Source: a virus. Taken from it: a DNA stretch of 64,000 nucleotides. The stretch is from IMG/VR virus record IMGVR_UViG_3300017752_002245, positions 1 to 64,000 of that record. The stretch is one strand, 5' to 3'. A model generated the notes under the pieces. That model was not told the DNA's origin. It did not search any database and worked only from the letters and a program-made list of their open reading frames with translations. Positions 1-64,000 of the stretch are shown here, one piece after another. Numbering within the stretch: the first letter of the stretch is position 1; the number at the start of each line of letters is the position of its first letter. The position numbers and the translations under genes are program-made.

Positions 1-423
1 GTAGAGAAACATGGTAAACCTTTATTTGATATGATTAAGGATAAAGCGGGTGACCGACCAGTATATTATGTAAGTGGTGAGGTAGAGGCAAAAGACCGAG
101 AACAGATACGTGGTATCGTAGAGGGACAAAAGAATGCAATTATTGTTGCTAGTTTGGGGACTTTCAGTACTGGTATTAATATTAGGAATCTTCATAATAT
201 AGTATTCGCATCACCTAGTAAGAGTCAAGTTAAGGTACTGCAATCGATTGGGCGTGGACTGAGGAAGTCTGACGATGGTTCTGTGACCAAATTATACGAT
301 ATAGCGGATGACTTACATATAAAATCACACAAGAACTTTACGTTGAGACACTCAGCAGAACGTATTAAAATATACACCAAGGAACAATTCCCATATAAGA
401 TTTATAAACTTGACTTGAAATGA
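1..423 (+). CDS. uvsW: UvsW-type DNA/RNA helicase, C-terminal part (partial)
   Basis: The reading frame is open from the first base, so the gene starts outside the window. The visible 140 residues match the second RecA-like domain of superfamily 2 helicases: a motif V-like STGINI stretch is followed by a motif VI-like QSIGRGLRK. In T4, UvsW unwinds recombination and R-loop intermediates and ends origin-dependent replication. Its stop overlaps the next ATG by four bases. The T4-like context supports UvsW over other SF2 helicases. Confidence 0.88.
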   Translation, partial: VEKHGKPLFDMIKDKAGDRPVYYVSGEVEAKDREQIRGIVEGQKNAIIVASLGTFSTGINIRNLHNIVFASPSKSQVKVLQSIGRGLRKSDDGSVTKLYDIADDLHIKSHKNFTLRHSAERIKIYTKEQFPYKIYKLDLK

Positions 424-2066
424 ACCAAATACCTATAGTAGAGAGAAGACCTCGTGGATTATTATTTGGTGGGTTTACCTCTCCCGATGAAAGACATGAA
501 GAATATGCAAAGGAGATTCACACTGACTCAGAAATGGTGGTGCAAGGAATCTTTAATGGTATAGAAGCATTTCGTAGTTTTGGTAATCACAGAATCGCAA
601 CCCATATTAGAAAACATGGATGGGATGTAGAATGTATCGATTACAGTATATTCTTTACTAATGATGAACTATCTGAAATACTACGTACCAGAGTAACCAA
701 GGATACTTTGTTTATTGGTTTCAGTATGATGTTCCATACGATGGCAACCGAACGACTTGTATGGTTTACCAATCACATAAGAGAAAACTATCCGTGGGTG
801 ACACTCGTTGCGGGTGGACAAAAGACTTGGACAGTTACATGTGTTGAAGCAGATTATTATATCACTGGTAATGGTGAGTATGCAATGAGTGCTTTGTGTA
901 AATATCTCACAGGTGAAGGAGAAGACCTAAAGGTACACAAGACATTGAAGAATGGTGGTAAGTTGATTACCGCACAACACAGTTATCCGTGTTTCCCTAA
1001 GAGAGATGCAAACATATCATTCGAAGAACGTGACCATATCAAACCTAGTGAGACAATAAATATTGAGTTTGCACGGGGGTGTATCTTTGAGTGTAAATAT
1101 TGTTCGTTCCCTCTGTTGGGTATGAAACAAGATACGACCCGTAACGAAGAGAGTGTTTATCAAGAGTTACTAGAGAACTACGAGAAGTGGGGAACAACCA
1201 ACTACTATATTACAGATGATACAGTAAACGACTCGAAGGACAAGATTGCACTTATCGCTCGTGCAGTAAGAAGACTACCATTCCAACCACATTTCAGTGG
1301 GTATGTCAGAGCAGACCTATTGATTACACATGGAAAAGATACTTGGGATGATATGATTGATATGGGATTTACCTCGCATAGTTATGGGGTAGAAACCTTT
1401 AATCATAAGTCTGGTAAGACAGTAGGTAAAGGAATGAAACCAGAAAAACTCAAGAAGGGTCTATTAGAGATTCAAGAGTATTTTCGTGAGAGGTCACCCA
1501 ACTACTATTGTGGTACATTTACAATGATTGCGGGTCTTCCTCATGAAACGTTTGAATCACTAGAAGAAACCAAGAATTGGGTCAACGAGCATTGGGGTGG
1601 ACATGTCGTATCTTTTCTACCGTTGATGTTATCAGAACCCGATGACGAACAAGCAGATGCGATTGACTGGAAGGTCTACAATAACTTTATGGAATATGGG
1701 TATACATACTCATATGATGAACCACATATAACAAATCCCGAAATAAGAAAAAAGGTTGACGGGATGCGGAAGATGAAACGAAACAATAAGAACCGTGAAA
1801 AGAATCTATGGAACTACTGGGTGCATCCAAGTGGAGATTATGACTTTATAGATATGATTGAATGGGTACACGAGTTCACCAAAGAACGAGTTGAGTCAAA
1901 AATGAATCCCGCTGGCGTATGGCAAACTTGTTTTGTCCATGCAGAAGTATGGGAGAATCCCAAGGAAGGATATAAATATTATAAACAGGGACACGAAAAT
2001 TTACCAGTTAAAGGTCTGATAAATATAATCAGAAACTATAAACTAAACAAAATGGAATTACAATGA
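420..2066 (+). CDS. B12-binding-type radical SAM enzyme
   Basis: A 548-residue protein. The first 190 or so residues resemble a cobalamin-binding Rossmann domain (GFSMMFH and VAGGQ-like strands). A radical SAM core follows, with the cluster motif C221-x3-C225-x2-C228. Such enzymes bind a 4Fe-4S cluster and SAM and make a 5'-deoxyadenosyl radical; B12-dependent members often methylate unreactive carbons or rearrange substrates. The substrate cannot be told. It overlaps uvsW and the next gene by 4 bases, so it is co-transcribed with replication genes. Confidence 0.8.
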   Translation: MNQIPIVERRPRGLLFGGFTSPDERHEEYAKEIHTDSEMVVQGIFNGIEAFRSFGNHRIATHIRKHGWDVECIDYSIFFTNDELSEILRTRVTKDTLFIGFSMMFHTMATERLVWFTNHIRENYPWVTLVAGGQKTWTVTCVEADYYITGNGEYAMSALCKYLTGEGEDLKVHKTLKNGGKLITAQHSYPCFPKRDANISFEERDHIKPSETINIEFARGCIFECKYCSFPLLGMKQDTTRNEESVYQELLENYEKWGTTNYYITDDTVNDSKDKIALIARAVRRLPFQPHFSGYVRADLLITHGKDTWDDMIDMGFTSHSYGVETFNHKSGKTVGKGMKPEKLKKGLLEIQEYFRERSPNYYCGTFTMIAGLPHETFESLEETKNWVNEHWGGHVVSFLPLMLSEPDDEQADAIDWKVYNNFMEYGYTYSYDEPHITNPEIRKKVDGMRKMKRNNKNREKNLWNYWVHPSGDYDFIDMIEWVHEFTKERVESKMNPAGVWQTCFVHAEVWENPKEGYKYYKQGHENLPVKGLINIIRNYKLNKMELQ

Positions 2067-2554
2067 GTTACAGAGAAGAGTTCGAATTAAGACAATTTAA
2101 ATTAACCTCTGGGGAAGAGATTGTTGCGGAGATTCTCCAGTGGAATGAAGAAGTTCATGGTAGTCTTGAGATTGTGATTAGAAAAGCAATGAGACTAAAA
2201 TTAGTTGAGACCGAAGAAGGTATCAAGTATTACTCGTTTCGACCTTGGATGGTTTACCAAGAACATCCCGAAGATATTCTTATCTTGAATGGGAACAATG
2301 TTATTGGTATAGCATTTCCACCCGATACGTTGGTCTTGCAATACGATACCGCAGTCAAAGAAATGACTGTTATGAACGAAGAAAGAGAACAAGAATTCAC
2401 TCAACAACTTGCTGATAAAGTTCATAAAGGAAGATTTGCACAAAGAAAACCACGTGCATCAAATGAAGATGGATTGAAAGAATTCTTACAACAGGATAGT
2501 GGGAGTAATGTTATCAGTATGTTTGGTGACATAGACCCGACAAAAATACACTAA
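2063..2554 (+). CDS. Conserved phage protein, possibly Sm-like
   Basis: A 163-residue protein. The first 95 residues look like a small beta barrel: FKLTSGEEIVAEIL, then a YSFRPWMV segment and an NNVIGIAFPP segment. This pattern resembles Sm/LSm-like proteins of marine T4-like phages, which is inference from strand pattern only. The C-terminal 50 residues are polar and low in complexity. It sits by four- and one-base overlaps between the radical SAM gene and an oxygenase. If the fold is right it could bind RNA; no function is assigned. Confidence 0.6.
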   Translation: MSYREEFELRQFKLTSGEEIVAEILQWNEEVHGSLEIVIRKAMRLKLVETEEGIKYYSFRPWMVYQEHPEDILILNGNNVIGIAFPPDTLVLQYDTAVKEMTVMNEEREQEFTQQLADKVHKGRFAQRKPRASNEDGLKEFLQQDSGSNVISMFGDIDPTKIH

Positions 2555-3126
2555 TGCTTAAACTTCGTAATGTACATGATGATTATATCTTTATCAAGAT
2601 GCTTGATGATGAAGATATGAATATGAGGATAGTTGACCGACTTAATTCATTGGATGAACGCATTCTAGATACTAATGTAGAGTCGGGAATTATTCCCGCA
2701 GTAAAACAGTTTCCTGAATTTCAAAAACTACAAACAATCGTAGAAAACTTTTGTAAAGAATCTTCAGAAAAGATACAGTTAGATTGGTGGGGACATCATT
2801 CACGAAACGAACCAAACAAATTTTGGAATAAATCATATATACAATCACAGTATTGTAATGTTATGTGGGGAGTACGTCAAGTCAGTGGACAAATCACGAC
2901 ACCGCACGACCATTGGCCAACCACGTGGTCATTTGTTTATTACATCGACCCACCCGAAGGATGTTCTAATTTATTTTTTCCAACCCTAGATTATGGGTTA
3001 GAAATTGAACATGGGAAATTAGTTATCTTTAGAAGTCATTTGATACATGAAACTGTATCATTACCATTCGAAGATTACCGATATTGTGTTGCTGGAACTG
3101 TAGTATTCAGCCTCCCCGAACGCTAA
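2554..3126 (+). CDS. 2OG-Fe(II) oxygenase-like protein
   Basis: A 190-residue protein with a double-stranded beta-helix core like Pfam family 2OG-FeII_Oxy_5: H118-D-H120 followed by SFVYYIDPP, a GKLVIFRSHLIH segment (H165) and R176 as a likely 2-oxoglutarate anchor. Such enzymes hydroxylate or demethylate using Fe(II), O2 and 2-oxoglutarate; the substrate is unknown. It is one of four such or cupin-like proteins in the window. Confidence 0.7.
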   Translation: MLKLRNVHDDYIFIKMLDDEDMNMRIVDRLNSLDERILDTNVESGIIPAVKQFPEFQKLQTIVENFCKESSEKIQLDWWGHHSRNEPNKFWNKSYIQSQYCNVMWGVRQVSGQITTPHDHWPTTWSFVYYIDPPEGCSNLFFPTLDYGLEIEHGKLVIFRSHLIHETVSLPFEDYRYCVAGTVVFSLPER

Positions 3127-3152
3127 GCTTATTATACACTGAGAAACAACTT

Positions 3153-3599
3153 TTGTCAAGCCCTAATTTAAAAAAAATCGGTATTACTTTTTCATGCTTT
3201 GACCTGTTCCATGCGGGACATGTTCAGATGTTAAGAGAAGCAAAGACTGTCTGTGATTATCTTATTATAGGATTACAGGTAGACCCTAGTATCGACAGAC
3301 CCGAAAAGAACTCCCCACTTCAATCTATAACTGAAAGATATATACAGGTAGATGCATGTAAATACGTAGATGAAATTATTCCCTACAGTACTGAATCGGA
3401 TTTACTAGACCTATTAGAACTGGTTCACTATGATATCAGAATAATTGGAGAGGAGTACAGAGATAAAGACTTCACTGGTAAGCAACTAGCACTTGACAAT
3501 TGCAGAGAGATATACTATAATAGTAGACATCACAGATTCAGCAGCAGTCAATTACGACATATAATGGAAAATGAAAATGGCAAAGACGGAAAAGATTAA
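3153..3599 (+). CDS. Cytidylyltransferase-like nucleotidyltransferase
   Basis: An HxGH-type nucleotidyltransferase: ITFSCFDLFHAGHVQML carries the HAGH signature, and an SSSQLR segment near the end resembles the ISSTxIR motif. Family members (TagD, RfaE C-terminal domain) transfer CMP or AMP to a phosphorylated alcohol or sugar. The start is uncertain. An ATG at 3084 lies 43 bases inside the previous gene and adds a non-conserved leader; the TTG at 3153, just before the first conserved strand, is preferred. The end overlaps gp55. Confidence 0.72.
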   Translation: MSSPNLKKIGITFSCFDLFHAGHVQMLREAKTVCDYLIIGLQVDPSIDRPEKNSPLQSITERYIQVDACKYVDEIIPYSTESDLLDLLELVHYDIRIIGEEYRDKDFTGKQLALDNCREIYYNSRHHRFSSSQLRHIMENENGKDGKD

Positions 3600-4182
3600 A
3601 CCAAAAGATAAACCGCATTACGTTAATAATGCACAGTTCTCGCAATCAGTTGTAGACTACTGTACACTTGTAAAAGAAGCAAAAGAGTCTGGTGGAAAAC
3701 AACCCATCATTCCTGATTATATTGCAACGTGTTTTTTAAAGATTTGTGAAGGATTATCACATAAGGCAAACTTCGTTCGATATACATATCGTGAAGAGAT
3801 GGTAATGGATGCAGTAGAGAACTGTCTAAAAGCAATTCAGAACTATAATATTGAAGCTGCAACACGTACAGGTAAACCAAATGCGTTTGCATACTTTACA
3901 CAGATTTCATGGTTTGCATTCCTACGTAGGATTGAGAAAGAAAAGAAACAACAAGATATTAAGATGAAGTATATGGAACAATCTGGTATCGAAAACTTCC
4001 TTGACCAAGAGTTAGGTGACGCACAATCAAATCAAGTTGCTGCCGCATTTGTTGACCAACTTAGATTCCGTATTGATGAAATCAAAGACAGAGATAGGGA
4101 ATGGAAAGAAATTGTTAAGAAGGAACGTAAGAGGAGAACTGTAAAAGTAGACTCTGACTTGGGTGACTTCATAGAAGATTAA
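3571..4182 (+). CDS. gp55: Late-transcription sigma factor (T4 gp55-like)
   Basis: A 203-residue protein matching T4-type gp55. The core with TYREEMVMDAVENC, NAFAYFTQISWFAFLRRI and KEKKQQ corresponds to a sigma region 2-like fold that recognises the -10 element of late promoters. With the clamp gp45 and a coactivator it directs host RNA polymerase to TATAAATA sites, several of which occur here (26142, 26731, 39784, 47634, 54288). The start could also be the ATG at 3577. Confidence 0.88.
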   Translation: MKMAKTEKIKPKDKPHYVNNAQFSQSVVDYCTLVKEAKESGGKQPIIPDYIATCFLKICEGLSHKANFVRYTYREEMVMDAVENCLKAIQNYNIEAATRTGKPNAFAYFTQISWFAFLRRIEKEKKQQDIKMKYMEQSGIENFLDQELGDAQSNQVAAAFVDQLRFRIDEIKDRDREWKEIVKKERKRRTVKVDSDLGDFIED

Positions 4183-4610
4183 TGAAAGTAGGATTTATAT
4201 TATTGGGTGCGTTAGTAGTCAGTCGATTACTACCGTTACCCCCTAATAGTGAACCTCTATTGGGACTTGCTGTACTATCACCATATTTGTCTAAGAACAT
4301 GTGGGTTTGGTTTGCACCGTTACTGGTCATGTTAATATCAGATATCATTATCGGGTTTCATGGTCACATGATGTTTACATATACTGCTCTTGCAGTCTCA
4401 CCGTTTATAAGTAAACACATACACTACAAATATCAATCACTTATGTGGAGTTGGTTGTTGTGGCATGTAATGGCAAACTTTGGTCAATCATATCCCGCAT
4501 TCTCACCAGAGGCACTTGTTTTCGATATAAGATTCTTACTAAGTGGGTTATGTGTATTAGTCGTATATGACTTGACATTTTATGTTAGACGGAGTATAAT
4601 GACCAAATGA
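4182..4610 (+). CDS. DUF6580-like integral membrane protein
   Basis: A 142-residue hydrophobic protein with about four membrane helices. The order RLLPLPPN, a small helix, LISDIIIGFH and a conserved W matches DUF6580 proteins, which resemble substrate-binding subunits of ECF vitamin transporters. No transporter ATPase is encoded nearby, so a transport role would depend on the host. It overlaps gp55 by one base. Confidence 0.6.
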   Translation: MKVGFILLGALVVSRLLPLPPNSEPLLGLAVLSPYLSKNMWVWFAPLLVMLISDIIIGFHGHMMFTYTALAVSPFISKHIHYKYQSLMWSWLLWHVMANFGQSYPAFSPEALVFDIRFLLSGLCVLVVYDLTFYVRRSIMTK

Positions 4611-4741
4611 ATTACAAAGAACTAAAGAAAGACCGTAAAAAGTTACGTAAAAAAGCAATCAAATTGCAGAACAATTCTGCGGGTAAACTACCCATGGCAG
4701 ACGCAATAAGAATTGCACAGAAAGATACTGCAACCAAGTAA
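4607..4741 (+). CDS. Small basic protein, 44 aa
   Basis: Starts with ATG overlapping the previous stop (ATGA), which suggests translational coupling, and ends 12 bases before gp47. It is lysine-rich at the N terminus, with a short predicted helix (MADAIRIAQKD). No family recognised. Support comes from tight packing and codon use like its neighbours. Confidence 0.5.
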   Translation: MNYKELKKDRKKLRKKAIKLQNNSAGKLPMADAIRIAQKDTATK

Positions 4742-4753
4742 AGGTACACCACT

Positions 4754-5812
4754 TTGAAAATCGCTATATTAAACGATACCCATGCGGGTTGTCGGAATTC
4801 ATCTGATATCTTTATGGATTATCAAGAACGTTTCTATGCAGAAGTGTTTTTTCCATACTTGATTGAGAATGATATCAAACATATCTTGCACTTAGGTGAT
4901 TACTACGATAACCGTAAGACAATCAACTTTAAGGCACTACAACATAACCGTAAGATATTCCTAGAACCTATGCGTGAACTTGGTATTACCATGGATATAA
5001 TTCCTGGCAATCATGACGTATACTATAAGAATACTAATGAGTTGAATGCATTGAAAGAACTACAGGGTCACTATATGAATGAAGTGAATCTTGTTATGAA
5101 ACCAACAGTAATAGATTATGATGGAACAGGTATTGCACTTGTCCCTTGGATTAATCCTGAGAACGAAAAAGATTCACTAGAATTCCTTGCAAACTGTAAG
5201 GCAGATATCGTGGGCGCTCACTTGGAACTACAAGGTTTCGAGATGTCCAAAGGTATGCCTTGTATGGAAGGTATGGATAGGAAACACTTTGACCGATTTG
5301 ATATGGTATTGACTGGTCACTTCCACGCTAAATCAACTCAAAACAATATCTATTACTTGGGTAGTCAGATGGAGTTCTTCTGGAACGATTGTAATGACCC
5401 TAAACACTTTCATGTACTTGATACTGAAACAAGAGAGTTAACACCTATTGTTAATCCTATTACCATATATGAGAAGATATATTACGACCATGAGAACATG
5501 CGTAAGTTTCAAGACCTCAAGTATCTTGACAATAAGTTCGTCAAAGTCATTGTTACTAACAAGGGTGACCCATATGAGTTCGAACGATTTATTGACCGTG
5601 TCCAAGCACAGAAGATTCACGAACTAAAGATTGCAGAAGATTTTAAGGAATTTGTAGGTTCTAATGTGGACGATGGTAATATATCTGTTGACGATACAGA
5701 GACACTCGTATACGATTATATTGACAATGTTAATACTGACCTAGATAAAGGACGCATTAAGAAAGAGGTATCTCACTTAATGAAGGAAGCTCAATCAATG
5801 GAGATAGTTTAG
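4754..5812 (+). CDS. gp47: Recombination nuclease subunit gp47 (Mre11-like)
   Basis: A 352-residue calcineurin-like phosphoesterase with the Mre11 motifs: D8-x-H10, HLGD (D49), GNHD (residues 85-88) and GHFH near residue 190, which coordinate the two catalytic metals. With gp46 it processes DNA ends for recombination-dependent replication. The start is TTG at 4754; no in-frame ATG lies before the first motif. gp46 follows after one small gene. Confidence 0.92.
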   Translation: MKIAILNDTHAGCRNSSDIFMDYQERFYAEVFFPYLIENDIKHILHLGDYYDNRKTINFKALQHNRKIFLEPMRELGITMDIIPGNHDVYYKNTNELNALKELQGHYMNEVNLVMKPTVIDYDGTGIALVPWINPENEKDSLEFLANCKADIVGAHLELQGFEMSKGMPCMEGMDRKHFDRFDMVLTGHFHAKSTQNNIYYLGSQMEFFWNDCNDPKHFHVLDTETRELTPIVNPITIYEKIYYDHENMRKFQDLKYLDNKFVKVIVTNKGDPYEFERFIDRVQAQKIHELKIAEDFKEFVGSNVDDGNISVDDTETLVYDYIDNVNTDLDKGRIKKEVSHLMKEAQSMEIV

Positions 5813-6105
5813 TGGCAACTAAGAATGATATCACTGGAGACAGTATTCAGACTAAACCCGATGGTGGTACTGAATACGGTGATGGATGGGACAGGATTTT
5901 TGGTAACAAGAATCAGAAACACAAACAACAAGACTTGACTGAATTAAATGGTGACGGTAATCGTGACCGTGGACGTTATGGTGAAGACTTGGAAAAAGAA
6001 CATCCATTCCCTTACTGGGAACACTACTGTACAGTAGAATCTTCCTTAATGGGTGTTGCAATAGGTGAACCTTGTAACTGGTGCGGTCTGACCGAAAAAG
6101 ATTAG
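5812..6105 (+). CDS. Hypothetical protein between gp47 and gp46
   Basis: A 97-residue polar protein, GTG start overlapping the gp47 stop. It is rich in Gly, Asp and Lys and looks disordered until residue 70. It ends with EPCNWCGL, a single CxxC that could bind metal with a partner. No family recognised. Confidence 0.6.
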   Translation: MATKNDITGDSIQTKPDGGTEYGDGWDRIFGNKNQKHKQQDLTELNGDGNRDRGRYGEDLEKEHPFPYWEHYCTVESSLMGVAIGEPCNWCGLTEKD

Positions 6106-6107
6106 AC

Positions 6108-6136
6108 TTGACTTTATATGATGAAGGTGGTATACT
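6108..6136 (+). promoter_or_regulatory. Sigma70-type promoter of gp46, leaderless
   Basis: TTGACT (6108-6113), 17 bp spacer, TATACT (6131-6136). The expected transcription start, seven bases after the -10 box, is position 6143, the A of the gp46 ATG. No ribosome binding site fits between. The start predicts a leaderless mRNA. Confidence 0.8.
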
Positions 6137-6142
6137 ACCCCA

Positions 6143-7858
6143 ATGATAAATTTTAAAAAACTAAGATTTAAAAATTTCCTGTCTACAGGAAATAACTTTA
6201 CTGATATAAGTTTTGATGACACACCGACTACGTTAGTGGTTGGTCACAACGGTGCGGGTAAGTCCACAATGTTGGATGCACTGTCGTTTGGACTATTTGG
6301 TAAACCCCATCGAAAGATTTCTAAGGGACAACTCGTAAATACTATTAACCAAAAAGGTACAATAGTTGAAGTTGAGTTCTCTATTGGTAAACAGAACTAT
6401 AAGATTGTCCGTGGTATCAAACCTAATAAGTTTGAGATATGGGTCAATGGTAATATGGTTAACCAAGACTCCCATGCAAAAGAATATCAATCGATGCTTG
6501 AGAAGAACATTCTTATGTTATCTCATAAATCATTCCACCAGATTGTGGTGTTGGGTTCGTCATCCTTTGTACCCTTTATGCAATTAGCTGGCGGTTCAAG
6601 ACGTGAGGTCATAGAAGACCTACTTGATATCAATATGTTCTCTAAGATGAACGGACTTCTTAAAGAGAAGATGTCTATTCTTAAAGACCAAATACACAAC
6701 AACTCACATCAAATCAATCTAGTTGATACCAAAATCAATGCACAAAAGAAGTATCTACGTGACCTGAGTGCGATATCTAGTCACCAGAAGAAACAGAAAT
6801 TAGATACTATTAAACAGTTACAAGAAGACATTCGTGTACTCAATGAGTCAAATGCGGAGGTCACTGAAGAAGTCACTGCATCTAAAGAAGTCACTACCGA
6901 AATTGTTAGTGTGGGTAAGGAACTACAATCTCTCAATGAGTTTGCAGCAGGATTTAAAACACAACAGAAGGATGTAGTCAAACAGGCAAAGTTCTTTGAA
7001 GAGAATGACAAATGTCCTACCTGTGACCAAGACATCGACCAGAAACTAAAAGAGTTTCATCTGAACAAGTGTAAGACTCGTGCGGGTACTATTAATGGTG
7101 CATTAGAAATGCACAGTCTACGTAAGTCAGACTTGGATGCAAAGTTAGAAGAACTCAATAAGATGCAAGACAATATCCGCAATTGGCAATCTAAGATTGA
7201 TGCAAACACTCAAGAGATTATGAGTATCAATAGAAACATTGACACCTTGAATGGTGAGGTTTCTAAGATTGACGAAGGTACTGGTGACCTATCAGAAGCA
7301 AACACTGAGTTAGAATCCTTGCGTACTGATAAGGAAGACCTACAAGAGTCCAAGTATAAACTCAATGAACAACACTCATACAATCAAGTGTATGCAGAGT
7401 TGTTAAAAGACACTGGTATTAAGACCAAGATTATTAAACAGTACTTACCAGTCATCAATCAGTTGACTAACAAGTACCTACAGATTCTAGACTTCTTTGT
7501 ACACTTTGATTTGGACGAAAGTTTCGTTGAGACTATTCGTTCAAGACATCGTGATAACTTTTCGTATGACTCATTCTCTGAGGGTGAGAAACAACGGATT
7601 GACTTGTCCCTACTATTTACGTGGAGACAGATTGCAAAGATGAAGAATAGTGTTGCGACCAATCTACTAGTCCTTGATGAAACTTTTGATTCATCTCTGG
7701 ATGAAGAGGGTATTGAAAACCTCATGAAGATTATCTCTACACTAGGTGAAGATACAAACGTTTTTGTTATCTCACATAAGAGTGAACTCGAAGATGCACA
7801 TTTCCATCGTAAGATTGAGTTCGTAAAAGAAAAGAACTTTAGTAAAATAAAGGCTTGA
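6143..7858 (+). CDS. gp46: Recombination ATPase subunit gp46 (Rad50-like)
   Basis: A 571-residue SMC/Rad50-type ATPase. Walker A is GHNGAGKST (34-42). A long coiled coil carries a zinc hook C291-P-T-C294. The ABC signature SEGEKQR lies near residue 480 and Walker B LLVLDE near 510. It pairs with gp47 to tether and resect DNA ends. The promoter just upstream suggests a leaderless transcript. The last codon overlaps the -35 box of the gp45 promoter. Confidence 0.93.
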   Translation: MINFKKLRFKNFLSTGNNFTDISFDDTPTTLVVGHNGAGKSTMLDALSFGLFGKPHRKISKGQLVNTINQKGTIVEVEFSIGKQNYKIVRGIKPNKFEIWVNGNMVNQDSHAKEYQSMLEKNILMLSHKSFHQIVVLGSSSFVPFMQLAGGSRREVIEDLLDINMFSKMNGLLKEKMSILKDQIHNNSHQINLVDTKINAQKKYLRDLSAISSHQKKQKLDTIKQLQEDIRVLNESNAEVTEEVTASKEVTTEIVSVGKELQSLNEFAAGFKTQQKDVVKQAKFFEENDKCPTCDQDIDQKLKEFHLNKCKTRAGTINGALEMHSLRKSDLDAKLEELNKMQDNIRNWQSKIDANTQEIMSINRNIDTLNGEVSKIDEGTGDLSEANTELESLRTDKEDLQESKYKLNEQHSYNQVYAELLKDTGIKTKIIKQYLPVINQLTNKYLQILDFFVHFDLDESFVETIRSRHRDNFSYDSFSEGEKQRIDLSLLFTWRQIAKMKNSVATNLLVLDETFDSSLDEEGIENLMKIISTLGEDTNVFVISHKSELEDAHFHRKIEFVKEKNFSKIKA

Positions 7859-7883
7859 CTTTAAATGAAACGTATGGTATCAT
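7855..7883 (+). promoter_or_regulatory. Sigma70-type promoter of the sliding clamp gene
   Basis: TTGACT (7855-7860), 17 bp spacer, TATCAT (7878-7883). The -35 box contains the gp46 stop codon. A 30-base leader with GAGAGG precedes the gp45 ATG. Confidence 0.78.
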
Positions 7884-7919
7884 ACACTTTATAAATTACA
7901 AAACCGAGAGGAATATATT

Positions 7920-8597
7920 ATGGAATTATCCGATACTACGATGAGTGTTCTAAAGAACTACTCAACTATTAACCCGAACATTGTTGTCACAGAAGGCAGC
8001 ACACTAAAGACTATTTCAGTCGCACGTAATGTTCTATCTACTGTTGAACTTACTGAAGAGTTTCCACAGTCATTTGGAATCTACGACCTGAATGAATTTC
8101 TAAATGTTCTATCCCTAGTGGATTCACCACGACTCAAGTTCGAGAAGGACTTTGTGACCGTGGGTGATTCAACTGGACGTTCATCAGTGAAGTACTTCTT
8201 CTCTGACCCTGAGATGTTAACCTCGCCTGGCAAGAATATTAATATGCCAGAAGCAGAAGTTAATTTTGTACTAGATACAGATACATTGGGCAAAGTAAAA
8301 CGTGCCGCTGCAGCTTTAGGTCACGATGAGATATCAATTACACCTGTGACGGGTGCGATTCGTTTATCAGTCATTGACAGTAAAGACGCAACAAGTAATG
8401 TATTCTCTATTGATGTAGAGGGTACGTACCCAGATGATGTTGATTTCAACTTCATCATGAATGTTGGTAACATAAAAGTTGTCAACGAAGACTTTGATGT
8501 AAGTATCAGTTCGAAACTTATTTCAAAATTTGCAAGTAAACAATCCACGATTGAATACTTTATTGCACTAGAAAAAACATCTAACTACGGAGCATAA
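7920..8597 (+). CDS. gp45: DNA polymerase sliding clamp gp45
   Basis: A 225-residue protein, close to T4 gp45 (228). It shows the expected beta-strand pattern, including LKFEKDFVTVGDSTG and VFSIDVEGTYPDD. Three copies form the ring that tethers the polymerase, and in T4 the ring also activates late transcription with gp55. Start chosen at ATG 7920 after GAGAGGAA. It is followed by one small gene and a terminator, then the clamp loader. Confidence 0.9.
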   Translation: MELSDTTMSVLKNYSTINPNIVVTEGSTLKTISVARNVLSTVELTEEFPQSFGIYDLNEFLNVLSLVDSPRLKFEKDFVTVGDSTGRSSVKYFFSDPEMLTSPGKNINMPEAEVNFVLDTDTLGKVKRAAAALGHDEISITPVTGAIRLSVIDSKDATSNVFSIDVEGTYPDDVDFNFIMNVGNIKVVNEDFDVSISSKLISKFASKQSTIEYFIALEKTSNYGA

Positions 8598-8599
8598 AG

Positions 8600-8815
8600 A
8601 TGGCAAAAGCACAACAAGCAGAAAAAGACCACTCTTCAATCTATGAACTTGGTAACAGAGTTTCTCGTTCTACAGTAGCAGTAATTGATACTGTTGTACA
8701 ACGAGGTGGATTCAAGGGTGAGGAATTATCAACCATTGGTCAACTAAGAGACCAAGCGGTTCAAATTATTCAACTATGTGAGGAGTATCAATCCGAACAA
8801 GGAGTTGAAGAGTAA
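8600..8815 (+). CDS. Small protein downstream of gp45, 71 aa
   Basis: Good ribosome binding site (GGAG) and ATG two bases after gp45. Mostly helical, with a TIGQLRDQAVQIIQLCEEY amphipathic helix. Co-transcribed with the clamp and ends before a strong terminator. It does not resemble T4 RpbA. Function unknown. Confidence 0.65.
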   Translation: MAKAQQAEKDHSSIYELGNRVSRSTVAVIDTVVQRGGFKGEELSTIGQLRDQAVQIIQLCEEYQSEQGVEE

Positions 8816-8836
8816 ACGTTGCGTTCCTCGTGACGT

Positions 8837-8878
8837 GGGGGTGTGAGAGTTCCTTTCCTTTCCACCCCCGAATTTTTT
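8837..8878 (+). terminator. Rho-independent terminator after the gp45 unit
   Basis: GGGGGTG (8837-8843) pairs with CACCCCC (8863-8869) around a 19-base loop, followed by a run of six T. It separates the gp45 unit from the gp44 promoter, which starts two bases later. Confidence 0.82.
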
Positions 8879-8879
8879 C

Positions 8880-8908
8880 TTGACTATTTGTTTCATATAG
8901 TGTACAAT
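8880..8908 (+). promoter_or_regulatory. Sigma70-type promoter of gp44
   Basis: TTGACT (8880-8885), 17 bp spacer, TACAAT (8903-8908). The leader is about 33 bases, with GGAG before the gp44 ATG at 8948. Confidence 0.78.
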
Positions 8909-8947
8909 GTATATTATTAGAAACACTTTTATTATTATGGAGACATT

Positions 8948-9886
8948 ATGTCTAAAGAATTCCTCTGGGTTGAGAAGTACAGACCCCGACTAATTGGAAC
9001 TACCGTTCTACCCCAAGACCTGAAAGATACTTTCCAAAAGATTGTAGACTCGGGCGAAATCCCCAACATGTTATTCACTGGTACTGCGGGTACTGGTAAA
9101 ACTACAATCGCACGTGCGATATGTGACGAACTAGGACTTGACTATATTGTCATCAATGGTTCAGAAGAGGGTAACATCGATACCCTACGTGGTAAAATTA
9201 AACAGTTCGCCTCATCCGTTTCTCTCTCAGGCGGTTACAAGGTTGTTATCCTTGATGAGGCGGACTACCTTAATGCACAGTCAACCCAACCCGCACTGCG
9301 TGGTTTTATCGAAGAGTTCTCTCAGAACTGTCGATTCATTCTGACTTGCAACTTTAAGAACAAAGTAATCGAACCCCTACACTCTCGTTGCAGTGTGTAT
9401 GAGTTCAACACATCTAAAAAACAAATGGCACAACTTTGTGGTGAGTTCATGACTCGACTACAAATCATCCTTGATGGTGAAGGTGTCACATATAATAATG
9501 ATGTTATTGCGGGACTAATTGGTAGGTACGCACCAGACTGGAGACGTGTACTTAATGAAGCACAACGTCATTCTATCTCTGGTAAGTTGGACACTGGTGT
9601 TCTCATTAACGAGAGTAATGCAAACTACGGTTTACTTTTCCAGTCATTGAAATCCAAAGACTTCAAGAAGATGCGTAGTTGGGTGGTCAACAATATGGAC
9701 ACCGAACCTGCCGCAATCTTCCGTGGTATCTATGACTCCATGGAGGGTAAAGTTGCACCAACATCTATACCTCAACTGGTCTTGATACTCGCTGATTATC
9801 AATACAAGAATGCGTTTGTCGCTGACCACGAACTAAACCTTGTTGCATGTCTGACTGAATGCATGGCAAATGTGGAGTTTGTATAA
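8948..9886 (+). CDS. gp44: Clamp loader large subunit gp44
   Basis: A 312-residue AAA+ ATPase. N-terminal WVEKYRP motif, Walker A GTAGTGKT (45-52), Walker B LDEAD (about 102-106) and the arginine-finger SRC motif near residue 146. Four gp44 and one gp62 load the gp45 clamp on primed DNA. gp62 lies 1.4 kb downstream, separated by small membrane proteins, mazG and dCMP deaminase. Confidence 0.93.
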   Translation: MSKEFLWVEKYRPRLIGTTVLPQDLKDTFQKIVDSGEIPNMLFTGTAGTGKTTIARAICDELGLDYIVINGSEEGNIDTLRGKIKQFASSVSLSGGYKVVILDEADYLNAQSTQPALRGFIEEFSQNCRFILTCNFKNKVIEPLHSRCSVYEFNTSKKQMAQLCGEFMTRLQIILDGEGVTYNNDVIAGLIGRYAPDWRRVLNEAQRHSISGKLDTGVLINESNANYGLLFQSLKSKDFKKMRSWVVNNMDTEPAAIFRGIYDSMEGKVAPTSIPQLVLILADYQYKNAFVADHELNLVACLTECMANVEFV

Positions 9887-9892
9887 ATAATC

Positions 9893-10063
9893 ATGAACAA
9901 ATTTTGGACGATATGGAAACATGCACTCGGTTCTTTTGATGAAGAAGACGGGTATGATGTTGAGAATGAAAATAGAATCTCATACATCCGCACGTTTATA
10001 GTACTCTCCAATTTATTGTGTGCATACATCATAATGATTAACATTATAATAGGATGGTTTTAG
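9893..10063 (+). CDS. Small membrane protein, 56 aa
   Basis: ATG six bases after gp44. N-terminal KFWTIWKHALG, an acidic stretch, then one membrane helix (about residues 31-54). The next gene encodes a similar layout (KWWRVWAKSLG, IRT motif, one helix), so the two look like diverged tandem copies. Function unknown. Confidence 0.6.
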   Translation: MNKFWTIWKHALGSFDEEDGYDVENENRISYIRTFIVLSNLLCAYIIMINIIIGWF

Positions 10064-10236
10064 TGCAAAAATGGTGGAGGGTTTGGGCGAAAAGTCTTGG
10101 TGAGAAAGTCGGAGAGACTGACCAACAAGCAAACACCATAGCAGTCATTCGGACTGTTTGGTGGTTAACACACATGGCAACATGTATTTTTATTATTTTA
10201 AATGCGATAGCAAATCACGGTTGGGATTTATTATGA
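10063..10236 (+). CDS. Small membrane protein, 57 aa, paralogue of preceding gene
   Basis: GTG start overlapping the previous TAG (TAGTG). An in-frame ATG at 10054 is possible but would overlap more. KWWRVWAKSLGE, an AVIRTVWW segment and one membrane helix parallel the preceding protein. It ends by overlapping the mazG start. Confidence 0.55.
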   Translation: MQKWWRVWAKSLGEKVGETDQQANTIAVIRTVWWLTHMATCIFIILNAIANHGWDLL

Positions 10237-10595
10237 GTTATCAAGAACAAGTAGAACAGTTCATGATGCAAGGGGAACAGAAGTTTCCTCAAGATATCAA
10301 ATCAGACATGGCAGACCTGTACATGTCTCTAATCACAGAAGAGTATAACGAAACATGGGAAGCATTCCATAAACGAGACCTCGTAGAAGTTGCGGATGGT
10401 CTTGCAGATATGGTGTGGGTCATTATGGGTATGGCATCCGTATTGAATATTCCTTTTGATGCAGTATGGAATGAAGTCCGTGCATCCAATATGTCTAAGT
10501 TCGTTGACGGTAAAGTCGTTAAGAATGCAGACGGTAAGATTATGAAACCTGACGGATACTTCCGTCCAGACATTGCGAAGGTGTTAAATGATTAA
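10233..10595 (+). CDS. mazG: MazG-like nucleotide pyrophosphohydrolase
   Basis: A 120-residue all-alpha NTP pyrophosphatase. The ITEEYNETWEAF helix and the EVADGLADMVWVIMG helix supply the EExxE...ExxD metal-binding pattern of MazG/dUTPase-like enzymes. In phages these lower (d)NTP or ppGpp-related pools. The ATG at 10233 overlaps the previous stop; the longer frame from 10158 adds 25 residues without family similarity. Confidence 0.75.
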   Translation: MSYQEQVEQFMMQGEQKFPQDIKSDMADLYMSLITEEYNETWEAFHKRDLVEVADGLADMVWVIMGMASVLNIPFDAVWNEVRASNMSKFVDGKVVKNADGKIMKPDGYFRPDIAKVLND

Positions 10596-10788
10596 ATATT
10601 TACGACAAGTATCCAACGTTCTCGACCAAGTAACAACAGACAAATTTGGTAATCGTATCCACAAAGATACAGGTGACTATGTTATTATTGTTGCAAAAAG
10701 TGAAGAGAAAGTAGAACATCAACCAGTAACCATGGTCAAAGTGAATAACGAGTGGTTACCTAAACAGATGGAATTCGATTTTGGATAA
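10588..10788 (+). CDS. Hypothetical protein, 66 aa
   Basis: Overlaps mazG and the dCMP deaminase by 8 bases on each side, so it is part of this nucleotide-metabolism run. Mixed alpha/beta, ending in KQMEFDFG. No family recognised. Confidence 0.6.
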   Translation: MIKYLRQVSNVLDQVTTDKFGNRIHKDTGDYVIIVAKSEEKVEHQPVTMVKVNNEWLPKQMEFDFG

Positions 10789-11239
10789 GTGGGATGTAGC
10801 ACATATGAAGACCGCAAAAGTTTATGCGAGTCTATCTAGTGCCAGAAGATTACAGGTAGGTGCAGTTATCGTAAGAGATAATAGAATCATCTCTATTGGA
10901 TACAATGGTATGCCTAGTGGATGGGACAATAACTGTGAACATACTACCGTTGTAAATAAAGCGTTGCCTGGCGAACCAGATAACTTTGTAGAAACTTTAA
11001 AAACTAAACCAGAGGTAATACATGCGGAATCGAATGCAATCACGAAAGTTGCAGCTTCAACGGAACAGACGAAGGGTGCAGTTCTTTACACAACACACGC
11101 ACCATGCGTTGACTGTGCCAAACTCATCCACCAGTCTGGAATCGAACGAGTTGTCTATGCAGAAGAGTACCCCAAAGGTGACCAAGGATTGACTTTCCTT
11201 GACAAGTGTGGTATAGTAGTTGATGTACAACCGCTCTAG
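10781..11239 (+). CDS. cd: Deoxycytidylate deaminase
   Basis: A 152-residue zinc deaminase. H81-A-E83 and P108-C109-x2-C112 bind zinc and carry the catalytic glutamate. It converts dCMP to dUMP, the substrate of the phage ThyX encoded at 23 kb. The start is TTG (10781), overlapping the preceding gene. A promoter for gp62 lies inside its 3' end. Confidence 0.9.
   Translation: MDKWDVAHMKTAKVYASLSSARRLQVGAVIVRDNRIISIGYNGMPSGWDNNCEHTTVVNKALPGEPDNFVETLKTKPEVIHAESNAITKVAASTEQTKGAVLYTTHAPCVDCAKLIHQSGIERVVYAEEYPKGDQGLTFLDKCGIVVDVQPL
11189..11217 (+). promoter_or_regulatory. Intragenic sigma70-type promoter for gp62-regA
   Basis: TTGACT (11189-11194), 17 bp spacer, TATAGT (11212-11217), inside the end of the dCMP deaminase gene. 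Transcription would begin near 11224. Confidence 0.6.
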
Positions 11240-11306
11240 GTATATTAAGAACAAATACGGATATCCTTCTACTAAGAAGGGTACTCTAATTGACATTTAT
11301 GTGTGA
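11223..11306 (+). CDS. Possible 27-aa peptide
   Basis: ATG overlaps the end of the deaminase gene and the frame stays open to 11306, six bases before gp62. The peptide is basic and tyrosine-rich. No clear ribosome binding site; it may only be a short leader frame. Confidence 0.25.
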   Translation: MYNRSRYIKNKYGYPSTKKGTLIDIYV

Positions 11307-11312
11307 GAAACA

Positions 11313-11690
11313 ATGAATCCCTTTAATTATGTAAACAGTATCAACCTATCCAAGAAGGACATTATGATTACTCCAGAAGATGAGAAATCATATAATTCCT
11401 TTATGGTTAACCGTAGTCTATCGTATTTCTCTGATACCGCTGTAATTGCGAATGAGATGAACCGATATCACCATCTAGATTCCCGTCTACAATATTCATT
11501 TCTTATAAATATAATTAGGAAACGAAAACGTTTCTCTAAGTGGGTAAAACCTGAATTAGAACATGACCTTGAGTCGGTGAAAGAATACTATGGATACAGC
11601 AATGAAAAAGCTAAACAATGCCTACATCTCTTATCACCTTCTCAGTTAAAAGAAATAAAAGAAAAGGTGAATAAAGGTGGAAGAAAGTAA
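11313..11690 (+). CDS. gp62: Clamp loader small subunit gp62
   Basis: A 125-residue protein with gp62 features of marine T4-like phages: N-terminal MNPFNYVNSIN, a SFMVNRSLSYFSDT stretch, and RKRKRFSKWVKPE. With gp44 it loads the clamp. It is shorter than T4 gp62 (187), as is usual in marine relatives. It overlaps regA by 14 bases, as expected for this pair. Confidence 0.85.
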   Translation: MNPFNYVNSINLSKKDIMITPEDEKSYNSFMVNRSLSYFSDTAVIANEMNRYHHLDSRLQYSFLINIIRKRKRFSKWVKPELEHDLESVKEYYGYSNEKAKQCLHLLSPSQLKEIKEKVNKGGRK

Positions 11691-12087
11691 TTTAGTAAAA
11701 TGGGCTCCTGTGAACATGTTAGAGGTAACTCTAGCAGAACCAGATGACTTCCTTAAAGTTCGTGAGACTCTGACTCGTATCGGTGTCGCATCACGCAAAG
11801 AACAAAAACTATTTCAATCCTGTCATATCTTACATAAACAGGGACGATACTATATTGTCCATTTTAAAGAGTTGTTTATGTTGGACGGAAAGAAAGCAAA
11901 TCTAGAAGAGAGTGACGTGCATCGTAGAAATACAATTGCAACATTGTTATCTGACTGGGGATTAGTTGAGATTCAAAACAAAGAAGTATGTCAAGAATGC
12001 GCCCCTCTACGACAAATCAAAATAATCGGTTTCAAAGATAAAGCAGAATGGGAGTTGTGTCCCAAGTATAATATAGGTAACAAATAA
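11677..12087 (+). CDS. regA: Translational repressor RegA
   Basis: A 136-residue protein matching RegA: EVTLAEPDDFLKVRETLTRIG, QSCHILHKQGRYYIVHFKELF. RegA binds the start region of early phage mRNAs and blocks ribosome access. Start is GTG 11677. If several early transcripts here are leaderless, RegA targets might differ from those in T4 (inference). Confidence 0.9.
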   Translation: MEESNLVKWAPVNMLEVTLAEPDDFLKVRETLTRIGVASRKEQKLFQSCHILHKQGRYYIVHFKELFMLDGKKANLEESDVHRRNTIATLLSDWGLVEIQNKEVCQECAPLRQIKIIGFKDKAEWELCPKYNIGNK

Positions 12088-12252
12088 ATGACACAGTGGT
12101 TGTTTAATAAGTTATCACCTTATGCTATTCAATTTAGAGAATGGTCTAAGGGTAAAACATGGATACAAATACCGTTATGGATTCTTATCGCATGGATGTT
12201 AGGATTCGCTAATCCTTACTGGTGTGTATATCCTGTTTGTTGGATTCAATAG
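12088..12252 (+). CDS. Small membrane protein, 54 aa
   Basis: ATG directly after the regA stop. One membrane helix (about residues 25-42, IQIPLWILIAWMLGF) and a cysteine-containing tail. Its TAG overlaps the GTG of the next gene. Function unknown. Confidence 0.55.
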   Translation: MTQWLFNKLSPYAIQFREWSKGKTWIQIPLWILIAWMLGFANPYWCVYPVCWIQ

Positions 12253-12809
12253 TGTTTGAAGAACATAGGGAAGAGATTCGCAGTAAGAAACACTGGTGGT
12301 CTAAGATACCTTTTCAGTGGGACTGGAACGACATGTTGCACCTTGTTGATACTCATCCACAAGAGTTATATGACTGGAATCGTGAGAAACAAAGACTAGG
12401 ATTAAACTCTTTTCATAGAAGACCTTCTGCACCTCAGTTTGCAAAAAACCTTGTTGCAGAAATGGAGAAGTTCTTTGTTGAACCCGCTCCAAAGAAAGAC
12501 GAATATACGAAGGGAAGACCTCAAATAACAAACATTGCGTTTGTTGGATTTGGACAGTTTTCTGGTTCGTACCCAAGACATAAAGACAGTATGGATGTCT
12601 TCTTGGTTCAAGTAATCGGTGACTGTAAGATAACTATCGGTGAACAAGAAGAACCAAGGAATAGTGACGAAACAACTGTAATGAAGCCTGGCGATTGTGT
12701 TTTCATACCAAGAGGTACATGGCATCATTTACAACCCTCAGTATCTAGAGTCACATTCTCATTTGGATTTGAGAGTGACCCAGACTGTGACCCAAAAACT
12801 TTTATATAA
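12252..12809 (+). CDS. Cupin/JmjC-like iron-dependent oxygenase candidate
   Basis: A 185-residue protein counted from GTG 12252 (coupled to the previous TAG). H110-x-D112, followed by a KPGDCVFIPRGTWHHLQPS segment with H158/H159, fits a JmjC/cupin double-stranded beta helix that binds Fe(II). Such proteins often hydroxylate proteins or RNA-associated factors; the target is unknown. A longer frame from 12222 adds ten residues and is less likely. Confidence 0.62.
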   Translation: MFEEHREEIRSKKHWWSKIPFQWDWNDMLHLVDTHPQELYDWNREKQRLGLNSFHRRPSAPQFAKNLVAEMEKFFVEPAPKKDEYTKGRPQITNIAFVGFGQFSGSYPRHKDSMDVFLVQVIGDCKITIGEQEEPRNSDETTVMKPGDCVFIPRGTWHHLQPSVSRVTFSFGFESDPDCDPKTFI

Positions 12810-12812
12810 GGC

Positions 12813-12842
12813 TTGAATTATAAAAATTAATCCTTATATATA
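12813..12842 (+). promoter_or_regulatory. Weak promoter candidate for hsp20
   Basis: TTGAAT (12813-12818), 18 bp spacer, TATATA (12837-12842). Weaker than other promoters here. It would give a leader of about 80 bases that contains the hairpins described next. Confidence 0.45.
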
Positions 12843-12846
12843 GTAG

Positions 12847-12930
12847 TGTGAGAAATAATTCTCACATGCGTGAATGCCGTTAATCGGGTTCACGTCCATC
12901 TTGCTAAATTAATATAGGAGATAAAGCAAC
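12847..12930 (+). promoter_or_regulatory. Structured hsp20 leader, candidate ROSE-like RNA thermometer
   Basis: Three possible hairpins lie in a row before the hsp20 ATG. (1) TGTGAGAA (12847-12854) pairs perfectly with TTCTCACA (12859-12866). (2) CGTGAA (12869-12874) pairs with TTCACG (12889-12894) around an inner CCG/CGG. (3) TTGCT (12901-12905) can pair with the Shine-Dalgarno AGGA (12916-12919) in the UYGCU manner of ROSE elements, or alternatively with AGCAA (12925-12929). Confidence 0.5.
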
Positions 12931-13347
12931 ATGACAAATCTAAAAGTAGGTAAACAACTTTTCCCACGTTCAGCATTTATTGGTTTCGACCATTTATTTA
13001 ACGAACTGGAATACGCAACCAAACACGCTAACGACCATTACCCACCTCACAACATTGTGAAGACTGGTGAAGATGAGTTCGTCATTGAGGTAGCAGTTGC
13101 GGGATTCACACAGGACGAAATAAACGTTGAACAGAAAGAACGCTCATTGACCATTAGTGGTTCACATGAATCTAGAGACCGTGAAGTAATTCACAGAGGT
13201 ATCTCTACAAAAGCGTTTAGGAGACAATTTAGACTTTCTGAGTATGTTCTAGTAACTGGTGCTTCACTAAAAGACGGTATCCTTGCAGTTACATTGAAGA
13301 CGGAAATCCCAAAAGAGAAGCAGCCTCGTTCAATTAAAATAAGTTAA
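12931..13347 (+). CDS. hsp20: Small heat-shock protein Hsp20
   Basis: A 138-residue alpha-crystallin-domain protein. The core EFVIEVAVAGFTQDEINVEQ and the SISGSHE-like strand are typical of IbpA/Hsp20. The C-terminal IKIS replaces the common I-x-I anchor. Such chaperones hold unfolding proteins; T4-like cyanophages often encode one. Strong GGAG ribosome binding site, possibly masked by the leader hairpin. Confidence 0.9.
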   Translation: MTNLKVGKQLFPRSAFIGFDHLFNELEYATKHANDHYPPHNIVKTGEDEFVIEVAVAGFTQDEINVEQKERSLTISGSHESRDREVIHRGISTKAFRRQFRLSEYVLVTGASLKDGILAVTLKTEIPKEKQPRSIKIS

Positions 13348-13360
13348 TTGCGAGGAAAAA

Positions 13361-13447
13361 ATGAAATTAACCGAAGCTAAATTAGAGTTCGGTTTGTTTG
13401 TAGGAACTATGATGTTAATGGTTCTTGCACTACAACCCTTACTGTAA
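13361..13447 (+). CDS. 28-aa membrane peptide
   Basis: GAGGAAAAA ribosome binding site precedes ATG 13361. The peptide is one hydrophobic helix (FGLFVGTMMLMVLALQP). A terminator-like hairpin follows eight bases after its stop, which supports it as the last gene of the hsp20 unit. Confidence 0.5.
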   Translation: MKLTEAKLEFGLFVGTMMLMVLALQPLL

Positions 13448-13454
13448 AAACGAG

Positions 13455-13478
13455 AAGGGGGCGGGAAACTGCCCCTTT
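13455..13478 (+). terminator. Terminator-like hairpin after the hsp20 unit
   Basis: An eight-base-pair stem (13455-13462 with 13471-13478, one G-U pair) and an eight-base loop. The T tract is short, so it may be partial. Confidence 0.55.
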
Positions 13479-13487
13479 CATTATGTT

Positions 13488-14228
13488 ATGAAAGCATATA
13501 TGATTGCAGACCTGAACAATCCAACTTCCGTGAGATATACGGAGATTGCATTAGAGTCATGGCATAATAAAACCCCCCTTGACATTGAAGTCATTCAGTG
13601 TTATACTCCCGACACAATATCAGAATTAGAACCTCTCTATAACTGGCAACCATTGTTACATCATGGTCAAAAGGAACAGAAACAGTATGCGTCATCCACT
13701 GAAAAGTCTGGAGACATTACACACTGGCAGTTAATAAAGAAACGTTCAGAGTCTAAATCAAGATTCTACGTATTGGAACATGACTCATATCTAGAAGATG
13801 CAGACGAATTTAAACGACAGTTTGATTTTACTATGGAACATGGATTGTCTTATGCAAACCATGGACTCTACATGTCTTGTTATTCTTTTTCTAGAGTTGC
13901 AGCAATACATATACATGACTTGTTAACACAACGAGCATTTCCTTTAAATGGAGGCCCGTTTGGATGTGTAGAAAGATTGGTAAAAACATATCTAAGTGAA
14001 AAACCTGACCGCAAGGCAAAGTATACATGGATGTTACATCATCCAAATACAGAGGCAGTAAGTGTGGGATGGTCTGCCGAAGAAATGTTTCAAGCATATA
14101 ATTTTAAGAAAAATGATACTCCCTTCAAACGTGCATCAACCCAGATTATATCCAAGTCTATGGGAATCACCCAAAATCATATAGGGTTGGATTTGTCATT
14201 AAGAAAAGGTTTTAAAATAATTGAATAA
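13488..14228 (+). CDS. Hypothetical protein, 246 aa, possibly glycosyltransferase-like
   Basis: Begins at ATG 13488 just after the hairpin; an upstream frame to 13425 crosses the hairpin and is unlikely. No good ribosome binding site. The N-terminal IADLNNPTSVRYTEIALESW and the FYVLEHDSYLED segment (an acidic HD/DxD-like turn after a beta strand) recall GT-A glycosyltransferases, but the match is weak. It precedes the structured RNA locus. Confidence 0.5.
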   Translation: MKAYMIADLNNPTSVRYTEIALESWHNKTPLDIEVIQCYTPDTISELEPLYNWQPLLHHGQKEQKQYASSTEKSGDITHWQLIKKRSESKSRFYVLEHDSYLEDADEFKRQFDFTMEHGLSYANHGLYMSCYSFSRVAAIHIHDLLTQRAFPLNGGPFGCVERLVKTYLSEKPDRKAKYTWMLHHPNTEAVSVGWSAEEMFQAYNFKKNDTPFKRASTQIISKSMGITQNHIGLDLSLRKGFKIIE

Positions 14229-14233
14229 AAAGC

Positions 14234-14262
14234 TTGACAAACCCCGTTGAGTTTAGTATAAT
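14234..14262 (+). promoter_or_regulatory. Strong promoter of the non-coding RNA
   Basis: TTGACA (14234-14239), 17 bp spacer, TATAAT (14257-14262): full consensus in both boxes. It is preceded by AAAAAGC, as in the promoters at 25084, 33998 and 61171. No coding frame follows. Confidence 0.85.
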
Positions 14263-14268
14263 AGATGT

Positions 14269-14543
14269 ATTGGTTGGGAATGACGTGACCACCCGCCTAG
14301 GGAAGTTTGTGACTTGACGGTGAGTAAGCGACTGACTCCATTAGACTGATTAACATATCAGTGATGGAATCGACATAAGGTGGAAAAGTTAAAAAAACAA
14401 AATCAATAGAATTCAAACTTACCGAGTTACAAATGCGTAACAGTACAGTAAGGAGTCTTCCCCCCTAGAGGGTTGAAGGAAAGAACACACTGATTAGGTG
14501 TCCCTCAAAGTAGCTTCAATCCTTGATGATGGGGGTTTTTTTT
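14269..14543 (+). ncRNA. Structured non-coding RNA of about 275 nt, unknown family
   Basis: This gene-free stretch has a consensus promoter at one end and a C5/G5 stem plus eight T at the other. It lacks any long frame but holds several stems: TCCAT/ATGGA with inner ACTGAT/ATCAGT (14337-14368); CTTAC/GTAAG with inner GTTAC/GTAAC (14418-14452); GGGTTGAAG/CTTCAATCC (14470-14478 with 14514-14522); and CCCCC/GGGGG (14461-14465 with 14531-14535). CCACC near 14290 can pair with GGTGG near 14380. It does not match tmRNA, RNase P RNA, SRP RNA, tRNA or group I intron signatures that I know. Confidence 0.7.
14461..14543 (+). terminator. Terminator of the non-coding RNA
   Basis: CCCCC (14461-14465) pairs with GGGGG (14531-14535), enclosing the nine-base-pair stem GGGTTGAAG/CTTCAATCC. 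Eight T follow at 14536-14543. The gp43 promoter begins four bases later. Confidence 0.65.
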
Positions 14544-14546
14544 ATC

Positions 14547-14575
14547 TTGACTTTTGTATTATCTTCCTGTATAAT
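14547..14575 (+). promoter_or_regulatory. Sigma70-type promoter of DNA polymerase gp43
   Basis: TTGACT (14547-14552), 17 bp spacer, TATAAT (14570-14575). A short leader with TAGGAT precedes the ATG at 14599. Confidence 0.82.
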
Positions 14576-14598
14576 ACAACATTAACTTAGGATTTTCT

Positions 14599-17070
14599 AT
14601 GGATTTTTATACATCAATTGACCGTTACGGCAGCACCCTTTTATATCGTGGGTACTCTGGTGGTCAACGAGTCAAGAAACGTATCCCGTTTAAACCAACA
14701 CTGTTTGTAAACTCTCGTAATAAGAACAACGTATCTGGTTGGTCTTCATTAGAGGGTAGACCAGTTGAACCCATTGAATTTGAGACTATGCGTGAAGCAA
14801 CCGAATTCACCAAACGTTATCAACACGTGGACAACTTCAAGGTCTATGGACAAAACAATTTCATCTCACAATTTATCGCACAGAAGTTTCCGAATGATAT
14901 AAAGTTCGAACGTGAACTACCTGTAATCACCACCATTGATATTGAGGTCGCATCTGACCAAGGATTCCCTGAACCTGATAAGGCAGACTATCCTGTTATC
15001 TCTATCTGTACCAAGTCCAGTAAAGAAGACTTCTTCCGTGTCTGGGGTCTAGGTGAATACACTCCCAAAGAAAACTGTATCTACAATCAATGTGACAATG
15101 AGTTACAACTATTGGATACATTCCTTGACTACTGGCAGAATCATGGGTCACCTGATATCGTCACTGGTTGGAACAGTAAGGGATTTGATATTCCTTATCT
15201 TGTTAACAGAACAAGAAAAGTTATTGGAGAAGAGTCCACCAAGAGATACTCACCTTGGGGTGTTGTATCCGCACGTACTGTACGTGGTAAGATGGGACAC
15301 AAAGATGTGGAGACCTATGACCTTATGGGTATTGCACAGTTAGATTACTATGACTTGTTTCGTAAGTTTACACTCAACACTCTAGGTCAACAAGAATCAT
15401 ATCGACTTGACCATATCGCACACGTGGTACTTGGTGAACGTAAACTCTCATATGAAGAACACGGTAACCTACATACATTATATAAAGAAGACCATCAAAA
15501 GTTTATTGACTACAATATCAAGGACGTTGAGTTGGTTGATATGTTGGAAGAAAAACTGGGATTGATTACTCTTGCAATGACTATGGCATATCGTGGTGGT
15601 ACTAACTTCGAGGAAGTATTCGGTACGACTACTATTTGGGATACAATCATCTATCGTATTCTTAACCTACAGAAGATTGCAGTACCATCCAAAGAAGAGA
15701 AACCCAAGGGTGACTTTGCGGGTGGATATGTAAAAGAACCCCAAGTTGGTTCACATGATTGGGTAACGTCCTTTGACTTGAACTCCCTGTATCCTATGAT
15801 TATTGTACAATACAATATGTCACCTGAGACTGTGGTAGATGGTTTAGTTGATACTGACGTAGAACGTATGTTACAAGGTATGACTAAGACCGATAGTAAT
15901 TATGCAACTGCACCATCTGGTGTTCGTTTCCGTAAGGATAAGGAAGGTATTATTCCTAGTGTGATTCGACAGTACTATGCAGAACGTAAACAAATCAAAC
16001 GTGAGATGTTGGACGCAAAACAAGAATACGAACAGACCCCAACAAAGTCCCTTGCAAACAAAGTTGCAACTCTAGATAACCAACAGATGTCTATCAAGAT
16101 TCTTATGAACAGTCTCTATGGTGCATTGGGTAATCGATGGTTCAGATACTTTGACCAACGTGTTGCAGAGTCTATTACTCTTGCGGGTCAGTTATCAATT
16201 CTCTGGGCAGAACGTGCGGTCAATCATGAGATGAACAAACTTCTCAATACTGACGAAGACTATGTGATTGCAATTGATACTGATTCAGTCTATATGCGTA
16301 TGGGTGACCTAGTCAACAAGTTCAACCCCAAAGACCCTGTAAAGTTCTTGGATAAGATTTGTTCCGAACACTTTGAACCTGTACTGACTAAAGCTTATGA
16401 AGTTCTTGCAGACTATACCAATGCATATGTCAATCGTATGGAGATGGGACGTGAGGTTATTGCAGACAAAGGTATTTGGGTTGCAAAGAAACGATACATT
16501 CTGAATGTACATAACAATGAGGGTGTCCAATACAAAGAACCAAAACTCAAGATTATGGGTATTGAAGCGGTCAAGTCATCAACCCCGATGGTTGTTCGTG
16601 ATAAGATGAAAGAGATGTTCCACATACTTGTGAATGGTACTGAGTCTGAGACCCAACAGTATATCAGAAACTTCCGTAATGAGTTTTCCTCGTTACCACC
16701 TGAAGATGTATCATTTCCCCGTGGTGTAAATGATGTCAAGAAATGGAAAGATACAAAATCTATTTACAAGAAGGGTACACCTATCCATGTGCGTGGTGCT
16801 TTGTTATATAACAAGCATACCAAAGGAATGCGTCATGAGGAAATCAAGAACGGTGAAAAGATTAAGTTTGTCTATCTAAAAGTTCCGAACCCGATAAAAG
16901 AAAACATCATATCATATCCGCAGAACCTACCCCGTGAGTTGGGTCTTAATAATTATATTGACTATGACAAGATGTTTGACAAGACATTCCTTGACCCACT
17001 TGAACCTATTATGGATGCAGTCGGTTGGACTGCTGAACCTCAGTCATCATTAGAAGATTTCTTCGCTTGA
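14599..17070 (+). CDS. gp43: Family B DNA polymerase gp43
   Basis: An 823-residue replicative polymerase. The 3'-5' exonuclease motifs are D114-I-E116, [14 protein letters not shown] and [10 protein letters not shown]. Polymerase motifs are [12 protein letters not shown] (D393), [13 protein letters not shown] and D560-T-D562. The C-terminal SSLEDFFA resembles the clamp-binding tail of T4 gp43, so it should run on the phage gp45. Length is near the usual 830-900. Confidence 0.96.
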
Positions 17071-17095
17071 CATTTTAAGGAGACTATGGTATTAT
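17067..17095 (+). promoter_or_regulatory. Promoter of the primase-like gene, leaderless
   Basis: TTGACA (17067-17072), 17 bp spacer, TATTAT (17090-17095). The -35 box overlaps the gp43 stop. The start of transcription would fall at 17102-17103, at the ATG of the next gene, without room for a ribosome binding site. Confidence 0.75.
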
Positions 17096-17102
17096 ATACA
17101 CA

Positions 17103-18059
17103 ATGAAATATTCACTTACAATCTTTCAAAATACTTTTGACAACAAGACCCACCGAACTATGACGTTCGATTCGTGGGAAAAGTTCGTTGTATTGTTAAG
17201 TGAACTATATGATAAAAAAGGAGAAAAAGGTGGTAGAAATTCTAGTCCTCTTATTAGTCCTGCTAATTATGTCACCGATACTACACGGTCTAATAAGAAT
17301 GTTAATCGCTGGTCTGGTTGGTGCTGTCTTGACGTTGATGATTATATGGTACATACTGATTCCAATCGCAGTCCTGTTGAGTGCCTAAAACAACAACTAC
17401 AAGAAAAGTATGGTCGATTTGAGTATGTGTGTTATAACACTGCATCATCTAGTAAAGACCAACCCAAGTTCAGATTAGTATTTCCCCTGACACGACAAGT
17501 TGATAGAAAAGACTTACCACACTTCTGGTTTGCTATGAACAAACGGTTTGAGGGTATGGGTGATGAACAAACAAAAGATTTATCACGGATGTACTATGTC
17601 CCCGCACAGTATCCAGACGCATATAGTTTTATGTTTACTAATGAAGGTGTGCATCTTGACCCTGATATGTTGATGGACAAGTATTCGTTTGTTGAACCAC
17701 AAGGTAATACTTTCATGGATAGATTGCCACCTGAACTACAGAAAGCAGTCTTAGAACATCGTAAGAATTCACTAGATAACACAGATTACACTTGGACATC
17801 ATATCGTGATTGTCCGTTCTTCCCTAGAAAGTTAGAACAAGAATATAGAAGTATTACTAATACTGGTTGGTATCATAAAATGTATCAGATTATGATTGCA
17901 GTAGCTGGTAATGCAGTTAGTAAAGGGTATCCTATTTCCGCATCTCAGATTGCAGAAATGTGTACTCAGTTAGACATGGAGACTGGTAACTGGTATGAGA
18001 ACCGACCATTAAACAAAGAAGCAGACCGAGCATTGGAGTACATATATCGTAATGGATAA
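17103..18059 (+). CDS. AEP/PrimPol-like primase candidate
   Basis: A 318-residue protein. WSGWCCLDVDDYM gives an hhhDhD-like metal site, followed by FEYVCYNTASS, KFRLVFPLT and LSRMYYVPAQ, the order seen in archaeo-eukaryotic-type primase domains of mobile elements. The C-terminal 100 residues look helical like PriCT domains. Placed between gp43 and uvsX, it may prime or support replication. No T4 gp61 primase is visible in the window, so it might substitute for it (inference). Confidence 0.5.
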   Translation: MKYSLTIFQNTFDNKTHRTMTFDSWEKFVVLLSELYDKKGEKGGRNSSPLISPANYVTDTTRSNKNVNRWSGWCCLDVDDYMVHTDSNRSPVECLKQQLQEKYGRFEYVCYNTASSSKDQPKFRLVFPLTRQVDRKDLPHFWFAMNKRFEGMGDEQTKDLSRMYYVPAQYPDAYSFMFTNEGVHLDPDMLMDKYSFVEPQGNTFMDRLPPELQKAVLEHRKNSLDNTDYTWTSYRDCPFFPRKLEQEYRSITNTGWYHKMYQIMIAVAGNAVSKGYPISASQIAEMCTQLDMETGNWYENRPLNKEADRALEYIYRNG

Positions 18060-18315
18060 GTGGCAAGTAATACAAGGACGTAAGTCCGAGAAAGATAAAA
18101 TACTATTGTACCAAGGAAAAGCCGTTTCTTTTCGTGACGTTGCAATGATGTGTATATTCTTCATGGAGAATGAAGACATACTATATCCACCATCCCGTGG
18201 TCTAAAAGGTGCGGAGATGTTTAAAGACTATATAAAAGAAGTGTTAGAAAACAGAAAAGTTCCTACGGATAGTAAATATGCGATTAGGAAAAACCACGGA
18301 GTTGTAAAAGTATGA
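18052..18315 (+). CDS. Hypothetical protein, 87 aa
   Basis: Overlaps the primase-like gene by 8 bases and the epimerase by 4. Contains a helical FRDVAMMCIFFMEN segment and a basic tail. No family recognised. Confidence 0.6.
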   Translation: MDKWQVIQGRKSEKDKILLYQGKAVSFRDVAMMCIFFMENEDILYPPSRGLKGAEMFKDYIKEVLENRKVPTDSKYAIRKNHGVVKV

Positions 18316-19250
18316 GAATATTGATTACTGGTGCAGCGGGTTTCATTGGTTCACATCTTGCAGATAGTTTATTAGAAGATGGATTTGATGTTGTTGGATT
18401 AGACAACTATAACAACTACTATGACCCCGCACTTAAAAAAGACAGAGTTGCATACTTTGGTCATCAAGTATATAAGGCAGATTTAAAAGAGTTTGACGAA
18501 GTAGACCGTGCATTTAATAAGTTAATGCCAGATGTAGTCATTCACCTTGCCGCTCGTGCGGGTGTACGTGACTCTGTTGGTAATGAACAGTTATATCACC
18601 AAGACAATATCATTGGAACACAGAACCTTATTCAAGTATGCAAAATGTATAAGGTTAAGAAAGTTCTCTATGCATCTACTAGTTCAGTCTATGGTGGAAC
18701 ACCTATCCCTAAAACAGGATGGGTTGAAGATGAGGTTACTGGTCACCAGTTGAATCCATATGCATATACAAAGTATTGTAATGAATGTCAGTTTAAAATC
18801 TCTGGACTAAACAATATAGGACTAAGGTTCTTTACTGTATACGGCCCTTGGGGTAGACCTGACATGGCATTATATCAGTTTGCAGATTCGATTGTTGCGG
18901 GTGATTCTATTGAAGCATATAACTATGGTAATATGAAAAGAGACTTCACCTATGTTGGTGACATTATCGAAGGTATTAAATTAACACTATTTGCTGACCT
19001 ACCGTCTGGAGAAATCTTCAACATAGGTAGAGGTAAACAAGTAGAACTTATGCATTTTATTGATTGTATAAGTAAAGAACTGGGTAGAGATGTTGATGTA
19101 GTTCTCGCACCTCGACACCCCGCAGATACTCTAGAGACTTGGAGTAATACTGCGAAACTAAGAGAACTAGGATATAAACCCAGAGTAAACATTGAAGTAG
19201 GTGTTGAGGCATTTATTAGATGGTACAAAGATTATTACGGAGTAAATTAA
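18312..19250 (+). CDS. NAD-dependent sugar epimerase (UDP-glucuronate 4-epimerase-like)
   Basis: A 312-residue short-chain dehydrogenase. Nucleotide motif GAAGFIG (7-13) and active-site Y150-x3-K154. LDNYNNYYDPALK and RFFTVYGPWGRPDMA are typical of UDP-glucuronate epimerases. With the next gene it could turn UDP-glucose into UDP-galacturonate, for surface or DNA sugar modification. Phage virulence or host surface change is inference. Confidence 0.85.
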   Translation: MRILITGAAGFIGSHLADSLLEDGFDVVGLDNYNNYYDPALKKDRVAYFGHQVYKADLKEFDEVDRAFNKLMPDVVIHLAARAGVRDSVGNEQLYHQDNIIGTQNLIQVCKMYKVKKVLYASTSSVYGGTPIPKTGWVEDEVTGHQLNPYAYTKYCNECQFKISGLNNIGLRFFTVYGPWGRPDMALYQFADSIVAGDSIEAYNYGNMKRDFTYVGDIIEGIKLTLFADLPSGEIFNIGRGKQVELMHFIDCISKELGRDVDVVLAPRHPADTLETWSNTAKLRELGYKPRVNIEVGVEAFIRWYKDYYGVN

Positions 19251-20197
19251 TGAAAGATGATGGTTTAAGAAATCTAAATCCTGACGGTTCACCTCAACAG
19301 GTGCAGACAAGACTAAAAATTGGTATTGTTGGTCATGGTTTTGTAGGGGGTGCAGTAGACTATGCGTTTACCCATCCTGAAATTGATATGTATTATGTTG
19401 ACCCAAAACACAATACAACGATTGATGACTTGGTTGATTGGCAACCACATGTGTCGTTTATTTGCGCTCCAACTCCAATGTCGGATGATGGGTTTGTTGA
19501 TGCGTCCATTGTAGAAGACGCAGTATTAAAACTATTGGAACATACAGAAGGTGGTGTTGTTGTCAAATCAACAATCACTCCAGATATTGTTGACCGTTTA
19601 TATTCTTCAATCTTTGAAGATGACATCAAACGTTTGACTATCAACCCTGAGTTCCTGACAGAATCAAATGCAAAAGAACAGTTTGTAAATGCAGAGTATC
19701 ATGTTATTGGTGGTCACCCTGACGCATGTCAAGGTCTTGCACAGTTGTATGATGTGTACAGTCTATGTACTGCAACAGAATATTTGTTCTGTTCTGCACC
19801 AGAAGCTGCATTCATTAAGTATGGAGTGAACTCATTCCTTGCAACTAAAGTAACATTCTTTAATCAATTATATGATTCTGCAATTGGATTTGGTTGTAAT
19901 TTCCCTACTATTGCAAATGCAATCGGTAAGGACAAAAGGATTGGTGTTGGTCACACCCGTGTGCCTGGCTATGATGGTAAACGTGGATTCGGTGGTGCGT
20001 GTTTCCCCAAGGATACAAAAGCATTTACTTTATTCGACCCTAGCTTGACTTTAATTGATAAGTGTGTTAGTATAAACAATGAATTTCGTAATGGTTACGA
20101 ATTAGATAAACGTGAGGAAGAAAATAATGTCAAGTATGATGGACAAGCTGAAGAAGAACAGCAAGATAAAAACGACAGCGATACTGTCGGAGAGTAA
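19250..20197 (+). CDS. UDP-glucose 6-dehydrogenase-like enzyme
   Basis: A 315-residue nucleotide-sugar dehydrogenase with GIVGHGFVGG (25-34), the NPEFLTESNA substrate motif and catalytic C251 in GGACFPKDT. It oxidises UDP-sugar to the uronate. Start ATG 19250 overlaps the epimerase stop. Shorter than typical enzymes (about 390), with a reduced C-terminal domain. Its last 71 bases overlap uvsX, so its polar tail is encoded over the uvsX start. Confidence 0.8.
   Translation: MKDDGLRNLNPDGSPQQVQTRLKIGIVGHGFVGGAVDYAFTHPEIDMYYVDPKHNTTIDDLVDWQPHVSFICAPTPMSDDGFVDASIVEDAVLKLLEHTEGGVVVKSTITPDIVDRLYSSIFEDDIKRLTINPEFLTESNAKEQFVNAEYHVIGGHPDACQGLAQLYDVYSLCTATEYLFCSAPEAAFIKYGVNSFLATKVTFFNQLYDSAIGFGCNFPTIANAIGKDKRIGVGHTRVPGYDGKRGFGGACFPKDTKAFTLFDPSLTLIDKCVSINNEFRNGYELDKREEENNVKYDGQAEEEQQDKNDSDTVGE
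20045..20073 (+). promoter_or_regulatory. Intragenic promoter for uvsX
   Basis: TTGACT (20045-20050), 17 bp spacer, TAGTAT (20068-20073), inside the dehydrogenase gene 54 bases before the uvsX start. It would allow uvsX to be expressed apart from the sugar genes. Confidence 0.6.
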
Positions 20198-21179
20198 ATT
20201 TTTTACAGAAACAGATATGGTGCCAACCGATGTTCCAATGGTGAACGTTGCGTTGAGTGGAAGTATTGACGGTGGTATCACGCCTGGCTTAACGGTACTA
20301 GCAGGCCCGAGTAAGCACTTCAAAACTTCATTTGCATTGCTAATGGCAAGTGCATATATGAAGGCAAAGAAGGACGCAGTAATGCTCTTTTACGATAGTG
20401 AGTTTGGTAGTCCCCAATCTTACTTTGAGCAATTCGGAATTGATACCTCACGGGTGTTACATACACCCATCGCCAATGTCGAGGAACTCAAGTTTGACTT
20501 AATTGGTCAACTTGAATCAATCGATAGAAAAGATGACGTAATAATCGTTATCGATTCAATTGGTAATCTCGCATCCAAAAAAGAGTTAGAGGATGCAATC
20601 AACGAGAAGTCGGTGGCAGATATGTCCCGTGCTAAAGCATTGAAGGGTCTCTTTAGGATGTGTACTCCATATCTGACCATGAAGAATATCCCTATGCTTG
20701 CCGTCAACCACACATATAAAGAAATTGGACTATTCCCTAAAGACATCGTAGGTGGTGGTACTGGTATATACTACAGTGCAGATAACATCTGGATTCTGGG
20801 AAGACAACAAGATAAACAAGGAACTGAGATAAAAGGTTACAGGTTTATCATTAATGTGGAGAAATCACGTTATGTTAAAGAGAAATCTAAAATACCTATC
20901 ACAGTATCTTGGGAAGGTGGTGTCCAACGTTTCAGCGGTCTTTTGGATGTCGCTCTCGTTGGTGGTTATGTCGCTAAGCCTTCTAATGGTTGGTACTGTC
21001 GTGTGGATAGGGATAGTGGTGAATTGGTTGACCCAAGAGTTCGAGAGAAGGACACCCTTCAAGAAGAATTCTGGAAACCAGTCTTCGCAGATACCGACTT
21101 CGCAGACTTCCTCAAGTCACAATACTCAATTGGACTCGCACAAAAAGTAGACATGGAAGAGATAGCAAATGTCGAATGA
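20127..21179 (+). CDS. uvsX: RecA-like recombinase UvsX
   Basis: A 350-residue protein close to T4 UvsX: SKFFTETDMV, Walker A AGPSKHFKTS (59-68), VIVIDSIGNLASKKE, AVNHTYKEIG, GGGTGIYYSAD. It coats single-stranded DNA and performs strand exchange for recombination-dependent replication with gp46/47 and gp41. Start ATG 20127 follows GAGGAAG at good distance; the upstream GTG at 20112 lies on that site. Confidence 0.95.
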   Translation: MSSMMDKLKKNSKIKTTAILSESKFFTETDMVPTDVPMVNVALSGSIDGGITPGLTVLAGPSKHFKTSFALLMASAYMKAKKDAVMLFYDSEFGSPQSYFEQFGIDTSRVLHTPIANVEELKFDLIGQLESIDRKDDVIIVIDSIGNLASKKELEDAINEKSVADMSRAKALKGLFRMCTPYLTMKNIPMLAVNHTYKEIGLFPKDIVGGGTGIYYSADNIWILGRQQDKQGTEIKGYRFIINVEKSRYVKEKSKIPITVSWEGGVQRFSGLLDVALVGGYVAKPSNGWYCRVDRDSGELVDPRVREKDTLQEEFWKPVFADTDFADFLKSQYSIGLAQKVDMEEIANVE

Positions 21180-21591
21180 TATTGAGAATATGCTCAGTGA
21201 AAAGATTCACTATGAACTTGTTCCTTCGGATGACCCCCATGGATGGGATGTCCGAATACTAGAAGAGTATCCTGAAACGGTTATTACTTTTGGTGCAATC
21301 AAGTTTGTAGGAATCGATGATAGTGGAGACGATGGAGAGATTAGATTTGATTTCTCCATCAAATCCTCACCAGACCCAGAATTAACAACAGAAGACTTGA
21401 CTTTTCAAGCATATGTTGGTACAATACTTAATAGCGTAATAGGTACAGCTATTGCAGAGGGAACTATGGTTGCACAGGATAGTGACTCTGGTCAAATTAT
21501 GGCAACAGAAGAAACACATGAGGACTTAGAAGAATTATATAATGAATATCAATCTAGAACAGACAGTACTGCGGAATCTACTGACCAATGA
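21169..21591 (+). CDS. Conserved acidic protein between uvsX and gp41
   Basis: A 140-residue very acidic protein. A central beta-rich part (TFGAIKFVGIDDSGDDGEIRF) is followed by a helix and an Asp/Glu/Ser-rich tail. It overlaps uvsX by 11 and gp41 by 50 bases, an unusually long overlap. The position suggests a role in replication, but it does not resemble UvsY or gp59. Confidence 0.6.
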   Translation: MSNDIENMLSEKIHYELVPSDDPHGWDVRILEEYPETVITFGAIKFVGIDDSGDDGEIRFDFSIKSSPDPELTTEDLTFQAYVGTILNSVIGTAIAEGTMVAQDSDSGQIMATEETHEDLEELYNEYQSRTDSTAESTDQ

Positions 21592-22945
21592 TGACTACAT
21601 GCGGAAGGTTCTTCCGTTCATATCACCTGATTACTTTGATGGAGTCTACAAAGGACTATTCAAAGAAGTCACTAAATTTGTAGCAAAATACAACAAACTA
21701 CCAACTCTTGAATCATTCAAGATTGAAATCGATGAAGAGAACTCTCTTGCGGATGACCAATATCGTTCCGCAATAGACCTTCTTCCTAATATTTTTACAC
21801 CCGAATCTGAGAACCTTGAATGGTTAATTACACGAACTGAGAAGTGGTGTCAAGACCGTGCGGTCTATAATGCGGTAATGGAATCTATTTCTATTATCGA
21901 TGGTAAACATGCAACAATGCAAAAGAATGCAATACCCGATGTATTGTCTAAAGCACTTGGTGTTACGTTTGATACTAATATCGGTCACGATTATCTAGAG
22001 AATGTAGATGGTCGTTATGATTTCTACCATGAACAAGAAGAGAGGATACCTTTTGACCTTGATTACTTTAACCAGATTACTAAAGGCGGTTTACCGAATA
22101 AGACTCTCAACATTGCACTTGCTGGCACTGGTGTTGGTAAGTCTCTGTTTATGTGTCATGTCGCTTCCAGTGCATTAAGTCAAGGACGCAATGCATTGTA
22201 TATTACTATGGAAATGGCAGAAGAACGTATCGCAGAACGTATTGATGCAAACTTACTGAATGTTCCTATTGACCAACTAGAGAATCTATCCAAGACTATG
22301 TTCACAGATAAGGTTCAACAGATTGCCGCAAAGACTCAAGGTAAACTTATTATTAAAGAGTATCCTACTGGACAGGCAAACACGGCACACTTCCGTGCAT
22401 TACTGAATGAGTTGAAACTCAAGAAGAACTTTGTCCCTGAGATTATCTTTATTGATTACCTGAACATATGTGCATCATCTCGTATGAAAGGTATGGGTGG
22501 TGCAATCAACTCTTATTCTTATATCAAGTCTATTGCAGAAGAGTTACGTGGACTCGCAGTTGAGTTCAATGTACCCATCATGTCTGCAACCCAGACTACA
22601 CGTTCGGGTTATGGTAATGATGATGTTGGTCTAGAAGATACTGCTGAGTCATTCGGTCTACCCGCAACTGCTGATTTAATGTTTGCATTGATATCTAATG
22701 AAGAACTAAATAACCTTGGTAAGATAATGGTTAAACAGTTGAAGAATCGTTACAATGACCCGACACGTCACAATCGATTTACCATAAAGGTTGACCGTAG
22801 TAAGATGCGTCTGGAAGATGATACCGATGAAGAAATGATTCCGAATGACCCTGATAAAGGATATGATGACAAACCTTTATTTGATAAGACTTCGTCTGGT
22901 AAGAGAATCAATCAAGAAAACTTTAAAAACTTTAGGATGGAATGA
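21542..22945 (+). CDS. gp41: Replicative DNA helicase gp41 (DnaB-like)
   Basis: A 467-residue DnaB-family helicase. The N-terminal helical domain starts LEQTVLRNLL, and the RecA-like domain has Walker A LAGTGVGKS (near 194), MEMAEERIAERI, FIDYLNI (Walker B) and QTTRSGYGN. It unwinds the fork ahead of gp43. Start ATG 21542 lies inside the preceding gene. Confidence 0.93.
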   Translation: MNINLEQTVLRNLLTNDDYMRKVLPFISPDYFDGVYKGLFKEVTKFVAKYNKLPTLESFKIEIDEENSLADDQYRSAIDLLPNIFTPESENLEWLITRTEKWCQDRAVYNAVMESISIIDGKHATMQKNAIPDVLSKALGVTFDTNIGHDYLENVDGRYDFYHEQEERIPFDLDYFNQITKGGLPNKTLNIALAGTGVGKSLFMCHVASSALSQGRNALYITMEMAEERIAERIDANLLNVPIDQLENLSKTMFTDKVQQIAAKTQGKLIIKEYPTGQANTAHFRALLNELKLKKNFVPEIIFIDYLNICASSRMKGMGGAINSYSYIKSIAEELRGLAVEFNVPIMSATQTTRSGYGNDDVGLEDTAESFGLPATADLMFALISNEELNNLGKIMVKQLKNRYNDPTRHNRFTIKVDRSKMRLEDDTDEEMIPNDPDKGYDDKPLFDKTSSGKRINQENFKNFRME

Positions 22946-23220
22946 TGGAATCGTATGGATGGCCACTACTAACCCTCGTACTAATGTATGGTTCATACTG
23001 GTTAGGAAAAATACATGGATTTATGGATGGAGAAGACGAAGGTTTTTTGATGGGTGTAGAACAAAGTCGAGCGCCTATCACACGTTCTATTCTCAAATGG
23101 ATTCGTGCAGACAGAGATATCAATATCAGTGACCCTGAAATTGAAGCAATAATAAAACACCTAGAAGTAGATGTTGATTTACAAAATGGAAAACAAAGGA
23201 AAATTAACTATTATGAATAA
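22942..23220 (+). CDS. Small membrane-anchored protein, 92 aa
   Basis: ATGATG start overlapping the gp41 stop. An N-terminal membrane helix (about residues 5-22) is followed by a soluble acidic part. Its end overlaps the thyX start. No family recognised. Confidence 0.6.
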   Translation: MMESYGWPLLTLVLMYGSYWLGKIHGFMDGEDEGFLMGVEQSRAPITRSILKWIRADRDINISDPEIEAIIKHLEVDVDLQNGKQRKINYYE

Positions 23221-23863
23221 TGTAAATTTAATTGCGTTGAGTAAACCATCCGCAAGTACGGATTGTCACACTGCAAGTGAACTGGTTGCATATACAGCTA
23301 GAGTAAGTAACCCTACGAATCAAAGTAATAAGAAAACCGCACCTAAGTTACTGAAGTATCTTATGAAAGAAAATCATTGGTCACCATTTGAAATGGTGCA
23401 TATGACCATGGAAATTAAAACGACTCGTGATATCGCAAGACAGATTATTCGACATCGCTCATTCTCATACCAAGAATTCTCACAACGTTATGCTGAAGCA
23501 AAGGTCTTTGAAACACGTGAGGCACGTCTACAGGACGAAACCAATAGACAAAATTCTATTCCGACAGATGACAGTACACTAAAAGAATGGTGGAACATGT
23601 CACAACAAAGTATGATAAGATACTCTACAAAAGCATATGAAGAAGCGTTAGAGAAAGGTATTGCAAAAGAACAAGCACGTGCATTGTTACCTGAAGGTTT
23701 AACTGAATCTACATTGTATATGGCGGGTAGTCTACGTAGTTGGATTCATTATTGTGACCTAAGACGAGCAAACGGAACTCAGAAAGAACATATGGACATT
23801 GCTGAACAATGTTGGGATATCATCATGGTTCACTTTCCTGAATTAGGATTAAGGGATGAGTGA
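23213..23863 (+). CDS. thyX: Flavin-dependent thymidylate synthase ThyX
   Basis: A 216-residue ThyX. The signature R80-H81-R82-x7-S90 is intact, and NHWSPFEM and RALLPEGLTE are typical. It methylates dUMP to dTMP using FAD and methylene-THF, downstream of the phage dCMP deaminase and MazG. ATG 23213 chosen; the frame extends to 23171 without family similarity. Confidence 0.93.
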   Translation: MNNVNLIALSKPSASTDCHTASELVAYTARVSNPTNQSNKKTAPKLLKYLMKENHWSPFEMVHMTMEIKTTRDIARQIIRHRSFSYQEFSQRYAEAKVFETREARLQDETNRQNSIPTDDSTLKEWWNMSQQSMIRYSTKAYEEALEKGIAKEQARALLPEGLTESTLYMAGSLRSWIHYCDLRRANGTQKEHMDIAEQCWDIIMVHFPELGLRDE

Positions 23864-24548
23864 GATAACAATCCGTAATAAGGGTTTACTCAAGACCCTT
23901 AACGAAACGTTGGATATGTTCTTAGAACATAAAGACCTTTGTACGGAATTGTCAGATAATTTACAGAAAGATATGCCCGTTGAAAATTGGGAAAACTTCT
24001 GTAAAGAAGAATACATGCATGAAATGATTGCAAAGGGTGATGCTCATCAAGGATTCCCTGAAAGAGGATTTGGTTTTCAAGTAGCACAAGGTGCTAAACA
24101 AAGACCTGATATATTTGAACCATTGAAGAAATGGACTAAGACTGAACTCCCTATGAGATTTGGTGCAAGGTCAAACTCCCTGACATCTTATTATCCACCC
24201 AATGGATTTGTAGGATGGCATACTAATTGGAATGCATCTGCATATCAATTGATTCTTTCATGGAGTGAGACTGGTGACGGATATTTTTCTTATTATGACA
24301 GAAAGTCTGATACGATTATTACTGAACCTGATAAGAAAGGATGGCAAGCTAGATGGTATAGGTTTGGTCGTCAAGACGAACCCCAACATCATTGTTGGCA
24401 CGCTATGTGGACAAACTGTCCCAGATTTACACTTGCATTTAAATTCCCTTATTTGGTTTCGACTTCTGAGTCTCACATCAAAATTGAGAAAGAAGACGGT
24501 GCTTTTGACCAATTGATGGATTTCGTAGAAGATTTAGAAAGTGCTTGA
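23856..24548 (+). CDS. 2OG-Fe(II) oxygenase-like protein with altered metal motif
   Basis: A 230-residue protein. TSYYPPNGFVGWHTNWN is followed by SETGDGYFSYYD and HHCWHAMWTNCPRFTLAFKF, the order of a 2OG oxygenase core. Where HxD is expected it reads H-T-N, so one metal ligand may be changed or the family may differ. Overlaps thyX by 8 bases. Substrate unknown. Confidence 0.5.
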   Translation: MSEITIRNKGLLKTLNETLDMFLEHKDLCTELSDNLQKDMPVENWENFCKEEYMHEMIAKGDAHQGFPERGFGFQVAQGAKQRPDIFEPLKKWTKTELPMRFGARSNSLTSYYPPNGFVGWHTNWNASAYQLILSWSETGDGYFSYYDRKSDTIITEPDKKGWQARWYRFGRQDEPQHHCWHAMWTNCPRFTLAFKFPYLVSTSESHIKIEKEDGAFDQLMDFVEDLESA

Positions 24549-24573
24549 CTTTTCGCCATCATGGTGATATACT
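24545..24573 (+). promoter_or_regulatory. Sigma70-type promoter of the DUF3310 gene
   Basis: TTGACT (24545-24550), 17 bp spacer, TATACT (24568-24573). The -35 box overlaps the preceding stop; GAGGAAATT precedes the ATG at 24596. Confidence 0.78.
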
Positions 24574-24595
24574 GTAGAGATAAATTGAGGAAATT

Positions 24596-24868
24596 ATGGA
24601 AATAGATTACAAATATAATGAAGACAAGGCAATCAAAGAATTGTCTGATTACATTGACGGAACGTATGGACAACACTACTCGAAGAATAAGTTTCAAGCA
24701 ACTGAGTTTATTATCGATGGTGGACATGGTGATGGTTTCTGTATAGGAAACATCATGAAGTACGCACAACGTTATGGGAACAAAAATGGTTTCAATCGTG
24801 CAGACTTGATGAAGGTCTTACACTATGCAATCATTCAATTACATGTACATGACCATTACGAGAGGTAG
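24596..24868 (+). CDS. DUF3310 protein
   Basis: A 90-residue protein matching DUF3310 (SaV-like, sometimes called nucleotide kinase): YGQHYSK, GFCIGNIMKYAQRYGNKNG, ADLMKVLHYAI. The family is common in phages near nucleotide genes; its activity is not established. Confidence 0.75.
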   Translation: MEIDYKYNEDKAIKELSDYIDGTYGQHYSKNKFQATEFIIDGGHGDGFCIGNIMKYAQRYGNKNGFNRADLMKVLHYAIIQLHVHDHYER

Positions 24869-24870
24869 TC

Positions 24871-25065
24871 ATGAGAAAGGAACGTATTCCTTTAAAGGGT
24901 GGTGCAGAATGGGATGCACTCACAAAGTCACGTAAGTACTACGTGTATCTAACGAATAGTGGTGTTGTAAAATCTATTAAGAAACAGTACAATAAACGAC
25001 TTCGTAAACACCTCAAACAGTTTGATAAGAATGATGTCAAATATCGTGACGGTGATAATACCTAA
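24871..25065 (+). CDS. Small basic protein, 64 aa
   Basis: Lysine/arginine-rich with a YYVYLTNSGVVKSIKK beta-hairpin-like part. Two bases after the DUF3310 gene. No family recognised. Confidence 0.6.
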   Translation: MRKERIPLKGGAEWDALTKSRKYYVYLTNSGVVKSIKKQYNKRLRKHLKQFDKNDVKYRDGDNT

Positions 25066-25083
25066 AATAATTTCAGAAAAAGC

Positions 25084-25112
25084 TTGACAAACAGCGCCAT
25101 TCTTGTTATAAT
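25084..25112 (+). promoter_or_regulatory. Strong promoter, cassette type
   Basis: TTGACA (25084-25089), 17 bp spacer, TATAAT (25107-25112). The block from the AAAAAGC upstream to the AAAGGAGA ribosome site is nearly the same at 33998, 34782, 61171 and 61506. Confidence 0.85.
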
Positions 25113-25139
25113 AACAATATAATCAAGAAAGGAGAGATT

Positions 25140-25235
25140 ATGAAAACATTGAAAAAACACGGATTATTGGATTGGGACTTCATTCAACCAATATTGATGT
25201 TAACTGTTATGTTAGTTATTGGAGAATTAGTATGA
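25140..25235 (+). CDS. 31-aa membrane peptide
   Basis: GGAGAG ribosome site seven bases before ATG 25140. Residues 15-31 form a hydrophobic helix. Its stop overlaps the start of the next gene (ATGA). Confidence 0.5.
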   Translation: MKTLKKHGLLDWDFIQPILMLTVMLVIGELV

Positions 25236-25594
25236 ATAATGTGATTGAATATGATGTCTATGAGTCATTCAATAAGAGTGGGTCATGTAGACAAGGTGAG
25301 ATAACCACTACTTACGACACACTTCACAATCTTTTCGGTACACCGTCTTACACAGACGCAGACCCATATGAGAAGGTATCTTGTGAGTGGGTTCTGAATG
25401 TTAAGGTCAGAGATGAAGGTGACGGATACGATGATTGGTATTACGAACAAGTCTCTATCTACGCATGGAAGTATGGTAGAATTCCTACTGAAGAATGTCA
25501 ATGGAATATCGGTGGTTTCAATTGGGAAGCATCTGAAATCGTCCAGTCAATAATTGAATCGGGTGTTGAACCCGCATATAGTGAGGTAGCTTAA
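25232..25594 (+). CDS. Hypothetical protein, 120 aa
   Basis: ATG 25232 overlaps the preceding stop. Acidic, rich in aromatic residues, with a WVLNVKV strand, a DDWYYEQVSIYAWKYG segment and a terminal helix. It looks like a compact alpha/beta protein. No family recognised. Confidence 0.6.
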   Translation: MNNVIEYDVYESFNKSGSCRQGEITTTYDTLHNLFGTPSYTDADPYEKVSCEWVLNVKVRDEGDGYDDWYYEQVSIYAWKYGRIPTEECQWNIGGFNWEASEIVQSIIESGVEPAYSEVA

Positions 25595-25788
25595 TGTCTA
25601 AGATGGGACAATTTGTTTTTGAATGTCAAGAGATTGCGGAAAGCAATTCTCATGAGTCAAAAGAATCGGTCATTGCAGAAGTCGAACAGACTTTTGTTGG
25701 TGAACGAAAGTATCTAGTACCTATGGCAGTTGATTCTGCGGTAGGATACTGGGAAGAAATTCAGTCAGATTTACGGATGTATCTCTGA
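25594..25788 (+). CDS. Hypothetical protein, 64 aa
   Basis: One-base overlap with the preceding gene. Predicted mostly helical. No family recognised. Confidence 0.55.
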   Translation: MSKMGQFVFECQEIAESNSHESKESVIAEVEQTFVGERKYLVPMAVDSAVGYWEEIQSDLRMYL

Positions 25789-25817
25789 CTGGTAATATTA
25801 ACTCTAACTAAGGAATT

Positions 25818-26108
25818 ATGAGAAAGAGTAACTTTAATAGGAGACCACAACGTCCTAAACCAAAGGTGTGGCCAAAAGACGGTGCAAGAGAAGTCACTGT
25901 CAGAAACGGAGATGTAGAAACTGCATTAAAGATTTTCAAAAGGAAAGTCAAGAAGTCTAACATTCTCTTTGATTTGAAGAAGAAAGAATTCTTTGAAACT
26001 AGGAGAGAAACTAGACGTACTGCAAAACTGAAAGCAATCAGAAGAGTTCATAAGAAAAGGATTAAAGACCTAGAACTCGAAGAGAGAATGAAGTTCCGTT
26101 ACAGATAA
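25818..26108 (+). CDS. rpsU: Ribosomal protein bS21 homologue
   Basis: A 96-residue basic protein. Residues 24-80 follow bS21 closely: EVTVRNGDVETALKIFKR, then a KKSNILFDLKKKEFFET stretch and an Arg/Lys-rich helix. bS21 sits on the 30S platform and helps initiation at Shine-Dalgarno sites. Phage copies are known from marine phages and may replace host bS21 on ribosomes. AAGGAATT precedes the start. The N-terminal 23 residues are an extra basic extension. Confidence 0.82.
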   Translation: MRKSNFNRRPQRPKPKVWPKDGAREVTVRNGDVETALKIFKRKVKKSNILFDLKKKEFFETRRETRRTAKLKAIRRVHKKRIKDLELEERMKFRYR

Positions 26109-26141
26109 GTCACTTTATTGTCACACAACTGTAACAATCCG

Positions 26142-26149
26142 TATAAATA
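26142..26149 (+). promoter_or_regulatory. T4-type late promoter (TATAAATA)
   Basis: Exact TATAAATA, 22 bases before a small ATG at 26172 that has GGAGAAAAG. It should be recognised by the gp55 encoded at 3571. Confidence 0.7.
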
Positions 26150-26171
26150 AAAGTATATGGAGAAAAGAAAT

Positions 26172-26243
26172 ATGTGGAAGAAATTACACAAACTTATGAA
26201 GTCTGCAAGACTACACAAAGTTATAAATATGTCTATAGGTTAA
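26172..26243 (+). CDS. Possible 23-aa basic peptide
   Basis: ATG 26172 behind GGAGAAAAGAAAT and a late promoter. The peptide is an amphipathic basic helix (MWKKLHKLMKSARLHKVI). It is too short to assign. Confidence 0.35.
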   Translation: MWKKLHKLMKSARLHKVINMSIG

Positions 26244-26254
26244 AGGAGTGTACC

Positions 26255-26440
26255 ATGAAAAAGACGAAACGTATAAAGTCTCGTCACGCACGGGTACTGT
26301 TCGCAAAGGACAGTCCTTTTACCCACAAGGTTGTGCCTGACAAGACCAAGTATAACCGCAAAAAGAATCCCCGCAAAGTCGGGGATTTTTCTTATTGGTC
26401 TTTATTAAATTCTCTAAAAGGTCTAACCTTCCCATCGTAG
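26255..26440 (+). CDS. Small basic protein, 61 aa
   Basis: AAAGGAGTG ribosome site and ATG 26255. The FAKDSPFTHKVVPDKTKYN segment recurs in small basic proteins of other T4-like phages. Oddly, the bidirectional terminator at 26366-26390 lies inside its 3' end and encodes the NPRKVGDF part, so much of the mRNA may end before the stop codon. Confidence 0.55.
   Translation: MKKTKRIKSRHARVLFAKDSPFTHKVVPDKTKYNRKKNPRKVGDFSYWSLLNSLKGLTFPS
26366..26390. terminator. Bidirectional terminator between convergent genes
   Basis: AATCCCCG (26366-26373) pairs perfectly with CGGGGATT (26380-26387), loop of six. Five T follow on the + strand, and five T follow on the minus strand (26360-26364). It ends the minus-strand gene 26392-26703. 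Confidence 0.82.
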
Positions 26441-26703
26441 AATAACATCTTATACCAAGGAGTATCTCTTTTCATACGTGGGATTGTATACTCAAACTTC
26501 TTCCCTTCTTTGTTAATCCAAACCACGTGATATCCAATCCATCTTCTTGACGGATACCATTGTGCCTTACCACCATTTACAATCAGATTCTCTAGTGTCC
26601 AGAAATAACAATTGTTCTTTTTAGTGAACAAACGTATTGGCCATGACCAGAAAAACACAATCATGAGTGCAAATGTAATCCATTTTCTGTATAAATTATC
26701 CAT
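26392..26703 (-). CDS. Minus-strand membrane protein, 103 aa
   Basis: This is the only gene supported on the minus strand. One membrane helix near the N terminus (ITFALMIVFFWSWPIRLF), then a soluble part with YFWTLENLIVNGGKA, YPSRRWIGYHVVW and PWYKMLFYDGKVRPF, a pattern I associate with conserved proteins of marine T4-like phages. The frame is open to 26838, but that would cross the divergent promoter; ATG at 26703 is chosen. A terminator follows its stop. Confidence 0.68.
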   Translation of the reverse strand: MDNLYRKWITFALMIVFFWSWPIRLFTKKNNCYFWTLENLIVNGGKAQWYPSRRWIGYHVVWINKEGKKFEYTIPRMKRDTPWYKMLFYDGKVRPFREFNKDQ

Positions 26704-26730
26704 ATAATTATATATACAGACCCTTGTTTG

Positions 26731-26738
26731 TATAAATA
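26731..26738 (+). promoter_or_regulatory. T4-type late promoter of the curli-like operon
   Basis: Exact TATAAATA ending six bases before the ATG at 26744. With the usual late start site, transcription begins at the A of the ATG, so the first gene would be leaderless. It heads the operon to 32506 or 32999. Confidence 0.72.
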
Positions 26739-26743
26739 AAGGC

Positions 26744-27025
26744 ATGGATGAGATGGTAATACTAGTCTCCGAATTGGGTTTTCCAGTTGCTGCTGCATGT
26801 TTGGGTGGGTTCTTCATGTTCCTAACATTAAAATACATAATGAATGGTGTTATTGATAAGGTAAATTTTATCAGTAATATGGTCTCTGGTCTCGATAATC
26901 GGGTAAAAAATATGAATCACGATATGATTCGTATGGATACAACCATGTGTGTAGTATTAGGAATCAAACCAGACTTGAATAGAATTAGTAGAGCGGATGG
27001 ACAGAAAGATGCACGGAGGGATTAA
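26744..27025 (+). CDS. Small membrane protein 1 of the curli-like operon
   Basis: A 93-residue protein with one N-terminal membrane helix and a cytoplasmic or periplasmic coiled coil. ELGFPVAAACLG at the start, and GLDNRVKNMNHDMIRMD later, are paralleled in the next gene (DFGFPIVAALGM, GLIDRVRMLDNDIIRLQ), so the two are paralogues. They resemble YvrJ-type or holin-like small proteins in layout only. Confidence 0.62.
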   Translation: MDEMVILVSELGFPVAAACLGGFFMFLTLKYIMNGVIDKVNFISNMVSGLDNRVKNMNHDMIRMDTTMCVVLGIKPDLNRISRADGQKDARRD

Positions 27026-27036
27026 TTGTTGAAACA

Positions 27037-27285
27037 ATGGATGTAGTTACAGCAATAAAAGATTTCGGCTTTCCGATAGTTGCCGCATTGGGGATGCTTT
27101 ACGTCATCTATTTTGTGTGGAAGACTATAACACAACAAGTAGAATCCAAGTTAGATGATGCACATATAGTCATTATTGGTCTTATTGACCGAGTGAGAAT
27201 GTTAGATAATGATATCATTCGATTGCAACAGAAATTAGATACTGCAATAGAAATGGGGAGAAAAGAAAAAGAAGATGAAGAATAA
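27037..27285 (+). CDS. Small membrane protein 2 of the curli-like operon
   Basis: An 82-residue paralogue of the preceding protein, with one membrane helix (about 8-29) and a charged coiled coil. Overlaps the CsgF-like gene by 11 bases. The pair could form a helper complex for the secretion genes or a holin (both inference). Confidence 0.62.
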   Translation: MDVVTAIKDFGFPIVAALGMLYVIYFVWKTITQQVESKLDDAHIVIIGLIDRVRMLDNDIIRLQQKLDTAIEMGRKEKEDEE

Positions 27286-27757
27286 TTTTAGTTTAGTAGA
27301 AAAAATAGAATCAGCATGTTTGTTAATTGCTTTTGGTCTTATGTTGTTTGTTGTAGTTGAAGTACAAGCTGCACCCAAAGAACACAAATTTAAATCACCA
27401 TCATTTAGTGGAATAAATCAATCGTCACATTATTTGACAATTGAGAACCAAGAGACTTCAAGAAAAGAAGCTATAAAACAGGAGATTAAAGACCTCAAAG
27501 AACAGATGGAGAGGGACGCAGAAAATACAACCCTCGCAAAATTTATTAGGAATGTCGAAAGCAGAATCTACTCGACATTATCAAGACAAATAGTAGATGG
27601 TATGTTCGGAGAGAATCCTAGTGATACAGGTTCTTTTAATATCGAAGGTACTGGGATATCATACGTCAGAGACGGTGATTCAGTAATATTAACAATAACA
27701 GATGAGAACGGTAATGTCACGACTATTACTATTCCCCTTGGTGATTTTGGTATCTAG
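27275..27757 (+). CDS. csgF: CsgF-like curli assembly protein
   Basis: A 160-residue protein with a hydrophobic N-terminal signal (about 14-32, ending VQAAP). FKSPSFSGINQSS, an internal helix SRIYSTLSRQIVDGMFG, and the C-terminal DSVILTITDENGNVTTITIPL follow the CsgF pattern. In bacteria CsgF docks in the CsgG channel and couples fibre nucleation to the cell surface. The next gene, CsgG, overlaps it by 56 bases. Confidence 0.82.
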   Translation: MKNNFSLVEKIESACLLIAFGLMLFVVVEVQAAPKEHKFKSPSFSGINQSSHYLTIENQETSRKEAIKQEIKDLKEQMERDAENTTLAKFIRNVESRIYSTLSRQIVDGMFGENPSDTGSFNIEGTGISYVRDGDSVILTITDENGNVTTITIPLGDFGI

Positions 27758-28511
27758 TTGTTCAACTTTAGGGGATAAAATAGAATTCCCCACCGAAGAA
27801 CAACCAAAGGTTCAGGAAACATTACTTCAATCTGAATTAAGGAATGTTTCGAAACCAACAAGGAAACCAACTGTAGCTGTATATCAGTTTACAGACCAAA
27901 CGGGACAAAAAAGACAGAACAGTAGTGGTGGAACAAGTTTTAGTTCTGCTGTTACACAAGCACCTTCAGTGTATCTAATTAGAGCATTGAAACGTGCTAG
28001 TAAGGGAAATTTCTTCAGGGTGGTTGACCGTCAAATTATTGACCATGTGACGAGAGAACGTCAATTAATACGACAAACTCGTCAATCATATGAAGGAAAT
28101 GACTCTCAGAAGTTGCCAGCGCTTACTTTTGCTGGCATGATTATTGCTGGGGGTATAGTAGGATACGATTCTTCTATTGACACAGGAGGTAGTGGTGCCA
28201 GAACATTAGGCATTGGTGGTTCTCGTGAATTTAGTGTAGACACCGTTACGGTGAATATTAGATTGGTTTCGGTTGCTACGGGTGAAGTTTTACTTGATGT
28301 TATAACAAGTAAGACAATACTATCTACAGCGTACAGTGGAGATGTATTTAAATTTATAGAACAGGGTACTCAACTTATAGAAATAGAAAGTGGAGTTACT
28401 CAAAACGAAAGTGTATCAATTGCTACTCAACGGGCAATTGAGCAAGGAGTCCTAGAACTTATTTTGAGGGGGTCTCAAAAAGGTTTCTGGACATTAACTG
28501 GAGAAAAATAA
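27702..28511 (+). CDS. csgG: CsgG-like outer-membrane secretion lipoprotein
   Basis: A 269-residue protein with a lipoprotein signal (LVSS-C20) and the CsgG core: TVAVYQFTDQTGQ, SVYLIRALKRA, FFRVVDRQ, ERQLIRQTRQ, LPALTFAGMIIAGGIVGYDS and RNxxxVDTVTVNIRLV-like strands. CsgG forms a ring-shaped pore in the outer membrane that exports curli subunits. Start ATG 27702, or 27714 with a shorter signal. A phage copy implies a Gram-negative host and export of a partner protein, probably the next gene product. Confidence 0.88.
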   Translation: MRTVMSRLLLFPLVILVSSCSTLGDKIEFPTEEQPKVQETLLQSELRNVSKPTRKPTVAVYQFTDQTGQKRQNSSGGTSFSSAVTQAPSVYLIRALKRASKGNFFRVVDRQIIDHVTRERQLIRQTRQSYEGNDSQKLPALTFAGMIIAGGIVGYDSSIDTGGSGARTLGIGGSREFSVDTVTVNIRLVSVATGEVLLDVITSKTILSTAYSGDVFKFIEQGTQLIEIESGVTQNESVSIATQRAIEQGVLELILRGSQKGFWTLTGEK

Positions 28512-29239
28512 TGAACGTTAAGGCAAAATCATTTTATGCTGTGATGTTCGTAATTGGTGCTGCATATGCTTATGCAGACAATGAAGTCTATATAGACCAA
28601 GTAGGAAATGGTGGAGATATAGAAATTATACAAGACGGTAGTGGAAATAAACTAGGTGGTGGTCTATCAGATACCAGTAAATTCCTCCTCGATGGGGCGG
28701 ACATGGATTTCAAGGTCAATTTGACTGGTGGAAGTAATAACCTAATAGGTTCTATTATTGGTACTAGTACAGTTGATATTGATGTCAGTGGTTCTTCGAA
28801 CGATTTACTTTTTGATATTGATAAAGACAACTCATTTGGTGCTGAAAATGGTGATTACGTAATTGATATAACTGGTGGTAATAATGACCTAGACTTTGAC
28901 TTTGGTTCTTTAGATACTGCTAATGACCTAGACTTTGATTTCGTATTAGACGGTGATTTTAACACCGCTGATGTGAATATTGATGCAACAGGGGTCGTAT
29001 TCAATATGGACGTAGTTTCAGACAACTCAAACTTGTTATATAATGCAAGTGGTTATGATGGACATAACTTTGTTCTGACTGGAACAGGTAACTATTGGGA
29101 CATTGAAGTTCACCAAGAGTCTACTTTACAGGCAGATTCATTGGAGATAGAATATGAAGGTTCTGGTACAAGCACGACAGACGCAACTATTTGTATTAGT
29201 CAGTCTGATGATGGGACTAACACTAACTGCGGAGGCTAA
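28511..29239 (+). CDS. Secreted acidic curlin-like protein
   Basis: A 242-residue protein with a cleavable signal (about 1-22, ending AYA). The start of the mature part, VYIDQVGNGGDIEIIQDGSG, resembles a curlin repeat. Further Asn/Asp/Gly-rich repeats follow (NLTGGSNN, DVSGSSND, DITGGNND, VSDNSN). A beta-solenoid or amyloid fold is likely. It is more acidic than CsgA. As it directly follows CsgG, it is the likely export substrate (inference). Confidence 0.7.
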   Translation: MNVKAKSFYAVMFVIGAAYAYADNEVYIDQVGNGGDIEIIQDGSGNKLGGGLSDTSKFLLDGADMDFKVNLTGGSNNLIGSIIGTSTVDIDVSGSSNDLLFDIDKDNSFGAENGDYVIDITGGNNDLDFDFGSLDTANDLDFDFVLDGDFNTADVNIDATGVVFNMDVVSDNSNLLYNASGYDGHNFVLTGTGNYWDIEVHQESTLQADSLEIEYEGSGTSTTDATICISQSDDGTNTNCGG

Positions 29240-30275
29240 TGATACTGACGTAGGTGCAGTAGACAAGGCAGTTGGTTGGAGACAAATACTTAGAGACACA
29301 ACTAAGATTGAACCCGCTATGGGTCAAGATGTAATCTCGAAGGATGACCTTCGCACAGGTGAAGGTCGCCTTCAGGTTCGTTTTTTAGATGATTCGAAAT
29401 TAAGAATGACAGAACATACACGTATCGTAATTGATAACGTGGTATTTGACGATGACCCAAGTAAGTCTGACTTGGCGATGACGTTTGCCCAAGGAACTGC
29501 TAGATTCATATCTGGTGGTTTGGGTAAGGTTGACAAAGAAAATATCAGACTCAAAACCCCTACCGCATCAATCGGTATCAGGGGTACAGATTTTACGGTA
29601 ACCGTTGACGAATTCGGGAAAACGCTCGTGGTACTTTTGCCAGACGTAAACGGTATTTCATCTGGTGAGATTATTGTTTCAACAATGACAGGTGAGGTTG
29701 TACTCAACAAACCGTTCGAGTCCACAACAACAACAGTTGCAGAAACCGCTCCATCTGCACCCGCAATCCTAGACTTAACTCTGGATATGTTAAACAATAT
29801 CATGATTATCAATCCCCCCAAAGAAGTACAGACACAAGAAGAGTTCATGTCAAGTGTCACTGCATCTAAAAACATCAATCCATTAGACATAGACTTCCTT
29901 GACGAAGATTTATTGCAAGATGAGTTTGAAGAAGATTTGTTGGAATTTACAGAACTTGATATCAATTATCTAGACGTTGACCTACTCGAAGACATGTTAG
30001 ATACTTTTGATAGTCTAGGAGAAGATATCCTACAAGAAAAACAAAGTACAGGTGAGTTAAATCTACAGGGAACAGAAGAAGGATTTGATACAGTCACACA
30101 GGTCGCAACAGTCATAGAAGGAGACAAAGTAACCTTTAACAGAACAGTAAACGATACCGCAGTAGTAACTGTAGACAAAAATGCACTGACCAATTTATTA
30201 ATAGAACAAGACGGAAAAGAACTTGACCCGATTCGTGTAAACGGTGTCGAAACAGAAATCATAATAAAACAATGA
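29154..30275 (+). CDS. Secreted FecR-domain protein
   Basis: A 373-residue protein with a signal sequence (about 10-28). The FecR-type domain runs from about 50 to 165: LRTGEGRLQVRFLDDSKLRM, then a TASIGIRGTDFTV segment. The C-terminal half is acidic with ILDLTLDMLNN and repeated DLLxD units. ATG 29154 has GGAGATAG upstream, so the 86-base overlap with the curlin-like gene seems real. FecR-domain proteins next to CHASE2 cyclases are known from bacteria. Confidence 0.78.
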   Translation: MKVLVQARQTQLFVLVSLMMGLTLTAEANDTDVGAVDKAVGWRQILRDTTKIEPAMGQDVISKDDLRTGEGRLQVRFLDDSKLRMTEHTRIVIDNVVFDDDPSKSDLAMTFAQGTARFISGGLGKVDKENIRLKTPTASIGIRGTDFTVTVDEFGKTLVVLLPDVNGISSGEIIVSTMTGEVVLNKPFESTTTTVAETAPSAPAILDLTLDMLNNIMIINPPKEVQTQEEFMSSVTASKNINPLDIDFLDEDLLQDEFEEDLLEFTELDINYLDVDLLEDMLDTFDSLGEDILQEKQSTGELNLQGTEEGFDTVTQVATVIEGDKVTFNRTVNDTAVVTVDKNALTNLLIEQDGKELDPIRVNGVETEIIIKQ

Positions 30276-30685
30276 AGTACTGGATACCATTACTTGCATT
30301 TATACTGTTTACCGTTCCTTCGTGGGGACTAGACCTAACACTACCCGAACCCGAAGAACCCTATGATTACGAAGAGATAGAAATACCAGAAGTTTATATA
30401 TTTAATTTTGGTGACTATAACGAACCCCCGACTAGAACACAACTGACTATATTCTGGACTCTCAATGCATTAGATGTGTGGACAACACATAGAGCATTAA
30501 AAGATTGTCCTAATTGTAGAGAGATGAATCCATTGCTACCAGACAGACCAAAACTTGAAGACCTCTTATTACAGAAAGCAATCGTAGGTGGCATAATACA
30601 TTGGCAATCAAGTAGTGACTATATGACGGGTATAAATATAGGTTTAACATACGCAGTCGTAAACAACTATAAAATAGTGTACTAG
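30272..30685 (+). CDS. Exported DUF5658-like membrane protein
   Basis: A 137-residue protein with a signal sequence (1-19, ending SWG), an acidic linker with EPEEPYDYEEIEIPE, then NALDVWTTHRALK and REMNPLLP, which match the DUF5658 helix pattern. Four-base overlap with the FecR gene and directly followed by the cyclase. Role unknown. Confidence 0.65.
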   Translation: MKYWIPLLAFILFTVPSWGLDLTLPEPEEPYDYEEIEIPEVYIFNFGDYNEPPTRTQLTIFWTLNALDVWTTHRALKDCPNCREMNPLLPDRPKLEDLLLQKAIVGGIIHWQSSSDYMTGINIGLTYAVVNNYKIVY

Positions 30686-32506
30686 ATGAAAACATGGCAT
30701 GTATTTGTCACCCTTATTGTCATGGTGACATTAAGATTATTAGACCCCTTCTTATTAGAGAGTGCAAGACTCTCATTCTTTGATTCTATGCAGAGGACAC
30801 AGGATGTGTCTATATCAGAACAAATTGTACTGGTAGATATAGATGAGAAGACTCTAGATAAGTTCGGACAGTATCCCATTCCCCGTAAAGTAATGGCAGA
30901 TGAGATTGATAAGATTGATGGTAGTATTATTGCATTCAATATCTTGTTTTCAGAAGAAGACAGAATGGGTGGAGATGAATACTTTGCAGACATCTTATCA
31001 TGGAAACAAGCAATTGTTGCAATCGCACCATCCAACAGAACCAACACAGACTATCGTCCACCTCGTATAGGTACTGCGACATTTGGTGATAGGGACGCAG
31101 AAGACTTTAGACCAGAACTGCCAGGCATGTTGTTTGCACAACCAATCATCCACGACAATGCATTTGGTTATGGTACAATATCATCTGCACAGGATGTTGA
31201 TGGTATTGTCAGAAGACAACCCCTATTAGAGAACTTCGATAATAGACTGTATCCCGCATTCGCATTAGACGTACTTAGAGTTGCGGCAGGGGATTCATCT
31301 TATCAGATATCCACGGATGACTATGGTATTCAGTTTGTTCGTATTCCCAAGTTCAAACCAATCACTACAGATGTAAACGGTAACGTTACAATCGCATACT
31401 GGAATGAGTTTAAAAGATATTCATTTACAGAACTAGACCAAATACCCGAAGGTTCAATTATTATTGTAGGTGCAACTTTTGAAGGTTCTAATGTGGTATC
31501 TACACCAATGGGTGCAATGTACCCCCATGATATTCAAGCAAATCTAATCAAGACAATGATTGATGGTGTAGTTTTAAAACGACAGTCTGAATTCATGTTA
31601 TATGAAATTATTGTAAGTGTCATACTAAGTGTCATACTTATTGCATTCATAACACTTGCACCAATATCTGTATCTGGTATGACGTTTGGTGTCATACTCA
31701 TGGGAATATACTATTTTGTAACTGATACATTCTCAACATATTTCTATATGGTTGACCCAGTATTTCCTATATTAACCATGGTGGTCATATTTGCACATGG
31801 TTCGTTTGTTCAGTTCTATACACAGTTCAAAGCTAAACAGATGATTAAGGGACAGTTTGGTACATACCTATCACCCGACATGGTGGACATGTTGGCAAAA
31901 GACCCCAGTCTTATGAAGTTGGGTGGTGAGAGAAAAGAGATGACGTTCCTATTCATGGACATATGTGGATTCACCCCCATAAGCGAGCATTATAAAAACA
32001 AGGATGATGCAGAGGGTTTGGTCACACTTATTAATAACTACTTAAATGAGATGACTAATATTATCCTAAATAACGGTGGAACAATCGACAAGTATATGGG
32101 CGATTGTATTATGGCATTCTGGAACGCACCCTTACCGTGCGACAATCACGCAGAGATGGCAGTTAAATCTGCAATAGAGATAGAAGAAAAGACTAATGAA
32201 CTTAGACAAAAATATCAAGAACAAGGTCTCCCGCCTATTAATGTTGGAACTGGTATTAACACTGGTACTTGTATTGTTGGTAATATGGGTAGTGAATCGA
32301 GATTTGATTATTCAGTCATTGGAGACTCCGTCAACCTTGCCGCAAGACTTGAAGCAACCGCAGCAAGAGGAGACTACCTTGAATACAAGACCATCTACTC
32401 TAGTTTTACAATGGAAAAACTCACCACTATTAATTCGAGACCAATAGGTCAGATTAAAGTGAAGGGTAAGGAGGAGATGATTGATATCTACACAATGGAC
32501 AGATAA
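30686..32506 (+). CDS. CHASE2-domain class III adenylate cyclase
   Basis: A 606-residue membrane protein. An N-terminal membrane helix (about 5-24), an extracytoplasmic CHASE2 sensor (about 30-300), three membrane helices (about 305-385) and a cyclase domain (about 408-606). Metal aspartates D425 (FMDICGF) and D473 (DKYMGD), base-specifying K469/D547 and transition-state N550 and R554 are all present, so it should be active and make cAMP. The sensor would face the periplasm, as do the FecR and curli proteins of the operon. Confidence 0.88.
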   Translation: MKTWHVFVTLIVMVTLRLLDPFLLESARLSFFDSMQRTQDVSISEQIVLVDIDEKTLDKFGQYPIPRKVMADEIDKIDGSIIAFNILFSEEDRMGGDEYFADILSWKQAIVAIAPSNRTNTDYRPPRIGTATFGDRDAEDFRPELPGMLFAQPIIHDNAFGYGTISSAQDVDGIVRRQPLLENFDNRLYPAFALDVLRVAAGDSSYQISTDDYGIQFVRIPKFKPITTDVNGNVTIAYWNEFKRYSFTELDQIPEGSIIIVGATFEGSNVVSTPMGAMYPHDIQANLIKTMIDGVVLKRQSEFMLYEIIVSVILSVILIAFITLAPISVSGMTFGVILMGIYYFVTDTFSTYFYMVDPVFPILTMVVIFAHGSFVQFYTQFKAKQMIKGQFGTYLSPDMVDMLAKDPSLMKLGGERKEMTFLFMDICGFTPISEHYKNKDDAEGLVTLINNYLNEMTNIILNNGGTIDKYMGDCIMAFWNAPLPCDNHAEMAVKSAIEIEEKTNELRQKYQEQGLPPINVGTGINTGTCIVGNMGSESRFDYSVIGDSVNLAARLEATAARGDYLEYKTIYSSFTMEKLTTINSRPIGQIKVKGKEEMIDIYTMDR

Positions 32507-32999
32507 CTTCCTTTCACCCGAAGAATACTCAGAAGTTCAAGAACTGTCAAACTCTATTCACTTCCATAGTGCAGAAGAGTATGCAGACAAATACGGTGAT
32601 AGTACACATCCACACCCTATCAAGAATTTCAATTGGAAAGAATGGAAAGAGTGTAGACGCAGTGACAATCTGATTGATTATCTAGATAATGTCACTGATA
32701 AGATAAACTCTATGTTTGAGTGTGAGGTTAGTAGACTTGAATACTTCCAACACCCTCTTGAAAACTTTCCAACGTATGACGATTCCCCCCCAAAACATAT
32801 CGATGCAAAATTCGAATTCTCTGGTGTCTTGTATCTAGACCAAGGTAAGGAAGGACTAGGTACTACAGTTGGAGACCAGTATATCGAATGGAAACCCAAT
32901 CGACTATGTGTCTTTGACGCACACACTCCCCATACTCCCCATATGGGTGGTATAGACCGTAAGGTTCTCACTTTCTTCTCTTATAAGAAAAAGTTCTAA
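32481..32999 (+). CDS. 2OG-Fe(II) oxygenase-like protein
   Basis: A 172-residue protein. H106-x-D108, then SGVLYLDQGKEGLGTTV, H151/H154 in a FDAHTPHTPH stretch, and R160 match a prolyl-hydroxylase-type core. Overlaps the cyclase by 26 bases and is probably the last gene of the operon. Substrate unknown. Confidence 0.68.
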   Translation: MISTQWTDNFLSPEEYSEVQELSNSIHFHSAEEYADKYGDSTHPHPIKNFNWKEWKECRRSDNLIDYLDNVTDKINSMFECEVSRLEYFQHPLENFPTYDDSPPKHIDAKFEFSGVLYLDQGKEGLGTTVGDQYIEWKPNRLCVFDAHTPHTPHMGGIDRKVLTFFSYKKKF

Positions 33000-33028
33000 G
33001 AAACACCCCTCTTATTCCATTTTATTCT

Positions 33029-33047
33029 ACTTATTTTCAAAATAAGT
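33029..33047. repeat. 19-bp palindrome at a promoter (copy 1)
   Basis: ACTTATTTTCAAAATAAGT, two perfect 9-base arms around a central C. It ends one base before the -35 box at 33049. An identical copy lies at 37599. Likely operator for a dimeric regulator. Confidence 0.75.
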
Positions 33048-33048
33048 G

Positions 33049-33077
33049 TTGACGAAACCTGTTCAATAGACTATAAT
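33049..33077 (+). promoter_or_regulatory. Sigma70-type promoter with upstream palindrome
   Basis: TTGACG (33049-33054), 17 bp spacer, TATAAT (33072-33077). The leader GTATATGTAAAGTCGAGTT and GAGAGAGA is repeated behind the promoter at 37617. Confidence 0.8.
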
Positions 33078-33111
33078 GTATATGTAAAGTCGAGTTGAGA
33101 GAGAGAAAGTT

Positions 33112-33267
33112 ATGAATGAAGTTTATGTTTACATAGTCCGAAACATGGTCAACGACAATGAGATGGCACGTTTTGAAACTATCCAAGAAGCATTCAAGTG
33201 GCGTATGGCACGTAACTTGATAAACGAATGTTGGATTGACCACGCATTAATCCGAGAGGTGAAATAA
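33112..33267 (+). CDS. Small protein, 51 aa
   Basis: GAGAGAGAAAG ribosome site before ATG 33112. Mixed alpha/beta: VYVYIVRNMV strand and a long RFETIQEAFKWRMARN helix. First gene of an early-type unit. Confidence 0.6.
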   Translation: MNEVYVYIVRNMVNDNEMARFETIQEAFKWRMARNLINECWIDHALIREVK

Positions 33268-33269
33268 TT

Positions 33270-33539
33270 ATGGCTTATGCCCCCGCTAGTGTTGAACCAG
33301 TTTTAGGTGAGTTTGTCGAGAAAGAAATCGGTAACTACTTTCACTGGACTAAGAATGGTGACTTCGGTCATGGCCCTTTTACCCGATTCCCTCACTTGGT
33401 GTGGGTAGGTGGTCTGGGTCAACAATACCGTTATGCAGAGGTCTTAAAGACTGTTGCATATATCTGTGTTGATGAAGACGAGTGTGGTCTTCCTGTTGTC
33501 GAAAAGTGGGAAATCAAAAACCGAAAGGAGTATGTGTAA
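33270..33539 (+). CDS. Hypothetical protein, 89 aa
   Basis: Two bases after the preceding gene. Aromatic-rich (FHWTKNGDFGHGPFTRFPHLVW). Single overlapping base with the next start. No family recognised. Confidence 0.6.
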   Translation: MAYAPASVEPVLGEFVEKEIGNYFHWTKNGDFGHGPFTRFPHLVWVGGLGQQYRYAEVLKTVAYICVDEDECGLPVVEKWEIKNRKEYV

Positions 33540-33670
33540 TGAAATTTTTACCCCATGAAATTCTTGCTATGTTAGAAGAGAAGTTAAAGTACGAGGTTGA
33601 CCCTATCCGTATCCGTCAACTTGAGGCAAAAATATTTAAGATGAAATATTTGAAGGGAGTGAAGAAATGA
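33539..33670 (+). CDS. Small helical protein, 43 aa
   Basis: ATG 33539 overlaps the previous TAA. Predicted as two helices, basic at the end. The frame extends upstream to 33482 but lies within the preceding gene. Confidence 0.5.
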   Translation: MKFLPHEILAMLEEKLKYEVDPIRIRQLEAKIFKMKYLKGVKK

Positions 33671-33984
33671 AAGTAGGAACAAAAGGTTGGAAACGTATCC
33701 GTAGACAATACTGGCAGAACAAGTATAAACTTGCTTGTGGTTGTGAACGATGTGGATACAGAAACAATGCTCGTGTACTTACATTTGACCACATTGACCC
33801 ATCTACCAAACACCCAATCGTAAAGAACGGTTCTGGGTTGACTGGTATGAAAGCGGGTGGTATGTTTCACTTGACTCATCCCGATATTCCATTGAAAGTC
33901 ATGGTTGATGAATGGCGTAAGTGTCGCATCCTATGTTTTAACTGTCATATGGAAGACAAGTATTACAAATATAATTTAAATTAA
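33667..33984 (+). CDS. Zinc-binding HNH-type nuclease
   Basis: A 105-residue protein. C26-x2-C29, then LTFDHIDP (D41-H42) and a second zinc pair in CFNCHMED give the HNH layout. Such small phage HNH proteins may be homing nucleases or DNA-processing enzymes. No intron is seen here. Four-base overlap with the previous gene. Confidence 0.72.
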   Translation: MKVGTKGWKRIRRQYWQNKYKLACGCERCGYRNNARVLTFDHIDPSTKHPIVKNGSGLTGMKAGGMFHLTHPDIPLKVMVDEWRKCRILCFNCHMEDKYYKYNLN

Positions 33985-33997
33985 TTTGAAAAAAAGC

Positions 33998-34026
33998 TTG
34001 ACAAAAGGTGTGCTTGTTGTTATAAT
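33998..34026 (+). promoter_or_regulatory. Strong promoter, cassette type
   Basis: TTGACA (33998-34003), 17 bp spacer, TATAAT (34021-34026), preceded by AAAAAGC and followed by AAAGGAGA. Confidence 0.85.
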
Positions 34027-34057
34027 AAGTGTATAATCAAAAAAGAAAGGAGATTTT

Positions 34058-34303
34058 ATGGAAATGACAAACGGAATAATCGGGACGCACCTTGCGACTG
34101 ATACCCCTATTACACTCCCTTTGAACTACAAAGAGATGCAACTTGCATTGGGTTCAGGTGGAACTGAAGAAGTTCAAGGGAACGTTAATGAATTATGGGA
34201 CTTAATGTGCAATGCAGTTCTTGAGAGAACTGGTATTGAAATCATTGGTCAAATTGAAATAGATTACATCGTGGTTAACGGTGTAAAAAGAACTTTCCAC
34301 TAG
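34058..34303 (+). CDS. Hypothetical protein, 81 aa
   Basis: Good AAAGGAG site. A helix NVNELWDLMCNAVLER followed by a beta-hairpin. No family recognised. Confidence 0.6.
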   Translation: MEMTNGIIGTHLATDTPITLPLNYKEMQLALGSGGTEEVQGNVNELWDLMCNAVLERTGIEIIGQIEIDYIVVNGVKRTFH

Positions 34304-34312
34304 GAGGATATT

Positions 34313-34666
34313 ATGGGAATTCATGTAAACATTTATAAACAGTCAAGGGACGAAGATTCGTTCTTTGGGGATAACGACTGCACCAATGGTGGTGAGTCTA
34401 GTTATTCGAAGGGTTTCACTGTGGTAAACGCAGAAGGGCCATTTGAACCGTGTGAGGACTATCCTGCCGCAGAACTTGTAATGGCAGAACCTATCGGTGG
34501 TAGAAAAATTCTGAGACTAATTCCAGTTTCCAAAAAAGGAAAGTGGACTATGTTCGGTGGGAACTATGCGGGTTGTTCAGACTCAAGGTTCTCAAGACTC
34601 TGTGACCAGTTACTTGGTGGTTCGTTCTACGGTGCGGTTGCAGTTCACGATAGGGTGGAAGGATGA
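34313..34666 (+). CDS. Hypothetical protein, 117 aa
   Basis: AGGAGG-like site before ATG 34313. Polar and glycine-rich with SSYSKGFTVVNAEGPFEPCEDY-type composition; four scattered cysteines. Four-base overlap with the next gene. No family recognised. Confidence 0.6.
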   Translation: MGIHVNIYKQSRDEDSFFGDNDCTNGGESSYSKGFTVVNAEGPFEPCEDYPAAELVMAEPIGGRKILRLIPVSKKGKWTMFGGNYAGCSDSRFSRLCDQLLGGSFYGAVAVHDRVEG

Positions 34667-34785
34667 AGGGTTATAAAAAAGGTACTCTGTTACAGGAGTA
34701 CTTCTTGAACCCGCACTTCAAACCTACGAAGAAGGAAAAGAAGGAATTAGAAACTTTTTTTCAAAATAAGGTAAATAAGTCTTGA
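34663..34785 (+). CDS. Small basic protein, 40 aa
   Basis: ATG overlaps the previous stop. Lysine-rich, with LLQEYFLNPHFKPTKKEKKE. Its TGA lies within the -35 box of the next promoter. Confidence 0.5.
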   Translation: MKGYKKGTLLQEYFLNPHFKPTKKEKKELETFFQNKVNKS

Positions 34786-34810
34786 CATTACTTGTCGGAC
34801 TTGTTATAAT
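34782..34810 (+). promoter_or_regulatory. Strong promoter, cassette type
   Basis: TTGACA (34782-34787), 17 bp spacer, TATAAT (34805-34810). A CAAAATAAG half-site like the 33029 palindrome lies upstream near 34762. Confidence 0.83.
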
Positions 34811-34844
34811 AACAACTTAATAATCAAACGAAAGGAAATATATT

Positions 34845-35099
34845 ATGATTAGTACAAAACTAAAACAGGAACTCCTCAACCTGAACTCTGCACAAGAGTT
34901 GAATGAGGTAATCGCATTCGCTAGGGATGCAATCTCCATGAAGGCAAAAGCTTCAATTAACGTTGGAACTAAAGTCTACGTGGTTCAAAAGACCAAGAAA
35001 ACTCTTGGTGAAGTCGTTAAAGTGAACATCAAGAAGGCAATCGTTATGTTGCCTGAAGGAAGATACAGTGTTCCATTATCTATGTTGGAGGTGGCGTAA
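34845..35099 (+). CDS. Small protein with KOW/SH3-like part, 84 aa
   Basis: An N-terminal helix, then VGTKVYVVQKTKKTLGEVVKV, which resembles a KOW-type beta barrel. It directly precedes the DUF932 gene. The domain call is by eye. Confidence 0.55.
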   Translation: MISTKLKQELLNLNSAQELNEVIAFARDAISMKAKASINVGTKVYVVQKTKKTLGEVVKVNIKKAIVMLPEGRYSVPLSMLEVA

Positions 35100-36068
35100 A
35101 TGAGTCATGAAGTAGAAATTATAGACGGTCAAGCACAGATGGCGTATGCGGGTGAACTCCCGTGGCACGGTCTGGGTACTAAAGTTGCGAGTGACCTTGC
35201 ACCGTCTCAAATAATGCAACAGGCAGGACTTGATTGGTCTGTCGAAAAGGAGACTATGACCACTGCGTCTGGTGTCGAGATAGAAGGAAAAAAAGCACTT
35301 GTAAGGTCTTCGGACAGTAAAGTGTTGGATGTAGTTGGTGACAACTGGAATCCAGTCCAAAACAGTGAGGCATTTGAGTTCTTCTCAGAGTATTGTCTTG
35401 CGGGTGATATGGAAATGCATACTGCGGGTTCACTGAAAGGTGGTCAAATGGTATGGGCATTGGCAAAAATCAAGGAGTCATTTGACATCCTTGGTGGTGA
35501 CCAAGTCGATTCATATCTCTTGTTCTCAAACCCACATAAGTATGGTAAAGCAATTGATGTTAGATTCACTCCAATCAGAGTAGTATGTAACAACACATTG
35601 TCATTATCACTTGGTCAAAACGTTGCAAACTCTGTGTCACTAAATCACAGAACTGCGTTTAATCCTGAGTCTGTTAAACAGACAATGGGTATTGCACATG
35701 AGAAATTTGCGAAGTACAAAGAAACTTGCGAATTCCTTGCGTCCAAGAAGTTTAATATGGAATCATTGATTCAGTATTACAACGAAGTCTTCCCAAGAAC
35801 TTACCAAGGTAAGAACGAAGTGACTGTAAAAGGTTATGAAGACTTGACCAACAATGCACAGAAAGCGTTTTCATTCTTGGAAACACAACCTGGCGCTAAC
35901 TTTGGGGAAGGTTCATGGTGGTCTGCACTTAACAGTGTGACTTACTTGACTGACCACAAAATGGGAAGGGAATCTGATTCAAGATTGACTTCTGCATGGT
36001 TTGGTGCGAATCAAACTAGGAAAGTGAAAGCAGTTGAGAAAGCAGTAGAGTTCGCACTCGCATCTTAA
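35100..36068 (+). CDS. DUF932 phage/plasmid-like protein
   Basis: A 322-residue protein matching the TIGR03299/DUF932 family: ELPWHGLGTKV near the start, VGDNWNPVQNSEAFEFF, TPIRVVCNNTLSLSL, and a late WWSALNSVTYLTDH. The family occurs on phages and plasmids, sometimes near recombination genes; its activity is not established. A strong terminator follows. Confidence 0.82.
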   Translation: MSHEVEIIDGQAQMAYAGELPWHGLGTKVASDLAPSQIMQQAGLDWSVEKETMTTASGVEIEGKKALVRSSDSKVLDVVGDNWNPVQNSEAFEFFSEYCLAGDMEMHTAGSLKGGQMVWALAKIKESFDILGGDQVDSYLLFSNPHKYGKAIDVRFTPIRVVCNNTLSLSLGQNVANSVSLNHRTAFNPESVKQTMGIAHEKFAKYKETCEFLASKKFNMESLIQYYNEVFPRTYQGKNEVTVKGYEDLTNNAQKAFSFLETQPGANFGEGSWWSALNSVTYLTDHKMGRESDSRLTSAWFGANQTRKVKAVEKAVEFALAS

Positions 36069-36086
36069 TCAACTGATATATAATCG

Positions 36087-36115
36087 GGTAGGGGAGAAAT
36101 CCCCTACCTATTTTT
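36087..36115 (+). terminator. Strong rho-independent terminator
   Basis: GGTAGGGGA (36087-36095), GAAA tetraloop, TCCCCTACC (36100-36108), then TATTTTT. Nine perfect pairs. Confidence 0.92.
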
Positions 36116-36129
36116 CATAGGAGAAAAAA

Positions 36130-36429
36130 ATGGGACAACCAGTAAACGGTTTTGATACAAATGATGTTGTTGCAGTTATGTGTAACAGTGGTGAGTATGT
36201 TGGTAAGTATGCCGCAGTTCAACAGACTGCTGATACTGTTACCCTTGAAGACCCACGAATGGTAGTGAGTAACGAACAAGGTTTGGGATTTGCACATGGT
36301 ATTTGTGTAACAGGTGAAGCAGATGTTAACTCTGTTAATATCTTTCATTCAAGTATTTGTTTTGTAACCAAAGTTAATGATGACTTGCGTAAAGCATATA
36401 TCAAAAATACGAGTGGACTTATAGTCTAA
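36130..36429 (+). CDS. Small beta-rich protein, 99 aa
   Basis: AGGAGAAAAAA precedes ATG 36130. VVAVMCNSGEYVGKYA, TVTLEDPRMVV and ICFVTKVN look like a small Sm-like barrel, as in the 2063 gene product; by-eye inference only. One-base overlap with the ATP-grasp gene. Confidence 0.58.
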   Translation: MGQPVNGFDTNDVVAVMCNSGEYVGKYAAVQQTADTVTLEDPRMVVSNEQGLGFAHGICVTGEADVNSVNIFHSSICFVTKVNDDLRKAYIKNTSGLIV

Positions 36430-37595
36430 TGAAACGTAGGATTTTATGCATAGATTACGGTCTATGCAATTTCCACAATCTTAGAATTTTAGTTGAATCT
36501 GGACATAAGGTCTGGGTTACCAATACCTCAGATAAACCCCATCAAGCACCAATTAGATATTATGAGTCTTTAGGGATAACACTTATACGTGACAAAAGTG
36601 TCACTGAACGTGAAAGTGTTGTACGTAAATTTGTAGAGGATAATAAGATTGATACTATTATCAACTCTTGGCCACATTACCAAGTTCCTCGGAAGTGGAT
36701 ACGTGAACTAGATTATATTGGACATACCGATATTTCTAGAGACCTAGAAATACAAAAGAAAGCAACTCGACATAAGATTGAACAGCTTGGAGTTAAGTGT
36801 CCAAAGTTACTTTCGGACTTGACCATACCTTGTGTAGTAAAACCATGTCACGTTAATAGACCAAATCCAGACCATTCTGAAATTGTATTGAATCAAGAAC
36901 ATCTTGATTATGCAAGAAAAGAAACTGGTGACGTGTATATTGAAGAGTACATCCCTGATAACATTGAAACTAATGTAGAATTTGTTATGTCTGAGGGTAA
37001 ATGGTCTATTCAACATTGGCAAGAAGTAATTGGTGAAGACGAAGCAAAACTAGCGGGTAATTTTATCCACTGGACTAAGTTAGTCTCATTTAACTACTTG
37101 ACCACCGAAGATAAAGAATTGACTCTGAAGAACTGTGAAAAGATTCTTGAATGGGCATCTACCTTGGGTGGTAGTTATATTGGTCAGATTACGGGAGTCA
37201 TTAAGGATGGTGTCTGGTATTTCATTGAGATAAATGTTAGACCTGAACAATCCAATAGTCTACCCTACTTTATTACTGGGGACGAATGGTTGGAAGCAAT
37301 GCATGGAAAACCTGAGATAATCGGGGATTCCTATCCATGGGATATCAATAAGGTAGTATTACAACCTACAGAACCAAATGCACCCTATCCATTCCATCTT
37401 CATGAGAAACATGGGGTCAGTATTCCCTGTGGATTAGACATTCTGAAGGATAAACACCGTGTTGCACGTCAATTTAGGAATAGGTCAGATGACCAATGTA
37501 TGGGAATCATCGTTGTAGACCGTGATATCCCCCAAGAATTTGTCGATGATGTGAAAAAAGATGGTAAATTTATTGTAAGTCATTGTTTTATATAG
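36429..37595 (+). CDS. ATP-grasp ligase (PurD-like)
   Basis: A 388-residue protein. IPCVVKPCHVNRPNPD, VYIEEYIPDN, and a GQITGVIKDGVWYFIEINVR segment with the EINVRPE metal/ATP motif fit an ATP-grasp enzyme, closest in layout to GAR synthetase. It would join a carboxylate to an amine. Whether it makes GAR or another amide is open. No own promoter; the palindrome promoter follows its stop. Confidence 0.65.
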   Translation: MKRRILCIDYGLCNFHNLRILVESGHKVWVTNTSDKPHQAPIRYYESLGITLIRDKSVTERESVVRKFVEDNKIDTIINSWPHYQVPRKWIRELDYIGHTDISRDLEIQKKATRHKIEQLGVKCPKLLSDLTIPCVVKPCHVNRPNPDHSEIVLNQEHLDYARKETGDVYIEEYIPDNIETNVEFVMSEGKWSIQHWQEVIGEDEAKLAGNFIHWTKLVSFNYLTTEDKELTLKNCEKILEWASTLGGSYIGQITGVIKDGVWYFIEINVRPEQSNSLPYFITGDEWLEAMHGKPEIIGDSYPWDINKVVLQPTEPNAPYPFHLHEKHGVSIPCGLDILKDKHRVARQFRNRSDDQCMGIIVVDRDIPQEFVDDVKKDGKFIVSHCFI

Positions 37596-37598
37596 GAA

Positions 37599-37617
37599 AC
37601 TTATTTTCAAAATAAGT
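37599..37617. repeat. 19-bp palindrome at a promoter (copy 2)
   Basis: ACTTATTTTCAAAATAAGT, identical to the copy at 33029. Its last base is the first base of the -35 box at 37617. Confidence 0.75.
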
Positions 37618-37645
37618 TGACAAACCCTGCTCAGTTTGATATAAT
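37617..37645 (+). promoter_or_regulatory. Sigma70-type promoter with upstream palindrome
   Basis: TTGACA (37617-37622), 17 bp spacer, TATAAT (37640-37645). Leader shared with 33072-33105. Confidence 0.83.
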
Positions 37646-37677
37646 GTATATGTAAAGTCGAGTTGAGAGAAAAATGT

Positions 37678-38142
37678 ATGATGGGAAACTATGTTCAACC
37701 AGAAGAAGTCTTCGTTGGAGTCGTAGGTGGTAACAAATACCAACGTGAGATAGTTCAAAAGGTTGCAGATTACTGTGTTGTTAAAATGATGCCAAGGATG
37801 CGTAAACTTGAAGTCCTGATTACTCTGAAGAGTTTGAAGTCTGAGGGTGTTGAAGGTTGGTGTATGCAACAAGATGACCGATTGTTTGACCTTGAGGTTG
37901 AAAAGAATCTGAGTCTCAAAAACTTAATCACTTGTGTTTGTCACGAGATGGTTCACGTCAAACAGTATGCACGTAAAGAGATGGTTGACTACTACGACAA
38001 GAAAGCACAGAGTCGTAAGATTCGTTGGAAAAAAACTGTGTATGGTTACGGTACTGCATATGCCCGTCAACCTTGGGAGAAGGAAGCATTCAAGATGCAA
38101 GAAACTCTCTGTGAAGAAATTTGGGAAAAAGGAATTATATAA
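37678..38142 (+). CDS. SprT-like zinc metalloprotease candidate
   Basis: A 154-residue protein with H89-E90-x2-H93 in VCHEMVHVKQYA, the zinc-binding helix of SprT/WLM-like proteases. SprT-like proteins act on DNA-protein crosslinks. ATG 37678 or 37681 chosen after GAGAG; an in-frame TTG at 37663 is less likely. Paired with a second HExxH gene. Confidence 0.62.
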   Translation: MMGNYVQPEEVFVGVVGGNKYQREIVQKVADYCVVKMMPRMRKLEVLITLKSLKSEGVEGWCMQQDDRLFDLEVEKNLSLKNLITCVCHEMVHVKQYARKEMVDYYDKKAQSRKIRWKKTVYGYGTAYARQPWEKEAFKMQETLCEEIWEKGII

Positions 38143-38732
38143 TGGAACAATTGAAAATGCGTTATGAAACCTACTTGTTAAAACACAAGGCAAAACAGAA
38201 TCGTGGTGCGAAGTATTCTCGTGATACTGAGAAGACTAAAACCTATCGTGCGGAATGGTCATTCCAATCTCGTGCGGAGATACCTGATTTCAAAGATTTG
38301 AAGGAAGCACAAAAGTTCGCAAAGAAACTCTACAAGAGTAAAACGTGGATTAAATTGTGGCAGAAATCTGTCGAAGAAGATGTTGGTAAAATCTTCAACG
38401 GTCAACCTCAAGTAGTTGGTATGGAACGTAGAAGTAAAACCATGTCTGGATACACTAACGGTAGTACCGTTACACTTTGTCCTGTTACTGGGATGAACAA
38501 GTATGTACTGTTACATGAACTTGCACACTGTCTAGGACATATGCACCACGGACGTTCGTTCCGTCAATGCGTCCTGAGTCTGGTTGGTGCATTCATGGGT
38601 GCAAAAGAAAAGAAAATTCTCAAGGAAGAATTTAAGAAAAAGAAACTGGCCTGCGGTGAACCTCGTAAACCAATGAGTTACGAGAACTGGGTTGCGTCAG
38701 TAAGACGAATGGAGAAAGTACGTGGTGAATAA
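38142..38732 (+). CDS. Zinc metalloprotease candidate (HELAH)
   Basis: A 196-residue basic protein. H125-E126-L-A-H129 within YVLLHELAHCLGHMHHGRSF places several histidines for zinc binding. ATG 38142 overlaps the previous TAA. It may share a substrate class with the preceding SprT-like protein. Start upstream at 38121 is possible. Confidence 0.62.
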   Translation: MEQLKMRYETYLLKHKAKQNRGAKYSRDTEKTKTYRAEWSFQSRAEIPDFKDLKEAQKFAKKLYKSKTWIKLWQKSVEEDVGKIFNGQPQVVGMERRSKTMSGYTNGSTVTLCPVTGMNKYVLLHELAHCLGHMHHGRSFRQCVLSLVGAFMGAKEKKILKEEFKKKKLACGEPRKPMSYENWVASVRRMEKVRGE

Positions 38733-39108
38733 AGCAATAAAACGTGCAGATAAAATTGATAAGATGATGAAGGAGTCTGTAAAACTTTCAGAAAAATTAA
38801 GTAAAGCAGAACAAGAACTACCATCTATGGAAGAGATTGCAAACAGTAATCGATGGTTCAAATCTGCAACACCAAAACAAACATTAGACTGGTATGTCAA
38901 ATGGGTTGCATCTTCGATGTTACTCATAGGTATGTCAATGCGTGGTATCGAAGGATTGCAGTTATATGACTTGACAATCAGTATCGGAGGTGTTATACTC
39001 TGGTTATGGGTTTCGATATTGTGGAAAGACCGTGCATTGATTGTTGTTAATTCAGTTGGTCTATTACTACTTACACGAAACTTAATAACTATGTTAAACG
39101 GATTATAA
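38722..39108 (+). CDS. Membrane protein with two to three helices, 128 aa
   Basis: GTG start (38722 or 38725) after GGAGAAAG. An N-terminal coiled coil (about 1-40), then hydrophobic helices from about 62 to 126. It carries the promoter of the next gene in its 3' part. Function unknown. Confidence 0.6.
   Translation: MVNKAIKRADKIDKMMKESVKLSEKLSKAEQELPSMEEIANSNRWFKSATPKQTLDWYVKWVASSMLLIGMSMRGIEGLQLYDLTISIGGVILWLWVSILWKDRALIVVNSVGLLLLTRNLITMLNGL
38971..38999 (+). promoter_or_regulatory. Intragenic sigma70-type promoter for the exonuclease gene
   Basis: TTGACA (38971-38976), 17 bp spacer, TATACT (38994-38999), inside the membrane protein gene, 112 bases before the next ATG. Confidence 0.62.
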
Positions 39109-39110
39109 TT

Positions 39111-39788
39111 ATGAATTTTATACACGAACAAATTGAACTGACTGAAATGGATGCGGTCACTACCGATACGGGGAGACAATACAAAACCCCTGACGGAATC
39201 AACCTACCATCTATTACTACAGTACTGTCGATACTGTCTCGTGATTCTATTGCAAAATGGCGTAAACGTGTGGGTGAGGAAGAGGCAAATCGTGTCTCTA
39301 CTCGTGCATCTGGACGTGGTACACGTGTTCACGAAATCTGTGAGAAGTATGTAGACAATGACCCAAACTATAAAGAAGGTTATACACCTGATATCATTGA
39401 GTCATTCAATCAGTTGAAACCTATCCTAGATGAACGTCTGACTAAAGTTCATGCACAAGAAGCACCTCTCTACTCTACCCATCTGGGTGTTGCGGGTCGT
39501 GTTGACTGTGTAGGTATCTTTGATGGTAAACTATCCATCATTGATTACAAGACATCTATGAAACCTAAGAAACTAGAATGGGTCAAAAATTACTTCATGC
39601 AAGAAGCTGGTTATGCTGTAATGTGGGAAGAACGTACAGGAATGCCGATTACACAACTCGTTACTATCATTTCTGTGGACAACAATGAACCTCAAGTGTT
39701 TATTGAACACCGTGATAACTGGATAAACACATTAAAAAATACCATTAAACAGTACAATGAGGAAAATTCCACTTCCGTTTTATTATAA
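39111..39788 (+). CDS. PD-(D/E)XK exonuclease (RecB/Cas4-like)
   Basis: A 225-residue nuclease. GVAGRVDCVGIFDGKLSIIDYKTS contains the D...D-x-K core, with an H-E-I-C helix (THVHEICE-like, RVHEICEKY) earlier and QEAGYAVMWEE after. Marine T4-like phages commonly carry this gene. It may process DNA ends or degrade host DNA. Confidence 0.8.
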   Translation: MNFIHEQIELTEMDAVTTDTGRQYKTPDGINLPSITTVLSILSRDSIAKWRKRVGEEEANRVSTRASGRGTRVHEICEKYVDNDPNYKEGYTPDIIESFNQLKPILDERLTKVHAQEAPLYSTHLGVAGRVDCVGIFDGKLSIIDYKTSMKPKKLEWVKNYFMQEAGYAVMWEERTGMPITQLVTIISVDNNEPQVFIEHRDNWINTLKNTIKQYNEENSTSVLL

Positions 39789-39791
39789 ATA
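39784..39791 (+). promoter_or_regulatory. T4-type late promoter of the head-protein block
   Basis: TATAAATA overlapping the exonuclease stop, 36 bases before the ATG at 39828. Confidence 0.7.
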
Positions 39792-39827
39792 GATGTATAA
39801 TTACAGTTTATAACTTATGGGATATCG

Positions 39828-41117
39828 ATGCTTCAGTTTAATCAACTTACAGAAACCTCACTAACCTTTGGGGAAATTGTGCGTCCTGATAGGGCGTATC
39901 GTGCTGACCTATTCATTACTAAGTACAAATCGGGTGAAGCATTCGAGACCACCAAGGGTGATTCGATTGTTCTACAGTATGACCCCGCAATTGAAAAGGC
40001 AATACGTACAGGTAACAAGAAAGGTTTACCAAAACTAAAGTCACTTGATGGTACGGTCATCGCTTTTGGTCTACTCAAAAAGACTCTAGAGTTTGGTGGT
40101 GGTACATCTGGTTCTGGTGGTGGTTCAGATAATACTCGTGCAACCGAATCCGCACAATGTGTCTATGCACAATTGATGTGGGACAATCCCAAGACCCAAT
40201 TCTCACCTGACGAACTCAAGTCTGCATTCCAGAAAACAAATACCGATGCCAAGTTAGACGAGATTCTACTGGGTGATGACGAGTGGATTGCATCATCTAT
40301 TAATGGTGCAAAGATTCTTCATAAAGTATTGAAGAAGAAACAGTATACGTGGCATCGTGGTTCACAGTGGGTGTCTAAACTTGAAGAAGTATACAAGAAA
40401 CTCAATCGTGAAGAGAAACTATTCAGTAACGTAAACAAATGGACTCCCGCAGATATATGGGCAGTTGCTCGTGGTGCAGAAAACAAATACAACATTCATG
40501 ATGCACTAAGTTTCTCAGAACTTAACAATGAACTCTTGAAAGCATATGCCGCTCGTGATATAATGGGTATATCACTCAAGAAGATTGGGAAGAAACCTAA
40601 GTTGTCACAAGTAAATTTCCGTAAACCGTTTGTTCCACCTCAGTTTACCAAACAAACATTTGGTAAGAGAAACTTCTATGGTGCAATGGACGGATACTTA
40701 TATGGGTCTGGTGGATTCCAATTACAGTTCCGATTATTCCCAACCTTCCAATGTGAAATTATTGGTAAGAAAGCAAAACATGGTAAGGTGTCCTTTGGTG
40801 GTATCAGTGATGCAATGAAGGAAGCGACTGGTAGACCTCTGACACAGAAGAAAGTCGTTGAACAATTACTTCTGAAAAACCCACAACAATTCTATGATAA
40901 CTTCTGGAAGAACTATTCAATGACTACTGAGAAAGAAAGTAAAGATGAACTGTTTAAGAATCTACAGAAGAAAAAGTTTGAATGGCAAGTATCTAAATAC
41001 ATGGTAGTAGAACTATTTACTGCAATCAAAGGTCGGGAACAACAAGTACTTGACTATTTGGTTCGTATCGCAAAGTCACAAACAAAGAACTCTGCTGTTC
41101 ACTTGAAGGTGTCGTAA
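39828..41117 (+). CDS. Late protein, 429 aa, with capsid-targeting-like start
   Basis: Begins MLQFNQLTE, similar to the N-terminal signal shared by the following genes. A glycine/serine linker (FGGGTSGSGGGSDN, about 88-101) separates two domains. The rest is basic with RGSQWVSKLEEVYKKL and FQLQFRLFPTF. No enzyme motif recognised. Late promoter and context suggest a virion or head-packaged protein. Confidence 0.68.
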   Translation: MLQFNQLTETSLTFGEIVRPDRAYRADLFITKYKSGEAFETTKGDSIVLQYDPAIEKAIRTGNKKGLPKLKSLDGTVIAFGLLKKTLEFGGGTSGSGGGSDNTRATESAQCVYAQLMWDNPKTQFSPDELKSAFQKTNTDAKLDEILLGDDEWIASSINGAKILHKVLKKKQYTWHRGSQWVSKLEEVYKKLNREEKLFSNVNKWTPADIWAVARGAENKYNIHDALSFSELNNELLKAYAARDIMGISLKKIGKKPKLSQVNFRKPFVPPQFTKQTFGKRNFYGAMDGYLYGSGGFQLQFRLFPTFQCEIIGKKAKHGKVSFGGISDAMKEATGRPLTQKKVVEQLLLKNPQQFYDNFWKNYSMTTEKESKDELFKNLQKKKFEWQVSKYMVVELFTAIKGREQQVLDYLVRIAKSQTKNSAVHLKVS

Positions 41118-42337
41118 TGAAGTTTAATGATTTTATAACAGAACAGAAAAACACTCACATGACCCACATTGAGGATAAGGTTCTCTATGGGGGTGTCAAT
41201 GGTACACGTCAAGCAATCAATGCACTACGTGAACTCCGTGACATGTTATCTGGACAAACTGACTCTAAACTGTCCACAAAATGGGATGGCGCTCCCGCAA
41301 TCTTCTGTGGTCAAGACCCTAGTGATGGAAACTTCTTTGTTGCGAAGAAAGGTATCTTTGCGAAGAATCCTAAAATCTACAAGTCTGAAGCGGACATTAA
41401 AGCGGACATGAGTGGTGACCTTGCAGACAAGATGAGTCTTGCATTGAAACATCTACCAGAACTTGGTATTAAAGGTGTGATTCAAGGAGACTTCTTGTTT
41501 TCAAAACCAGACGTTAGTACCGATACTATTGATGGTCAGAAGTATACAACCTTTCACCCGAATACAATCATCTATGCAATACCCTATGACCAAGCGGATG
41601 CAGTCCGTAAAGCAAAGATTGGTATTGTATGGCATACCACCTATACTGGTAAAGACTTTATGTCGATGAAAGCGACATATGGTGTAAACGTGTCGAAATT
41701 TAAGAGTTCTGTAAACATATGGTCACAGGATGCAATGTTGCGTGATGTGTCTGGTGCGACTATGAATAAGAAGGAATCCGCAGAGGTAACCAAACATTTG
41801 TCCGATGCGGGTAAGATATTCAATAAGATATCTGGTTCTACTCTGCGTGAGTTAGAAAATAATAAAGACCTTGCAACCCTGATTGAACAGTACAATAACA
41901 CTTTTGTGCGGAATCAAACTGTGATTGGCAACACTAATACGCACGTTCAAGGTCTAATCAAGTGGTTGAACGAAAAATTTAAGAAAGAAGCAGATAAACG
42001 TAGTACTGATAAAGGTAAGATGGTACAATTTAAGAAGTTAGAAGAGTTAATGAAGTTCTTCTCTCCAAGAAATAAAAAGAACTTAGTTGCAATGTTTGAC
42101 TTACAAAAGAATATAGTTCTTGCAAAATTAAAACTTATAAATAAACTTAATAGCATAAGTTCATATGACACCTTTGTTCAGACCAAGAAAGGTTATAAGG
42201 TAAAGACTGGTGCAGAAGGATTTGTTGCTATTGACAAACTGGGTGGTGATGCGGTCAAGTTGGTTGACCGTCTTGAATTTTCATATAATAACTTCAGTCC
42301 AGATATACTGAAGGGATGGGATAAACCAAAGAGGTAA
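41117..42337 (+). CDS. DUF6267 ligase-like protein with capsid-targeting-like start
   Basis: A 406-residue protein beginning MKFNDFITEQ. A nucleotidyltransferase-like motif K55-W-D-G58 (KWDGAP), VIQGDFLFSK and GAEGFVAID resemble motifs I, III/IIIa and IV of ATP-dependent DNA/RNA ligases; the protein matches what I know as DUF6267. It may form a covalent AMP-lysine intermediate. Partner and substrate unknown. One-base overlap with the preceding gene. Confidence 0.7.
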   Translation: MKFNDFITEQKNTHMTHIEDKVLYGGVNGTRQAINALRELRDMLSGQTDSKLSTKWDGAPAIFCGQDPSDGNFFVAKKGIFAKNPKIYKSEADIKADMSGDLADKMSLALKHLPELGIKGVIQGDFLFSKPDVSTDTIDGQKYTTFHPNTIIYAIPYDQADAVRKAKIGIVWHTTYTGKDFMSMKATYGVNVSKFKSSVNIWSQDAMLRDVSGATMNKKESAEVTKHLSDAGKIFNKISGSTLRELENNKDLATLIEQYNNTFVRNQTVIGNTNTHVQGLIKWLNEKFKKEADKRSTDKGKMVQFKKLEELMKFFSPRNKKNLVAMFDLQKNIVLAKLKLINKLNSISSYDTFVQTKKGYKVKTGAEGFVAIDKLGGDAVKLVDRLEFSYNNFSPDILKGWDKPKR

Positions 42338-42340
42338 ACT

Positions 42341-42724
42341 ATGTCCAAACCAATAGGACTAAAAGAATTCTTAAAAATTCTAGAGCAACCAGACGAAGCG
42401 TTGAATATGCAACAACGTATGAAACTGGCACGTTCGCTCAAGAAGAATAAAGCAAAAATTGCAATGGGTCGCAAACGTGCGGCACGTAAAGTTGCATCTC
42501 CAGAGAAACTCAAAAAACGTGCAATGAAACAAGCACGTATGACTTTCCTCAAGAAAATCACTAAAGGTGCTGATAAGGGTGACCTATCTATGGGTCGTAG
42601 AGCATCAATTGAGAAACGCCTAGATAAGATGAAACCCAAAATACAGAAACTCGCAAAGAAATTACTTCCAAAAGTTCGTAAGGGTGAATTGGAACGTAAA
42701 CGAGGTGGAAACAAAAGTGATTAA
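42341..42724 (+). CDS. Lysine/arginine-rich late protein, 127 aa
   Basis: Starts with GLKEFLKILEQPD, matching the shared N-terminal pattern, then a strongly basic helical part (KKNKAKIAMGRKRAARK, KITKGADKGDLSMGRR, KKLLPKVRKGELERK). Likely to bind DNA. A head-internal or scaffold-associated role is inferred. Confidence 0.68.
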   Translation: MSKPIGLKEFLKILEQPDEALNMQQRMKLARSLKKNKAKIAMGRKRAARKVASPEKLKKRAMKQARMTFLKKITKGADKGDLSMGRRASIEKRLDKMKPKIQKLAKKLLPKVRKGELERKRGGNKSD

Positions 42725-44105
42725 AGATTTTAAATCATATCTAGTCGAAGAGGCAAAAGAAGTTTATTTTACATTTGGTAGAATGAACCCGCCTACGATT
42801 GGACATGGAAAAGTATTAGATACTATAGCAAAAAAAGCAAAGGGTGCAGACTATAAAGTCTATGTATCCCAATCAACGGGCGCTAAAGACCCGTTGTCAT
42901 ATTCTGACAAAGTAAAACACCTACGTAAGATGTTACCAAAACATGGTCGTAATATCATGGTAGATAAAGGTGTAAGAAATGTATTTGATATTGCTGCAAA
43001 ATTGTATGACCAAGGATACAAAAAAATAACCATGGTAGTCGGTGAAGACCGTCTCCGTGAGTTTGAAGTATTGTTGAACAAATACAACGGTAAGAAAGCA
43101 CGTCATGGGTTCTATAACTTTGAATCAATCAATGTTGTATCTGCGGGAAGGAGAGACCCAGACGCAGAAGGTGTGGAGGGAATGTCTGCATCTAAACAAC
43201 GTGCGAACGCAAAGGACAATGATTATCAAGCGTTTATTCAAGGTGTTCCATCTGGAATGTCTGACCGTGATACACGTAAGTTGTTCAATGATGTAAGGAA
43301 GGGGTTAGGTCTCAAGGAAGAGACATCTTTCAAACGTCATATTGAAATGGGTCATCTTTCAGAAACAAGAGAACAATTCGTCAAAGGTGAGTTGTTTGAA
43401 CTTGGTGATACTGTTGTTATTAAAGAAAGCGAAGAGGTCGGTGTCATTACAGTCCTTGGTGCAAACTATGTCATTGTAGAATGTGGTGACAGAAAGATGC
43501 GTAAGTGGTTAGATGCAGTAGAATTAGTAGAGAAGAAAGCTGTACAAGACCCTGACATCAAAGACAAAGAAGGTACTCAACCCGCCAAGTATCACAAGGG
43601 ACTAAAGAAGTCTACTAAAAACAAACGTGACGCACACTTCAAGAAACATGGTAAGAAAGCAGACGATGATGAGTCTGCATATAAGCCAGCGCCTGGCGAT
43701 AAGACCGCAAAGACTAAACCATCCAAGTACACAAAAGCATTCAAAGACATGTATGACGAAGATTGTTGGGATGGGTACAAACAAGTTGGTATGAAGAAAA
43801 AAGGTAACAAGAGTGTTCCTAATTGCGTACCAGTAAATGAGTATGGCGGCCCTAAAATCTCCAAAGCAGATTACCTGAAGAAACAACGTAGTGGTATTAC
43901 TATCTCTACATCCGAAAATGCGGGTGAAGAAGGAACAAATAAACTTCTCAAGAAGTACAAAAAAGATACTCCAATGGAAGATGCAGTCGCAAACGCAAAA
44001 GATAGAATCAAAGCAGAGAAGGAAAGGGACAAAAAGAAACATGATGGAATTCTTGACCGTGCCAGACTTGCTCGTGCAAAAGCAAAAAATAGGGAAACCA
44101 AGTGA
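42717..44105 (+). CDS. Nucleotidyltransferase-domain late protein
   Basis: A 462-residue protein from GTG 42717 (AGGTGG upstream). It begins VIKDFKSYLVEEA, then a cytidylyltransferase-like domain (about 15-190) with FTFGRMNPPTIGHG (T27-I-G-H30) and VVGEDRLREF, then a basic, Lys/Asp-rich tail with WDGYKQVGMKKKGNKSVPNC. Phage adenylyl/cytidylyltransferases of this type may act in NAD or nucleotide-sugar metabolism. The N-terminal signal suggests packaging in the head (inference). Confidence 0.72.
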   Translation: MIKDFKSYLVEEAKEVYFTFGRMNPPTIGHGKVLDTIAKKAKGADYKVYVSQSTGAKDPLSYSDKVKHLRKMLPKHGRNIMVDKGVRNVFDIAAKLYDQGYKKITMVVGEDRLREFEVLLNKYNGKKARHGFYNFESINVVSAGRRDPDAEGVEGMSASKQRANAKDNDYQAFIQGVPSGMSDRDTRKLFNDVRKGLGLKEETSFKRHIEMGHLSETREQFVKGELFELGDTVVIKESEEVGVITVLGANYVIVECGDRKMRKWLDAVELVEKKAVQDPDIKDKEGTQPAKYHKGLKKSTKNKRDAHFKKHGKKADDDESAYKPAPGDKTAKTKPSKYTKAFKDMYDEDCWDGYKQVGMKKKGNKSVPNCVPVNEYGGPKISKADYLKKQRSGITISTSENAGEEGTNKLLKKYKKDTPMEDAVANAKDRIKAEKERDKKKHDGILDRARLARAKAKNRETK

Positions 44106-44329
44106 ACAAATTTAATCAACATATCGAAGAAGGTGCGTTGGCAGACAAGTCCAAGAAGTCTGGTATCTCTGTAGACACTCTTCGCAAAGTTTATAATCGT
44201 GGTGTTGCCGCATGGAAGACTGGTCATAGGCCAGGCACTACTCCTCAACAATGGGGATATGCACGTGTGAACGCCTTCATAGTAAAGAAGAAAAAAGGTG
44301 GGTTGAACCACGATAAGGATTTAGCGTAA
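44102..44329 (+). CDS. DUF5824-like small late protein
   Basis: A 75-residue basic protein, GTG start overlapping the previous stop. Begins with VNKFNQHIEEGALADKSK, the shared signal. HRPGTTPQQWGYARVNAFI matches the DUF5824 motif of phage proteins. Function unknown. Confidence 0.72.
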   Translation: MNKFNQHIEEGALADKSKKSGISVDTLRKVYNRGVAAWKTGHRPGTTPQQWGYARVNAFIVKKKKGGLNHDKDLA

Positions 44330-45516
44330 TGAAAACATTAGAACAAATACTCGAAGGTAAAGACTTCGAACCTCATATGATGTATGACCCAAAGACTGGT
44401 AAAGGTTACAAGGCAGAAAAACCTGAAGACCATGAACGTATGAAGAAGATGGGATACTCTCATGAGAAACCAGAAGTCAAAGAAGACTTAAAAGAAGAGA
44501 TGATTTCTTACAGAGTTAAGAAAATGCAGAAACCTGAAGAAGATAAATTTCAAAAGTCTGCTAAGATGATGGGTTTAAAGTATACTAGTAATAAAGGTAG
44601 AGACGATACAGTAATCGTTATAAGTGGCACTAAAAAGAAACTCAGAGACTTTGATTCAGTAGTTAGAGGCAAATCATCATACGGTGACCCTTCAACAATC
44701 AAACATTTTGACGAAGGTCAGTTCTGGGGTCAAGACAAAATGGCAAAATCTATAGACAAAAAGATGTCAAAGACTCATGTCAGACTTACAAGAGACAGTA
44801 AGGGTGGATACGAAAGAGCGACAATACCTAAGAAAGACAAAAAGAAAATTGCACAAATGAAGAAAGACGGATACAAAATAGACCCTACGTTTTCTAAAGA
44901 GTCTTTAGATGAACAACACCAAGAAGCATTAGATATGTTGCAAGAAAACTACAGAACTCTTGCACGTAAAGGTATGGGTACTGAGACTAAGAAGGATGCA
45001 CGAGTAGGTTTGGAGTTAGATTTCTATGAGACTGAACGTGGTGACAAAGTATTCGGTAAGATTATCAAAGTAACTGGTACTGGATACACTGTACAAGCAA
45101 TGGAACGTGGTAATAGTAAGAAGTATACCTTCAAGTTCCATGACCGTGCAAAAGCAAAGAAACTTCTTGAAGCAAGAGACTTCATGGAAAACTACCGTGC
45201 AAAACGTGATGCAATGAGAGATATGCCTAAACGTGGAAAAGACTCTGCGGATGATGACATTGAAGCGAATGACGATGACCGTAAAGCTGCATCTAAGAAT
45301 GTTCTTATGCAAATCCGTAAAGCATCTGACCTACCTAAAGGTGGCCCGATTGAATTTGAAGGTGGTAAGAAAGGTAAGATTTCACAAGACGATGCAAAGA
45401 AAATATCTAAACTATTTGATATATTAAAGAAACCATCTGACAAACAAAAGTTTCAGAAAGTAATATCAAAAGACTTGAGAAGTATTCAAGCACTATTAAA
45501 AAGGTTAGGTAAATGA
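44329..45516 (+). CDS. Charged late protein, 395 aa, with capsid-targeting-like start
   Basis: Begins MKTLEQILEGKD. Contains a small beta-rich module (GLELDFYETERGDKVFGKI) and a C-terminal helical basic region. A further internal LLEARDFMENY segment resembles the signal. Lysine content is very high. One-base overlap with the preceding gene. Likely virion-associated. Confidence 0.62.
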   Translation: MKTLEQILEGKDFEPHMMYDPKTGKGYKAEKPEDHERMKKMGYSHEKPEVKEDLKEEMISYRVKKMQKPEEDKFQKSAKMMGLKYTSNKGRDDTVIVISGTKKKLRDFDSVVRGKSSYGDPSTIKHFDEGQFWGQDKMAKSIDKKMSKTHVRLTRDSKGGYERATIPKKDKKKIAQMKKDGYKIDPTFSKESLDEQHQEALDMLQENYRTLARKGMGTETKKDARVGLELDFYETERGDKVFGKIIKVTGTGYTVQAMERGNSKKYTFKFHDRAKAKKLLEARDFMENYRAKRDAMRDMPKRGKDSADDDIEANDDDRKAASKNVLMQIRKASDLPKGGPIEFEGGKKGKISQDDAKKISKLFDILKKPSDKQKFQKVISKDLRSIQALLKRLGK

Positions 45517-45722
45517 AAGATTTAAAGAATTTTATGGAAGCAAAAAAGATGAAAGGACTGAGTCTTTATGGTTCTGAAATATCGAACATAAAAGGAAAAG
45601 ACGGTAAACTATATAATGCAAAACCCGTACTTATGGGTGGTAAATTATCATATAGAGTTGAAGACCAATTTGGTAAATTTGAAACTCTTCCGTTAAAAAA
45701 ATTCGCTGCTAAGTTCGGTTAG
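45513..45722 (+). CDS. Small late protein, 69 aa, capsid-targeting-like start
   Basis: Begins MKDLKNFMEAKK. The rest forms a beta-rich module (SLYGSEISNIKGKDGKLYN, LSYRVEDQFGKFETLPLKKF). Four-base overlap with the preceding gene. Confidence 0.6.
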   Translation: MKDLKNFMEAKKMKGLSLYGSEISNIKGKDGKLYNAKPVLMGGKLSYRVEDQFGKFETLPLKKFAAKFG

Positions 45723-45977
45723 ATGAAAAAGTTTAGTGCATTCTCTACAATCTATGAGGAAGAAAAACGTCTTCATAAATTAAAAGAAAAAAGTATGTTA
45801 ATTACTGGAGATGACCACGCCCTAGATATAGTTCTAGGAGACTTAAAAAAGAAAATGTTTAATAACATTCGACATAACAAAATGGGTTTTGTGAATGGTA
45901 TTGCAAAGATGGTAAGATATAAGTTGGATAAGGCTAAGCAACAAAAAGGTAAAGTGGCACTAGTGCCGATTAAATAG
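45723..45977 (+). CDS. Small late protein, 84 aa, capsid-targeting-like start
   Basis: Begins MKKFSAFSTIYEEEKRL directly after the previous stop. Basic, helical, ending GKVALVPIK. No family recognised. Confidence 0.58.
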   Translation: MKKFSAFSTIYEEEKRLHKLKEKSMLITGDDHALDIVLGDLKKKMFNNIRHNKMGFVNGIAKMVRYKLDKAKQQKGKVALVPIK

Positions 45978-45978
45978 T

Positions 45979-46719
45979 ATGCCTAGAAATTATAAAAAAG
46001 AATATGAGAATTATCATTCTCGACCTGACCAAAAGAAAAGACGTGCAGCACGTAATGCCGCTCGTAAAATGCTAAAGGGAAGAAAAGAACTTACCGATGA
46101 GAAAGATGTTCATCATAAGGATAATGACCCATTAAACAACGATAAATCTAATCTCTCTATTGTATCACAAAAGTATAACAGAAGAGAACCTAGATTGAGG
46201 ACTGAAATGAAAACATTTAGTGACCACTGTAAATGTGGACACGAATCTGGACTAGTAGAGAGTAATCTTTACAGAGTAGGTTCAGAAGCGTATTTTAAAT
46301 ACTGGAGAGACATTCGAGAAGAGTGGGAAAAAGGTAACGTAATGATTGAACCATCTGAAGTGGAAATCATGGAAGGTGACCTTGGTAAATTCGCACGTTT
46401 TAATAATGAGAATGTTGCACTAGATTGTATCTTCGAAGAGGAGAAACAACCAGAACTAAACAAACCAAAAGCGGGTGGGCCGAAGAAGTACTATGTGTAT
46501 GTCAAAGACCCCTCTTCTGGTAATATTAAAAAAGTATCTTGGGGTGACACCACTGGACTCAAAGTCAAGTTGAGTGACCCGAAGGCACGTAAGTCATTTG
46601 CTGCAAGACATGATTGTGCAAATAAGACAGACAAAACAAAAGCGGGATACTGGGCATGTAGATTGCCTAGATATGCTAAACAATTAGGATTAAGTGGTGG
46701 AGGAAATTTCTTTTGGTAA
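45979..46719 (+). CDS. HNH-like domain fused to a DUF5872-like domain
   Basis: A 246-residue protein. Residues 1-75 hold a basic region and an HNH-like motif (DVHHKDNDPLNNDKSNL). A CKCGH cysteine pair follows. The C-terminal 80 residues (YYVYVKDPSSGNIKKVSWGD, FAARHDCANK, YWACRLPRY) form a domain found as a separate protein in many phages (DUF5872-like). A packaged or head-linked nuclease is one possibility. No capsid-targeting-like start. Confidence 0.65.
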   Translation: MPRNYKKEYENYHSRPDQKKRRAARNAARKMLKGRKELTDEKDVHHKDNDPLNNDKSNLSIVSQKYNRREPRLRTEMKTFSDHCKCGHESGLVESNLYRVGSEAYFKYWRDIREEWEKGNVMIEPSEVEIMEGDLGKFARFNNENVALDCIFEEEKQPELNKPKAGGPKKYYVYVKDPSSGNIKKVSWGDTTGLKVKLSDPKARKSFAARHDCANKTDKTKAGYWACRLPRYAKQLGLSGGGNFFW

Positions 46720-46982
46720 AACCTTATACTGAGTTGAAGTGTAGTAATGGTAAGATAAGGGTTTTTAGGGAAAATGTCAAAGAAGAAGATTTAATCTGGC
46801 ACAGAGATTTAAAAGATAGAAGTGTACATGTACTGGAAGGTCATGGATGGTGTTTACAGAAGGATAACGAAGTACCACTTGACTTGTTAGAAGGACATAC
46901 TTACAGTATTAACAAGATGGAATATCATCGTGTTATTAAAGGTAAAGGTGATTTGGTTATTAGAATATATGAAGGTACTTAA
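46713..46982 (+). CDS. Small cupin-like protein, 89 aa
   Basis: TTG start at 46713 after GGAGGAAA, overlapping the previous gene by 7 bases. LIWHRDLKDRSVHVLEGHGW, then YSINKMEYHRVIKGKGDLVIRIYE, has the strand and histidine spacing of a cupin barrel. Metal binding or sugar binding possible. Confidence 0.55.
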   Translation: MVKPYTELKCSNGKIRVFRENVKEEDLIWHRDLKDRSVHVLEGHGWCLQKDNEVPLDLLEGHTYSINKMEYHRVIKGKGDLVIRIYEGT

Positions 46983-47661
46983 TGTAATTTATCGTGGTGG
47001 GGCTGGTGGTGAATTTTTTGGTGGACTCTTACAAGAACTTGAAGAGATTGCAACCAAAGAAATCATAACTAATCCTGAGACGGAAAGATGGTTTTTGAAG
47101 AGAGAAGATTACCAGTCACATGAAATAGAAGTGACCAGAGGGAATCCTAGAGAAGTTCAGAAACCAAAATGGGATAAAGACTTGTGGAATGTTAGACTAG
47201 ACCACGGGTATGGATTCCCAATTAATCAAGAGTTCTGGACAGAGTATTGTTGGAACGATTGGGATGAGACGAAGACTATTGTGTTCCTCTCAAAAACTAG
47301 AGAAAGTTTGGATTATACTCAACAACTTGCAAAGTGTAAGTTAGTTAGAGATGAAGACAGAGAAGCTGGTATGAATATGATTAAGGATGGTATTCTTGCT
47401 CATGACCAGTTTTGGAATAGACCGTGGGAATCACAGGCAGAGATGTTTGCGATGTGGATGGATACAATACCCACAGAACATTCCATGTTATTGGTTGACC
47501 CTTGTGAGTTGTTTTTTAATAACAAGGATGATACTAAGACAGAATTAAAGAGAGTCAGTGAATATTTGGGTATGAAAATACCAAGTAACTGGCAAAATAA
47601 GGTAGAAAGTTATAGAGTTAGAAATCAAACTCTTATAAATAACACTATAACTTACATTTGA
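46969..47661 (+). CDS. P-loop sulfotransferase-like protein
   Basis: A 230-residue protein from ATG 46969. LNVIYRGGAGGEFFGGLL resembles the PAPS-binding loop of sulfotransferases, and MLLVDPCELFFNN with a late RVSEYLGMKIP resembles their C-terminal part. Acceptor unknown. A late promoter for the next gene lies in its last codons. Confidence 0.48.
   Translation: MKVLNVIYRGGAGGEFFGGLLQELEEIATKEIITNPETERWFLKREDYQSHEIEVTRGNPREVQKPKWDKDLWNVRLDHGYGFPINQEFWTEYCWNDWDETKTIVFLSKTRESLDYTQQLAKCKLVRDEDREAGMNMIKDGILAHDQFWNRPWESQAEMFAMWMDTIPTEHSMLLVDPCELFFNNKDDTKTELKRVSEYLGMKIPSNWQNKVESYRVRNQTLINNTITYI
47634..47641 (+). promoter_or_regulatory. T4-type late promoter
   Basis: Exact TATAAATA near the end of the sulfotransferase-like gene, 32 bases before the ATG at 47674. 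Confidence 0.65.
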
Positions 47662-47673
47662 TGGGAACAAGTA

Positions 47674-47988
47674 ATGCCACAAGAAACGCAATCAGCTAAA
47701 CTTACTAGAATAGAAGTAGAATCTAGCAACAGGTTTGACCGAATTGAGAACAAAATCGACAAGCTTGCTGAGGCATTAGTAGCACTTGCTCGTGTCGAGG
47801 AAAAGATGATATCCGTGGAACAGAACAATAGTAATAACTTCGACAGAATGAATCGTTTCTCTCAGAAGTTAGATGAGATAGAAAAAAAGGTTGATGCAAA
47901 TGCAGCAACTGTTTCAATAATTAACAAAGTAGTTTATTTAATAAGTGCGGCAATAATTGCTAGTGCTGTAAAATTCTTTTGGATGTAG
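47674..47988 (+). CDS. Coiled-coil protein with C-terminal membrane helix, 104 aa
   Basis: Residues 8-75 form a coiled coil with repeated asparagine and glutamate, and residues 84-103 a membrane helix. The layout is like XhlA-type hemolysins or small phage membrane anchors. No enzyme motif. Confidence 0.6.
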   Translation: MPQETQSAKLTRIEVESSNRFDRIENKIDKLAEALVALARVEEKMISVEQNNSNNFDRMNRFSQKLDEIEKKVDANAATVSIINKVVYLISAAIIASAVKFFWM

Positions 47989-47999
47989 GAGAACATAAC

Positions 48000-49244
48000 A
48001 TGAGAACTAAAGATATGAAATCGCTAATGGATGCCTACAACCAAGTCATCCTCGGTGAATCAGTAGAAATTGACGAAGCACGTCAAATGAAAGACCCTAA
48101 GAAAGACTCTATGGTCTCTAAGGGTGGTAAAACAATCGTAATCGATAAGTCAAAAGAGAAAGAATACCTCAAGAAAGGTTGGTCTCTCGCAGAGAAGAAG
48201 AAACTTGACCCTGTCGATGACAAAGCAAACGATAAGAAATTCAAAGACCGTAAAGACAAAGACATCGACAATGATGGTGATGTAGATAGTTCTGACGAAT
48301 ATCTTCACAAAAGACGTAAAGCAACCGATGATGCAATCGATGGTGGTAAAAAACCTGCTAAGAACGAAGGTAAAAGAGGTTTTATCAAAGCTGCTAAAGA
48401 CGCAAAAGCAAAAGGTGAAAAAGACTTTATGTTTGCGGGTAAGAAATACAATTGCGAAGATGCATTGAACGGAGACGAAGAAGAGTCAGAAGATAAACCT
48501 AAGAAGAAGAATCCTTTTCCACCTAAGAAAGACGGTGAAGAAAAAGATGAGAAAGATTCTGAAGATAAGGATGATGACAAAGAGTCCGATGACGAAGAAG
48601 AGAAAGAAGTACCTAAAGTAGCTGGTAAGAAAGATGACAAGAAGAAAGTTGCATCTAATGCCAAGACTGCTGAAATCTCTAAGATTGGTGAAAACTCTGC
48701 GGATGCAAAAGCGGCTGGTGTTGGAAGAACAGGTGAGACTTACAGAGACAGAATGAAAAGATTAGGTAAGACACAATCTGAATCATTAGACTTAGTTGAT
48801 GCAATTAAAGACCTACATAAGATGTGGGAAAGTGCTGCAAAGAAGAGTGTTAAAGGTGCTACAGATAAAGGTGAAGAGATTGATTCTAAACAGTCACCTA
48901 AGTCTAAAGAATTTGACAACGCTCATGATAAGTCTGATAAGAAAGTTGAAGACAATGTCGAAGATGCAAAAAAGAAAAACAAAGTTGCTCAAGACGCAAC
49001 TAAGGCAAAGTCTGGTAAACGTCCTGTAGACCACGAAGTTGGTGACAAGAATGTTGTTAAGTCTACCGAAGTTAAGGAAGACGCAGAACAAATAGTTAAA
49101 CAAGCACAGGATATCATTCAAGGTAAGACTATGTCTGAGATTGCTGACTTAAACTCTGAGAAACCAAAGAATCCTCATGATGCACGTACTAGAGAAGCAA
49201 AAGCATTCTTGAAACGTATGGCTAAGAAACAAGGTACAGTATAA
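48000..49244 (+). CDS. Highly charged late protein with EF-hand-like loop
   Basis: A 414-residue protein from ATG 48000 (TAGGAG site). The N terminus MKSLMDAYNQVILGESVE has LGE and EIDE sites like the prohead protease targets. KDIDNDGDVDSSDEYL forms a calcium-binding loop. Long Lys/Asp/Glu-rich stretches follow, and conserved helices at 260-290 and the end. Resembles prohead core or scaffold-associated proteins in composition; function inferred only. Confidence 0.62.
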   Translation: MRTKDMKSLMDAYNQVILGESVEIDEARQMKDPKKDSMVSKGGKTIVIDKSKEKEYLKKGWSLAEKKKLDPVDDKANDKKFKDRKDKDIDNDGDVDSSDEYLHKRRKATDDAIDGGKKPAKNEGKRGFIKAAKDAKAKGEKDFMFAGKKYNCEDALNGDEEESEDKPKKKNPFPPKKDGEEKDEKDSEDKDDDKESDDEEEKEVPKVAGKKDDKKKVASNAKTAEISKIGENSADAKAAGVGRTGETYRDRMKRLGKTQSESLDLVDAIKDLHKMWESAAKKSVKGATDKGEEIDSKQSPKSKEFDNAHDKSDKKVEDNVEDAKKKNKVAQDATKAKSGKRPVDHEVGDKNVVKSTEVKEDAEQIVKQAQDIIQGKTMSEIADLNSEKPKNPHDARTREAKAFLKRMAKKQGTV

Positions 49245-49504
49245 TGATTGTATTACAAGGAACTCAAGCTGCATGTGGTACAACCAGTGGTGCAGCATCA
49301 ACTTTCGGTGACGCAAGTGCAGTAAGACTATTTAATAGTGGTACTACAATTCGTCTAATTACGTTAGAAAAGGCAGATGGTACTGATATAGGTACTATCT
49401 CCTTAAACGCAAAAGCGGAGATAACATTACGTAAATCTCCTACTGATAAAATATTCGCTGCAAATGCCGAAGTACTTGGTGTCGCAGTCGGATTTTCATA
49501 CTAA
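49244..49504 (+). CDS. Small beta-rich virion protein candidate, 86 aa
   Basis: Ala/Thr-rich, with a jelly-roll-like strand pattern (IRLITLEKADGTDIGTISL). Resembles small capsid or tail decoration proteins. One-base overlap with the preceding gene. Confidence 0.6.
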   Translation: MIVLQGTQAACGTTSGAASTFGDASAVRLFNSGTTIRLITLEKADGTDIGTISLNAKAEITLRKSPTDKIFAANAEVLGVAVGFSY

Positions 49505-49520
49505 AAGAAGGTAAAATATT

Positions 49521-49865
49521 ATGACAATTAAAGCTCCCGCATGGTGCGAAAACGCAGTTCCCACTGCAAATGGATGGGAAGACCCTGATACAGGTGAATT
49601 ATATGCATCTGGTGGATTCACTCCAGACCAAATTGCAGAGTTCCACGGAACTCCCCCTGCCCCTAAAGTCTTAAAAGAAGCACCTCCAGTGAATGATTTT
49701 GTAAAGACTCCAACAATGCTTCATGAAGCACCTGTTGGTGGTAAGTCTCTAGAAGAGATGACTAAACTTGAATTAGAAGCACTTGGACGTACTCACGGTA
49801 TTGAATTAGACCGTAGAAAATCTAAAGCAGACCTAATAGACGAAGTGAATGCAGTCATAGATTAG
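49521..49865 (+). CDS. Late protein with HeH/LEM-like C-terminal helix pair
   Basis: A 114-residue protein. N-terminal DPDTGELYASGG resembles tail/head modules. The C-terminal SLEEMTKLELEALGRTHGIE and SKADLIDEVNAV match the helix-extended-helix (HeH/LEM/Rho-N-like) fold that can bind nucleic acid. Confidence 0.62.
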   Translation: MTIKAPAWCENAVPTANGWEDPDTGELYASGGFTPDQIAEFHGTPPAPKVLKEAPPVNDFVKTPTMLHEAPVGGKSLEEMTKLELEALGRTHGIELDRRKSKADLIDEVNAVID

Positions 49866-49875
49866 TAGATTTATT

Positions 49876-50616
49876 ATGAATCTTCTGGCGAAGGCAAACG
49901 AATATATTGTAGGAAATAGTGGATACGGAATCATAGGTCTGTTCTACATAAGTCTTGTAGTTGTCGGATATGATTTAGCAATCAATCAGAACTGGTCATT
50001 ATTATGGTGGTATCCAATAGGAACTGTCATAATGTTAATACTCAGTTCTGCATTCTATCACCGTGCAATCGCACACCCAACATGGAAATGTCCAAACTGG
50101 TTGAGATATCCTTTAACGTTTATCTCTACTGGTCTTGGATTAGGTGCAGTAATCCCTTGGGTCGCAACCCATAGACAACACCATTATCATTCAGAAGAAG
50201 AAGGTGACCCACATGGGCCTCAGTATTCTCTTCTACACAATCTGAATATATATCTTACTAAACCAAACTTTATGTATGTCAGAGACATACTGAGAGACCC
50301 TCTATATGTTGCACAACTAAAATACTTTTGGTTATGGGCAGCAATTACTATTGGTCTCTTTAGTGCAATGTTTGGATTTGTTGAATGGGCATTCGTATAT
50401 GTTACCATGATTGTACACCAAGTATTCTTGTTGTATGTTGGTCATATCAGATGGATTCCACAGAATGGATGGAAAGGACATTTCCTTGGACTCATTTATT
50501 CACCTGAAATCTATCATCTAAAGCATCATGATAAACCCATGAACGCTAGACTTGGTAAAGTTGATTTACCCTATTTGTTATTAATTAAGTGGTTCAAACA
50601 CAATGGTGTTAAATAG
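49876..50616 (+). CDS. Membrane fatty acid desaturase
   Basis: A 246-residue membrane protein with the three histidine boxes of acyl desaturases: H62-x4-H67, H99-x2-H102-H103 and H214-x2-H217-H218. Four membrane helices are visible. It would introduce double bonds into host acyl chains with two irons as cofactor. Directly followed by an ANL-type enzyme, which suggests lipid remodelling. Confidence 0.85.
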   Translation: MNLLAKANEYIVGNSGYGIIGLFYISLVVVGYDLAINQNWSLLWWYPIGTVIMLILSSAFYHRAIAHPTWKCPNWLRYPLTFISTGLGLGAVIPWVATHRQHHYHSEEEGDPHGPQYSLLHNLNIYLTKPNFMYVRDILRDPLYVAQLKYFWLWAAITIGLFSAMFGFVEWAFVYVTMIVHQVFLLYVGHIRWIPQNGWKGHFLGLIYSPEIYHLKHHDKPMNARLGKVDLPYLLLIKWFKHNGVK

Positions 50617-51583
50617 AAATCTAATTCATTCCGACTTTATATTATACCCACATAGAATAAAACGAGAAAAGTTCTTTGAGGAGATTGACCGTGCAAAGAA
50701 CTATCTATCAACACGATTCTCTAAGGGTGACCATATAACGATTGGATATACCAGTAATGACATAAAAGGTCTTGCGTTTATATTCGCATCTTTTGAACTG
50801 GGTATCGCAGTAAAAGTAATGAGTGAACCATTCTTCTGTGGCCCTGAGTTTGACCCAAAACGTTTTGAACATCTATTGACATTGATGAAAGACTATGATA
50901 CAATAGACGGACGTTGGATACTTGATGGTATGGTCAACGATAGAGATGACCCTATACTAGGTGGACGTGCTACAAAAAGAGATGTCTTTGGTAGTTCATT
51001 CCAAAAGTTAATAAATGAACTGGGTGTCCCAAACTATTATATGGGAGATTATAAGTCTTCTTCAACAAACGTGATTGATGTTGATGTGAGACCAACAGAT
51101 AACGCAACATCTTATTTTGAAGGTGGAGATTGGTTATCAGTTCCCCCAGTAAAATTTAAATCACATGAATATATATTAGACCAAGTTAATAAACAACACA
51201 TATGTTTTGAAAACAAGGTTGTTGGATTAACAAAAAACATACATCATGATAATGCATTGGAAAGATTAATACTACCCGCAATGATGCAGAGTGGTAACCT
51301 TGTTGACTTCCAGATTCCTGAACCAGACTTTGGTGGATTCTTTGTTACAAATGACAAGATAAGTGCTGAACAAATGTTTGAATATATTATGATATATGGA
51401 AATAAACTTATTGATGCATTTAAAATTGATATTATTATGTCACCAACAGACGATACATTATTTAAATTTCTTAATCACAGAGATAAAGACTTTGATAAAA
51501 CACTAGAAGTTATACTTCATGATGAAATTACCGATGAACACAGAAAATGGGAATCTAAGATGGATATTAAATTTCTGATATAA
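50603..51583 (+). CDS. ANL-superfamily-like protein, divergent paralogue
   Basis: A 326-residue protein. KGDHITIGYTSNDIKGLAFIFASFELGI parallels KGDIVTIGIMVVDVKHIASIFACAELGL of the ANL enzyme at 59129, so they are paralogues. This copy lacks the SGTT-type P-loop and so may be inactive or act as a partner. Overlaps the desaturase by 14 bases. Confidence 0.6.
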   Translation: MVLNRNLIHSDFILYPHRIKREKFFEEIDRAKNYLSTRFSKGDHITIGYTSNDIKGLAFIFASFELGIAVKVMSEPFFCGPEFDPKRFEHLLTLMKDYDTIDGRWILDGMVNDRDDPILGGRATKRDVFGSSFQKLINELGVPNYYMGDYKSSSTNVIDVDVRPTDNATSYFEGGDWLSVPPVKFKSHEYILDQVNKQHICFENKVVGLTKNIHHDNALERLILPAMMQSGNLVDFQIPEPDFGGFFVTNDKISAEQMFEYIMIYGNKLIDAFKIDIIMSPTDDTLFKFLNHRDKDFDKTLEVILHDEITDEHRKWESKMDIKFLI

Positions 51584-51600
51584 CTTATATACATACCTAT

Positions 51601-51969
51601 ATGATGAAACTTACAAAAGATAACCTTACGATATACGCTGCTCAGCATTATCATAATCCACGTTGTATTGACTCAGAAGAATTCTTCGAAGATTTAAAGA
51701 AATTCAAATACATTAAAAGGTTACTCAATAGGTATCGTGATACAGATATCCTGTCCGAACGACTTATACTAAATCATCTCATTGTAATATTCAATGTGTT
51801 TGGTTTTGAAGCGGGACTTAACATCTTAGAACTCAAGATAGAACTTGAACATTGGGGAGTTTTAAAACCCTTCCTAATATTCCTCAAGGCAATCAAGAAT
51901 ACTGAATACACCAACATTGAAATGGATGCAAAAGTAGTTGAGGCACTAAGAAAAATAGCACGAGAATAA
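51601..51969 (+). CDS. Conserved T4-like marine phage protein, 122 aa
   Basis: All-helical. AAQHYHNPRCIDSEEFFEDL and SERLILNHLIVIFNVFG are patterns I associate with conserved proteins of marine T4-like phages, function unknown. One-base overlap with the next gene. Confidence 0.62.
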   Translation: MMKLTKDNLTIYAAQHYHNPRCIDSEEFFEDLKKFKYIKRLLNRYRDTDILSERLILNHLIVIFNVFGFEAGLNILELKIELEHWGVLKPFLIFLKAIKNTEYTNIEMDAKVVEALRKIARE

Positions 51970-52421
51970 TGGAACAACAAATTGACCGATGTGGTGATTG
52001 TCATTCCTGTTGTAAATCCTTTGGGGGGATTGATAATCAAATAAAATTAATTGAGTTAGACATTCAATACGAATGGGACAGATGTAGTAAACTCTGTGAT
52101 AACAATCGATGCACCATATATAATAAAAGACCACAAACATGCAGTGATTTCGAATGTCTCTATGTAGAGTCAGACTTACCTGAAGAGTATCTTCCTGATA
52201 AAATAGGGTTTGTTACCGAGATGCGAATAGATGCAGAAGGTCATTTTTTAAATATCGTTCCTAATCAATCTGCAAAATCTGGTGTAACTCCCGAAGAATT
52301 TTGGGAAAACAATTACAAAAATATCCATGTTATGATAACAACAGCGGAAGAAGTATGGTCGATACGAGTCCATACAATCAATATATCAACTGCATCTGGG
52401 TCACAGGATTTCAATGTCTAA
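51969..52421 (+). CDS. YkgJ-like cysteine cluster protein, copy 1
   Basis: A 150-residue protein. CGDCHSCCKSFGG, CSKLCDNNRCTIYNKRPQTC and FECLYVE follow the YkgJ-type pattern (eight cysteines, ...YxxRPxxC), thought to bind zinc or iron-sulfur. The next gene is a diverged copy. Neighbouring asparagine-synthase-like gene suggests a shared pathway. Confidence 0.68.
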   Translation: MEQQIDRCGDCHSCCKSFGGIDNQIKLIELDIQYEWDRCSKLCDNNRCTIYNKRPQTCSDFECLYVESDLPEEYLPDKIGFVTEMRIDAEGHFLNIVPNQSAKSGVTPEEFWENNYKNIHVMITTAEEVWSIRVHTINISTASGSQDFNV

Positions 52422-52872
52422 TATAATTCCTACAGAATCTAAGTGTGGTGACTGTACTGTTTGTTGTGAAATCATGGGTTATACTGGTCTATGGAAGAGT
52501 GCAGACAGATATAATGAAGCAGAATTTTATGGTGTAGATTACGGTGCATGGAGTACTTGTAATAAACTATGCGATACAGGTTGTTCTATTCAAGCGGACA
52601 AACCAAAAATATGTGACGAATTCTTTTGTTCTTACGTAGAACATGACCTAGAAAGCATATATAGACCAAAGGACTTTGGTTTTGTTGCACATGTACAGAA
52701 GTGGGATGGTCGAGTTGGTATCCTATCCATGGATAAAACATTACCACCAGAGATTCAATACAACAACAATAAAAGAAGACTAGATGACTTAATAGAAGAA
52801 ATACTGGTAAGTGAAGGTAGACGCTTATCGGTGGATTTACATACCAAACAGGGAACAATACAACTACGATGA
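52414..52872 (+). CDS. YkgJ-like cysteine cluster protein, copy 2
   Basis: A 152-residue paralogue of the preceding protein: CGDCTVCCEIMG, CNKLCDTGCSIQADKPKIC and FFCSYVE, then DFGFVAHVQ matching IGFVTEMR. Tandem duplication with an 8-base overlap. Metal binding likely. Confidence 0.68.
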   Translation: MSNIIPTESKCGDCTVCCEIMGYTGLWKSADRYNEAEFYGVDYGAWSTCNKLCDTGCSIQADKPKICDEFFCSYVEHDLESIYRPKDFGFVAHVQKWDGRVGILSMDKTLPPEIQYNNNKRRLDDLIEEILVSEGRRLSVDLHTKQGTIQLR

Positions 52873-54269
52873 AATATTTTATATGCAAAGACTCAAGTAA
52901 GTTTAAAAAACATGAGTACACACAGTTCGGTCAATGGTGTTATTACCATGACGAACTGGTGAATGTCTGGAAAGGGCCAGACTATATTGTCATATATTCT
53001 GGTTACCTTATTGAAGGTGACATCGAAGACGCATGTGAACGTTGGAGTTTCAATGAAGAGAATGGAAACTTCTTTGCAATCAAATTGACCTCAGATAGAT
53101 TTGAGATTGCGGTTGATTACTTCCAAAATCATAAAGTGTTTGTTGGACGTAGGTATGGAACAGAAATTAGTAATTACATTCCGTTCATGACGATTGAGAA
53201 AGAAGACATTCGATATAGTTATCTTGAATATGGTCAAGCAGACCCACAGAAACGTGAGTTCAAACCTTTTGAAAACTCCACCTTTTATAGACACATCAAT
53301 TCATATATTCCAGATTATGATTATGTGGGTGATTGCAAGAAAGCACTTGAAGAAGAGAAGTGGACTGATACTAATGCACTTGCAGATTATATCCATGAAT
53401 GTATGGAACAACATTCAAATCTAATTAAGTCTCGTTATAAGAACAGGTTTATTTCTCTCAGTGAGGGAATAGATTCTGCACTCCAATCACAATACTTCTA
53501 TGATGACCCACAACACATCTATAATATGATGCCGTGTCATGCGGGAGATGAGGGACTCAAGTGGAAAATGATTGCCGCAAAGAATTTCCCCGATGTGACA
53601 CATGACGTGTGGGACAGTAATTTATCGATACAACATACTAAAGATTATATGAAAGATAGTAGTACAAGATGGGGTTCTATCTTACCTACGATGAAGATGG
53701 TTGCAGACTGTAAAGTAAAACCTGATATTGTTATGTATGGAGTTAACGGAGATGAAATGTTCTTCCGTGATTTGATTCCACATCTACACATGTTAATGGT
53801 AGAACATAAGGATGAAAGATATCTAGAAGCTGCAATTCAAAATATTATTGATGAGAAGACGCATCATTATGGTGCATCCTATACACTGGGTACACATAAG
53901 ACTACACAAACCTATCTAGACGAATGGTTCAAGGAGTGGATTGTTGAGGACATAGACTGGGAGAATGCAGAGTACAATATGTTAAAACTTTTGACTCCAA
54001 AACTTTATAGTCGTAGTATCAGTGTAAATAATGATGTACTTACTGCATCTCTATATAATGACAGAAGGATATATCATGAAGTGTTTAAGACACCCAAGTC
54101 ATTCCTTCTGGGTGATTCTATGGACTCACCTATACAAAGAGAGTTGTTAAAAAGATTTGATTATGACTTTCAGACACCACATAAAGATGTATTATATGCG
54201 GTATATGAACCAATACTTTTAACCATTTTTGATGCAACTGTTGGACGAGATATATCACAACATATCTAA
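52869..54269 (+). CDS. Asparagine-synthase-like protein
   Basis: A 466-residue protein. The first 150 residues look like a degraded class II glutaminase domain (NGNFFAIKL, VDYFQNHKVFVG). The ATP-pyrophosphatase part follows, with SLSEGIDSALQ (about 196) in place of SGGxDS, and VNGDEMFFRD (about 290) like the synthase SDEL/GDE motif. It could adenylate a carboxylate and form an amide; natural-product enzymes such as lasso-peptide cyclases share this fold. The substituted loop (SEG) makes activity uncertain. Confidence 0.68.
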   Translation: MKYFICKDSSKFKKHEYTQFGQWCYYHDELVNVWKGPDYIVIYSGYLIEGDIEDACERWSFNEENGNFFAIKLTSDRFEIAVDYFQNHKVFVGRRYGTEISNYIPFMTIEKEDIRYSYLEYGQADPQKREFKPFENSTFYRHINSYIPDYDYVGDCKKALEEEKWTDTNALADYIHECMEQHSNLIKSRYKNRFISLSEGIDSALQSQYFYDDPQHIYNMMPCHAGDEGLKWKMIAAKNFPDVTHDVWDSNLSIQHTKDYMKDSSTRWGSILPTMKMVADCKVKPDIVMYGVNGDEMFFRDLIPHLHMLMVEHKDERYLEAAIQNIIDEKTHHYGASYTLGTHKTTQTYLDEWFKEWIVEDIDWENAEYNMLKLLTPKLYSRSISVNNDVLTASLYNDRRIYHEVFKTPKSFLLGDSMDSPIQRELLKRFDYDFQTPHKDVLYAVYEPILLTIFDATVGRDISQHI

Positions 54270-54287
54270 TTTAAAAGTTTTTTAGAG

Positions 54288-54295
54288 TATAAATA
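54288..54295 (+). promoter_or_regulatory. T4-type late promoter, leaderless
   Basis: Exact TATAAATA ending six bases before the ATG at 54301. Predicted transcription start at the ATG. Confidence 0.68.
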
Positions 54296-54300
54296 GAACT

Positions 54301-54894
54301 ATGGGATTATTAAAAACAGCAGCAGACTTAGTATACACGATTCGATTCTTGAAACTATTGGTTACTCCAATTGAGAAAACCAAAGCATTCGAGGCGGGTA
54401 TTATTGATGAGACTGGTAAGAAACGTAAGGACTTCAATACGAATAGTACTGATGACCGTGAAGCATATCGTTCTCATTACACACCCTTCCATCGTCTTGT
54501 GTTCAATCTTAAAAAGATTATGGCAAAAGCGCCAGGCGGTACATCCATAGTCGCAAGATATGGTGCTGCTCTTGCCCTTATTAAAGAACACGGTGAATTA
54601 AAAGATTCACATATTATGGACATACATGCAGAAACAGGGATTGATATCCTTGATGTTCTTGCAGAAAACTCGCAGTGGTTTGTCTTAAATGATAAACAAT
54701 TGTCGCCTGGCATTTATCGTATCAAACATGATACCATGAATGGTCTATGTGAAGATGTCCATAAAAATGATAAAATACGAGTAGAAGAAGATGCATATCC
54801 ATTTGAAGAGATTTTAGGTATCGACATCTATAAAGGAATACACCTTGCAACAATGAGTGAAGTGTATTTTACAACTGGGGAGTTAACCAGATGA
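54301..54894 (+). CDS. Conserved T4-like late protein, 197 aa
   Basis: PIEKTKAFEAGIIDETGKKR, YTPFHRLVFNLKKIM and KAPGGTSIVARYGAALALIKEH are the kind of segments I associate with conserved marine T4-like proteins of unknown role. A helical N-terminal part and an alpha/beta C-terminal part. Overlaps the next small gene by 4 bases. Confidence 0.65.
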   Translation: MGLLKTAADLVYTIRFLKLLVTPIEKTKAFEAGIIDETGKKRKDFNTNSTDDREAYRSHYTPFHRLVFNLKKIMAKAPGGTSIVARYGAALALIKEHGELKDSHIMDIHAETGIDILDVLAENSQWFVLNDKQLSPGIYRIKHDTMNGLCEDVHKNDKIRVEEDAYPFEEILGIDIYKGIHLATMSEVYFTTGELTR

Positions 54895-55052
54895 AGAAAT
54901 TCAGAGATTTCGAAGAGGACATGACAACCAGTGCCGTTGCGGGTGCTGGCGATGATAGTACGACTGTCCCTGTCCATTTGAAAAAGAAGAAGAAGAAGAA
55001 ACCAGAAGTACTTTCTAGGTTTAAAGAAATGAGAAAACGTTGGAGTAAATAA
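54891..55052 (+). CDS. Small late protein, 53 aa, capsid-targeting-like start
   Basis: Begins MKKFRDFEEDMTTSAVAGAG, the shared signal pattern, then a polylysine run of seven and a basic helix. Linked by overlaps to the preceding gene and the holin. Confidence 0.6.
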   Translation: MKKFRDFEEDMTTSAVAGAGDDSTTVPVHLKKKKKKKPEVLSRFKEMRKRWSK

Positions 55053-55513
55053 TGCTAAGTGGATTATTAGGTAGTGTGCTAGGTTTTGGGGGTTCAGTTG
55101 TACCCGCAATCACAGACCACTTTAAACAAAAGTCAAACAACAAATTTGAATTAGAAAAGATGGAAAAGATGGCAGAACTCCGTGCAAAGGGTTATGACCA
55201 TGAAATCAAAATGTATGAACAGATGGGTGCTGATAAAGAGCATGACCGACTGATTCAACATGACATCTCAATCAACCAAGGTACTGGTATTATTGCGGGT
55301 CTACAGAAGTCTGTACGTCCTGTAATCACATACTGTTTCTTTGGATTATTTTGTGCAATCGAAGTCGCTCTTTTGAGGGAAGCACTTAACAGTGGATTAC
55401 CTCTTGCAGAGTCTTTAGGTCTTCTTTGGGATGGTGACACCAAGGCAATTTTTGCTGCAATTATTTCGTTCTGGTTCGGTTCTAGAGCAATCGATAAAAG
55501 ACTTCAGAAATAA
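55052..55513 (+). CDS. Holin, GTA-type 3TM family
   Basis: A 153-residue protein. A GSVLGFGGSVVPAI helix, a charged coiled coil, then SVRPVITYCFFGLFCAIEV and AIFAAIISFWFGSRAID, in the order of the three-helix holin family for gene-transfer-agent release. It would form the lysis lesion. Located at the end of a late unit before nrdA. Confidence 0.75.
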   Translation: MLSGLLGSVLGFGGSVVPAITDHFKQKSNNKFELEKMEKMAELRAKGYDHEIKMYEQMGADKEHDRLIQHDISINQGTGIIAGLQKSVRPVITYCFFGLFCAIEVALLREALNSGLPLAESLGLLWDGDTKAIFAAIISFWFGSRAIDKRLQK

Positions 55514-55514
55514 C

Positions 55515-55543
55515 TTGACATTTTACCCTTAATTGGGTATAAT
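55515..55543 (+). promoter_or_regulatory. Strong promoter of the nrdAB operon
   Basis: TTGACA (55515-55520), 17 bp spacer, TATAAT (55538-55543). The leader is about 67 bases and contains a hairpin. Confidence 0.85.
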
Positions 55544-55560
55544 ACAATAACTGAAAAAAC

Positions 55561-55589
55561 TCAGGGGTATATATAATATTACCCCCTGA
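55561..55589 (+). promoter_or_regulatory. Hairpin in the nrdA leader
   Basis: TCAGGGGTA (55561-55569) pairs with TACCCCCTGA (55580-55589) with one bulged C. No T tract, so it is not a plain terminator; may stabilise the mRNA or affect nrdA translation. Confidence 0.5.
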
Positions 55590-55616
55590 AAAACTATACT
55601 CTATGGAAAAGTAAAA

Positions 55617-57605
55617 ATGCCCGTCAAACTTGATAAAAAGAAAGATGCCCTACTGGAAGAATATGCAGTAGGAATGTTAAAAGATTTTTACTTACGTGAT
55701 TATGAAAAGAGTCCTCAAGAAGGATTCAGACGAGCAGCAGAAGCTTGGTCTAAGTATAGAGAAGAAATGGACGATGAACTCGCCCAACGTCTCTATGATT
55801 ATGTAAGTAATAAATGGTTTATGTTCGCCTCCCCTGTGCTATCTAATGCACCCAATGGAGAAACTAAGAAAGATAAAGGGATGCCAATCTCTTGTTTCTT
55901 GACCTATGTACCAGATACCCTCGAAGGATTAATCGGTCACTCATCTGAGTTGAGATGGTTGTCTGTCTATGGTGGTGGTGTAGGTGGTCATTGGTCAGAT
56001 GTAAGAACCGTATCAGACATAGCGCCTGGCCCGATTCCGTTCCTACATACTGTTGATGCAGATATGATTGCATACCGTCAAGGTAAAACTCGTAAGGGTT
56101 CTTATGCCGCATACATGGATATATCACATCCTGATATTGTAGAATTCATGAACATGCGTATACCTACAGGTGACGTACAACGTAAAGCATTAAACTTACA
56201 CAATGCAATCAATATCTCAGATGAGTTTATGAATGCGGTAATGTCTAATGATACGTTTGACCTACGTGACCCTAAAGACGGAACAGTTAAAGAATCTATT
56301 GATGCACGTAAATTATGGGAACGTCTAATAGAGATTCGTTTCCGTACAGGTGAACCTTACCTAAACTTTATTGATACCGCAAATGCGGGTCTACCAGAAC
56401 CTCTTAAAGAAAAGGGGTTAAAGATACATGGGTCTAACCTATGTAATGAAATACATTTACCGACATCCGAAGACAGGACTGCGGTATGTTGTTTGTCCTC
56501 ATTAAATTTGGAGTATTATGATGACTGGAAAGATACGACAATCGTTCGTGATATTACTAGGATGCTTGACAATGTCTTGCAGTACTTTATTGAAAACGCC
56601 CCCGATACAATATCAAGAGCAAAGTATTCCGCAGAAAGAGAGAGAAGTATTGGAATCGGAGCAATGGGATTCCATTCCCTCTTGCAACGACACGGAGTTG
56701 CATGGGAGTCTGAAGCTGCAAGAGATATTAACCGCACAGTGTTTGCTCACATTAAATCAGAAGCAGTACTGGAAACTGAACTGCTCGCAGAAGAACGTGG
56801 TGCATATCCAGATGGGGAACTGTCTGGAAGAAGAAACTCCCATCTTCTTGCGATTGCTCCAAATGCCTCGTCTGGTGTAATTTTAGCGACAAGTCCATCT
56901 ATTGAACCATTGAAGGCAAATGCATATACACATCGTACACGTGCGGGTTCATTTCTTGTAAAGAATAAATACCTCGGCAGATTACTAGATGAAAAAGGTG
57001 AGAACAATGAATCTACTTGGACATCTATTATAACTAAAAAAGGTTCGGTACAACACTTACCATTCCTTAATGAAGGTGAAAAGGCAATCTATAGGACTGC
57101 GGATGAACTTGACCAGACATGGATTATTACCCATGCATCTGAACGTCAAGAATATATCTGTCAAGGTCAATCAGTAAATTTATTTTTCCCTACTGGTTGT
57201 GAAAAGTCTTATGTAAACAAGGTGCATCTAAAAGCATGGAGTGACGGACTCAAAGGTTTATATTACCTAAGAACTGAGTCTAAACAACGTGCAGAGAATG
57301 TATCTGAAAAAGTAGAACGTGTTGCACTTGCGGGTGATACCCGTAGTATAGTCTATAGTAAAGCAGATTGTCCTTTCTGTTCTATGGCAATGGAAGAACT
57401 AAAACTAAGAGGAATACCTTATGACAAGATTGACCTCAAGGATATTGGTAAGACTGCCGCAGAAGTAACAGGACGTAAAGTAAAAACAGTACCACAAATT
57501 TACATCGAAGGTGAATATGTCGGTGGGTACGAAGAATTGATGGAATATTTAAACAAACCAATAGAAACAAACGAAGACGATGAATGTCGTGCTTGCGAGG
57601 GATAA
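55617..57605 (+). CDS. nrdA: Ribonucleotide reductase large subunit fused to glutaredoxin
   Basis: A 662-residue protein. The NrdA core has cysteines C93 (ISCFL), C276-N-E278 (GSNLCNEI) and C291/C292, plus LKGLYYLRT with the radical-transfer tyrosines. No ATP cone is visible, so overall allosteric control may differ. A glutaredoxin domain (about 575-648, C585-P-F-C588, TVPQIYIEGEYVGGYEEL) is inserted before the redox tail C657-R-A-C660. The fusion would re-reduce the active site in cis. Confidence 0.9.
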   Translation: MPVKLDKKKDALLEEYAVGMLKDFYLRDYEKSPQEGFRRAAEAWSKYREEMDDELAQRLYDYVSNKWFMFASPVLSNAPNGETKKDKGMPISCFLTYVPDTLEGLIGHSSELRWLSVYGGGVGGHWSDVRTVSDIAPGPIPFLHTVDADMIAYRQGKTRKGSYAAYMDISHPDIVEFMNMRIPTGDVQRKALNLHNAINISDEFMNAVMSNDTFDLRDPKDGTVKESIDARKLWERLIEIRFRTGEPYLNFIDTANAGLPEPLKEKGLKIHGSNLCNEIHLPTSEDRTAVCCLSSLNLEYYDDWKDTTIVRDITRMLDNVLQYFIENAPDTISRAKYSAERERSIGIGAMGFHSLLQRHGVAWESEAARDINRTVFAHIKSEAVLETELLAEERGAYPDGELSGRRNSHLLAIAPNASSGVILATSPSIEPLKANAYTHRTRAGSFLVKNKYLGRLLDEKGENNESTWTSIITKKGSVQHLPFLNEGEKAIYRTADELDQTWIITHASERQEYICQGQSVNLFFPTGCEKSYVNKVHLKAWSDGLKGLYYLRTESKQRAENVSEKVERVALAGDTRSIVYSKADCPFCSMAMEELKLRGIPYDKIDLKDIGKTAAEVTGRKVKTVPQIYIEGEYVGGYEELMEYLNKPIETNEDDECRACEG

Positions 57606-57608
57606 CAA

Positions 57609-58610
57609 ATGGCATTATTAGAATTTAGCAAAACATATAAACCTTTCCTCTACCCTTGGGCGGTGGAATTAACAAAGAAACATGAAGAAGTTCATTGGGT
57701 CGAAGATGAAGCGGAACTATCCGAAGACATCCAAGACTGGAGAACAAAACTGTCTGGTGAAGAGAAGGAATTTATTACTCAAGTATTGAGATTGTTTACT
57801 CAATCAGATGTACAGGTGGGTGAGAACTACCATGAACTGTTAATCCCTAAGTTCAAGAACAACGAGATTCGTAACATGTTGTCTTCATTTGCAAACCGTG
57901 AAGGTGTACACCAACGTGCATATGCATTATTAAATGATACACTAGGATTACCAGACGAAGAACATTCTGCATTTATGGAATACAAAGAGATGGCAGACAA
58001 GATTGACTTCATGTCTCAAGGTGACATTAACACCCAAACAGGTCTTGCACTTGTACTTGCACAATCTGTATTCAACGAAGGTATGTCTCTGTTCGCATCA
58101 TTTGTAATGTTGTTGAACTTCCAACGTTTCGGTAAGATGAAAGGTATGGGTACTATTGTAGAGTGGTCTATCAGAGATGAGACTATTCACGTACAGGGTA
58201 ATGCAAAACTCTTCAGAGAGTTCTGTGAAGAACATCCACGTATCGTCAACGATGAGTTGAAGTCTAAAATCTATCAGATGGCACGTAATGCTGTTAAGTT
58301 AGAAGACCGATTCATTACACTTGCATATAAGTCTGGTGATATCGAAGGTTTATCTGAGGCAGATGTTAAACAATACATCCGTCACATTGCAGACCGTAGA
58401 TTACTACAACTTGGTATGAAACCTAAGTTTGGTGTAAAGGACAATCCACTACCGTGGTTGGACTGGGTACTGAATGGTGCATCTCATGATAACTTCTTTG
58501 AAAAACGTGTGACTGAATATTCAGTTAACGGTATGGAAGGTGACTGGGGTTGGGTCGAAGAAGGTGACCCTGAAAGTTGTGGATTGGATGGAACTGGTTG
58601 TGCCGCCTAG
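57609..58610 (+). CDS. nrdB: Ribonucleotide reductase small subunit
   Basis: A 333-residue ferritin-like protein. Di-iron ligands are visible in VEDEAELSEDIQDW, FANREGVHQRAYALL and RDETIHVQGN. The tyrosine after VHQRA is at the radical position. C-terminal acidic tail interacts with NrdA. Start 3 bases after nrdA. Confidence 0.92.
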   Translation: MALLEFSKTYKPFLYPWAVELTKKHEEVHWVEDEAELSEDIQDWRTKLSGEEKEFITQVLRLFTQSDVQVGENYHELLIPKFKNNEIRNMLSSFANREGVHQRAYALLNDTLGLPDEEHSAFMEYKEMADKIDFMSQGDINTQTGLALVLAQSVFNEGMSLFASFVMLLNFQRFGKMKGMGTIVEWSIRDETIHVQGNAKLFREFCEEHPRIVNDELKSKIYQMARNAVKLEDRFITLAYKSGDIEGLSEADVKQYIRHIADRRLLQLGMKPKFGVKDNPLPWLDWVLNGASHDNFFEKRVTEYSVNGMEGDWGWVEEGDPESCGLDGTGCAA

Positions 58611-58732
58611 TGGAAGACGACATAACCTACAATTTGGAATGTCATCTTTGTGAAACAGAAACGGAAGTACTCGTAAAGAATTGCGAGGAAGAACCCCAAT
58701 ATTGTCCCATGTGTGGGGTAGCAATAGACTAG
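58610..58732 (+). CDS. Zinc-ribbon protein, 40 aa
   Basis: GTG start overlaps the nrdB stop. CHLCE and YCPMCG give two CxxC knuckles of a zinc ribbon. Co-transcribed with nrdAB. Too short to assign a role. Confidence 0.6.
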   Translation: MEDDITYNLECHLCETETEVLVKNCEEEPQYCPMCGVAID

Positions 58733-58746
58733 TTATATATACTCGT

Positions 58747-59151
58747 ATGTGGATATACGAGAATAAAGAGTTTAACCCTGAAGAAGAATTCTTGGAGGAA
58801 TACCAAGGATTCGTCTATTGCGTTACAGAAGTATCAACAGGTAAGAAGTATATTGGTAAGAAATTCTTCTGGAAACCTAAGATACTTCCTGTTACAAAAA
58901 CAAGAAAAAGACGCAAAAGAACAAGGGTTCAATCGGACTGGCGGAACTACTATGGTTCGTCAGAAACAGTAAAAACACTCGTAGAAGGGGGTCAGGACTT
59001 CCAGAGAACCGTTCTAAGACTATGTCGTACTAAAGGTGAGTGTTCATACTACGAAGCGAAACTACAATTTGAATATGATGTTTTGTTGAGTGATGAATAC
59101 TATAATGAGTTTATAGGTTGTAAGATTCATGCAAAACATATTAAATCGTGA
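58747..59151 (+). CDS. GIY-YIG nuclease-like protein
   Basis: A 134-residue protein from ATG 58747. GFVYCVTEVSTGKKYIGKKF has the GIY (21-24) and YIG (35-37) elements; a basic KTRKRRKRTR stretch and YYEAKLQFEYDVL follow. Such nucleases occur in phages as homing or DNA-processing enzymes. The next gene overlaps by 23 bases. Confidence 0.62.
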   Translation: MWIYENKEFNPEEEFLEEYQGFVYCVTEVSTGKKYIGKKFFWKPKILPVTKTRKRRKRTRVQSDWRNYYGSSETVKTLVEGGQDFQRTVLRLCRTKGECSYYEAKLQFEYDVLLSDEYYNEFIGCKIHAKHIKS

Positions 59152-60364
59152 TGCAATTTCCTCTGGACGAGGATTTGTATATGATAAGGTCGGCAAAAAC
59201 ACCGTCTGTTTAGAAATAAACAAAATAAAGAATTTACTCTGGGATGCGGGTGCAAGAAAAGGTGACATAGTAACTATCGGTATTATGGTAGTTGATGTGA
59301 AACATATCGCTTCTATCTTTGCATGTGCGGAACTAGGATTGAAAGTCTTTATCCTCAATAGTCCAGCAACAAAAGAATCCCTACCATTTACTAAACTTGC
59401 ACTCCATGGCCCGAGTGATTTCACTATCTACAGTTCTCAAGAAGATACCACACAAGTCTATAATGGTCTTCACGATGAGATGATAAAACTATACGGTGGT
59501 ATTCGTATTGATGTCATGGAAGATTCGTCTGATAGAAATATCCAAGGTGAGTTAGTATATCCAGAAGACACATTCTTAATAAGTTCTACCAGTGGAACAA
59601 CTAAAGCATCTAGACCAATATTGTTTTCACACCAAGAAACAATGGCAATCGCCAAACGTAATATAGATATATTTTGGTTTGGACATGATGCAAAGGTTAT
59701 TCATTCTAGAAATCTACATCATGCATCCGCAATCATGACGCATCTGTTACCCGCACTTATGAATGCATACTCACATAGTTCTTTTGCACTGGGTCATGAT
59801 GGGTCGCACGAAGAAGATTATGACTATTTAAAGGGTCTGAAAGATTTATCAGACAGTCCTCCATCAAACATTATGATGCCTAATAAGAATGTTCTCTTTG
59901 ATTTTCTAGAGAGTTTTGGGGGTGCATTCAAAAGAACTGTCAATGTCAATATGTGTGGATTCTTAATGGATGCAGATTTCGTTGACCTTGCAAAAGAATA
60001 CAATGTTTGTTTTCAGTCACATTACGGTAGTATTGATACCGCTATTCCCTTATTAATAAACCGTGTAGACAAAGATACGGTACATGTTCCTAATTCATTA
60101 GGGGTACTATGCGATGACTTTTATAAGACAACCCTTGAGGATGGTCGTATGAAGGTAGAATGCCCATTCTGGAACGAACCAAGATACATGGATGATGAGA
60201 TAGCTTTGTTTGATGGTGAATATATTTTAATGAGTAATCGTCCAGTATCCCTAAAAGATATGGGTGTACCAGAAGGATTTGATATAACTCCATTTTCCCA
60301 TGATACTAAAATCGACTTTGAACAGTTGAGAGGATACTTAGATGTTACTAATAGCAGGGTGTAG
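59129..60364 (+). CDS. ANL adenylating enzyme (AMP-binding)
   Basis: A 411-residue protein. LISSTSGTTKASRPILFSH (about 150-168) is the P-loop of acyl-CoA synthetase/NRPS-type adenylation enzymes, and GSIDTAIP and LPKDM-like elements follow. It would activate a carboxylate as AMP-ester, then pass it on. The C-terminal lid is short. Overlaps the next SGNH-like gene by 23 bases. Paralogue of the 50603 product. Confidence 0.72.
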   Translation: MQNILNRDAISSGRGFVYDKVGKNTVCLEINKIKNLLWDAGARKGDIVTIGIMVVDVKHIASIFACAELGLKVFILNSPATKESLPFTKLALHGPSDFTIYSSQEDTTQVYNGLHDEMIKLYGGIRIDVMEDSSDRNIQGELVYPEDTFLISSTSGTTKASRPILFSHQETMAIAKRNIDIFWFGHDAKVIHSRNLHHASAIMTHLLPALMNAYSHSSFALGHDGSHEEDYDYLKGLKDLSDSPPSNIMMPNKNVLFDFLESFGGAFKRTVNVNMCGFLMDADFVDLAKEYNVCFQSHYGSIDTAIPLLINRVDKDTVHVPNSLGVLCDDFYKTTLEDGRMKVECPFWNEPRYMDDEIALFDGEYILMSNRPVSLKDMGVPEGFDITPFSHDTKIDFEQLRGYLDVTNSRV

Positions 60365-61163
60365 TTTTGCATGGGGAGATGAGTTGGTTGGTTCAAGAAG
60401 CAAACCACCAACACATTATGATTTAGTATTCGGTAGTATTTTATCATTAAAGTTAGGGTTAGAGTACAATAATATATCTGCATGTGGTAATTCTAACTAC
60501 AAGATATTCCGTGACGTTATGAATAATATGCATCTAAACCCTAGTCACATCTTTATCTTGTGGTCTGACCCTTTGAGAAAAGAGAATCTATTAGAAGTAG
60601 ATAACCATCAAAGAGACCTGTTAAAGGTACATACTACTATGTCTATGACTCAGTGGCACGAGAATCGATGGGATGACTTGATGCTTTCTATGGAAGAAGG
60701 TGTTGCACACAAGTGGGCAAGACATCATCCATTTAATTATATGACCTCGTTTGGAAGAAGTGAAAAAGCAATCGATGCATATGGTACAGGATTGTGTACT
60801 GGATTTACTCACCTATTACCTCAAATGATTGCAATGCAATATATGTGCGATGGTATGGGGATTAAGATTTCTCAAGGTGTATTCCATGGAGAAGTTTTCT
60901 CTGAAGTGCAAAGATACATGGCAAAGATTGAAAGATTCCCTTCAAGTAATCAACTCAAAAAATGGAACACATGGGTATTAGATTCACTTGACAAACTAAG
61001 ACCAGAGAATAAACTGGGAATGAACCCCGACAAGTCATTCGATGAGAACGTCACCATAAAGTCTCTAATGGGGGACAGACCCATGAAGAAATGGGGTCAT
61101 CCCGATGAAACTGCACATGTAGACTATGCAGAATACCTCTATAAAATCATAAAAAATCTATAA
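60342..61163 (+). CDS. SGNH-hydrolase-like protein
   Basis: A 273-residue protein. LLIAGCSFAWGDEL (block I, with Ser in GCSFAWG), NISACGNSNYKIFRD (block III-like G-x-N) and GHPDETAHVDYAEYL (D-x-x-H-like block V) fit the SGNH/GDSL fold. It could be an esterase or acyl carrier. Coupled to the ANL gene, so the two may activate and transfer an acyl group (inference). Confidence 0.6.
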   Translation: MLLIAGCSFAWGDELVGSRSKPPTHYDLVFGSILSLKLGLEYNNISACGNSNYKIFRDVMNNMHLNPSHIFILWSDPLRKENLLEVDNHQRDLLKVHTTMSMTQWHENRWDDLMLSMEEGVAHKWARHHPFNYMTSFGRSEKAIDAYGTGLCTGFTHLLPQMIAMQYMCDGMGIKISQGVFHGEVFSEVQRYMAKIERFPSSNQLKKWNTWVLDSLDKLRPENKLGMNPDKSFDENVTIKSLMGDRPMKKWGHPDETAHVDYAEYLYKIIKNL

Positions 61164-61170
61164 AAAAAGC

Positions 61171-61199
61171 TTGACAAACTCTGCTCTTGTTGTTATAAT
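61171..61199 (+). promoter_or_regulatory. Strong promoter, cassette type
   Basis: TTGACA (61171-61176), 17 bp spacer, TATAAT (61194-61199), preceded by AAAAAGC. Confidence 0.85.
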
Positions 61200-61228
61200 A
61201 AGTATATAAAATGAGAAAAGGAGAGAAA

Positions 61229-61522
61229 ATGTTAACGTTTAATCAAGAAGTGGGTTATCCTACCAACACCGAGAAAGGTCAATTCATTGAATACCTGATG
61301 TGTTTCTATGGTAAAGACCCTAAATGGGATGCGGTTTATCCCGAAATTGCAATGGGTACTATCGATGCAGTTGAGTGTATGGAAGAATTCCTCAACGGTA
61401 AGTACGAGAGTGCAGTGGTTAAAGGTGAACATATCTGGGGTGGTGGAGACACTATCGACAGAGAAATAGTTAGGGATATTTTCTTAAAAAAGTGTGAAAA
61501 AACCCTTGACAAACCTTGTTAA
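61229..61522 (+). CDS. Hypothetical protein, 97 aa
   Basis: ATG 61229 after AAAGGAGAG. Acidic, helical: GQFIEYLMCFYGKDPKWD and a repeated WGGGDT segment. The frame extends to 61211 but the ribosome site supports 61229. No family recognised. Confidence 0.62.
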   Translation: MLTFNQEVGYPTNTEKGQFIEYLMCFYGKDPKWDAVYPEIAMGTIDAVECMEEFLNGKYESAVVKGEHIWGGGDTIDREIVRDIFLKKCEKTLDKPC

Positions 61523-61534
61523 TCTTGTTATAAT
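61506..61534 (+). promoter_or_regulatory. Strong promoter, cassette type, overlapping a stop
   Basis: TTGACA (61506-61511), 17 bp spacer, TATAAT (61529-61534). It overlaps the end of the previous gene. Confidence 0.83.
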
Positions 61535-61565
61535 AATAACATAAACTGAAGAAAGGAGATAAATT

Positions 61566-61985
61566 ATGGCGTTTGTGAGTCAAGAAGATAAAAAGAAACT
61601 TGCGGTTGGAATCAAAGAAGTCTGCAAGAAATATGGATACAAAGTATCTTTGGGTGTTAATCACCACAGTACTTTGGTTGCAAAGGTCAAAGGTGCAGAA
61701 GACATCTTGACTGAATACTGTGAGGTTCAGATGCATCCTCAGAAGGTTTTGGAAAGAGAGAACAGACACTACACGTTTGACCCTGTTGAAGTAATGGAAG
61801 ATTCTAAGAAGTGGGGACATAGAGTCAACGAGTATTGGATTCCCGAAAACTATGGTGAGAAAGGTATTCCTTTCTTGACTGAATTAAAAGGTGCAATGGA
61901 AGGTGAAGACTTCTTCAATGAAGATGACGCAATGACAGACTACTTCCACAGAAGTCACTATATTGAAATAAGTCTGTACTCATAA
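61566..61985 (+). CDS. Conserved phage protein, 139 aa
   Basis: AAAGGAGAT site before ATG 61566. The N-terminal FVSQEDKKKLAVGIKEVCKKYG and NHHSTLVAKVKG pattern is shared with conserved proteins of unknown function in other phages. A long C-terminal helical/acidic tail follows. Confidence 0.62.
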   Translation: MAFVSQEDKKKLAVGIKEVCKKYGYKVSLGVNHHSTLVAKVKGAEDILTEYCEVQMHPQKVLERENRHYTFDPVEVMEDSKKWGHRVNEYWIPENYGEKGIPFLTELKGAMEGEDFFNEDDAMTDYFHRSHYIEISLYS

Positions 61986-61997
61986 GGAGATATTGTA

Positions 61998-62150
61998 ATG
62001 GAAATGTATTTTGAAATTTTAGATGACTTGAGAGAGTCTGGTGAAATCAACATGTTTGCTGCACCAAGGGTGTTACAAGAAATGTTTGATTTGAGTAAAT
62101 TTGAGGCAAGGGACATCGTCTCTGCGTGGATGAAACAATTTAATGGTTGA
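61998..62150 (+). CDS. Small helical protein, 50 aa
   Basis: GGAGATATT site before ATG 61998. Amphipathic helices, ends KFEARDIVSAWMKQF. Its stop lies in the -35 box of the next promoter. Confidence 0.55.
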   Translation: MEMYFEILDDLRESGEINMFAAPRVLQEMFDLSKFEARDIVSAWMKQFNG

Positions 62151-62175
62151 CAAACCATGTACTTAATGTTATGAT
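62147..62175 (+). promoter_or_regulatory. Sigma70-type promoter
   Basis: TTGACA (62147-62152), 17 bp spacer, TATGAT (62170-62175). Drives the small genes to 62847. Confidence 0.72.
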
Positions 62176-62201
62176 ATATAATTAAATAAGGAGTTACTTC
62201 A

Positions 62202-62387
62202 ATGTCTATAACTGTTGAAGAAATTGAAAAGAAAGTATCTGCAATCGAATCAATGATTGCGGGTGCGGAAAAGCTACTTGTGGCATCACAAGAAACTGGA
62301 AATGAAGAAGGTGTCGCATCTGCGACATATCTGGTCGTTGAATATGAACAAATGTTGAAAGAATTTTGTAAATATTATAACGTTTAG
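62202..62387 (+). CDS. Small helical protein, 61 aa
   Basis: Predicted coiled coil over nearly its whole length, acidic. GGAG site before ATG 62202. No family recognised. Confidence 0.58.
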   Translation: MSITVEEIEKKVSAIESMIAGAEKLLVASQETGNEEGVASATYLVVEYEQMLKEFCKYYNV

Positions 62388-62424
62388 AGAATCTTTTTCG
62401 TATATATAATATTAAGAGGAAAAT

Positions 62425-62847
62425 ATGCAGAAAGAAGTATTTGAAATCTTCGAGGATTTCACTAAACTCAAAGCACGGAAAGATAAAATTACTTTCCTAA
62501 GAGAACAAGGGAATGAAGTCCCTGCCATTAAAGACATAGTCCGAGGTGCATTCGACACCCGACTAAAGTTTGTCTTACCCGTAGGTAAACCACCTTACTC
62601 CCCAAACAGACCTGAGTCTGTACCATCATCACTGAGAAAACTGCACAAACAGTTCGGTGACTATGTGGAAGGTGCAAGGTCATCCGCAATGGGTCAAATC
62701 AGACTAGAAACAAGATTCATCCAACTATTAGAAAGTATCCATGCAGAGGATGCTCTAATCGTTCTGGATATGGTGGCAAAGAAACCACCAGTAAAAGGAT
62801 TGACAAAGAAAATAGTAGAGGAGGCTTTTCCAAACCTATTGACTTGA
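62425..62847 (+). CDS. DUF6433 protein
   Basis: A 140-residue protein. VFEIFEDFTKLKARKDKITFL, GAFDTRLKFVLPVGKPPY, and SLRKLHKQFGDYVEGARSS match DUF6433 of T4-like phages. Function unknown; early expression is likely from context. Confidence 0.72.
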   Translation: MQKEVFEIFEDFTKLKARKDKITFLREQGNEVPAIKDIVRGAFDTRLKFVLPVGKPPYSPNRPESVPSSLRKLHKQFGDYVEGARSSAMGQIRLETRFIQLLESIHAEDALIVLDMVAKKPPVKGLTKKIVEEAFPNLLT

Positions 62848-62899
62848 TATTTTGTTATGTTGTTACGTAAACTCACAACAGCAACCGTAAGGAGCAAAT

Positions 62900-63076
62900 A
62901 TGCCAAGAAACCAAATAGAACGATTAAAGAGTGACAGTCGAGAACTTGATAACTATATCCACCGTCTCAAGAAAAAAGGACGAGACAACCTTGCTCATAA
63001 GTTATCGATTAAAAAATCATTCTTAAATCAGACTATTACCGAGTACGAAAATCTGGACACTCAAATTCTAGCATAA
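62900..63076 (+). CDS. Small basic coiled-coil protein, 58 aa
   Basis: AAGGAGC site before ATG 62900. Two basic helices. A terminator-like hairpin follows at 63102. No consensus promoter found directly upstream. Confidence 0.58.
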   Translation: MPRNQIERLKSDSRELDNYIHRLKKKGRDNLAHKLSIKKSFLNQTITEYENLDTQILA

Positions 63077-63101
63077 CTAAGGTAGGTGGTCAAAATCTCG
63101 T

Positions 63102-63123
63102 AGGGGGTGCTTAGGCACCCTCT
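63102..63123 (+). terminator. Terminator-like hairpin
   Basis: AGGGGGTGC (63102-63110), loop TTAG, GCACCCTCT (63115-63123), nine pairs with one G-T. No T run. Confidence 0.6.
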
Positions 63124-63147
63124 TCGTCAATTGGAATTATTATTATT

Positions 63148-63486
63148 ATGACAATAACAATGCTGAAATCTAAAATCCATGGTGCAAAAGTGACTGAGTG
63201 TGATTTGCATTATGAAGGGTCAATCAAAATTGACCGTTTCTGGATGAAAAAAGTCGGAATCCTTCCCAACGAACAAGTAGATGTTGTTAACCTAAATACA
63301 GGTGGACGATGGACTACTTATGCTATCGAAGGAGAAACATGGCAAATTGGTGTCAATGGTGCGGGTGCAAGATTAGCTGTACCTGAAGATGAACTAATCA
63401 TCATGGCATACTGTCAAGTTTCTACCCTGAGAGCAAGAACTCTATCCCCCAAAATATTAATAAACAAAGAGATGTATAAAATCTGA
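63148..63486 (+). CDS. panD: Aspartate 1-decarboxylase PanD
   Basis: A 112-residue protein matching PanD. The self-cleavage site G24-S25 (YEGSIKID) that forms the pyruvoyl cofactor is intact and at the same position as in E. coli. TMLKSKIHGAKVTECDL, WTTYAIEGE and VNGAGARL follow the family, with a C-terminal shortening. It makes beta-alanine for pantothenate and CoA. As other lipid/CoA-linked genes (desaturase, ANL) occur here, it may raise CoA supply (inference). Confidence 0.9.
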   Translation: MTITMLKSKIHGAKVTECDLHYEGSIKIDRFWMKKVGILPNEQVDVVNLNTGGRWTTYAIEGETWQIGVNGAGARLAVPEDELIIMAYCQVSTLRARTLSPKILINKEMYKI

Positions 63487-63731
63487 TGCCCCTATATACA
63501 GTAGTAAATGAAAAAACTGGAGAAACAGAGGACTGTTTTTGTTCTTATGTACGTCTCCAAAAAAGATTAAAAGAACTAGGTTCTGATTGGAAACAACAGA
63601 TTGGCGCTCCCGCATTAATAAGTGGTACTGGTAATGTTGTTAACAAAACAAGTAGTGATTGGAAAGACCACTTGAAGAATATCGAGAAAGGTGCTGGCGG
63701 TAAACGACAAGGGGTAGATTTTAAAAGATGA
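63486..63731 (+). CDS. Conserved T4-like small protein, 81 aa
   Basis: Starts MPLYTVVNEKTGE and has APALISGTGNVVNKTSSDWKD and KGAGGK, a conserved phage pattern near phoH. No zinc knuckle remains (one FCSY). Overlaps phoH by 4 bases. Confidence 0.6.
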   Translation: MPLYTVVNEKTGETEDCFCSYVRLQKRLKELGSDWKQQIGAPALISGTGNVVNKTSSDWKDHLKNIEKGAGGKRQGVDFKR

Positions 63732-64000
63732 CAATGAAGCGTCTCAAGATAGACCATTTGATGACATACGATGCAATAACATCCAATCAACAAATTGCAT
63801 ATGAATCTTGGAAAGACGGAGACCATTTAGTTCTCTGCGGTTCTGCGGGTACTGGTAAGACCTTTGTTGGTATGTATCTTGCACTACAGGATGTCCTTGA
63901 TAAATCTTATGAACAGGATAAACTTGTTATTGTAAGAAGTGTTGTTCCTACCAGAGAAATGGGTTATTTGCCTGGCAGTGTTGAAGAAAAGATTGATGCC
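63728..64000 (+). CDS. phoH: PhoH-like ATPase (partial, 5' end)
   Basis: The first 91 residues to the window end. ITSNQQIAYESW, Walker A CGSAGTGKTFVG and LVIVRSVVP are typical of PhoH. Phage PhoH genes are common in marine viruses; role suggested in RNA or phosphate metabolism. Truncated by the window. Confidence 0.86.
   Translation, partial: MTMKRLKIDHLMTYDAITSNQQIAYESWKDGDHLVLCGSAGTGKTFVGMYLALQDVLDKSYEQDKLVIVRSVVPTREMGYLPGSVEEKIDA

Follow-up and report, generated by a model that had tools for sequence, protein, structure and literature searches.

A family of structured non-coding RNA found at two genomic loci in related marine T4-like phages

6S RNA is a stand-alone, structured RNA that works through protein binding, and phage T4 carries two small RNAs, RNAC and RNAD, within its tRNA cluster. 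These two RNAs of a T4-type phage are of unknown function and have been classed as late (PMC9697503). Structured RNAs of phages and prophages, also of unknown function and often near tRNA genes, have been described as ROOL (about 660 nt) and GOLLD (over 800 nt) (PMC12286853), and the lytic phage ICP1 produces an abundant, free-standing non-coding transcript of about 800 nt beside its lysis genes (PMC7567579).

The RNA considered here lies directly ahead of the gene for the family B DNA polymerase, gp43, in the window (the whole 64-kb stretch of phage DNA that was analysed). Compared with GOLLD and ROOL it is shorter (~275 nt), matches no Rfam family, and adjoins a tRNA gene in four of its eight copies. 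It has a host-type promoter, unlike the late RNAC and RNAD, to which it is likened by description and not by sequence. The ICP1 transcript, compared by description only, is likewise free-standing, but differs in size and position. Whereas 6S RNA is one long rod with a central bubble resembling an open promoter, the consensus fold of the phage RNA has two domains and a multiloop closed by helix P1.

Covariance models of Rfam 15 (4227 families) gave no match at the gathering cut-off; at E<=10 CRISPR-DR60 and NsiR1 alone appeared, both far below cut-off and not credible, and ARAGORN found no tRNA or tmRNA fold in the RNA. An earlier note, made from the letters of the sequence, had named this Rfam search as a check and had set aside tmRNA, RNase P RNA, SRP RNA, tRNA and group I introns, a judgement borne out here. 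Its three guesses at identity fared differently. A new class fits the absence of any Rfam match; a 6S-like RNA gained no positive evidence, given the two-domain fold and the Rfam result; and the same is true of a sponge, for which many loop GGA motifs would be the mark of the Csr/Rsm type. The window copy has six GGA, about the expectation from composition, and only three are kept in all copies; this lack of enrichment argues against a CsrA sponge. With its own promoter and terminator, a covarying fold, and no bond to a single neighbour, the RNA belongs in kind with the stand-alone structured RNAs of phages, among which it forms a new family.

The transcription unit in the window

The RNA locus fills the largest gap free of open reading frames in the whole window (14229-14598), between an upstream gene that ends at 14228 and gp43, which starts at 14599.

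14234-14262, + strand: sigma-70 promoter of the RNA, TTGACA-17-TATAAT, 12/12 match
14267-14543, + strand: RNA gene, with an expected start at about 14269 and its end at the eighth T

The promoter is the sole 12/12 sigma-70 site within 9000-20000, and the count of looser promoter-like sites was not above that in shuffles. The RNA, about 275 bases long, ends in a C5/G5 stem (GGGGG at 14531-14535) and eight T (14536-14543). The promoter of gp43, TTGACT-17-TATAAT, begins at 14547, four bases past the T run. No open reading frame of at least 40 amino acids overlaps 14269-14543 on either strand; the longest frame over the RNA, in antisense and with a TTG start, has 39 codons. The consensus promoter, the frameless 275 bases, the terminator with eight T and the separateness from gp43 described in the earlier note are all confirmed by these findings.

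Conserved fold and its domains

The fold rests on comparison of copies. In six sequences it comprises 58 pairs with 98.9% standard pairs, and 12 pairs are changed on both sides; neither value was reached in any of 500 shuffles. When helix partners were slid, at most one both-side-changed cell was left and the signal was gone. Across eight sequences, 98.9% of the 5'-domain cells are paired. The eight distinct sequences form three groups, and many of the compensatory changes represent one split between two of these. Aligning the same locus in relatives, another check proposed in the earlier note, has yielded covariation. The folding energy of the whole RNA is modest (z -2.0, with 5 of 200 shuffles equally good) and is weaker for single domains and for relatives; the minimum-energy fold differs from the conserved one, and by stability alone the RNA could not be called structured.

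14268-14408, + strand: 5' domain, closed by P1, the most conserved part
14268-14275 with 14401-14408, + strand: P1, three pairs changed on both sides
14292-14302, + strand: hairpin CYC-GCCUA-GGG of the 5' domain, pairs almost invariant
14305-14329, + strand: hairpin GUUUGU.ACU/GGU.A.UAAGC of the 5' domain, pairs almost invariant
14336-14369, + strand: P3 (CUCCAUU/GAUGGA) and an inner ACUG/CAGU stem, with compensatory changes
14382-14403, + strand: conserved A-rich strand GGAAAAGUUAAAAAAACAAAA, shortened in L004
14409-14460, + strand: P4/P5/P5b region
14409-14411 with 14458-14460, + strand: P4
14418-14422 with 14448-14452, + strand: P5
14426-14430 with 14437-14441, + strand: P5b
14461-14543, + strand: 3' terminator domain
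14461-14465 with 14531-14535, + strand: P6
14472-14478 with 14514-14520, + strand: P7
14485-14488 with 14498-14501, + strand: P8
14509-14513, + strand: conserved AGUAG
14536-14543, + strand: run of eight T

Between the window and the divergent copy L171 the 5' domain is 83.6% identical and the 3' domain 59.5%, compared with 72.5% for the DNA of gp43. One pair of P1 reads C-G for U-A in both L004 and L084, members of two different groups, and P1 covaries again in L171 and L170. The two small 5'-domain hairpins have no covariation support because their paired positions are almost invariant; GGGAA, CGUGACCAC, CGCCUAGGGAAG and UAAGCGAC are invariant stretches of this domain. Beyond it, P5 occurs as CUUAC/GUAAG, CUCAA/UUGAG, CUCAU/AUGAG or CUAA/UUAG, with the insertions of L032 and L034 sitting in the P5/P5b loops, and P6 as CCCCC/GGGGG, as CCCUC/GAGGG in L084, and as CGCCC/GGGUG in L171 and L170; P7 and P8 vary among copies with pairing kept. 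In the divergent copies L171 and L170 the main helices remain possible; the table of P5 to P8 variants was set by hand and shows compatibility, not an independent test.

Three further pairings were considered and dropped. The six-sequence fold contained a helix P2 (CAC.CG.CUAG/CUAG.CG.GUG) whose pairing fails in L171 and L170, and the hairpin at 14305-14329 was put in its place. L084 lacks a candidate H-type pseudoknot of the 3' domain, AGGG/CCCU; and L170 does not preserve a GUUUGU/ACAAAC pairing.

Copies at two genomic loci

With the polymerase as query, IMG/VR yielded 80 loci, three of them identical to the window. L004, L030/L033, L034 and L032 carry the RNA upstream of gp43 at 75.8-89.8% identity to the window, the copy in L084 was added by a 5'-core pattern search, and L169, L170 and L171 were found with the pattern GACCACNCGCCTAGGGAA. 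Eight distinct copies are thus known from IMG/VR, that of the window included (the RNA sequences of L169 and L171 are identical), and six of these directly precede gp43. The RNA occurs once per record in the records searched. Blast against phage and plasmid records returned nothing of length, and when 84,980 species genomes were searched for exact occurrences of the invariant core (17 fixed bases), three matches came up, all unrelated; within the collections searched, only a narrow group of phages has the RNA. A weak model match in phage C48C1 (16.1 bits) overlaps annotated genes and has most core pairs broken, another in a further contig was inspected and rejected, and pattern matches in L087, L099-L105, L106-L117, L118-L120 and L164-L168 look like chance, without further resemblance.

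In four of the six gp43-locus copies a tRNA-Glu(TTC) gene adjoins the T run of the RNA within a few bases.

L030 2865-2939: tRNA-Glu(TTC) gene after the T run
L032 1828-1902: tRNA-Glu(TTC) gene after the T run
L034 2865-2939: tRNA-Glu(TTC) gene after the T run
L084 10489-10563: tRNA-Glu(TTC) gene after the T run

Because these gaps are too small for a separate promoter, the RNA promoter probably serves the tRNA as well in these four copies, and expression of tRNA-Glu(TTC) would need readthrough of the RNA terminator.

The RNA is absent from 22 of 25 inspected loci that share the upstream gene, the exceptions being the window group, L004 and L084. In the 22, the stop codon of the upstream gene abuts the gp43 promoter or overlaps with it, and nothing separates the two. 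The nearest of the named phages, C48C1 (gp43 62.9%), likewise has no RNA ahead of gp43. Compared with these phages, the RNA and its promoter are an insertion, unless it is these phages that have lost them.

A related phage, L171, carries the RNA at a different place in its genome. L169, L170 and L171 score about 136 bits against the 5'-domain model and share with the window RNA its kind of promoter, its helix order and a T run, and in L171 and L170 (two of the eight distinct copies) the RNA precedes an unrelated small gene, not gp43. The L171 RNA, at 21036-21178, stands between a 287-codon and a 113-codon gene, 11 kb from gp43 (7652-10117), which is 74% identical to gp43 of the window (72.5% at the DNA level) and has no RNA ahead of it. 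Its promoter reads TTGACA-17-TATTAT (11/12), with a spacer partly conserved relative to that in the window. From the two loci, together with the absence from 22 of 25 relatives, it follows that promoter and RNA travel as a unit. The neighbours of the L171 site are matched by homologues between 23.9 and 32.4 kb in the window; there the window carries a further TTGACAAAC promoter with a short gene, and no RNA. Taken together, the promoter and terminator, the covariation, the second locus and the many gp43 genes of relatives that lack the RNA bear out the stand-alone structured RNA proposed in the earlier note.

Strong TTGACA-17-TATAAT promoters precede short genes at 25084-25112 and 34782-34810 of the window. 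The one at 25084, which sits at the position of the L171 RNA, has GCTTGACAAAC in common with the RNA promoter and is a possible recombination point.

Proposed role, alternative readings and other phage features

The proposal is that the locus is a phage gene in its own right, which encodes a ~275-nt structured non-coding RNA and has a host-type sigma-70 promoter and its own intrinsic terminator. The RNA would be transcribed during infection, and probably early, since the promoter is of host type; it would act in trans and not on gp43. The 5' domain changes slowly and has invariant stretches, which suggests that it is the surface at which a conserved partner binds; the likeliest candidate is a host protein or ribonucleoprotein, which the RNA would occupy or recruit. 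The fast-changing 3' domain may serve mainly as a stabilising terminator structure. That this is a free-standing, trans-acting RNA gene is held with considerable confidence; the whole statement, partner-binding 5' domain included, is favoured with moderate confidence. A decoy or scaffold that binds a partner, in preference to an antisense regulator, is predicted tentatively. Doubtful, if conceivable, is the further idea of an RNA effector of a new class, a mobile "RNA moron": early in infection its conserved 5' domain would bind a host machine and either disable or redirect it; polymerase, ribosome, an RNA-binding regulator or a defence protein could, just as speculatively, be the target.

Unlikely, though the best placed of the alternatives, is an Hfq-type base-pairing RNA acting on host mRNAs through a conserved unpaired seed, with Hfq binding the A-rich strand and the U tail. 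The conservation of that strand (14382-14403) and the U8 tail agree with it, but in L004 the strand is cut by ten bases, and Hfq-type sRNAs are mostly shorter and less elaborate than this RNA. Complementarity to the rest of the window is also no more than chance: no stretch reaches 13 bases, and matches of 11 and 12 bases are about as frequent as in shuffles. Within the window, no antisense target in the phage can thus be made out.

It is less likely still that the RNA is a cis-acting leader or attenuator, its promoter starting the gp43 or tRNA-Glu mRNA and its structure deciding passage of the terminator. Six copies directly precede gp43, and four of those tRNA-Glu, which would suit such a role, and a CCCC-N4-GGGG hairpin could compete with terminator stem P6. 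Against this, gp43 has its own promoter downstream of the T run, most related gp43 genes lack the RNA, and in L169-L171 an unrelated small gene follows it; its presence at another locus in a related phage, with gp43 of L171 lacking it, removes the simplest cis-regulatory reading for gp43.

A small mobile element or relic, with a structure serving only its own spread, has very little probability: the promoter-RNA unit does occur at two loci, but there are no terminal inverted or direct flanking repeats beyond A/T runs, each record searched has a single copy, and both the paired positions and the 5' domain have been conserved. A short protein gene is least credible of all, since the GTG-started frame of 52-62 codons that is open across the RNA in L030, L032 and L084 is disrupted by stops or frameshifts in the window copy and L004 and shifted by a 14-base insertion in L034, and the substitutions track base pairing.

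Phage accessory genes are nearly always sought as proteins. For the trans-acting RNA gene preferred here the accessory gene would be an RNA, with its own promoter, under structural selection, and present at two genome places in related marine T4-like phages; its covariation-supported consensus makes it searchable elsewhere, and it can be deleted and its partner pulled down.

Two other features of these phages were noted. A ROSE_3-type RNA thermometer, a predicted heat-sensing leader on a phage chaperone gene, precedes hsp20 in the window (12868-12936; 23.1 bits, local E 0.0076, below the Rfam cut-off), in L032 (135-200) and in L034 (1188-1253), the latter two at 44.5 bits and above the cut-off. 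A CHASE2-adenylate/guanylate cyclase gene, unexpected in a T4-like phage, lies at 30686-32443 of the window and 7701-9533 of L171; the two are 81% identical, and the Pfam match was made on the L171 copy.

Follow-up and report, generated by a model that had tools for sequence, protein, structure and literature searches.

Genes related to the curli apparatus have been described in phages before, as a CsgF/CsgG cluster (PMC7029224), as a cluster in the OM43 phage Melnitz that was discussed with a lysis hypothesis (PMC9004378), and as a set comprising CsgF, CsgG, curlins, FecR, a cyclase, and small "histidine kinase" genes in podovirus and myovirus pelagiphages (PMC9599517). The module is already known, and the papers of 2020–2022 call it a phage type VIII secretion (curli) module. 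The published modules have been called a mystery, and the papers disagree on whether there is a substrate, on whether CsgF still binds CsgG, and on the purpose of the whole. Here we analyze such a module in a window of 64,000 nucleotides, which comes from the 103,166-base record of a marine virus.

The closest known systems include the pelagimyophage curli clusters (PMC7029224, PMC9599517) and the operon of phage HTVC008M (NC_020484). In the latter, gp011–gp019 encode two small ORFs, CsgF, CsgG, a curlin, FecR, an extra ORF, and a cyclase in the identical order, with CsgG and the cyclase 41% and 44% identical to their counterparts in the window. It differs in that a curlin-repeat/PA14 protein occupies the slot of the DUF5658-like protein of the window, and in that the operon lies at another place in the genome. 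Melnitz (MZ577097; PMC9004378) also has the identical gene order, but it carries a second curlin protein, and its cyclase lacks residues matching D541 and N550. A sequence-only reading of the window had regarded the whole set with sensor and cyclase as unusual, which is not supported, since HTVC008M and Melnitz both bear it and FecR and the cyclase are described in PMC9599517. The type VIII region of podovirus-type pelagiphages (PMC9599517) likewise has CsgF, CsgG, curlin, FecR, and sometimes the cyclase, with small ORFs ahead; in these relatives, however, the module is embedded in the lysis cassette, often without the cyclase, and the small ORFs have no kinase domain. With csgBAC/csgDEFG of E. 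coli the phage module shares the CsgG and CsgF homologues, the lipobox, and the CsgF peptide, whereas no CsgE was found and FecR, the cyclase, and the small membrane proteins S1 and S2 are added in the phage.

Organization of the Module

The ORF calls between positions 26731 and 32506 give a late promoter followed by eight plus-strand genes that overlap or nearly touch (Table 1). Pfam scores are above the curated cutoffs for CsgF (1.9e-16), CsgG (6.3e-47), FecR (1.3e-11), CHASE2 (1.3e-37), and Guanylate_cyc (8.1e-20). Together, these results bear out the gene set, order, and overlap given in the sequence-only reading, including CsgF and CsgG, for which it had proposed a profile search. The DUF5658-like protein of the window falls short of the Pfam label, which a homologue (L060) passes at 8.7e-6; the gene was not detected in most near relatives. 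Module order is nearly constant across the IMG/VR loci, so that the conservation to be checked in relatives is seen in viral loci as well as in HTVC008M and Melnitz, and in further scans the module turned up on contigs as long as 337 kb. Genes for replication and recombination in the contig, along with some of its structural genes, have matches in Pelagibacter phage HTVC008M, mostly at 25–60% identity; this is therefore a T4-like phage akin to the pelagimyophages, and its own host is one that we infer.

Table 1. Coordinates of the module features within the window
Feature	Position	Strand	Basis or remark
Late promoter TATAAATA, T4-type	26731..26738	+	13 bp 5' of S1; sequence and position kept in relatives
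S1, 93 aa, one TM segment, coiled-coil-like tail, phrog_18771	26744..27025	+	Ahead of the module in nearly all relatives
S2, 82-aa S1 paralogue, phrog_18771, weak holin match phrog_4898 (E 0.0019)	27037..27285	+	
CsgF homologue with CsgG-binding peptide at mature N-terminus	27275..27757	+	Pfam and E. coli alignment
CsgG outer-membrane pore lipoprotein, lipobox LVSSC at Cys20	27702..28511	+	Pfam and E. coli alignment
Cur1, curlin-like secreted substrate	28511..29239	+	Pfam matches of homologues, profile search, predicted model
FecR-domain protein, secreted	29154..30275	+	Pfam; model like FecR/PupR-type domains
Curlin half-repeat GVETEIIIKQ, end of FecR protein	30243..30272	+	Signature common to homologues
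DUF5658-like protein	30272..30685	+	Slot of second curlin-repeat protein in HTVC008M and Melnitz
Second TATAAATA, possible internal late promoter	30631..30638	+	About 50 bp 5' of cyclase start; sequence match
CHASE2-adenylate cyclase, three predicted TM segments	30686..32506	+	Pfam and catalytic residues

The Predicted Export Pore

The mature N-terminus of CsgF, HxFxxPSFSGxxxxxHxL, is the best-conserved stretch of the protein among relatives, in which F39, P42, F44, H52, and L54 are invariant. In the alignment with E. coli CsgF, this peptide matches the residues that insert into CsgG; their position inside the barrel is taken from the established structures. Alignment with E. coli CsgG shows that the lipobox cysteine is retained as well. 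An earlier article proposed that phage CsgF has diverged and may have stopped pairing with CsgG (PMC9004378); the preservation of precisely the N-terminal peptide argues against such a loss, and we do not favor it. Judged as a type VIII secretion system, the locus has both a CsgG lipoprotein pore and a CsgF with a CsgG-binding N-terminal peptide, and these matches support the view that the phage may build an export pore of its own.

In E. coli, CsgE caps the pore on its periplasmic side. We found no match to it (PF10627) in five phage records or in the Hyphomonas genome described below. Phage modules have likewise been reported without CsgE (PMC9599517), and its absence is noted to lower curli formation but not to abolish it (PMC7029224). 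The presence of CsgE is thus no strict requirement for type VIII (curli) secretion.

The Proposed Curlin-like Substrate and the FecR Tail

Cur1 is very acidic, with a pI of about 4.05. Its earlier designation as curlin-like holds better for the family than for the window protein, which scores 14.3 bits (E 0.041) against a Pfam curlin cutoff of 20.7, whereas 14 of the 18 homologues match Curlin_rpt at E ≤ 0.1, the best at 6.8e-8. The Cur1 profile also matches a solved curlin-repeat protein at 1e-4. Structure prediction, for which the alignments contained no HTVC008M or Melnitz rows, gives a repeated strand–turn–strand model with a mean pLDDT of 80.6, in which the invariant G-x-x-N residues fall in the turns between paired strands, as in curlin. 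A fold search of this model against solved structures returned nothing below 0.001. Homology and the predicted model support the proposal that the phage pore has a substrate of its own.

The FecR domain starts near residue 64, after a short signal-like helix at the N-terminus, and a fold search likens its model to the anti-sigma FecR/PupR-type domains (E 3e-5). Neither a cytoplasmic anti-sigma part with a TM anchor ahead of this domain nor any other domain was found in the protein. At its end, the protein has the signature G-x-x-[N/T/S]-x-I-x-I-x-Q, followed by at most four residues. The signature, which was spotted by eye in one alignment and counted afterward in sets that overlap in part, occurs in 54/56 FecR homologues of a first set (both exceptions are truncated by contig ends), in 45/47 of a second (one exception is a broken frame), and in 47/47 of a further set, which includes all 38 homologues that have a spanin directly after FecR and no recognized cyclase. 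It was found in 0/320 of the other ORFs of at least 200 aa in the second set, and all its matches in the first set fell in FecR, in Cur1, or in the gene that separates FecR from the cyclase. Among 41 distinct FecR tails, the glycine is in place in 39, and the asparagine position is occupied by N, S, T, or D in 35 (by N in 9).

The curlin kernel is N-x-Y-x-Y-x-Q (PMC10192328), and the FecR tail corresponds to one half of it; the same article connects CsgF with the final CsgB repeat. The terminus of E. coli CsgB, AIRVTQR, resembles the FecR tail. When profiles of the whole FecR family and of Cur1 were compared, no match emerged. The occurrence of a curlin half-repeat at the end of essentially every complete homologue, with or without a cyclase, suggests that the FecR protein docks on the fiber or the pore via this tail.

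Probable Late Expression and the Lysis Cassette

The promoter sequence TATAAATA occurs 11 times on the plus strand of the window and 0 times on the minus strand. It lies within −200 to +60 of the first gene in 40/57 distinct relatives, against 0.05 expected, and its offset is mostly −13 to −28. The module genes are presumably co-transcribed. In the T4-like records no PF00959 lysozyme was found, and the module is not beside a recognizable lysozyme there; the late link therefore rests on the promoter in these phages, and the link to lysis on the podovirus-type relatives.

In those relatives, the module is placed between small membrane proteins and Rz–Rz1–lysozyme. A scan from the o-spanin of locus L218 gave 60 loci with enough upstream sequence; going upstream from Rz, the recognized gene was FecR at 37 loci, the cyclase at 13, and S2 at 5, and the other 5 had none. 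In a handful of those with FecR or S2 (L330, L369, L370), up to 4 kb of unrecognized sequence intervenes, where a distant cyclase or further genes may lie unseen. L218 itself reads small membrane protein, S1, S2, Rz, Rz1, and lysozyme, then terminase and portal, with no curli genes. It is one of four S2 cases (with L326, L327, and L345; three of them nearly identical) that are clean cassettes without the module, and these represent either losses or forerunners of it. Late expression, as claimed in the sequence-only reading, is supported by both the promoter and this position, which also lends some support to the role at release that it had listed among several.

S1 and S2, of about 85–96 aa, belong to one unnamed phage family; their description as paralogues is confirmed by matches of both to phrog_18771 (7e-29 and 3e-25). 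The label of histidine kinase given to them in PMC9599517 is not borne out, as there is no kinase or phosphoacceptor Pfam match and no conserved His, the best His column reaching 61% in S1 and 44% in S2. Their holin matches (phrog_4898/YvrJ-like) are weak, at E 0.0007 to 0.0035 at best. In some relatives S1 and S2 are beside lysis genes, and they are absent from most cassettes that have the same upstream protein. S2 has module genes for neighbors at 73/80 of its loci (15 in opposite orientation), and 68/79 further loci found via the small upstream membrane protein, a holin candidate, have neither S1/S2 nor the module. By these counts, S1 and S2 are part of the module and not of lysis cassettes in general; a role as general holin was considered, but it is the module that they track.

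The Cyclase

The last gene of the operon encodes a CHASE2 domain and a class III adenylate cyclase domain with the catalytic residues D425, K469, D473, D541, N550, and R554. Between FecR and the spanins, the cyclase is missing in 37/50 podovirus-type modules that keep FecR, so it is dispensable there and an optional component of the module. No class III cyclase was found in 149 Pelagibacter genomes (0/149), and no cNMP-binding domain in 131/149 of them or in nine phage records searched, counts to be read with the reservation that the genomes may be incomplete and that other kinds of receptor would escape a domain search. In the 18 Pelagibacter genomes with a cNMP-binding domain, it is CRP-like in one and otherwise mostly within an 870-aa protein, one of which resembles, by eye, a cNMP–acyltransferase fusion. 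The notion of a periplasmic signal to cAMP is accordingly weakened, both by the 37/50 modules without a cyclase and because no usual cAMP receptor was found in the phages or in most of the Pelagibacter genomes searched, while the cyclase itself is as had been described.

Proposed Function

The explanation we consider best, with a confidence somewhat above even, is that of a phage type VIII (curli) module that exports an anchored curlin-like fiber at the time of lysis. Its homologies, gene order, late promoter, CsgF peptide, FecR tail, and lysis-cassette position in podovirus-type relatives come from sequence; export, fiber formation, docking, and benefit are what we infer. Cur1, FecR, and, where present, the second curlin would cross the inner membrane by Sec, and CsgG with the CsgF constriction peptide would form the outer-membrane channel through which Cur1 may exit, folding into an acidic solenoid of the curlin type. 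The terminal half-repeat of FecR may then dock on the CsgF–CsgG pore or on the fiber, in the way proposed for CsgF and the final CsgB repeat, so that the docked protein could anchor, nucleate, or read the state of export. S1 and S2 would be phage-specific inner-membrane helpers of the module, and the CHASE2-cyclase an optional reader that might convert the state of FecR or the periplasm into cAMP. The dying cell and the debris it leaves would probably gain a fiber-coated, sticky, or otherwise altered surface, which could benefit the phage by retaining its next hosts or keeping out rivals. Counting against this model, no clumping was seen in Melnitz-infected cultures (PMC9004378), the window's Cur1 scores below the curlin cutoff and its model matches no solved structure significantly, CsgE was not found, and in the T4-like phages no recognizable lysozyme adjoins the module.

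A second explanation, which we consider rather unlikely, is that CsgG is an outer-membrane hole that helps to time or complete lysis together with S1 and S2, the curlin-like proteins being plugs or leftovers; the proposal in PMC9004378 is a blunter form of this. The placement of the module between small membrane proteins and Rz–Rz1–lysozyme, with FecR (37/60) or the cyclase (13/60) next upstream, the same cassette without the module in four loci, and the weak holin matches of S1/S2 are all in its favor. However, the CsgF peptide, the curlin-like substrates, and the FecR tail, which a bare hole would not need, are all kept, and the cassettes already own spanins, lysozyme, and a holin candidate. 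The 68/79 loci that have neither S1/S2 nor the module further imply that the module is not required for lysis.

It is improbable, in our judgment, that the module serves in signaling, with FecR and CHASE2 sensing the periplasm and cAMP reprogramming the host or delaying lysis. The intact catalytic residues would fit such a role, as would the adjacency of FecR to a CHASE2-type cyclase on bacterial chromosomes too (L171, L178) and the targeting of a FecR-domain protein by the Sinorhizobium cAMP-dependent regulator Clr (PMC5498481), but the frequent absence of the cyclase from podovirus-type modules and the results with the Pelagibacter genomes and phage records oppose it. Finally, we give very little credence to the suggestion of PMC7029224 and PMC9599517 that CsgG is a pore by which the infected cell takes up larger nutrients; the missing CsgE cap would agree with it, but the late promoter and the retention of substrates, CsgF peptide, and FecR tail would not.

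Returning to the fiber-export model, a wider generalization can be offered tentatively, at less than even confidence: that phages use curli modules as devices at the time of lysis, with FecR, capped with a curlin half-repeat like that of CsgB, built in as anchor or gauge of the exported fiber, S1 and S2 as dedicated inner-membrane partners, and the cyclase, where present, producing a messenger without a known receptor in the usual host lineage. New here are the signs of use near cell burst and a FecR protein, the supposed "sensor", that appears built to dock on fiber or pore. In the part of the literature on phage curli modules that was searched, we found no report of the FecR tail, of the lack of a conserved His in S1/S2 and their tie to the module, or of the absence of a class III cyclase from the Pelagibacter genomes and of a cNMP-binding domain from most of them. 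We believe the lysis-cassette position to be unreported in the same literature; the words spanin, holin, lysozyme, and endolysin are all absent from the text of PMC9599517. With the FecR tail, the CsgF peptide, the position in the lysis cassette, and the missing cAMP receptor, the earlier puzzle becomes a set of questions open to testing in a laboratory strain or in infections with cultured HTVC008M or Melnitz. Should fibers form at lysis, the infection of bacteria that are very abundant in the ocean may alter the stickiness of cells and debris.

A Related Bacterial Locus

Hyphomonas sp. TMED17 carries CsgF, CsgG, curlin, FecR, and a CHASE2 cyclase in the identical order (L084), on a 705-kb contig that is chromosomal. 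It differs from the phage modules in having no S1/S2 and in a FecR without the final Q. Among 299 genomes of its order, it alone has a full-length FecR of the module type. In trees with long branches, its CsgG is nested among the phage sequences (97/93) and its cyclase stands next to that of phage L219 (86/94). This placement speaks against the locus as a simple bacterial donor, and because of it the transfer could have run either way. An exchange between phage and bacterium is likely, judging from these trees.

Distribution of the Module

Phage-type curli modules are also present at nine loci (L083, L085, L086, L087, L088, L091, L095, L098 and L134) in metagenome-assembled genomes (MAGs) that carry the names Sphingobacteriales, Saprospirales, Rhodobacteraceae, Pelagibacter and Pirellulales. 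Most of these loci contain S1/S2, the paired small one-TM proteins that open the module, and the loci are probably phage contigs that were binned with bacteria. Very large virus contigs bear module genes as well, either S1/S2 and the cyclase or the whole set, and in some of them S1/S2 lie on the opposite strand. The 1,499 bases of OR851715.1 (match H7), deposited under the name Salmonella phage, also include a csgG-like gene and are possibly host DNA.

Variation in the Cyclase and Its Neighbors

Cyclases of the type found in the Methylophilales phage Melnitz differ from the window cyclase in the substrate and transition-state residues, and RFDYSVIGDSVNLAAR of the window cyclase becomes RHSYDVLGDSVSTAAR, or near it, in these proteins. 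At L042, FecR and the cyclase are shared out among several frames, a split that reflects broken genes or sequencing errors.

Selected features of the window and compared loci
Locus	Position or size	Feature
Window	32481-32999	Gene 3' of cyclase; PHROG match named DNA endonuclease V, 1.4e-9
L081	8826-10874	Melnitz-type cyclase, RHSYDVLGDSVSTAAR or near it
L087		Melnitz-type cyclase, RHSYDVLGDSVSTAAR or near it
L098		Melnitz-type cyclase, RHSYDVLGDSVSTAAR or near it
L042	5413-8369	FecR and cyclase
L255	337 kb	Contig with module genes
L259	289 kb	Contig with module genes
L234	278 kb	Contig with module genes
L241	236 kb	Contig with module genes

The PHROG name of the gene following the window cyclase may be a misnomer, because the Pelagibacter phage HTVC008M has numerous 2OG-Fe(II) oxygenase genes; the gene also shows a very weak match to an Asp/Asn hydroxylase family. 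Finally, some Pelagibacter genomes encode a long protein (L168) that has cNMP-binding domains and a portion resembling an acyltransferase.

Follow-up and report, generated by a model that had tools for sequence, protein, structure and literature searches.

A probable divergent curlin encoded directly after csgG in a marine T4-like phage

E. coli CsgA is exported through CsgG-CsgF. For phages, csgF and csgG were reported by Zaragoza-Solas et al. (2020; PMC7029224), with the fibre genes suspected among hypothetical proteins. Wittmers et al. (2022; PMC9599517) described a pelagiphage type VIII secretion system (T8SS) module consisting of HK, CsgF, CsgG, CsgA/B, FecR, a second CsgA/B and adenylate cyclase, and recognised CsgA/B, FecR and cyclase genes in both podophages and myophages. 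Phage curli cassettes are reported to be widespread in the ocean, and viral curli genes to be transcribed at sea (PMC9599517). The operon of phage HTVC008M (KC465899) carries a counterpart of the protein studied here which is annotated as "curlin-associated protein, CsgB" (AGE60350.1). For the cassette of Methylophilales phage Melnitz, Buchholz et al. (2022; PMC9004378) proposed a role as a lysis pore, reported no cell clumping with this phage, and suggested that phage CsgF and CsgG are no longer paired. Given the CsgB label in HTVC008M and the CsgA/B assignments in PMC9599517, the idea of phage-encoded curlins is not new; in the literature, we found no experiment showing secretion or polymerisation of a phage curlin. 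The HTVC008M operon and the three publications (PMC7029224, PMC9599517, PMC9004378) indicate that the gene described below is a divergent member of a published kind. What is added here is the predominance of the one-curlin form in its lineage, a layout with conserved ends and a degenerate middle, a late promoter motif, the conservation of the CsgF anchor, and proposed corrections to the labels "histidine kinase" and "iron regulator".

The stretch of DNA analysed (the window) comprises 64,000 nt (positions 1 to 64,000) of IMG/VR virus record IMGVR_UViG_3300017752_002245, which has 103,166 bases. Its source is a marine T4-like phage; the record encodes T4-type replication proteins, and its DNA polymerase is 63% identical to that of phage C48C1 and about 48% identical to that of Synechococcus T4-like phages. 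The hosts of related phages only suggest SAR11 or OM43 as the host. The cassette has the order two small membrane proteins, csgF, csgG, curlin, FecR-domain protein, 137-aa protein and CHASE2-cyclase:

26731–26738, + strand: late promoter motif of the T4 type, TATAAATA, ending 5 nt upstream of the ATG that opens the cassette
26744–27025, + strand: small membrane protein of 93 aa, first cassette gene, with one hydrophobic N-terminal segment followed by a coiled-coil-like part
27037–27285, + strand: small membrane protein of 82 aa, of the same type as its 93-aa neighbour
27275–27757, + strand: csgF (Pfam CsgF, 1.9e-16)
27702–28511, + strand: csgG, with a lipoprotein signal (VSSC) (Pfam, 6e-47; PDB CsgG, 3.1e-43)
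28511–29239, + strand: the gene studied, coding for a curlin-like, predicted secreted beta-solenoid protein (ORF, profile, model, kernel)
29154–30275, + strand: secreted FecR-domain protein (Pfam FecR, 1.3e-11, as the only match)
30272–30685, + strand: 137-aa protein of no known family, in the slot of the second curlin of two-curlin phages
30686–32506, + strand: CHASE2 - class III adenylate/guanylate cyclase (Pfam CHASE2, 1.3e-37; Guanylate_cyc, 8e-20)

Gene order and gene set equal those of the T8SS module of Wittmers et al. except for the second curlin. The window cassette thus differs from that module in having one curlin, and further in its small upstream genes without a kinase domain and its lone secreted FecR domain. 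AGE60350.1 from HTVC008M resembles the phage protein in its place after csgF-csgG and before FecR, and in its similar length, signal peptide and curlin-type repeat; the two proteins show 26.5% sequence identity over residues 11–203 (E = 2e-4). HTVC008M codes for a second, longer curlin-repeat protein between FecR and cyclase, where the window phage has the unrelated 137-aa protein. The curlin-associated repeat protein of Melnitz (QZI95051.1) agrees with the phage protein in place and kernel, but Melnitz has two curlins and the window phage has one.

Two viral scans yielded 77 and 78 loci, on contigs which are partly shared. Wherever at least 500 nt were available 3' of csgG, the next gene is curlin-like (146/146 viral loci). 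FecR and cyclase are both present in 77 distinct cassettes, of which 68 contain a single curlin and nine carry a second curlin in the FecR-cyclase slot. No curlin motif was seen in the filler genes examined from one-curlin cassettes with a gap in this slot, and neither the 103-kb record nor a 149-kb near relative gave a Curlin_rpt (PF07012) match besides the first curlin.

The FecR-cyclase slot appears to be an insertion hot spot (window and six related loci), holding a second curlin, the 137-aa protein or other genes which, by eye, are NifU-like, cytidylyltransferase-like, methyltransferase-like or C5 DNA methylase-like. Most members of the second phage curlin family have a Cys pair of their own (N-C-x-T-V-G-G-C). 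The two small membrane proteins look related to each other, are of holin-like size, and open the cassette in most loci. Pfam detected no kinase domain in the upstream proteins of 82–93 aa, and the published label "histidine kinase" looks wrong, assuming that these small genes occupy the position labelled HK in PMC9599517. An iron-regulator role of the FecR-domain protein is doubtful. This protein has a signal peptide and a lone FecR domain; no anti-sigma part was detected in it, and no sigma-70 region 2 domain was found in the record. In NCBIfam it comes closest to the models of the surface proteins Lsa33 and LipL45, with scores well below cut-off. A search of the record for a cAMP-binding domain found none. 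Elsewhere in the window, inspection by eye revealed a fatty-acid desaturase-like membrane protein with histidine boxes in the ORF list (49876–50616) and a sugar-nucleotide epimerase and UDP-glucose dehydrogenase-like pair (18312–20197), the latter hinting that this phage also alters surface polysaccharides.

Cellular sources of the cassette were searched for as well. A genome scan with the phage CsgG profile returned 16 contigs inside metagenome bins; because nearly all of these carry a phage-type cassette, they were treated as phage DNA. The bins with phage-type curli cassettes are metagenome-assembled genomes of Maricaulis, Pelagibacter, Flavobacteriales and others, and the contigs are likely to be phage contigs contaminating these bins. 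Five alphaproteobacterial csg loci have csgG, some with curlin genes, and their surroundings yielded no FecR, cyclase or small membrane gene. In cells, FecR adjoins CHASE2 in 1 of 30 loci, a count from a motif search with short flanks and a narrow motif. A plasmid search found no relative of the curlin-like protein.

The gene at 28511–29239 is an unbroken ORF of 242 codons (242 aa), while the antisense strand in the same register has many stops. Its start codon shares one base with the csgG stop (TAATG), and GGAG, 7 nt 5' of the start, provides a good ribosome site. An earlier note, made from the DNA alone, had placed the gene directly after csgG, and the adjoining upstream gene is indeed a true csgG according to Pfam. 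With dN/dS of about 0.08–0.17 against relatives at 60–80% identity, where synonymous sites are near saturation in some pairs, the gene is under purifying selection.

The gene product is almost certainly a curlin homologue, as judged from profile searches and conserved positions. When the family profile was compared to 177,635 PDB sequences, both solved curlins ranked first: R15.5 from Pontibacter korlensis (8c50; E = 5.9e-7) and E. coli CsgA (8enq; E = 0.037). A profile of the second phage curlin family independently ranks 8c50 and 8enq first, and a profile-profile comparison matches the two phage families at 99.2%. Pfam Curlin_rpt matches 30/46 family members at E ≤ 0.1 (best 6.8e-8); PHROGs and NCBIfam searched with the curlin-like protein returned no match. 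The known curlins differ from the phage protein in several respects. R15.5 has 15.5 near-perfect repeats, whereas a single repeat of the phage protein is perfect and the others are degenerate. Compared to E. coli CsgA, the Gln columns are mostly lost and the protein is far more acidic.

Within the protein, four parts can be distinguished:

28511–28576, + strand: predicted signal peptide, residues 1–22, with cleavage at AYA|DNEV (rule-based only)
28580–28648, + strand: full canonical curlin repeat, residues 24–46 (kernel pattern, alignment)
28703–29110, + strand: degenerate arches (strand - G-x-x-N - strand), residues 65–200, in which the core Gln columns are lost
29183–29236, + strand: C-terminal half repeat A-T-I-C-I-S-Q231 with the Cys pair C228/C240, residues 225–242

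A signal peptide is thus predicted by rule, and it is conserved: the rule (hydrophobic core and A-x-A-type site) holds for 45 of 51 representatives, and the other six still begin with a hydrophobic segment. Behind it, the predicted mature N terminus DNEVYIDQVG leads into the kernel N24-E-V-Y-I-D-Q30-V-G32...I-E-I-I-Q41-D-G43-S-G-N46. The kernel was tested with the published pattern N-$-Psi-$-Psi-$-Q-X-G-X-X-(N)-$-Psi-$-Psi-$-Q-X-G-X-X (PMC10192328), leaving the second Asn position (N12) free, which is G35 in the phage protein; when the mature chain was shuffled 200,000 times, the pattern never occurred. In this form, the full kernel is present in 46/51 representatives, and later repeats are incomplete. 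The curlin-like unit VYIDQVGN...IIQDGSG pointed out in the earlier note corresponds to residues 26–45, and so is part of the full kernel.

Among the 46 aligned representatives, N24, Q30, G32, Q41, G43 and N46 are invariant, as are G73/N76, G94/N97, G122/N125, N151, G193 and Q202, so that invariance coincides almost exactly with the curlin positions. Conserved Asn residues at 24, 46, 76, 97, 125 and 151 are spaced by 22, 30, 21, 28 and 26 residues, in agreement with a curlin repeat length of about 23 residues that is longer where arcs carry insertions. The repeats following the kernel had been described as diverged, which suits a single-sequence Curlin_rpt score of 14.3 bits (cut-off 20.7), and repeat detection bears them out: there are eight G-x-x-N sites (3.0 expected; P = 0.004) and five arch units (0.29 expected; P = 0.0001). 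Near the C terminus, Q231 and D233 are each present in 45/46 aligned sequences. The Cys pair C228/C240 (29192–29233) occurs in 38/51 first-curlin representatives and is a possible end-locking disulfide. Residues 23–50 are the most conserved, with a mean entropy of 1.13 bits vs. 1.5–1.9 in other mature segments, and Gln columns are kept only near both ends of the solenoid (30 and 41; 202 and 231). Conserved ends and a drifting middle are what would be expected if the ends must match for stacking. With few Gln columns and a Curlin_rpt score below cut-off, the protein falls outside the canonical CsgA/CsgB class (CS or NCS); by its predicted signal peptide, kernel, repeat spacing, solenoid model and curlin homology it fits the degenerate (D) curlin class of Sleutel et al. 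(2023).

A beta-solenoid fold of the phage protein is well supported by modelling. AlphaFold2, run with 46 sequences (pLDDT 81.4, pTM 0.77), predicts an all-beta structure, signal peptide aside, with strands on both sides of each GxxN; together with the conserved repeat motifs, this supplies the regular beta repeat whose lack, like that of a signal peptide, would have spoken against the proposal in the earlier note. The second phage curlin, modelled as a yardstick for the fold, gave a poor result (pLDDT 58.5). Among viral predictions, Foldseek ranks phage "Curlin associated" proteins best (probability 1.00, TM up to 0.8). Against the PDB, Foldseek returned nothing at E ≤ 0.001 and only weak beta-helix matches, and the solved curlins were not among the best 50 matches listed. 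VIA-align placed SufD-type beta-helices, which do not polymerise, at the top (Z = 16.7).

The protein had also been called acidic, and its mature chain contains 43 Asp and Glu in 220 residues (19.5%), with a net charge of −39; within the family, the net charge spans −17 to −42. R15.5, which has about 20% Asp and Glu and was chosen for its acidity, still forms fibrils (PMC10192328). The acidity of the phage protein thus does not exclude fibres.

The partners expected for export are encoded immediately upstream. Phage CsgG, with its lipobox VSSC, aligns with E. coli CsgG over nearly the full length (3.1e-43). Its assignment as holdfast protein HfaB was considered and rejected, the match being weak (2.4e-7) and far below that to CsgG. 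The CsgF anchor F-x-x-P-x-F-x-G is kept in 144/145 loci and aligns to the E. coli segment which sits in CsgG. Enterobacterial CsgF binds CsgG via F26, P29, F31 and G33, and the Phe residues are required (PMC12311626). The conserved anchor argues against a separation of phage CsgF and CsgG as suggested in PMC9004378. In the constriction loop of phage CsgG (SSGGTSF vs. YPASNF in E. coli), the Phe is kept while Tyr and Asn are replaced, which might widen the pore; in HTVC008M and Melnitz, Leu takes the place of this Phe. The CsgE gate (PF10627), an accessory and not universal periplasmic component of curli/type VIII secretion systems, gave no match in seven phage records, of which the 103-kb record may be a fragment. 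No N22-like targeting segment was seen in the phage protein; such segments are the exception among curlins (PMC10192328). The profile match to PDB curlins, the structure match and the gene order agree with the earlier proposal of a probable CsgG substrate, and export of the protein by the phage's own CsgG is very probable.

The cassette is probably expressed late, as deduced from the motif upstream of it. TATAAATA occurs 11 times in the window, always on the + strand, vs. five expected on both strands combined. In 39 of 85 distinct upstream regions it lies within 70 nt 5' of the first cassette gene, vs. a background of 1.2% per 70 nt; as relatives are not independent, the enrichment is suggestive. 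The spacing to the first cassette ATG leaves almost no leader. A terminator-like hairpin is located upstream of the cassette (26363–26390), and a scan for ordinary sigma-70 promoters gave little excess (34 vs. 27 expected).

We consider it the best explanation overall, with some confidence, that the protein is a degenerate-class curlin which is exported by the phage's own curli (type VIII) secretion line and forms a surface fibre. It would be made from a late-expressed operon, enter the periplasm by means of its signal peptide, and be threaded unfolded through the phage CsgG pore with its phage CsgF cap. At the host cell surface it would fold into a beta-solenoid with two strands per turn. The canonical N-terminal repeat and the C-terminal half repeat, both of which keep Gln columns, could then dock subunits end to end, resulting in a thin, very acidic, curli-like fibre. 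That the phage curlin polymerises seems slightly more probable than that it does not. With only one complete repeat and without a Gln ladder in the middle of the protein, the polymer could be weak or absent. Other points against the fibre reading are the non-polymerising beta-helices at the top of the structural matches, the lack of a Foldseek match in the PDB at E ≤ 0.001, the single Curlin_rpt match in the 103-kb record and in its 149-kb relative, and the observation that Melnitz caused no clumping (PMC9004378). The likeliest use would be a remodelled surface of the infected cell: sticky cells or debris might help progeny to reach new hosts, or the cell might be shielded from other phages. 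Any particular ecological use is tentative at best.

A solenoid which does not polymerise, exported by CsgG as a monomer or short capped oligomer and serving as a coat or as a ligand, perhaps read by the FecR protein and the CHASE2-cyclase, is unlikely, though it would account for the degenerate central repeats, the single curlin in 68/77 distinct cassettes, the strongly negative charge throughout the family (−17 to −42) and the FecR and cyclase genes being kept in the same order. Most beta-solenoid proteins do not polymerise (PMC10192328). However, canonical curlin motifs are kept at just those ends that would need caps, and the comparably acidic R15.5 does form fibrils (PMC10192328). We give little credence to the more specific version that, in the one-curlin lineage, the protein is no longer a bulk amyloid and is instead a surface-exported solenoid monitored by the secreted FecR-domain protein and the CHASE2 cyclase.

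We likewise give little credence to a CsgB-like nucleator or adaptor in need of another polymer, supplied by the host or as a second phage curlin. The HTVC008M counterpart is annotated as CsgB, two-curlin phages have a second, longer curlin, and degenerate terminal repeats are likewise known from E. coli CsgB (PMC10192328); but PF07012 detects no second curlin in the window's record or in the 149-kb relative, and the SAR11 and OM43 hosts of related phages lack curli genes (PMC7029224, PMC9004378). It is very unlikely that the pore is a lysis-timing device, as proposed by Buchholz et al. (2022; PMC9004378), with the curlin-like protein as a plug or relic. The late-promoter motif and the missing CsgE match (PF10627, seven phage records) would suit this proposal, but CsgF keeps its CsgG anchor, contrary to the proposed separation, and a gene that follows csgG in 146/146 loci and is under purifying selection is no relic. 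It is hardly credible that the protein is part of the virion, as a tail-fibre or tailspike beta-helix with no relation to curli. Beta-helix folds including tailspikes do appear among the structure matches, but the signal peptide, the curlin kernel, the curlin profile matches and the fixed place after csgG stand against it.

The secreted, fibre-forming curlin thus remains our preferred reading. If fibres form, the host acquires from a lytic phage a surface amyloid that it does not have itself, which would matter for aggregation, encounter rates and superinfection at sea. If the protein were instead a solenoid monitored by the FecR-domain protein and the cyclase, this would be a virus-encoded feedback or signalling circuit across the host envelope, changing host cAMP late in infection. 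A substrate encoded by one gene, conserved end repeats and an intact CsgG-CsgF pair make this a sharply testable system.
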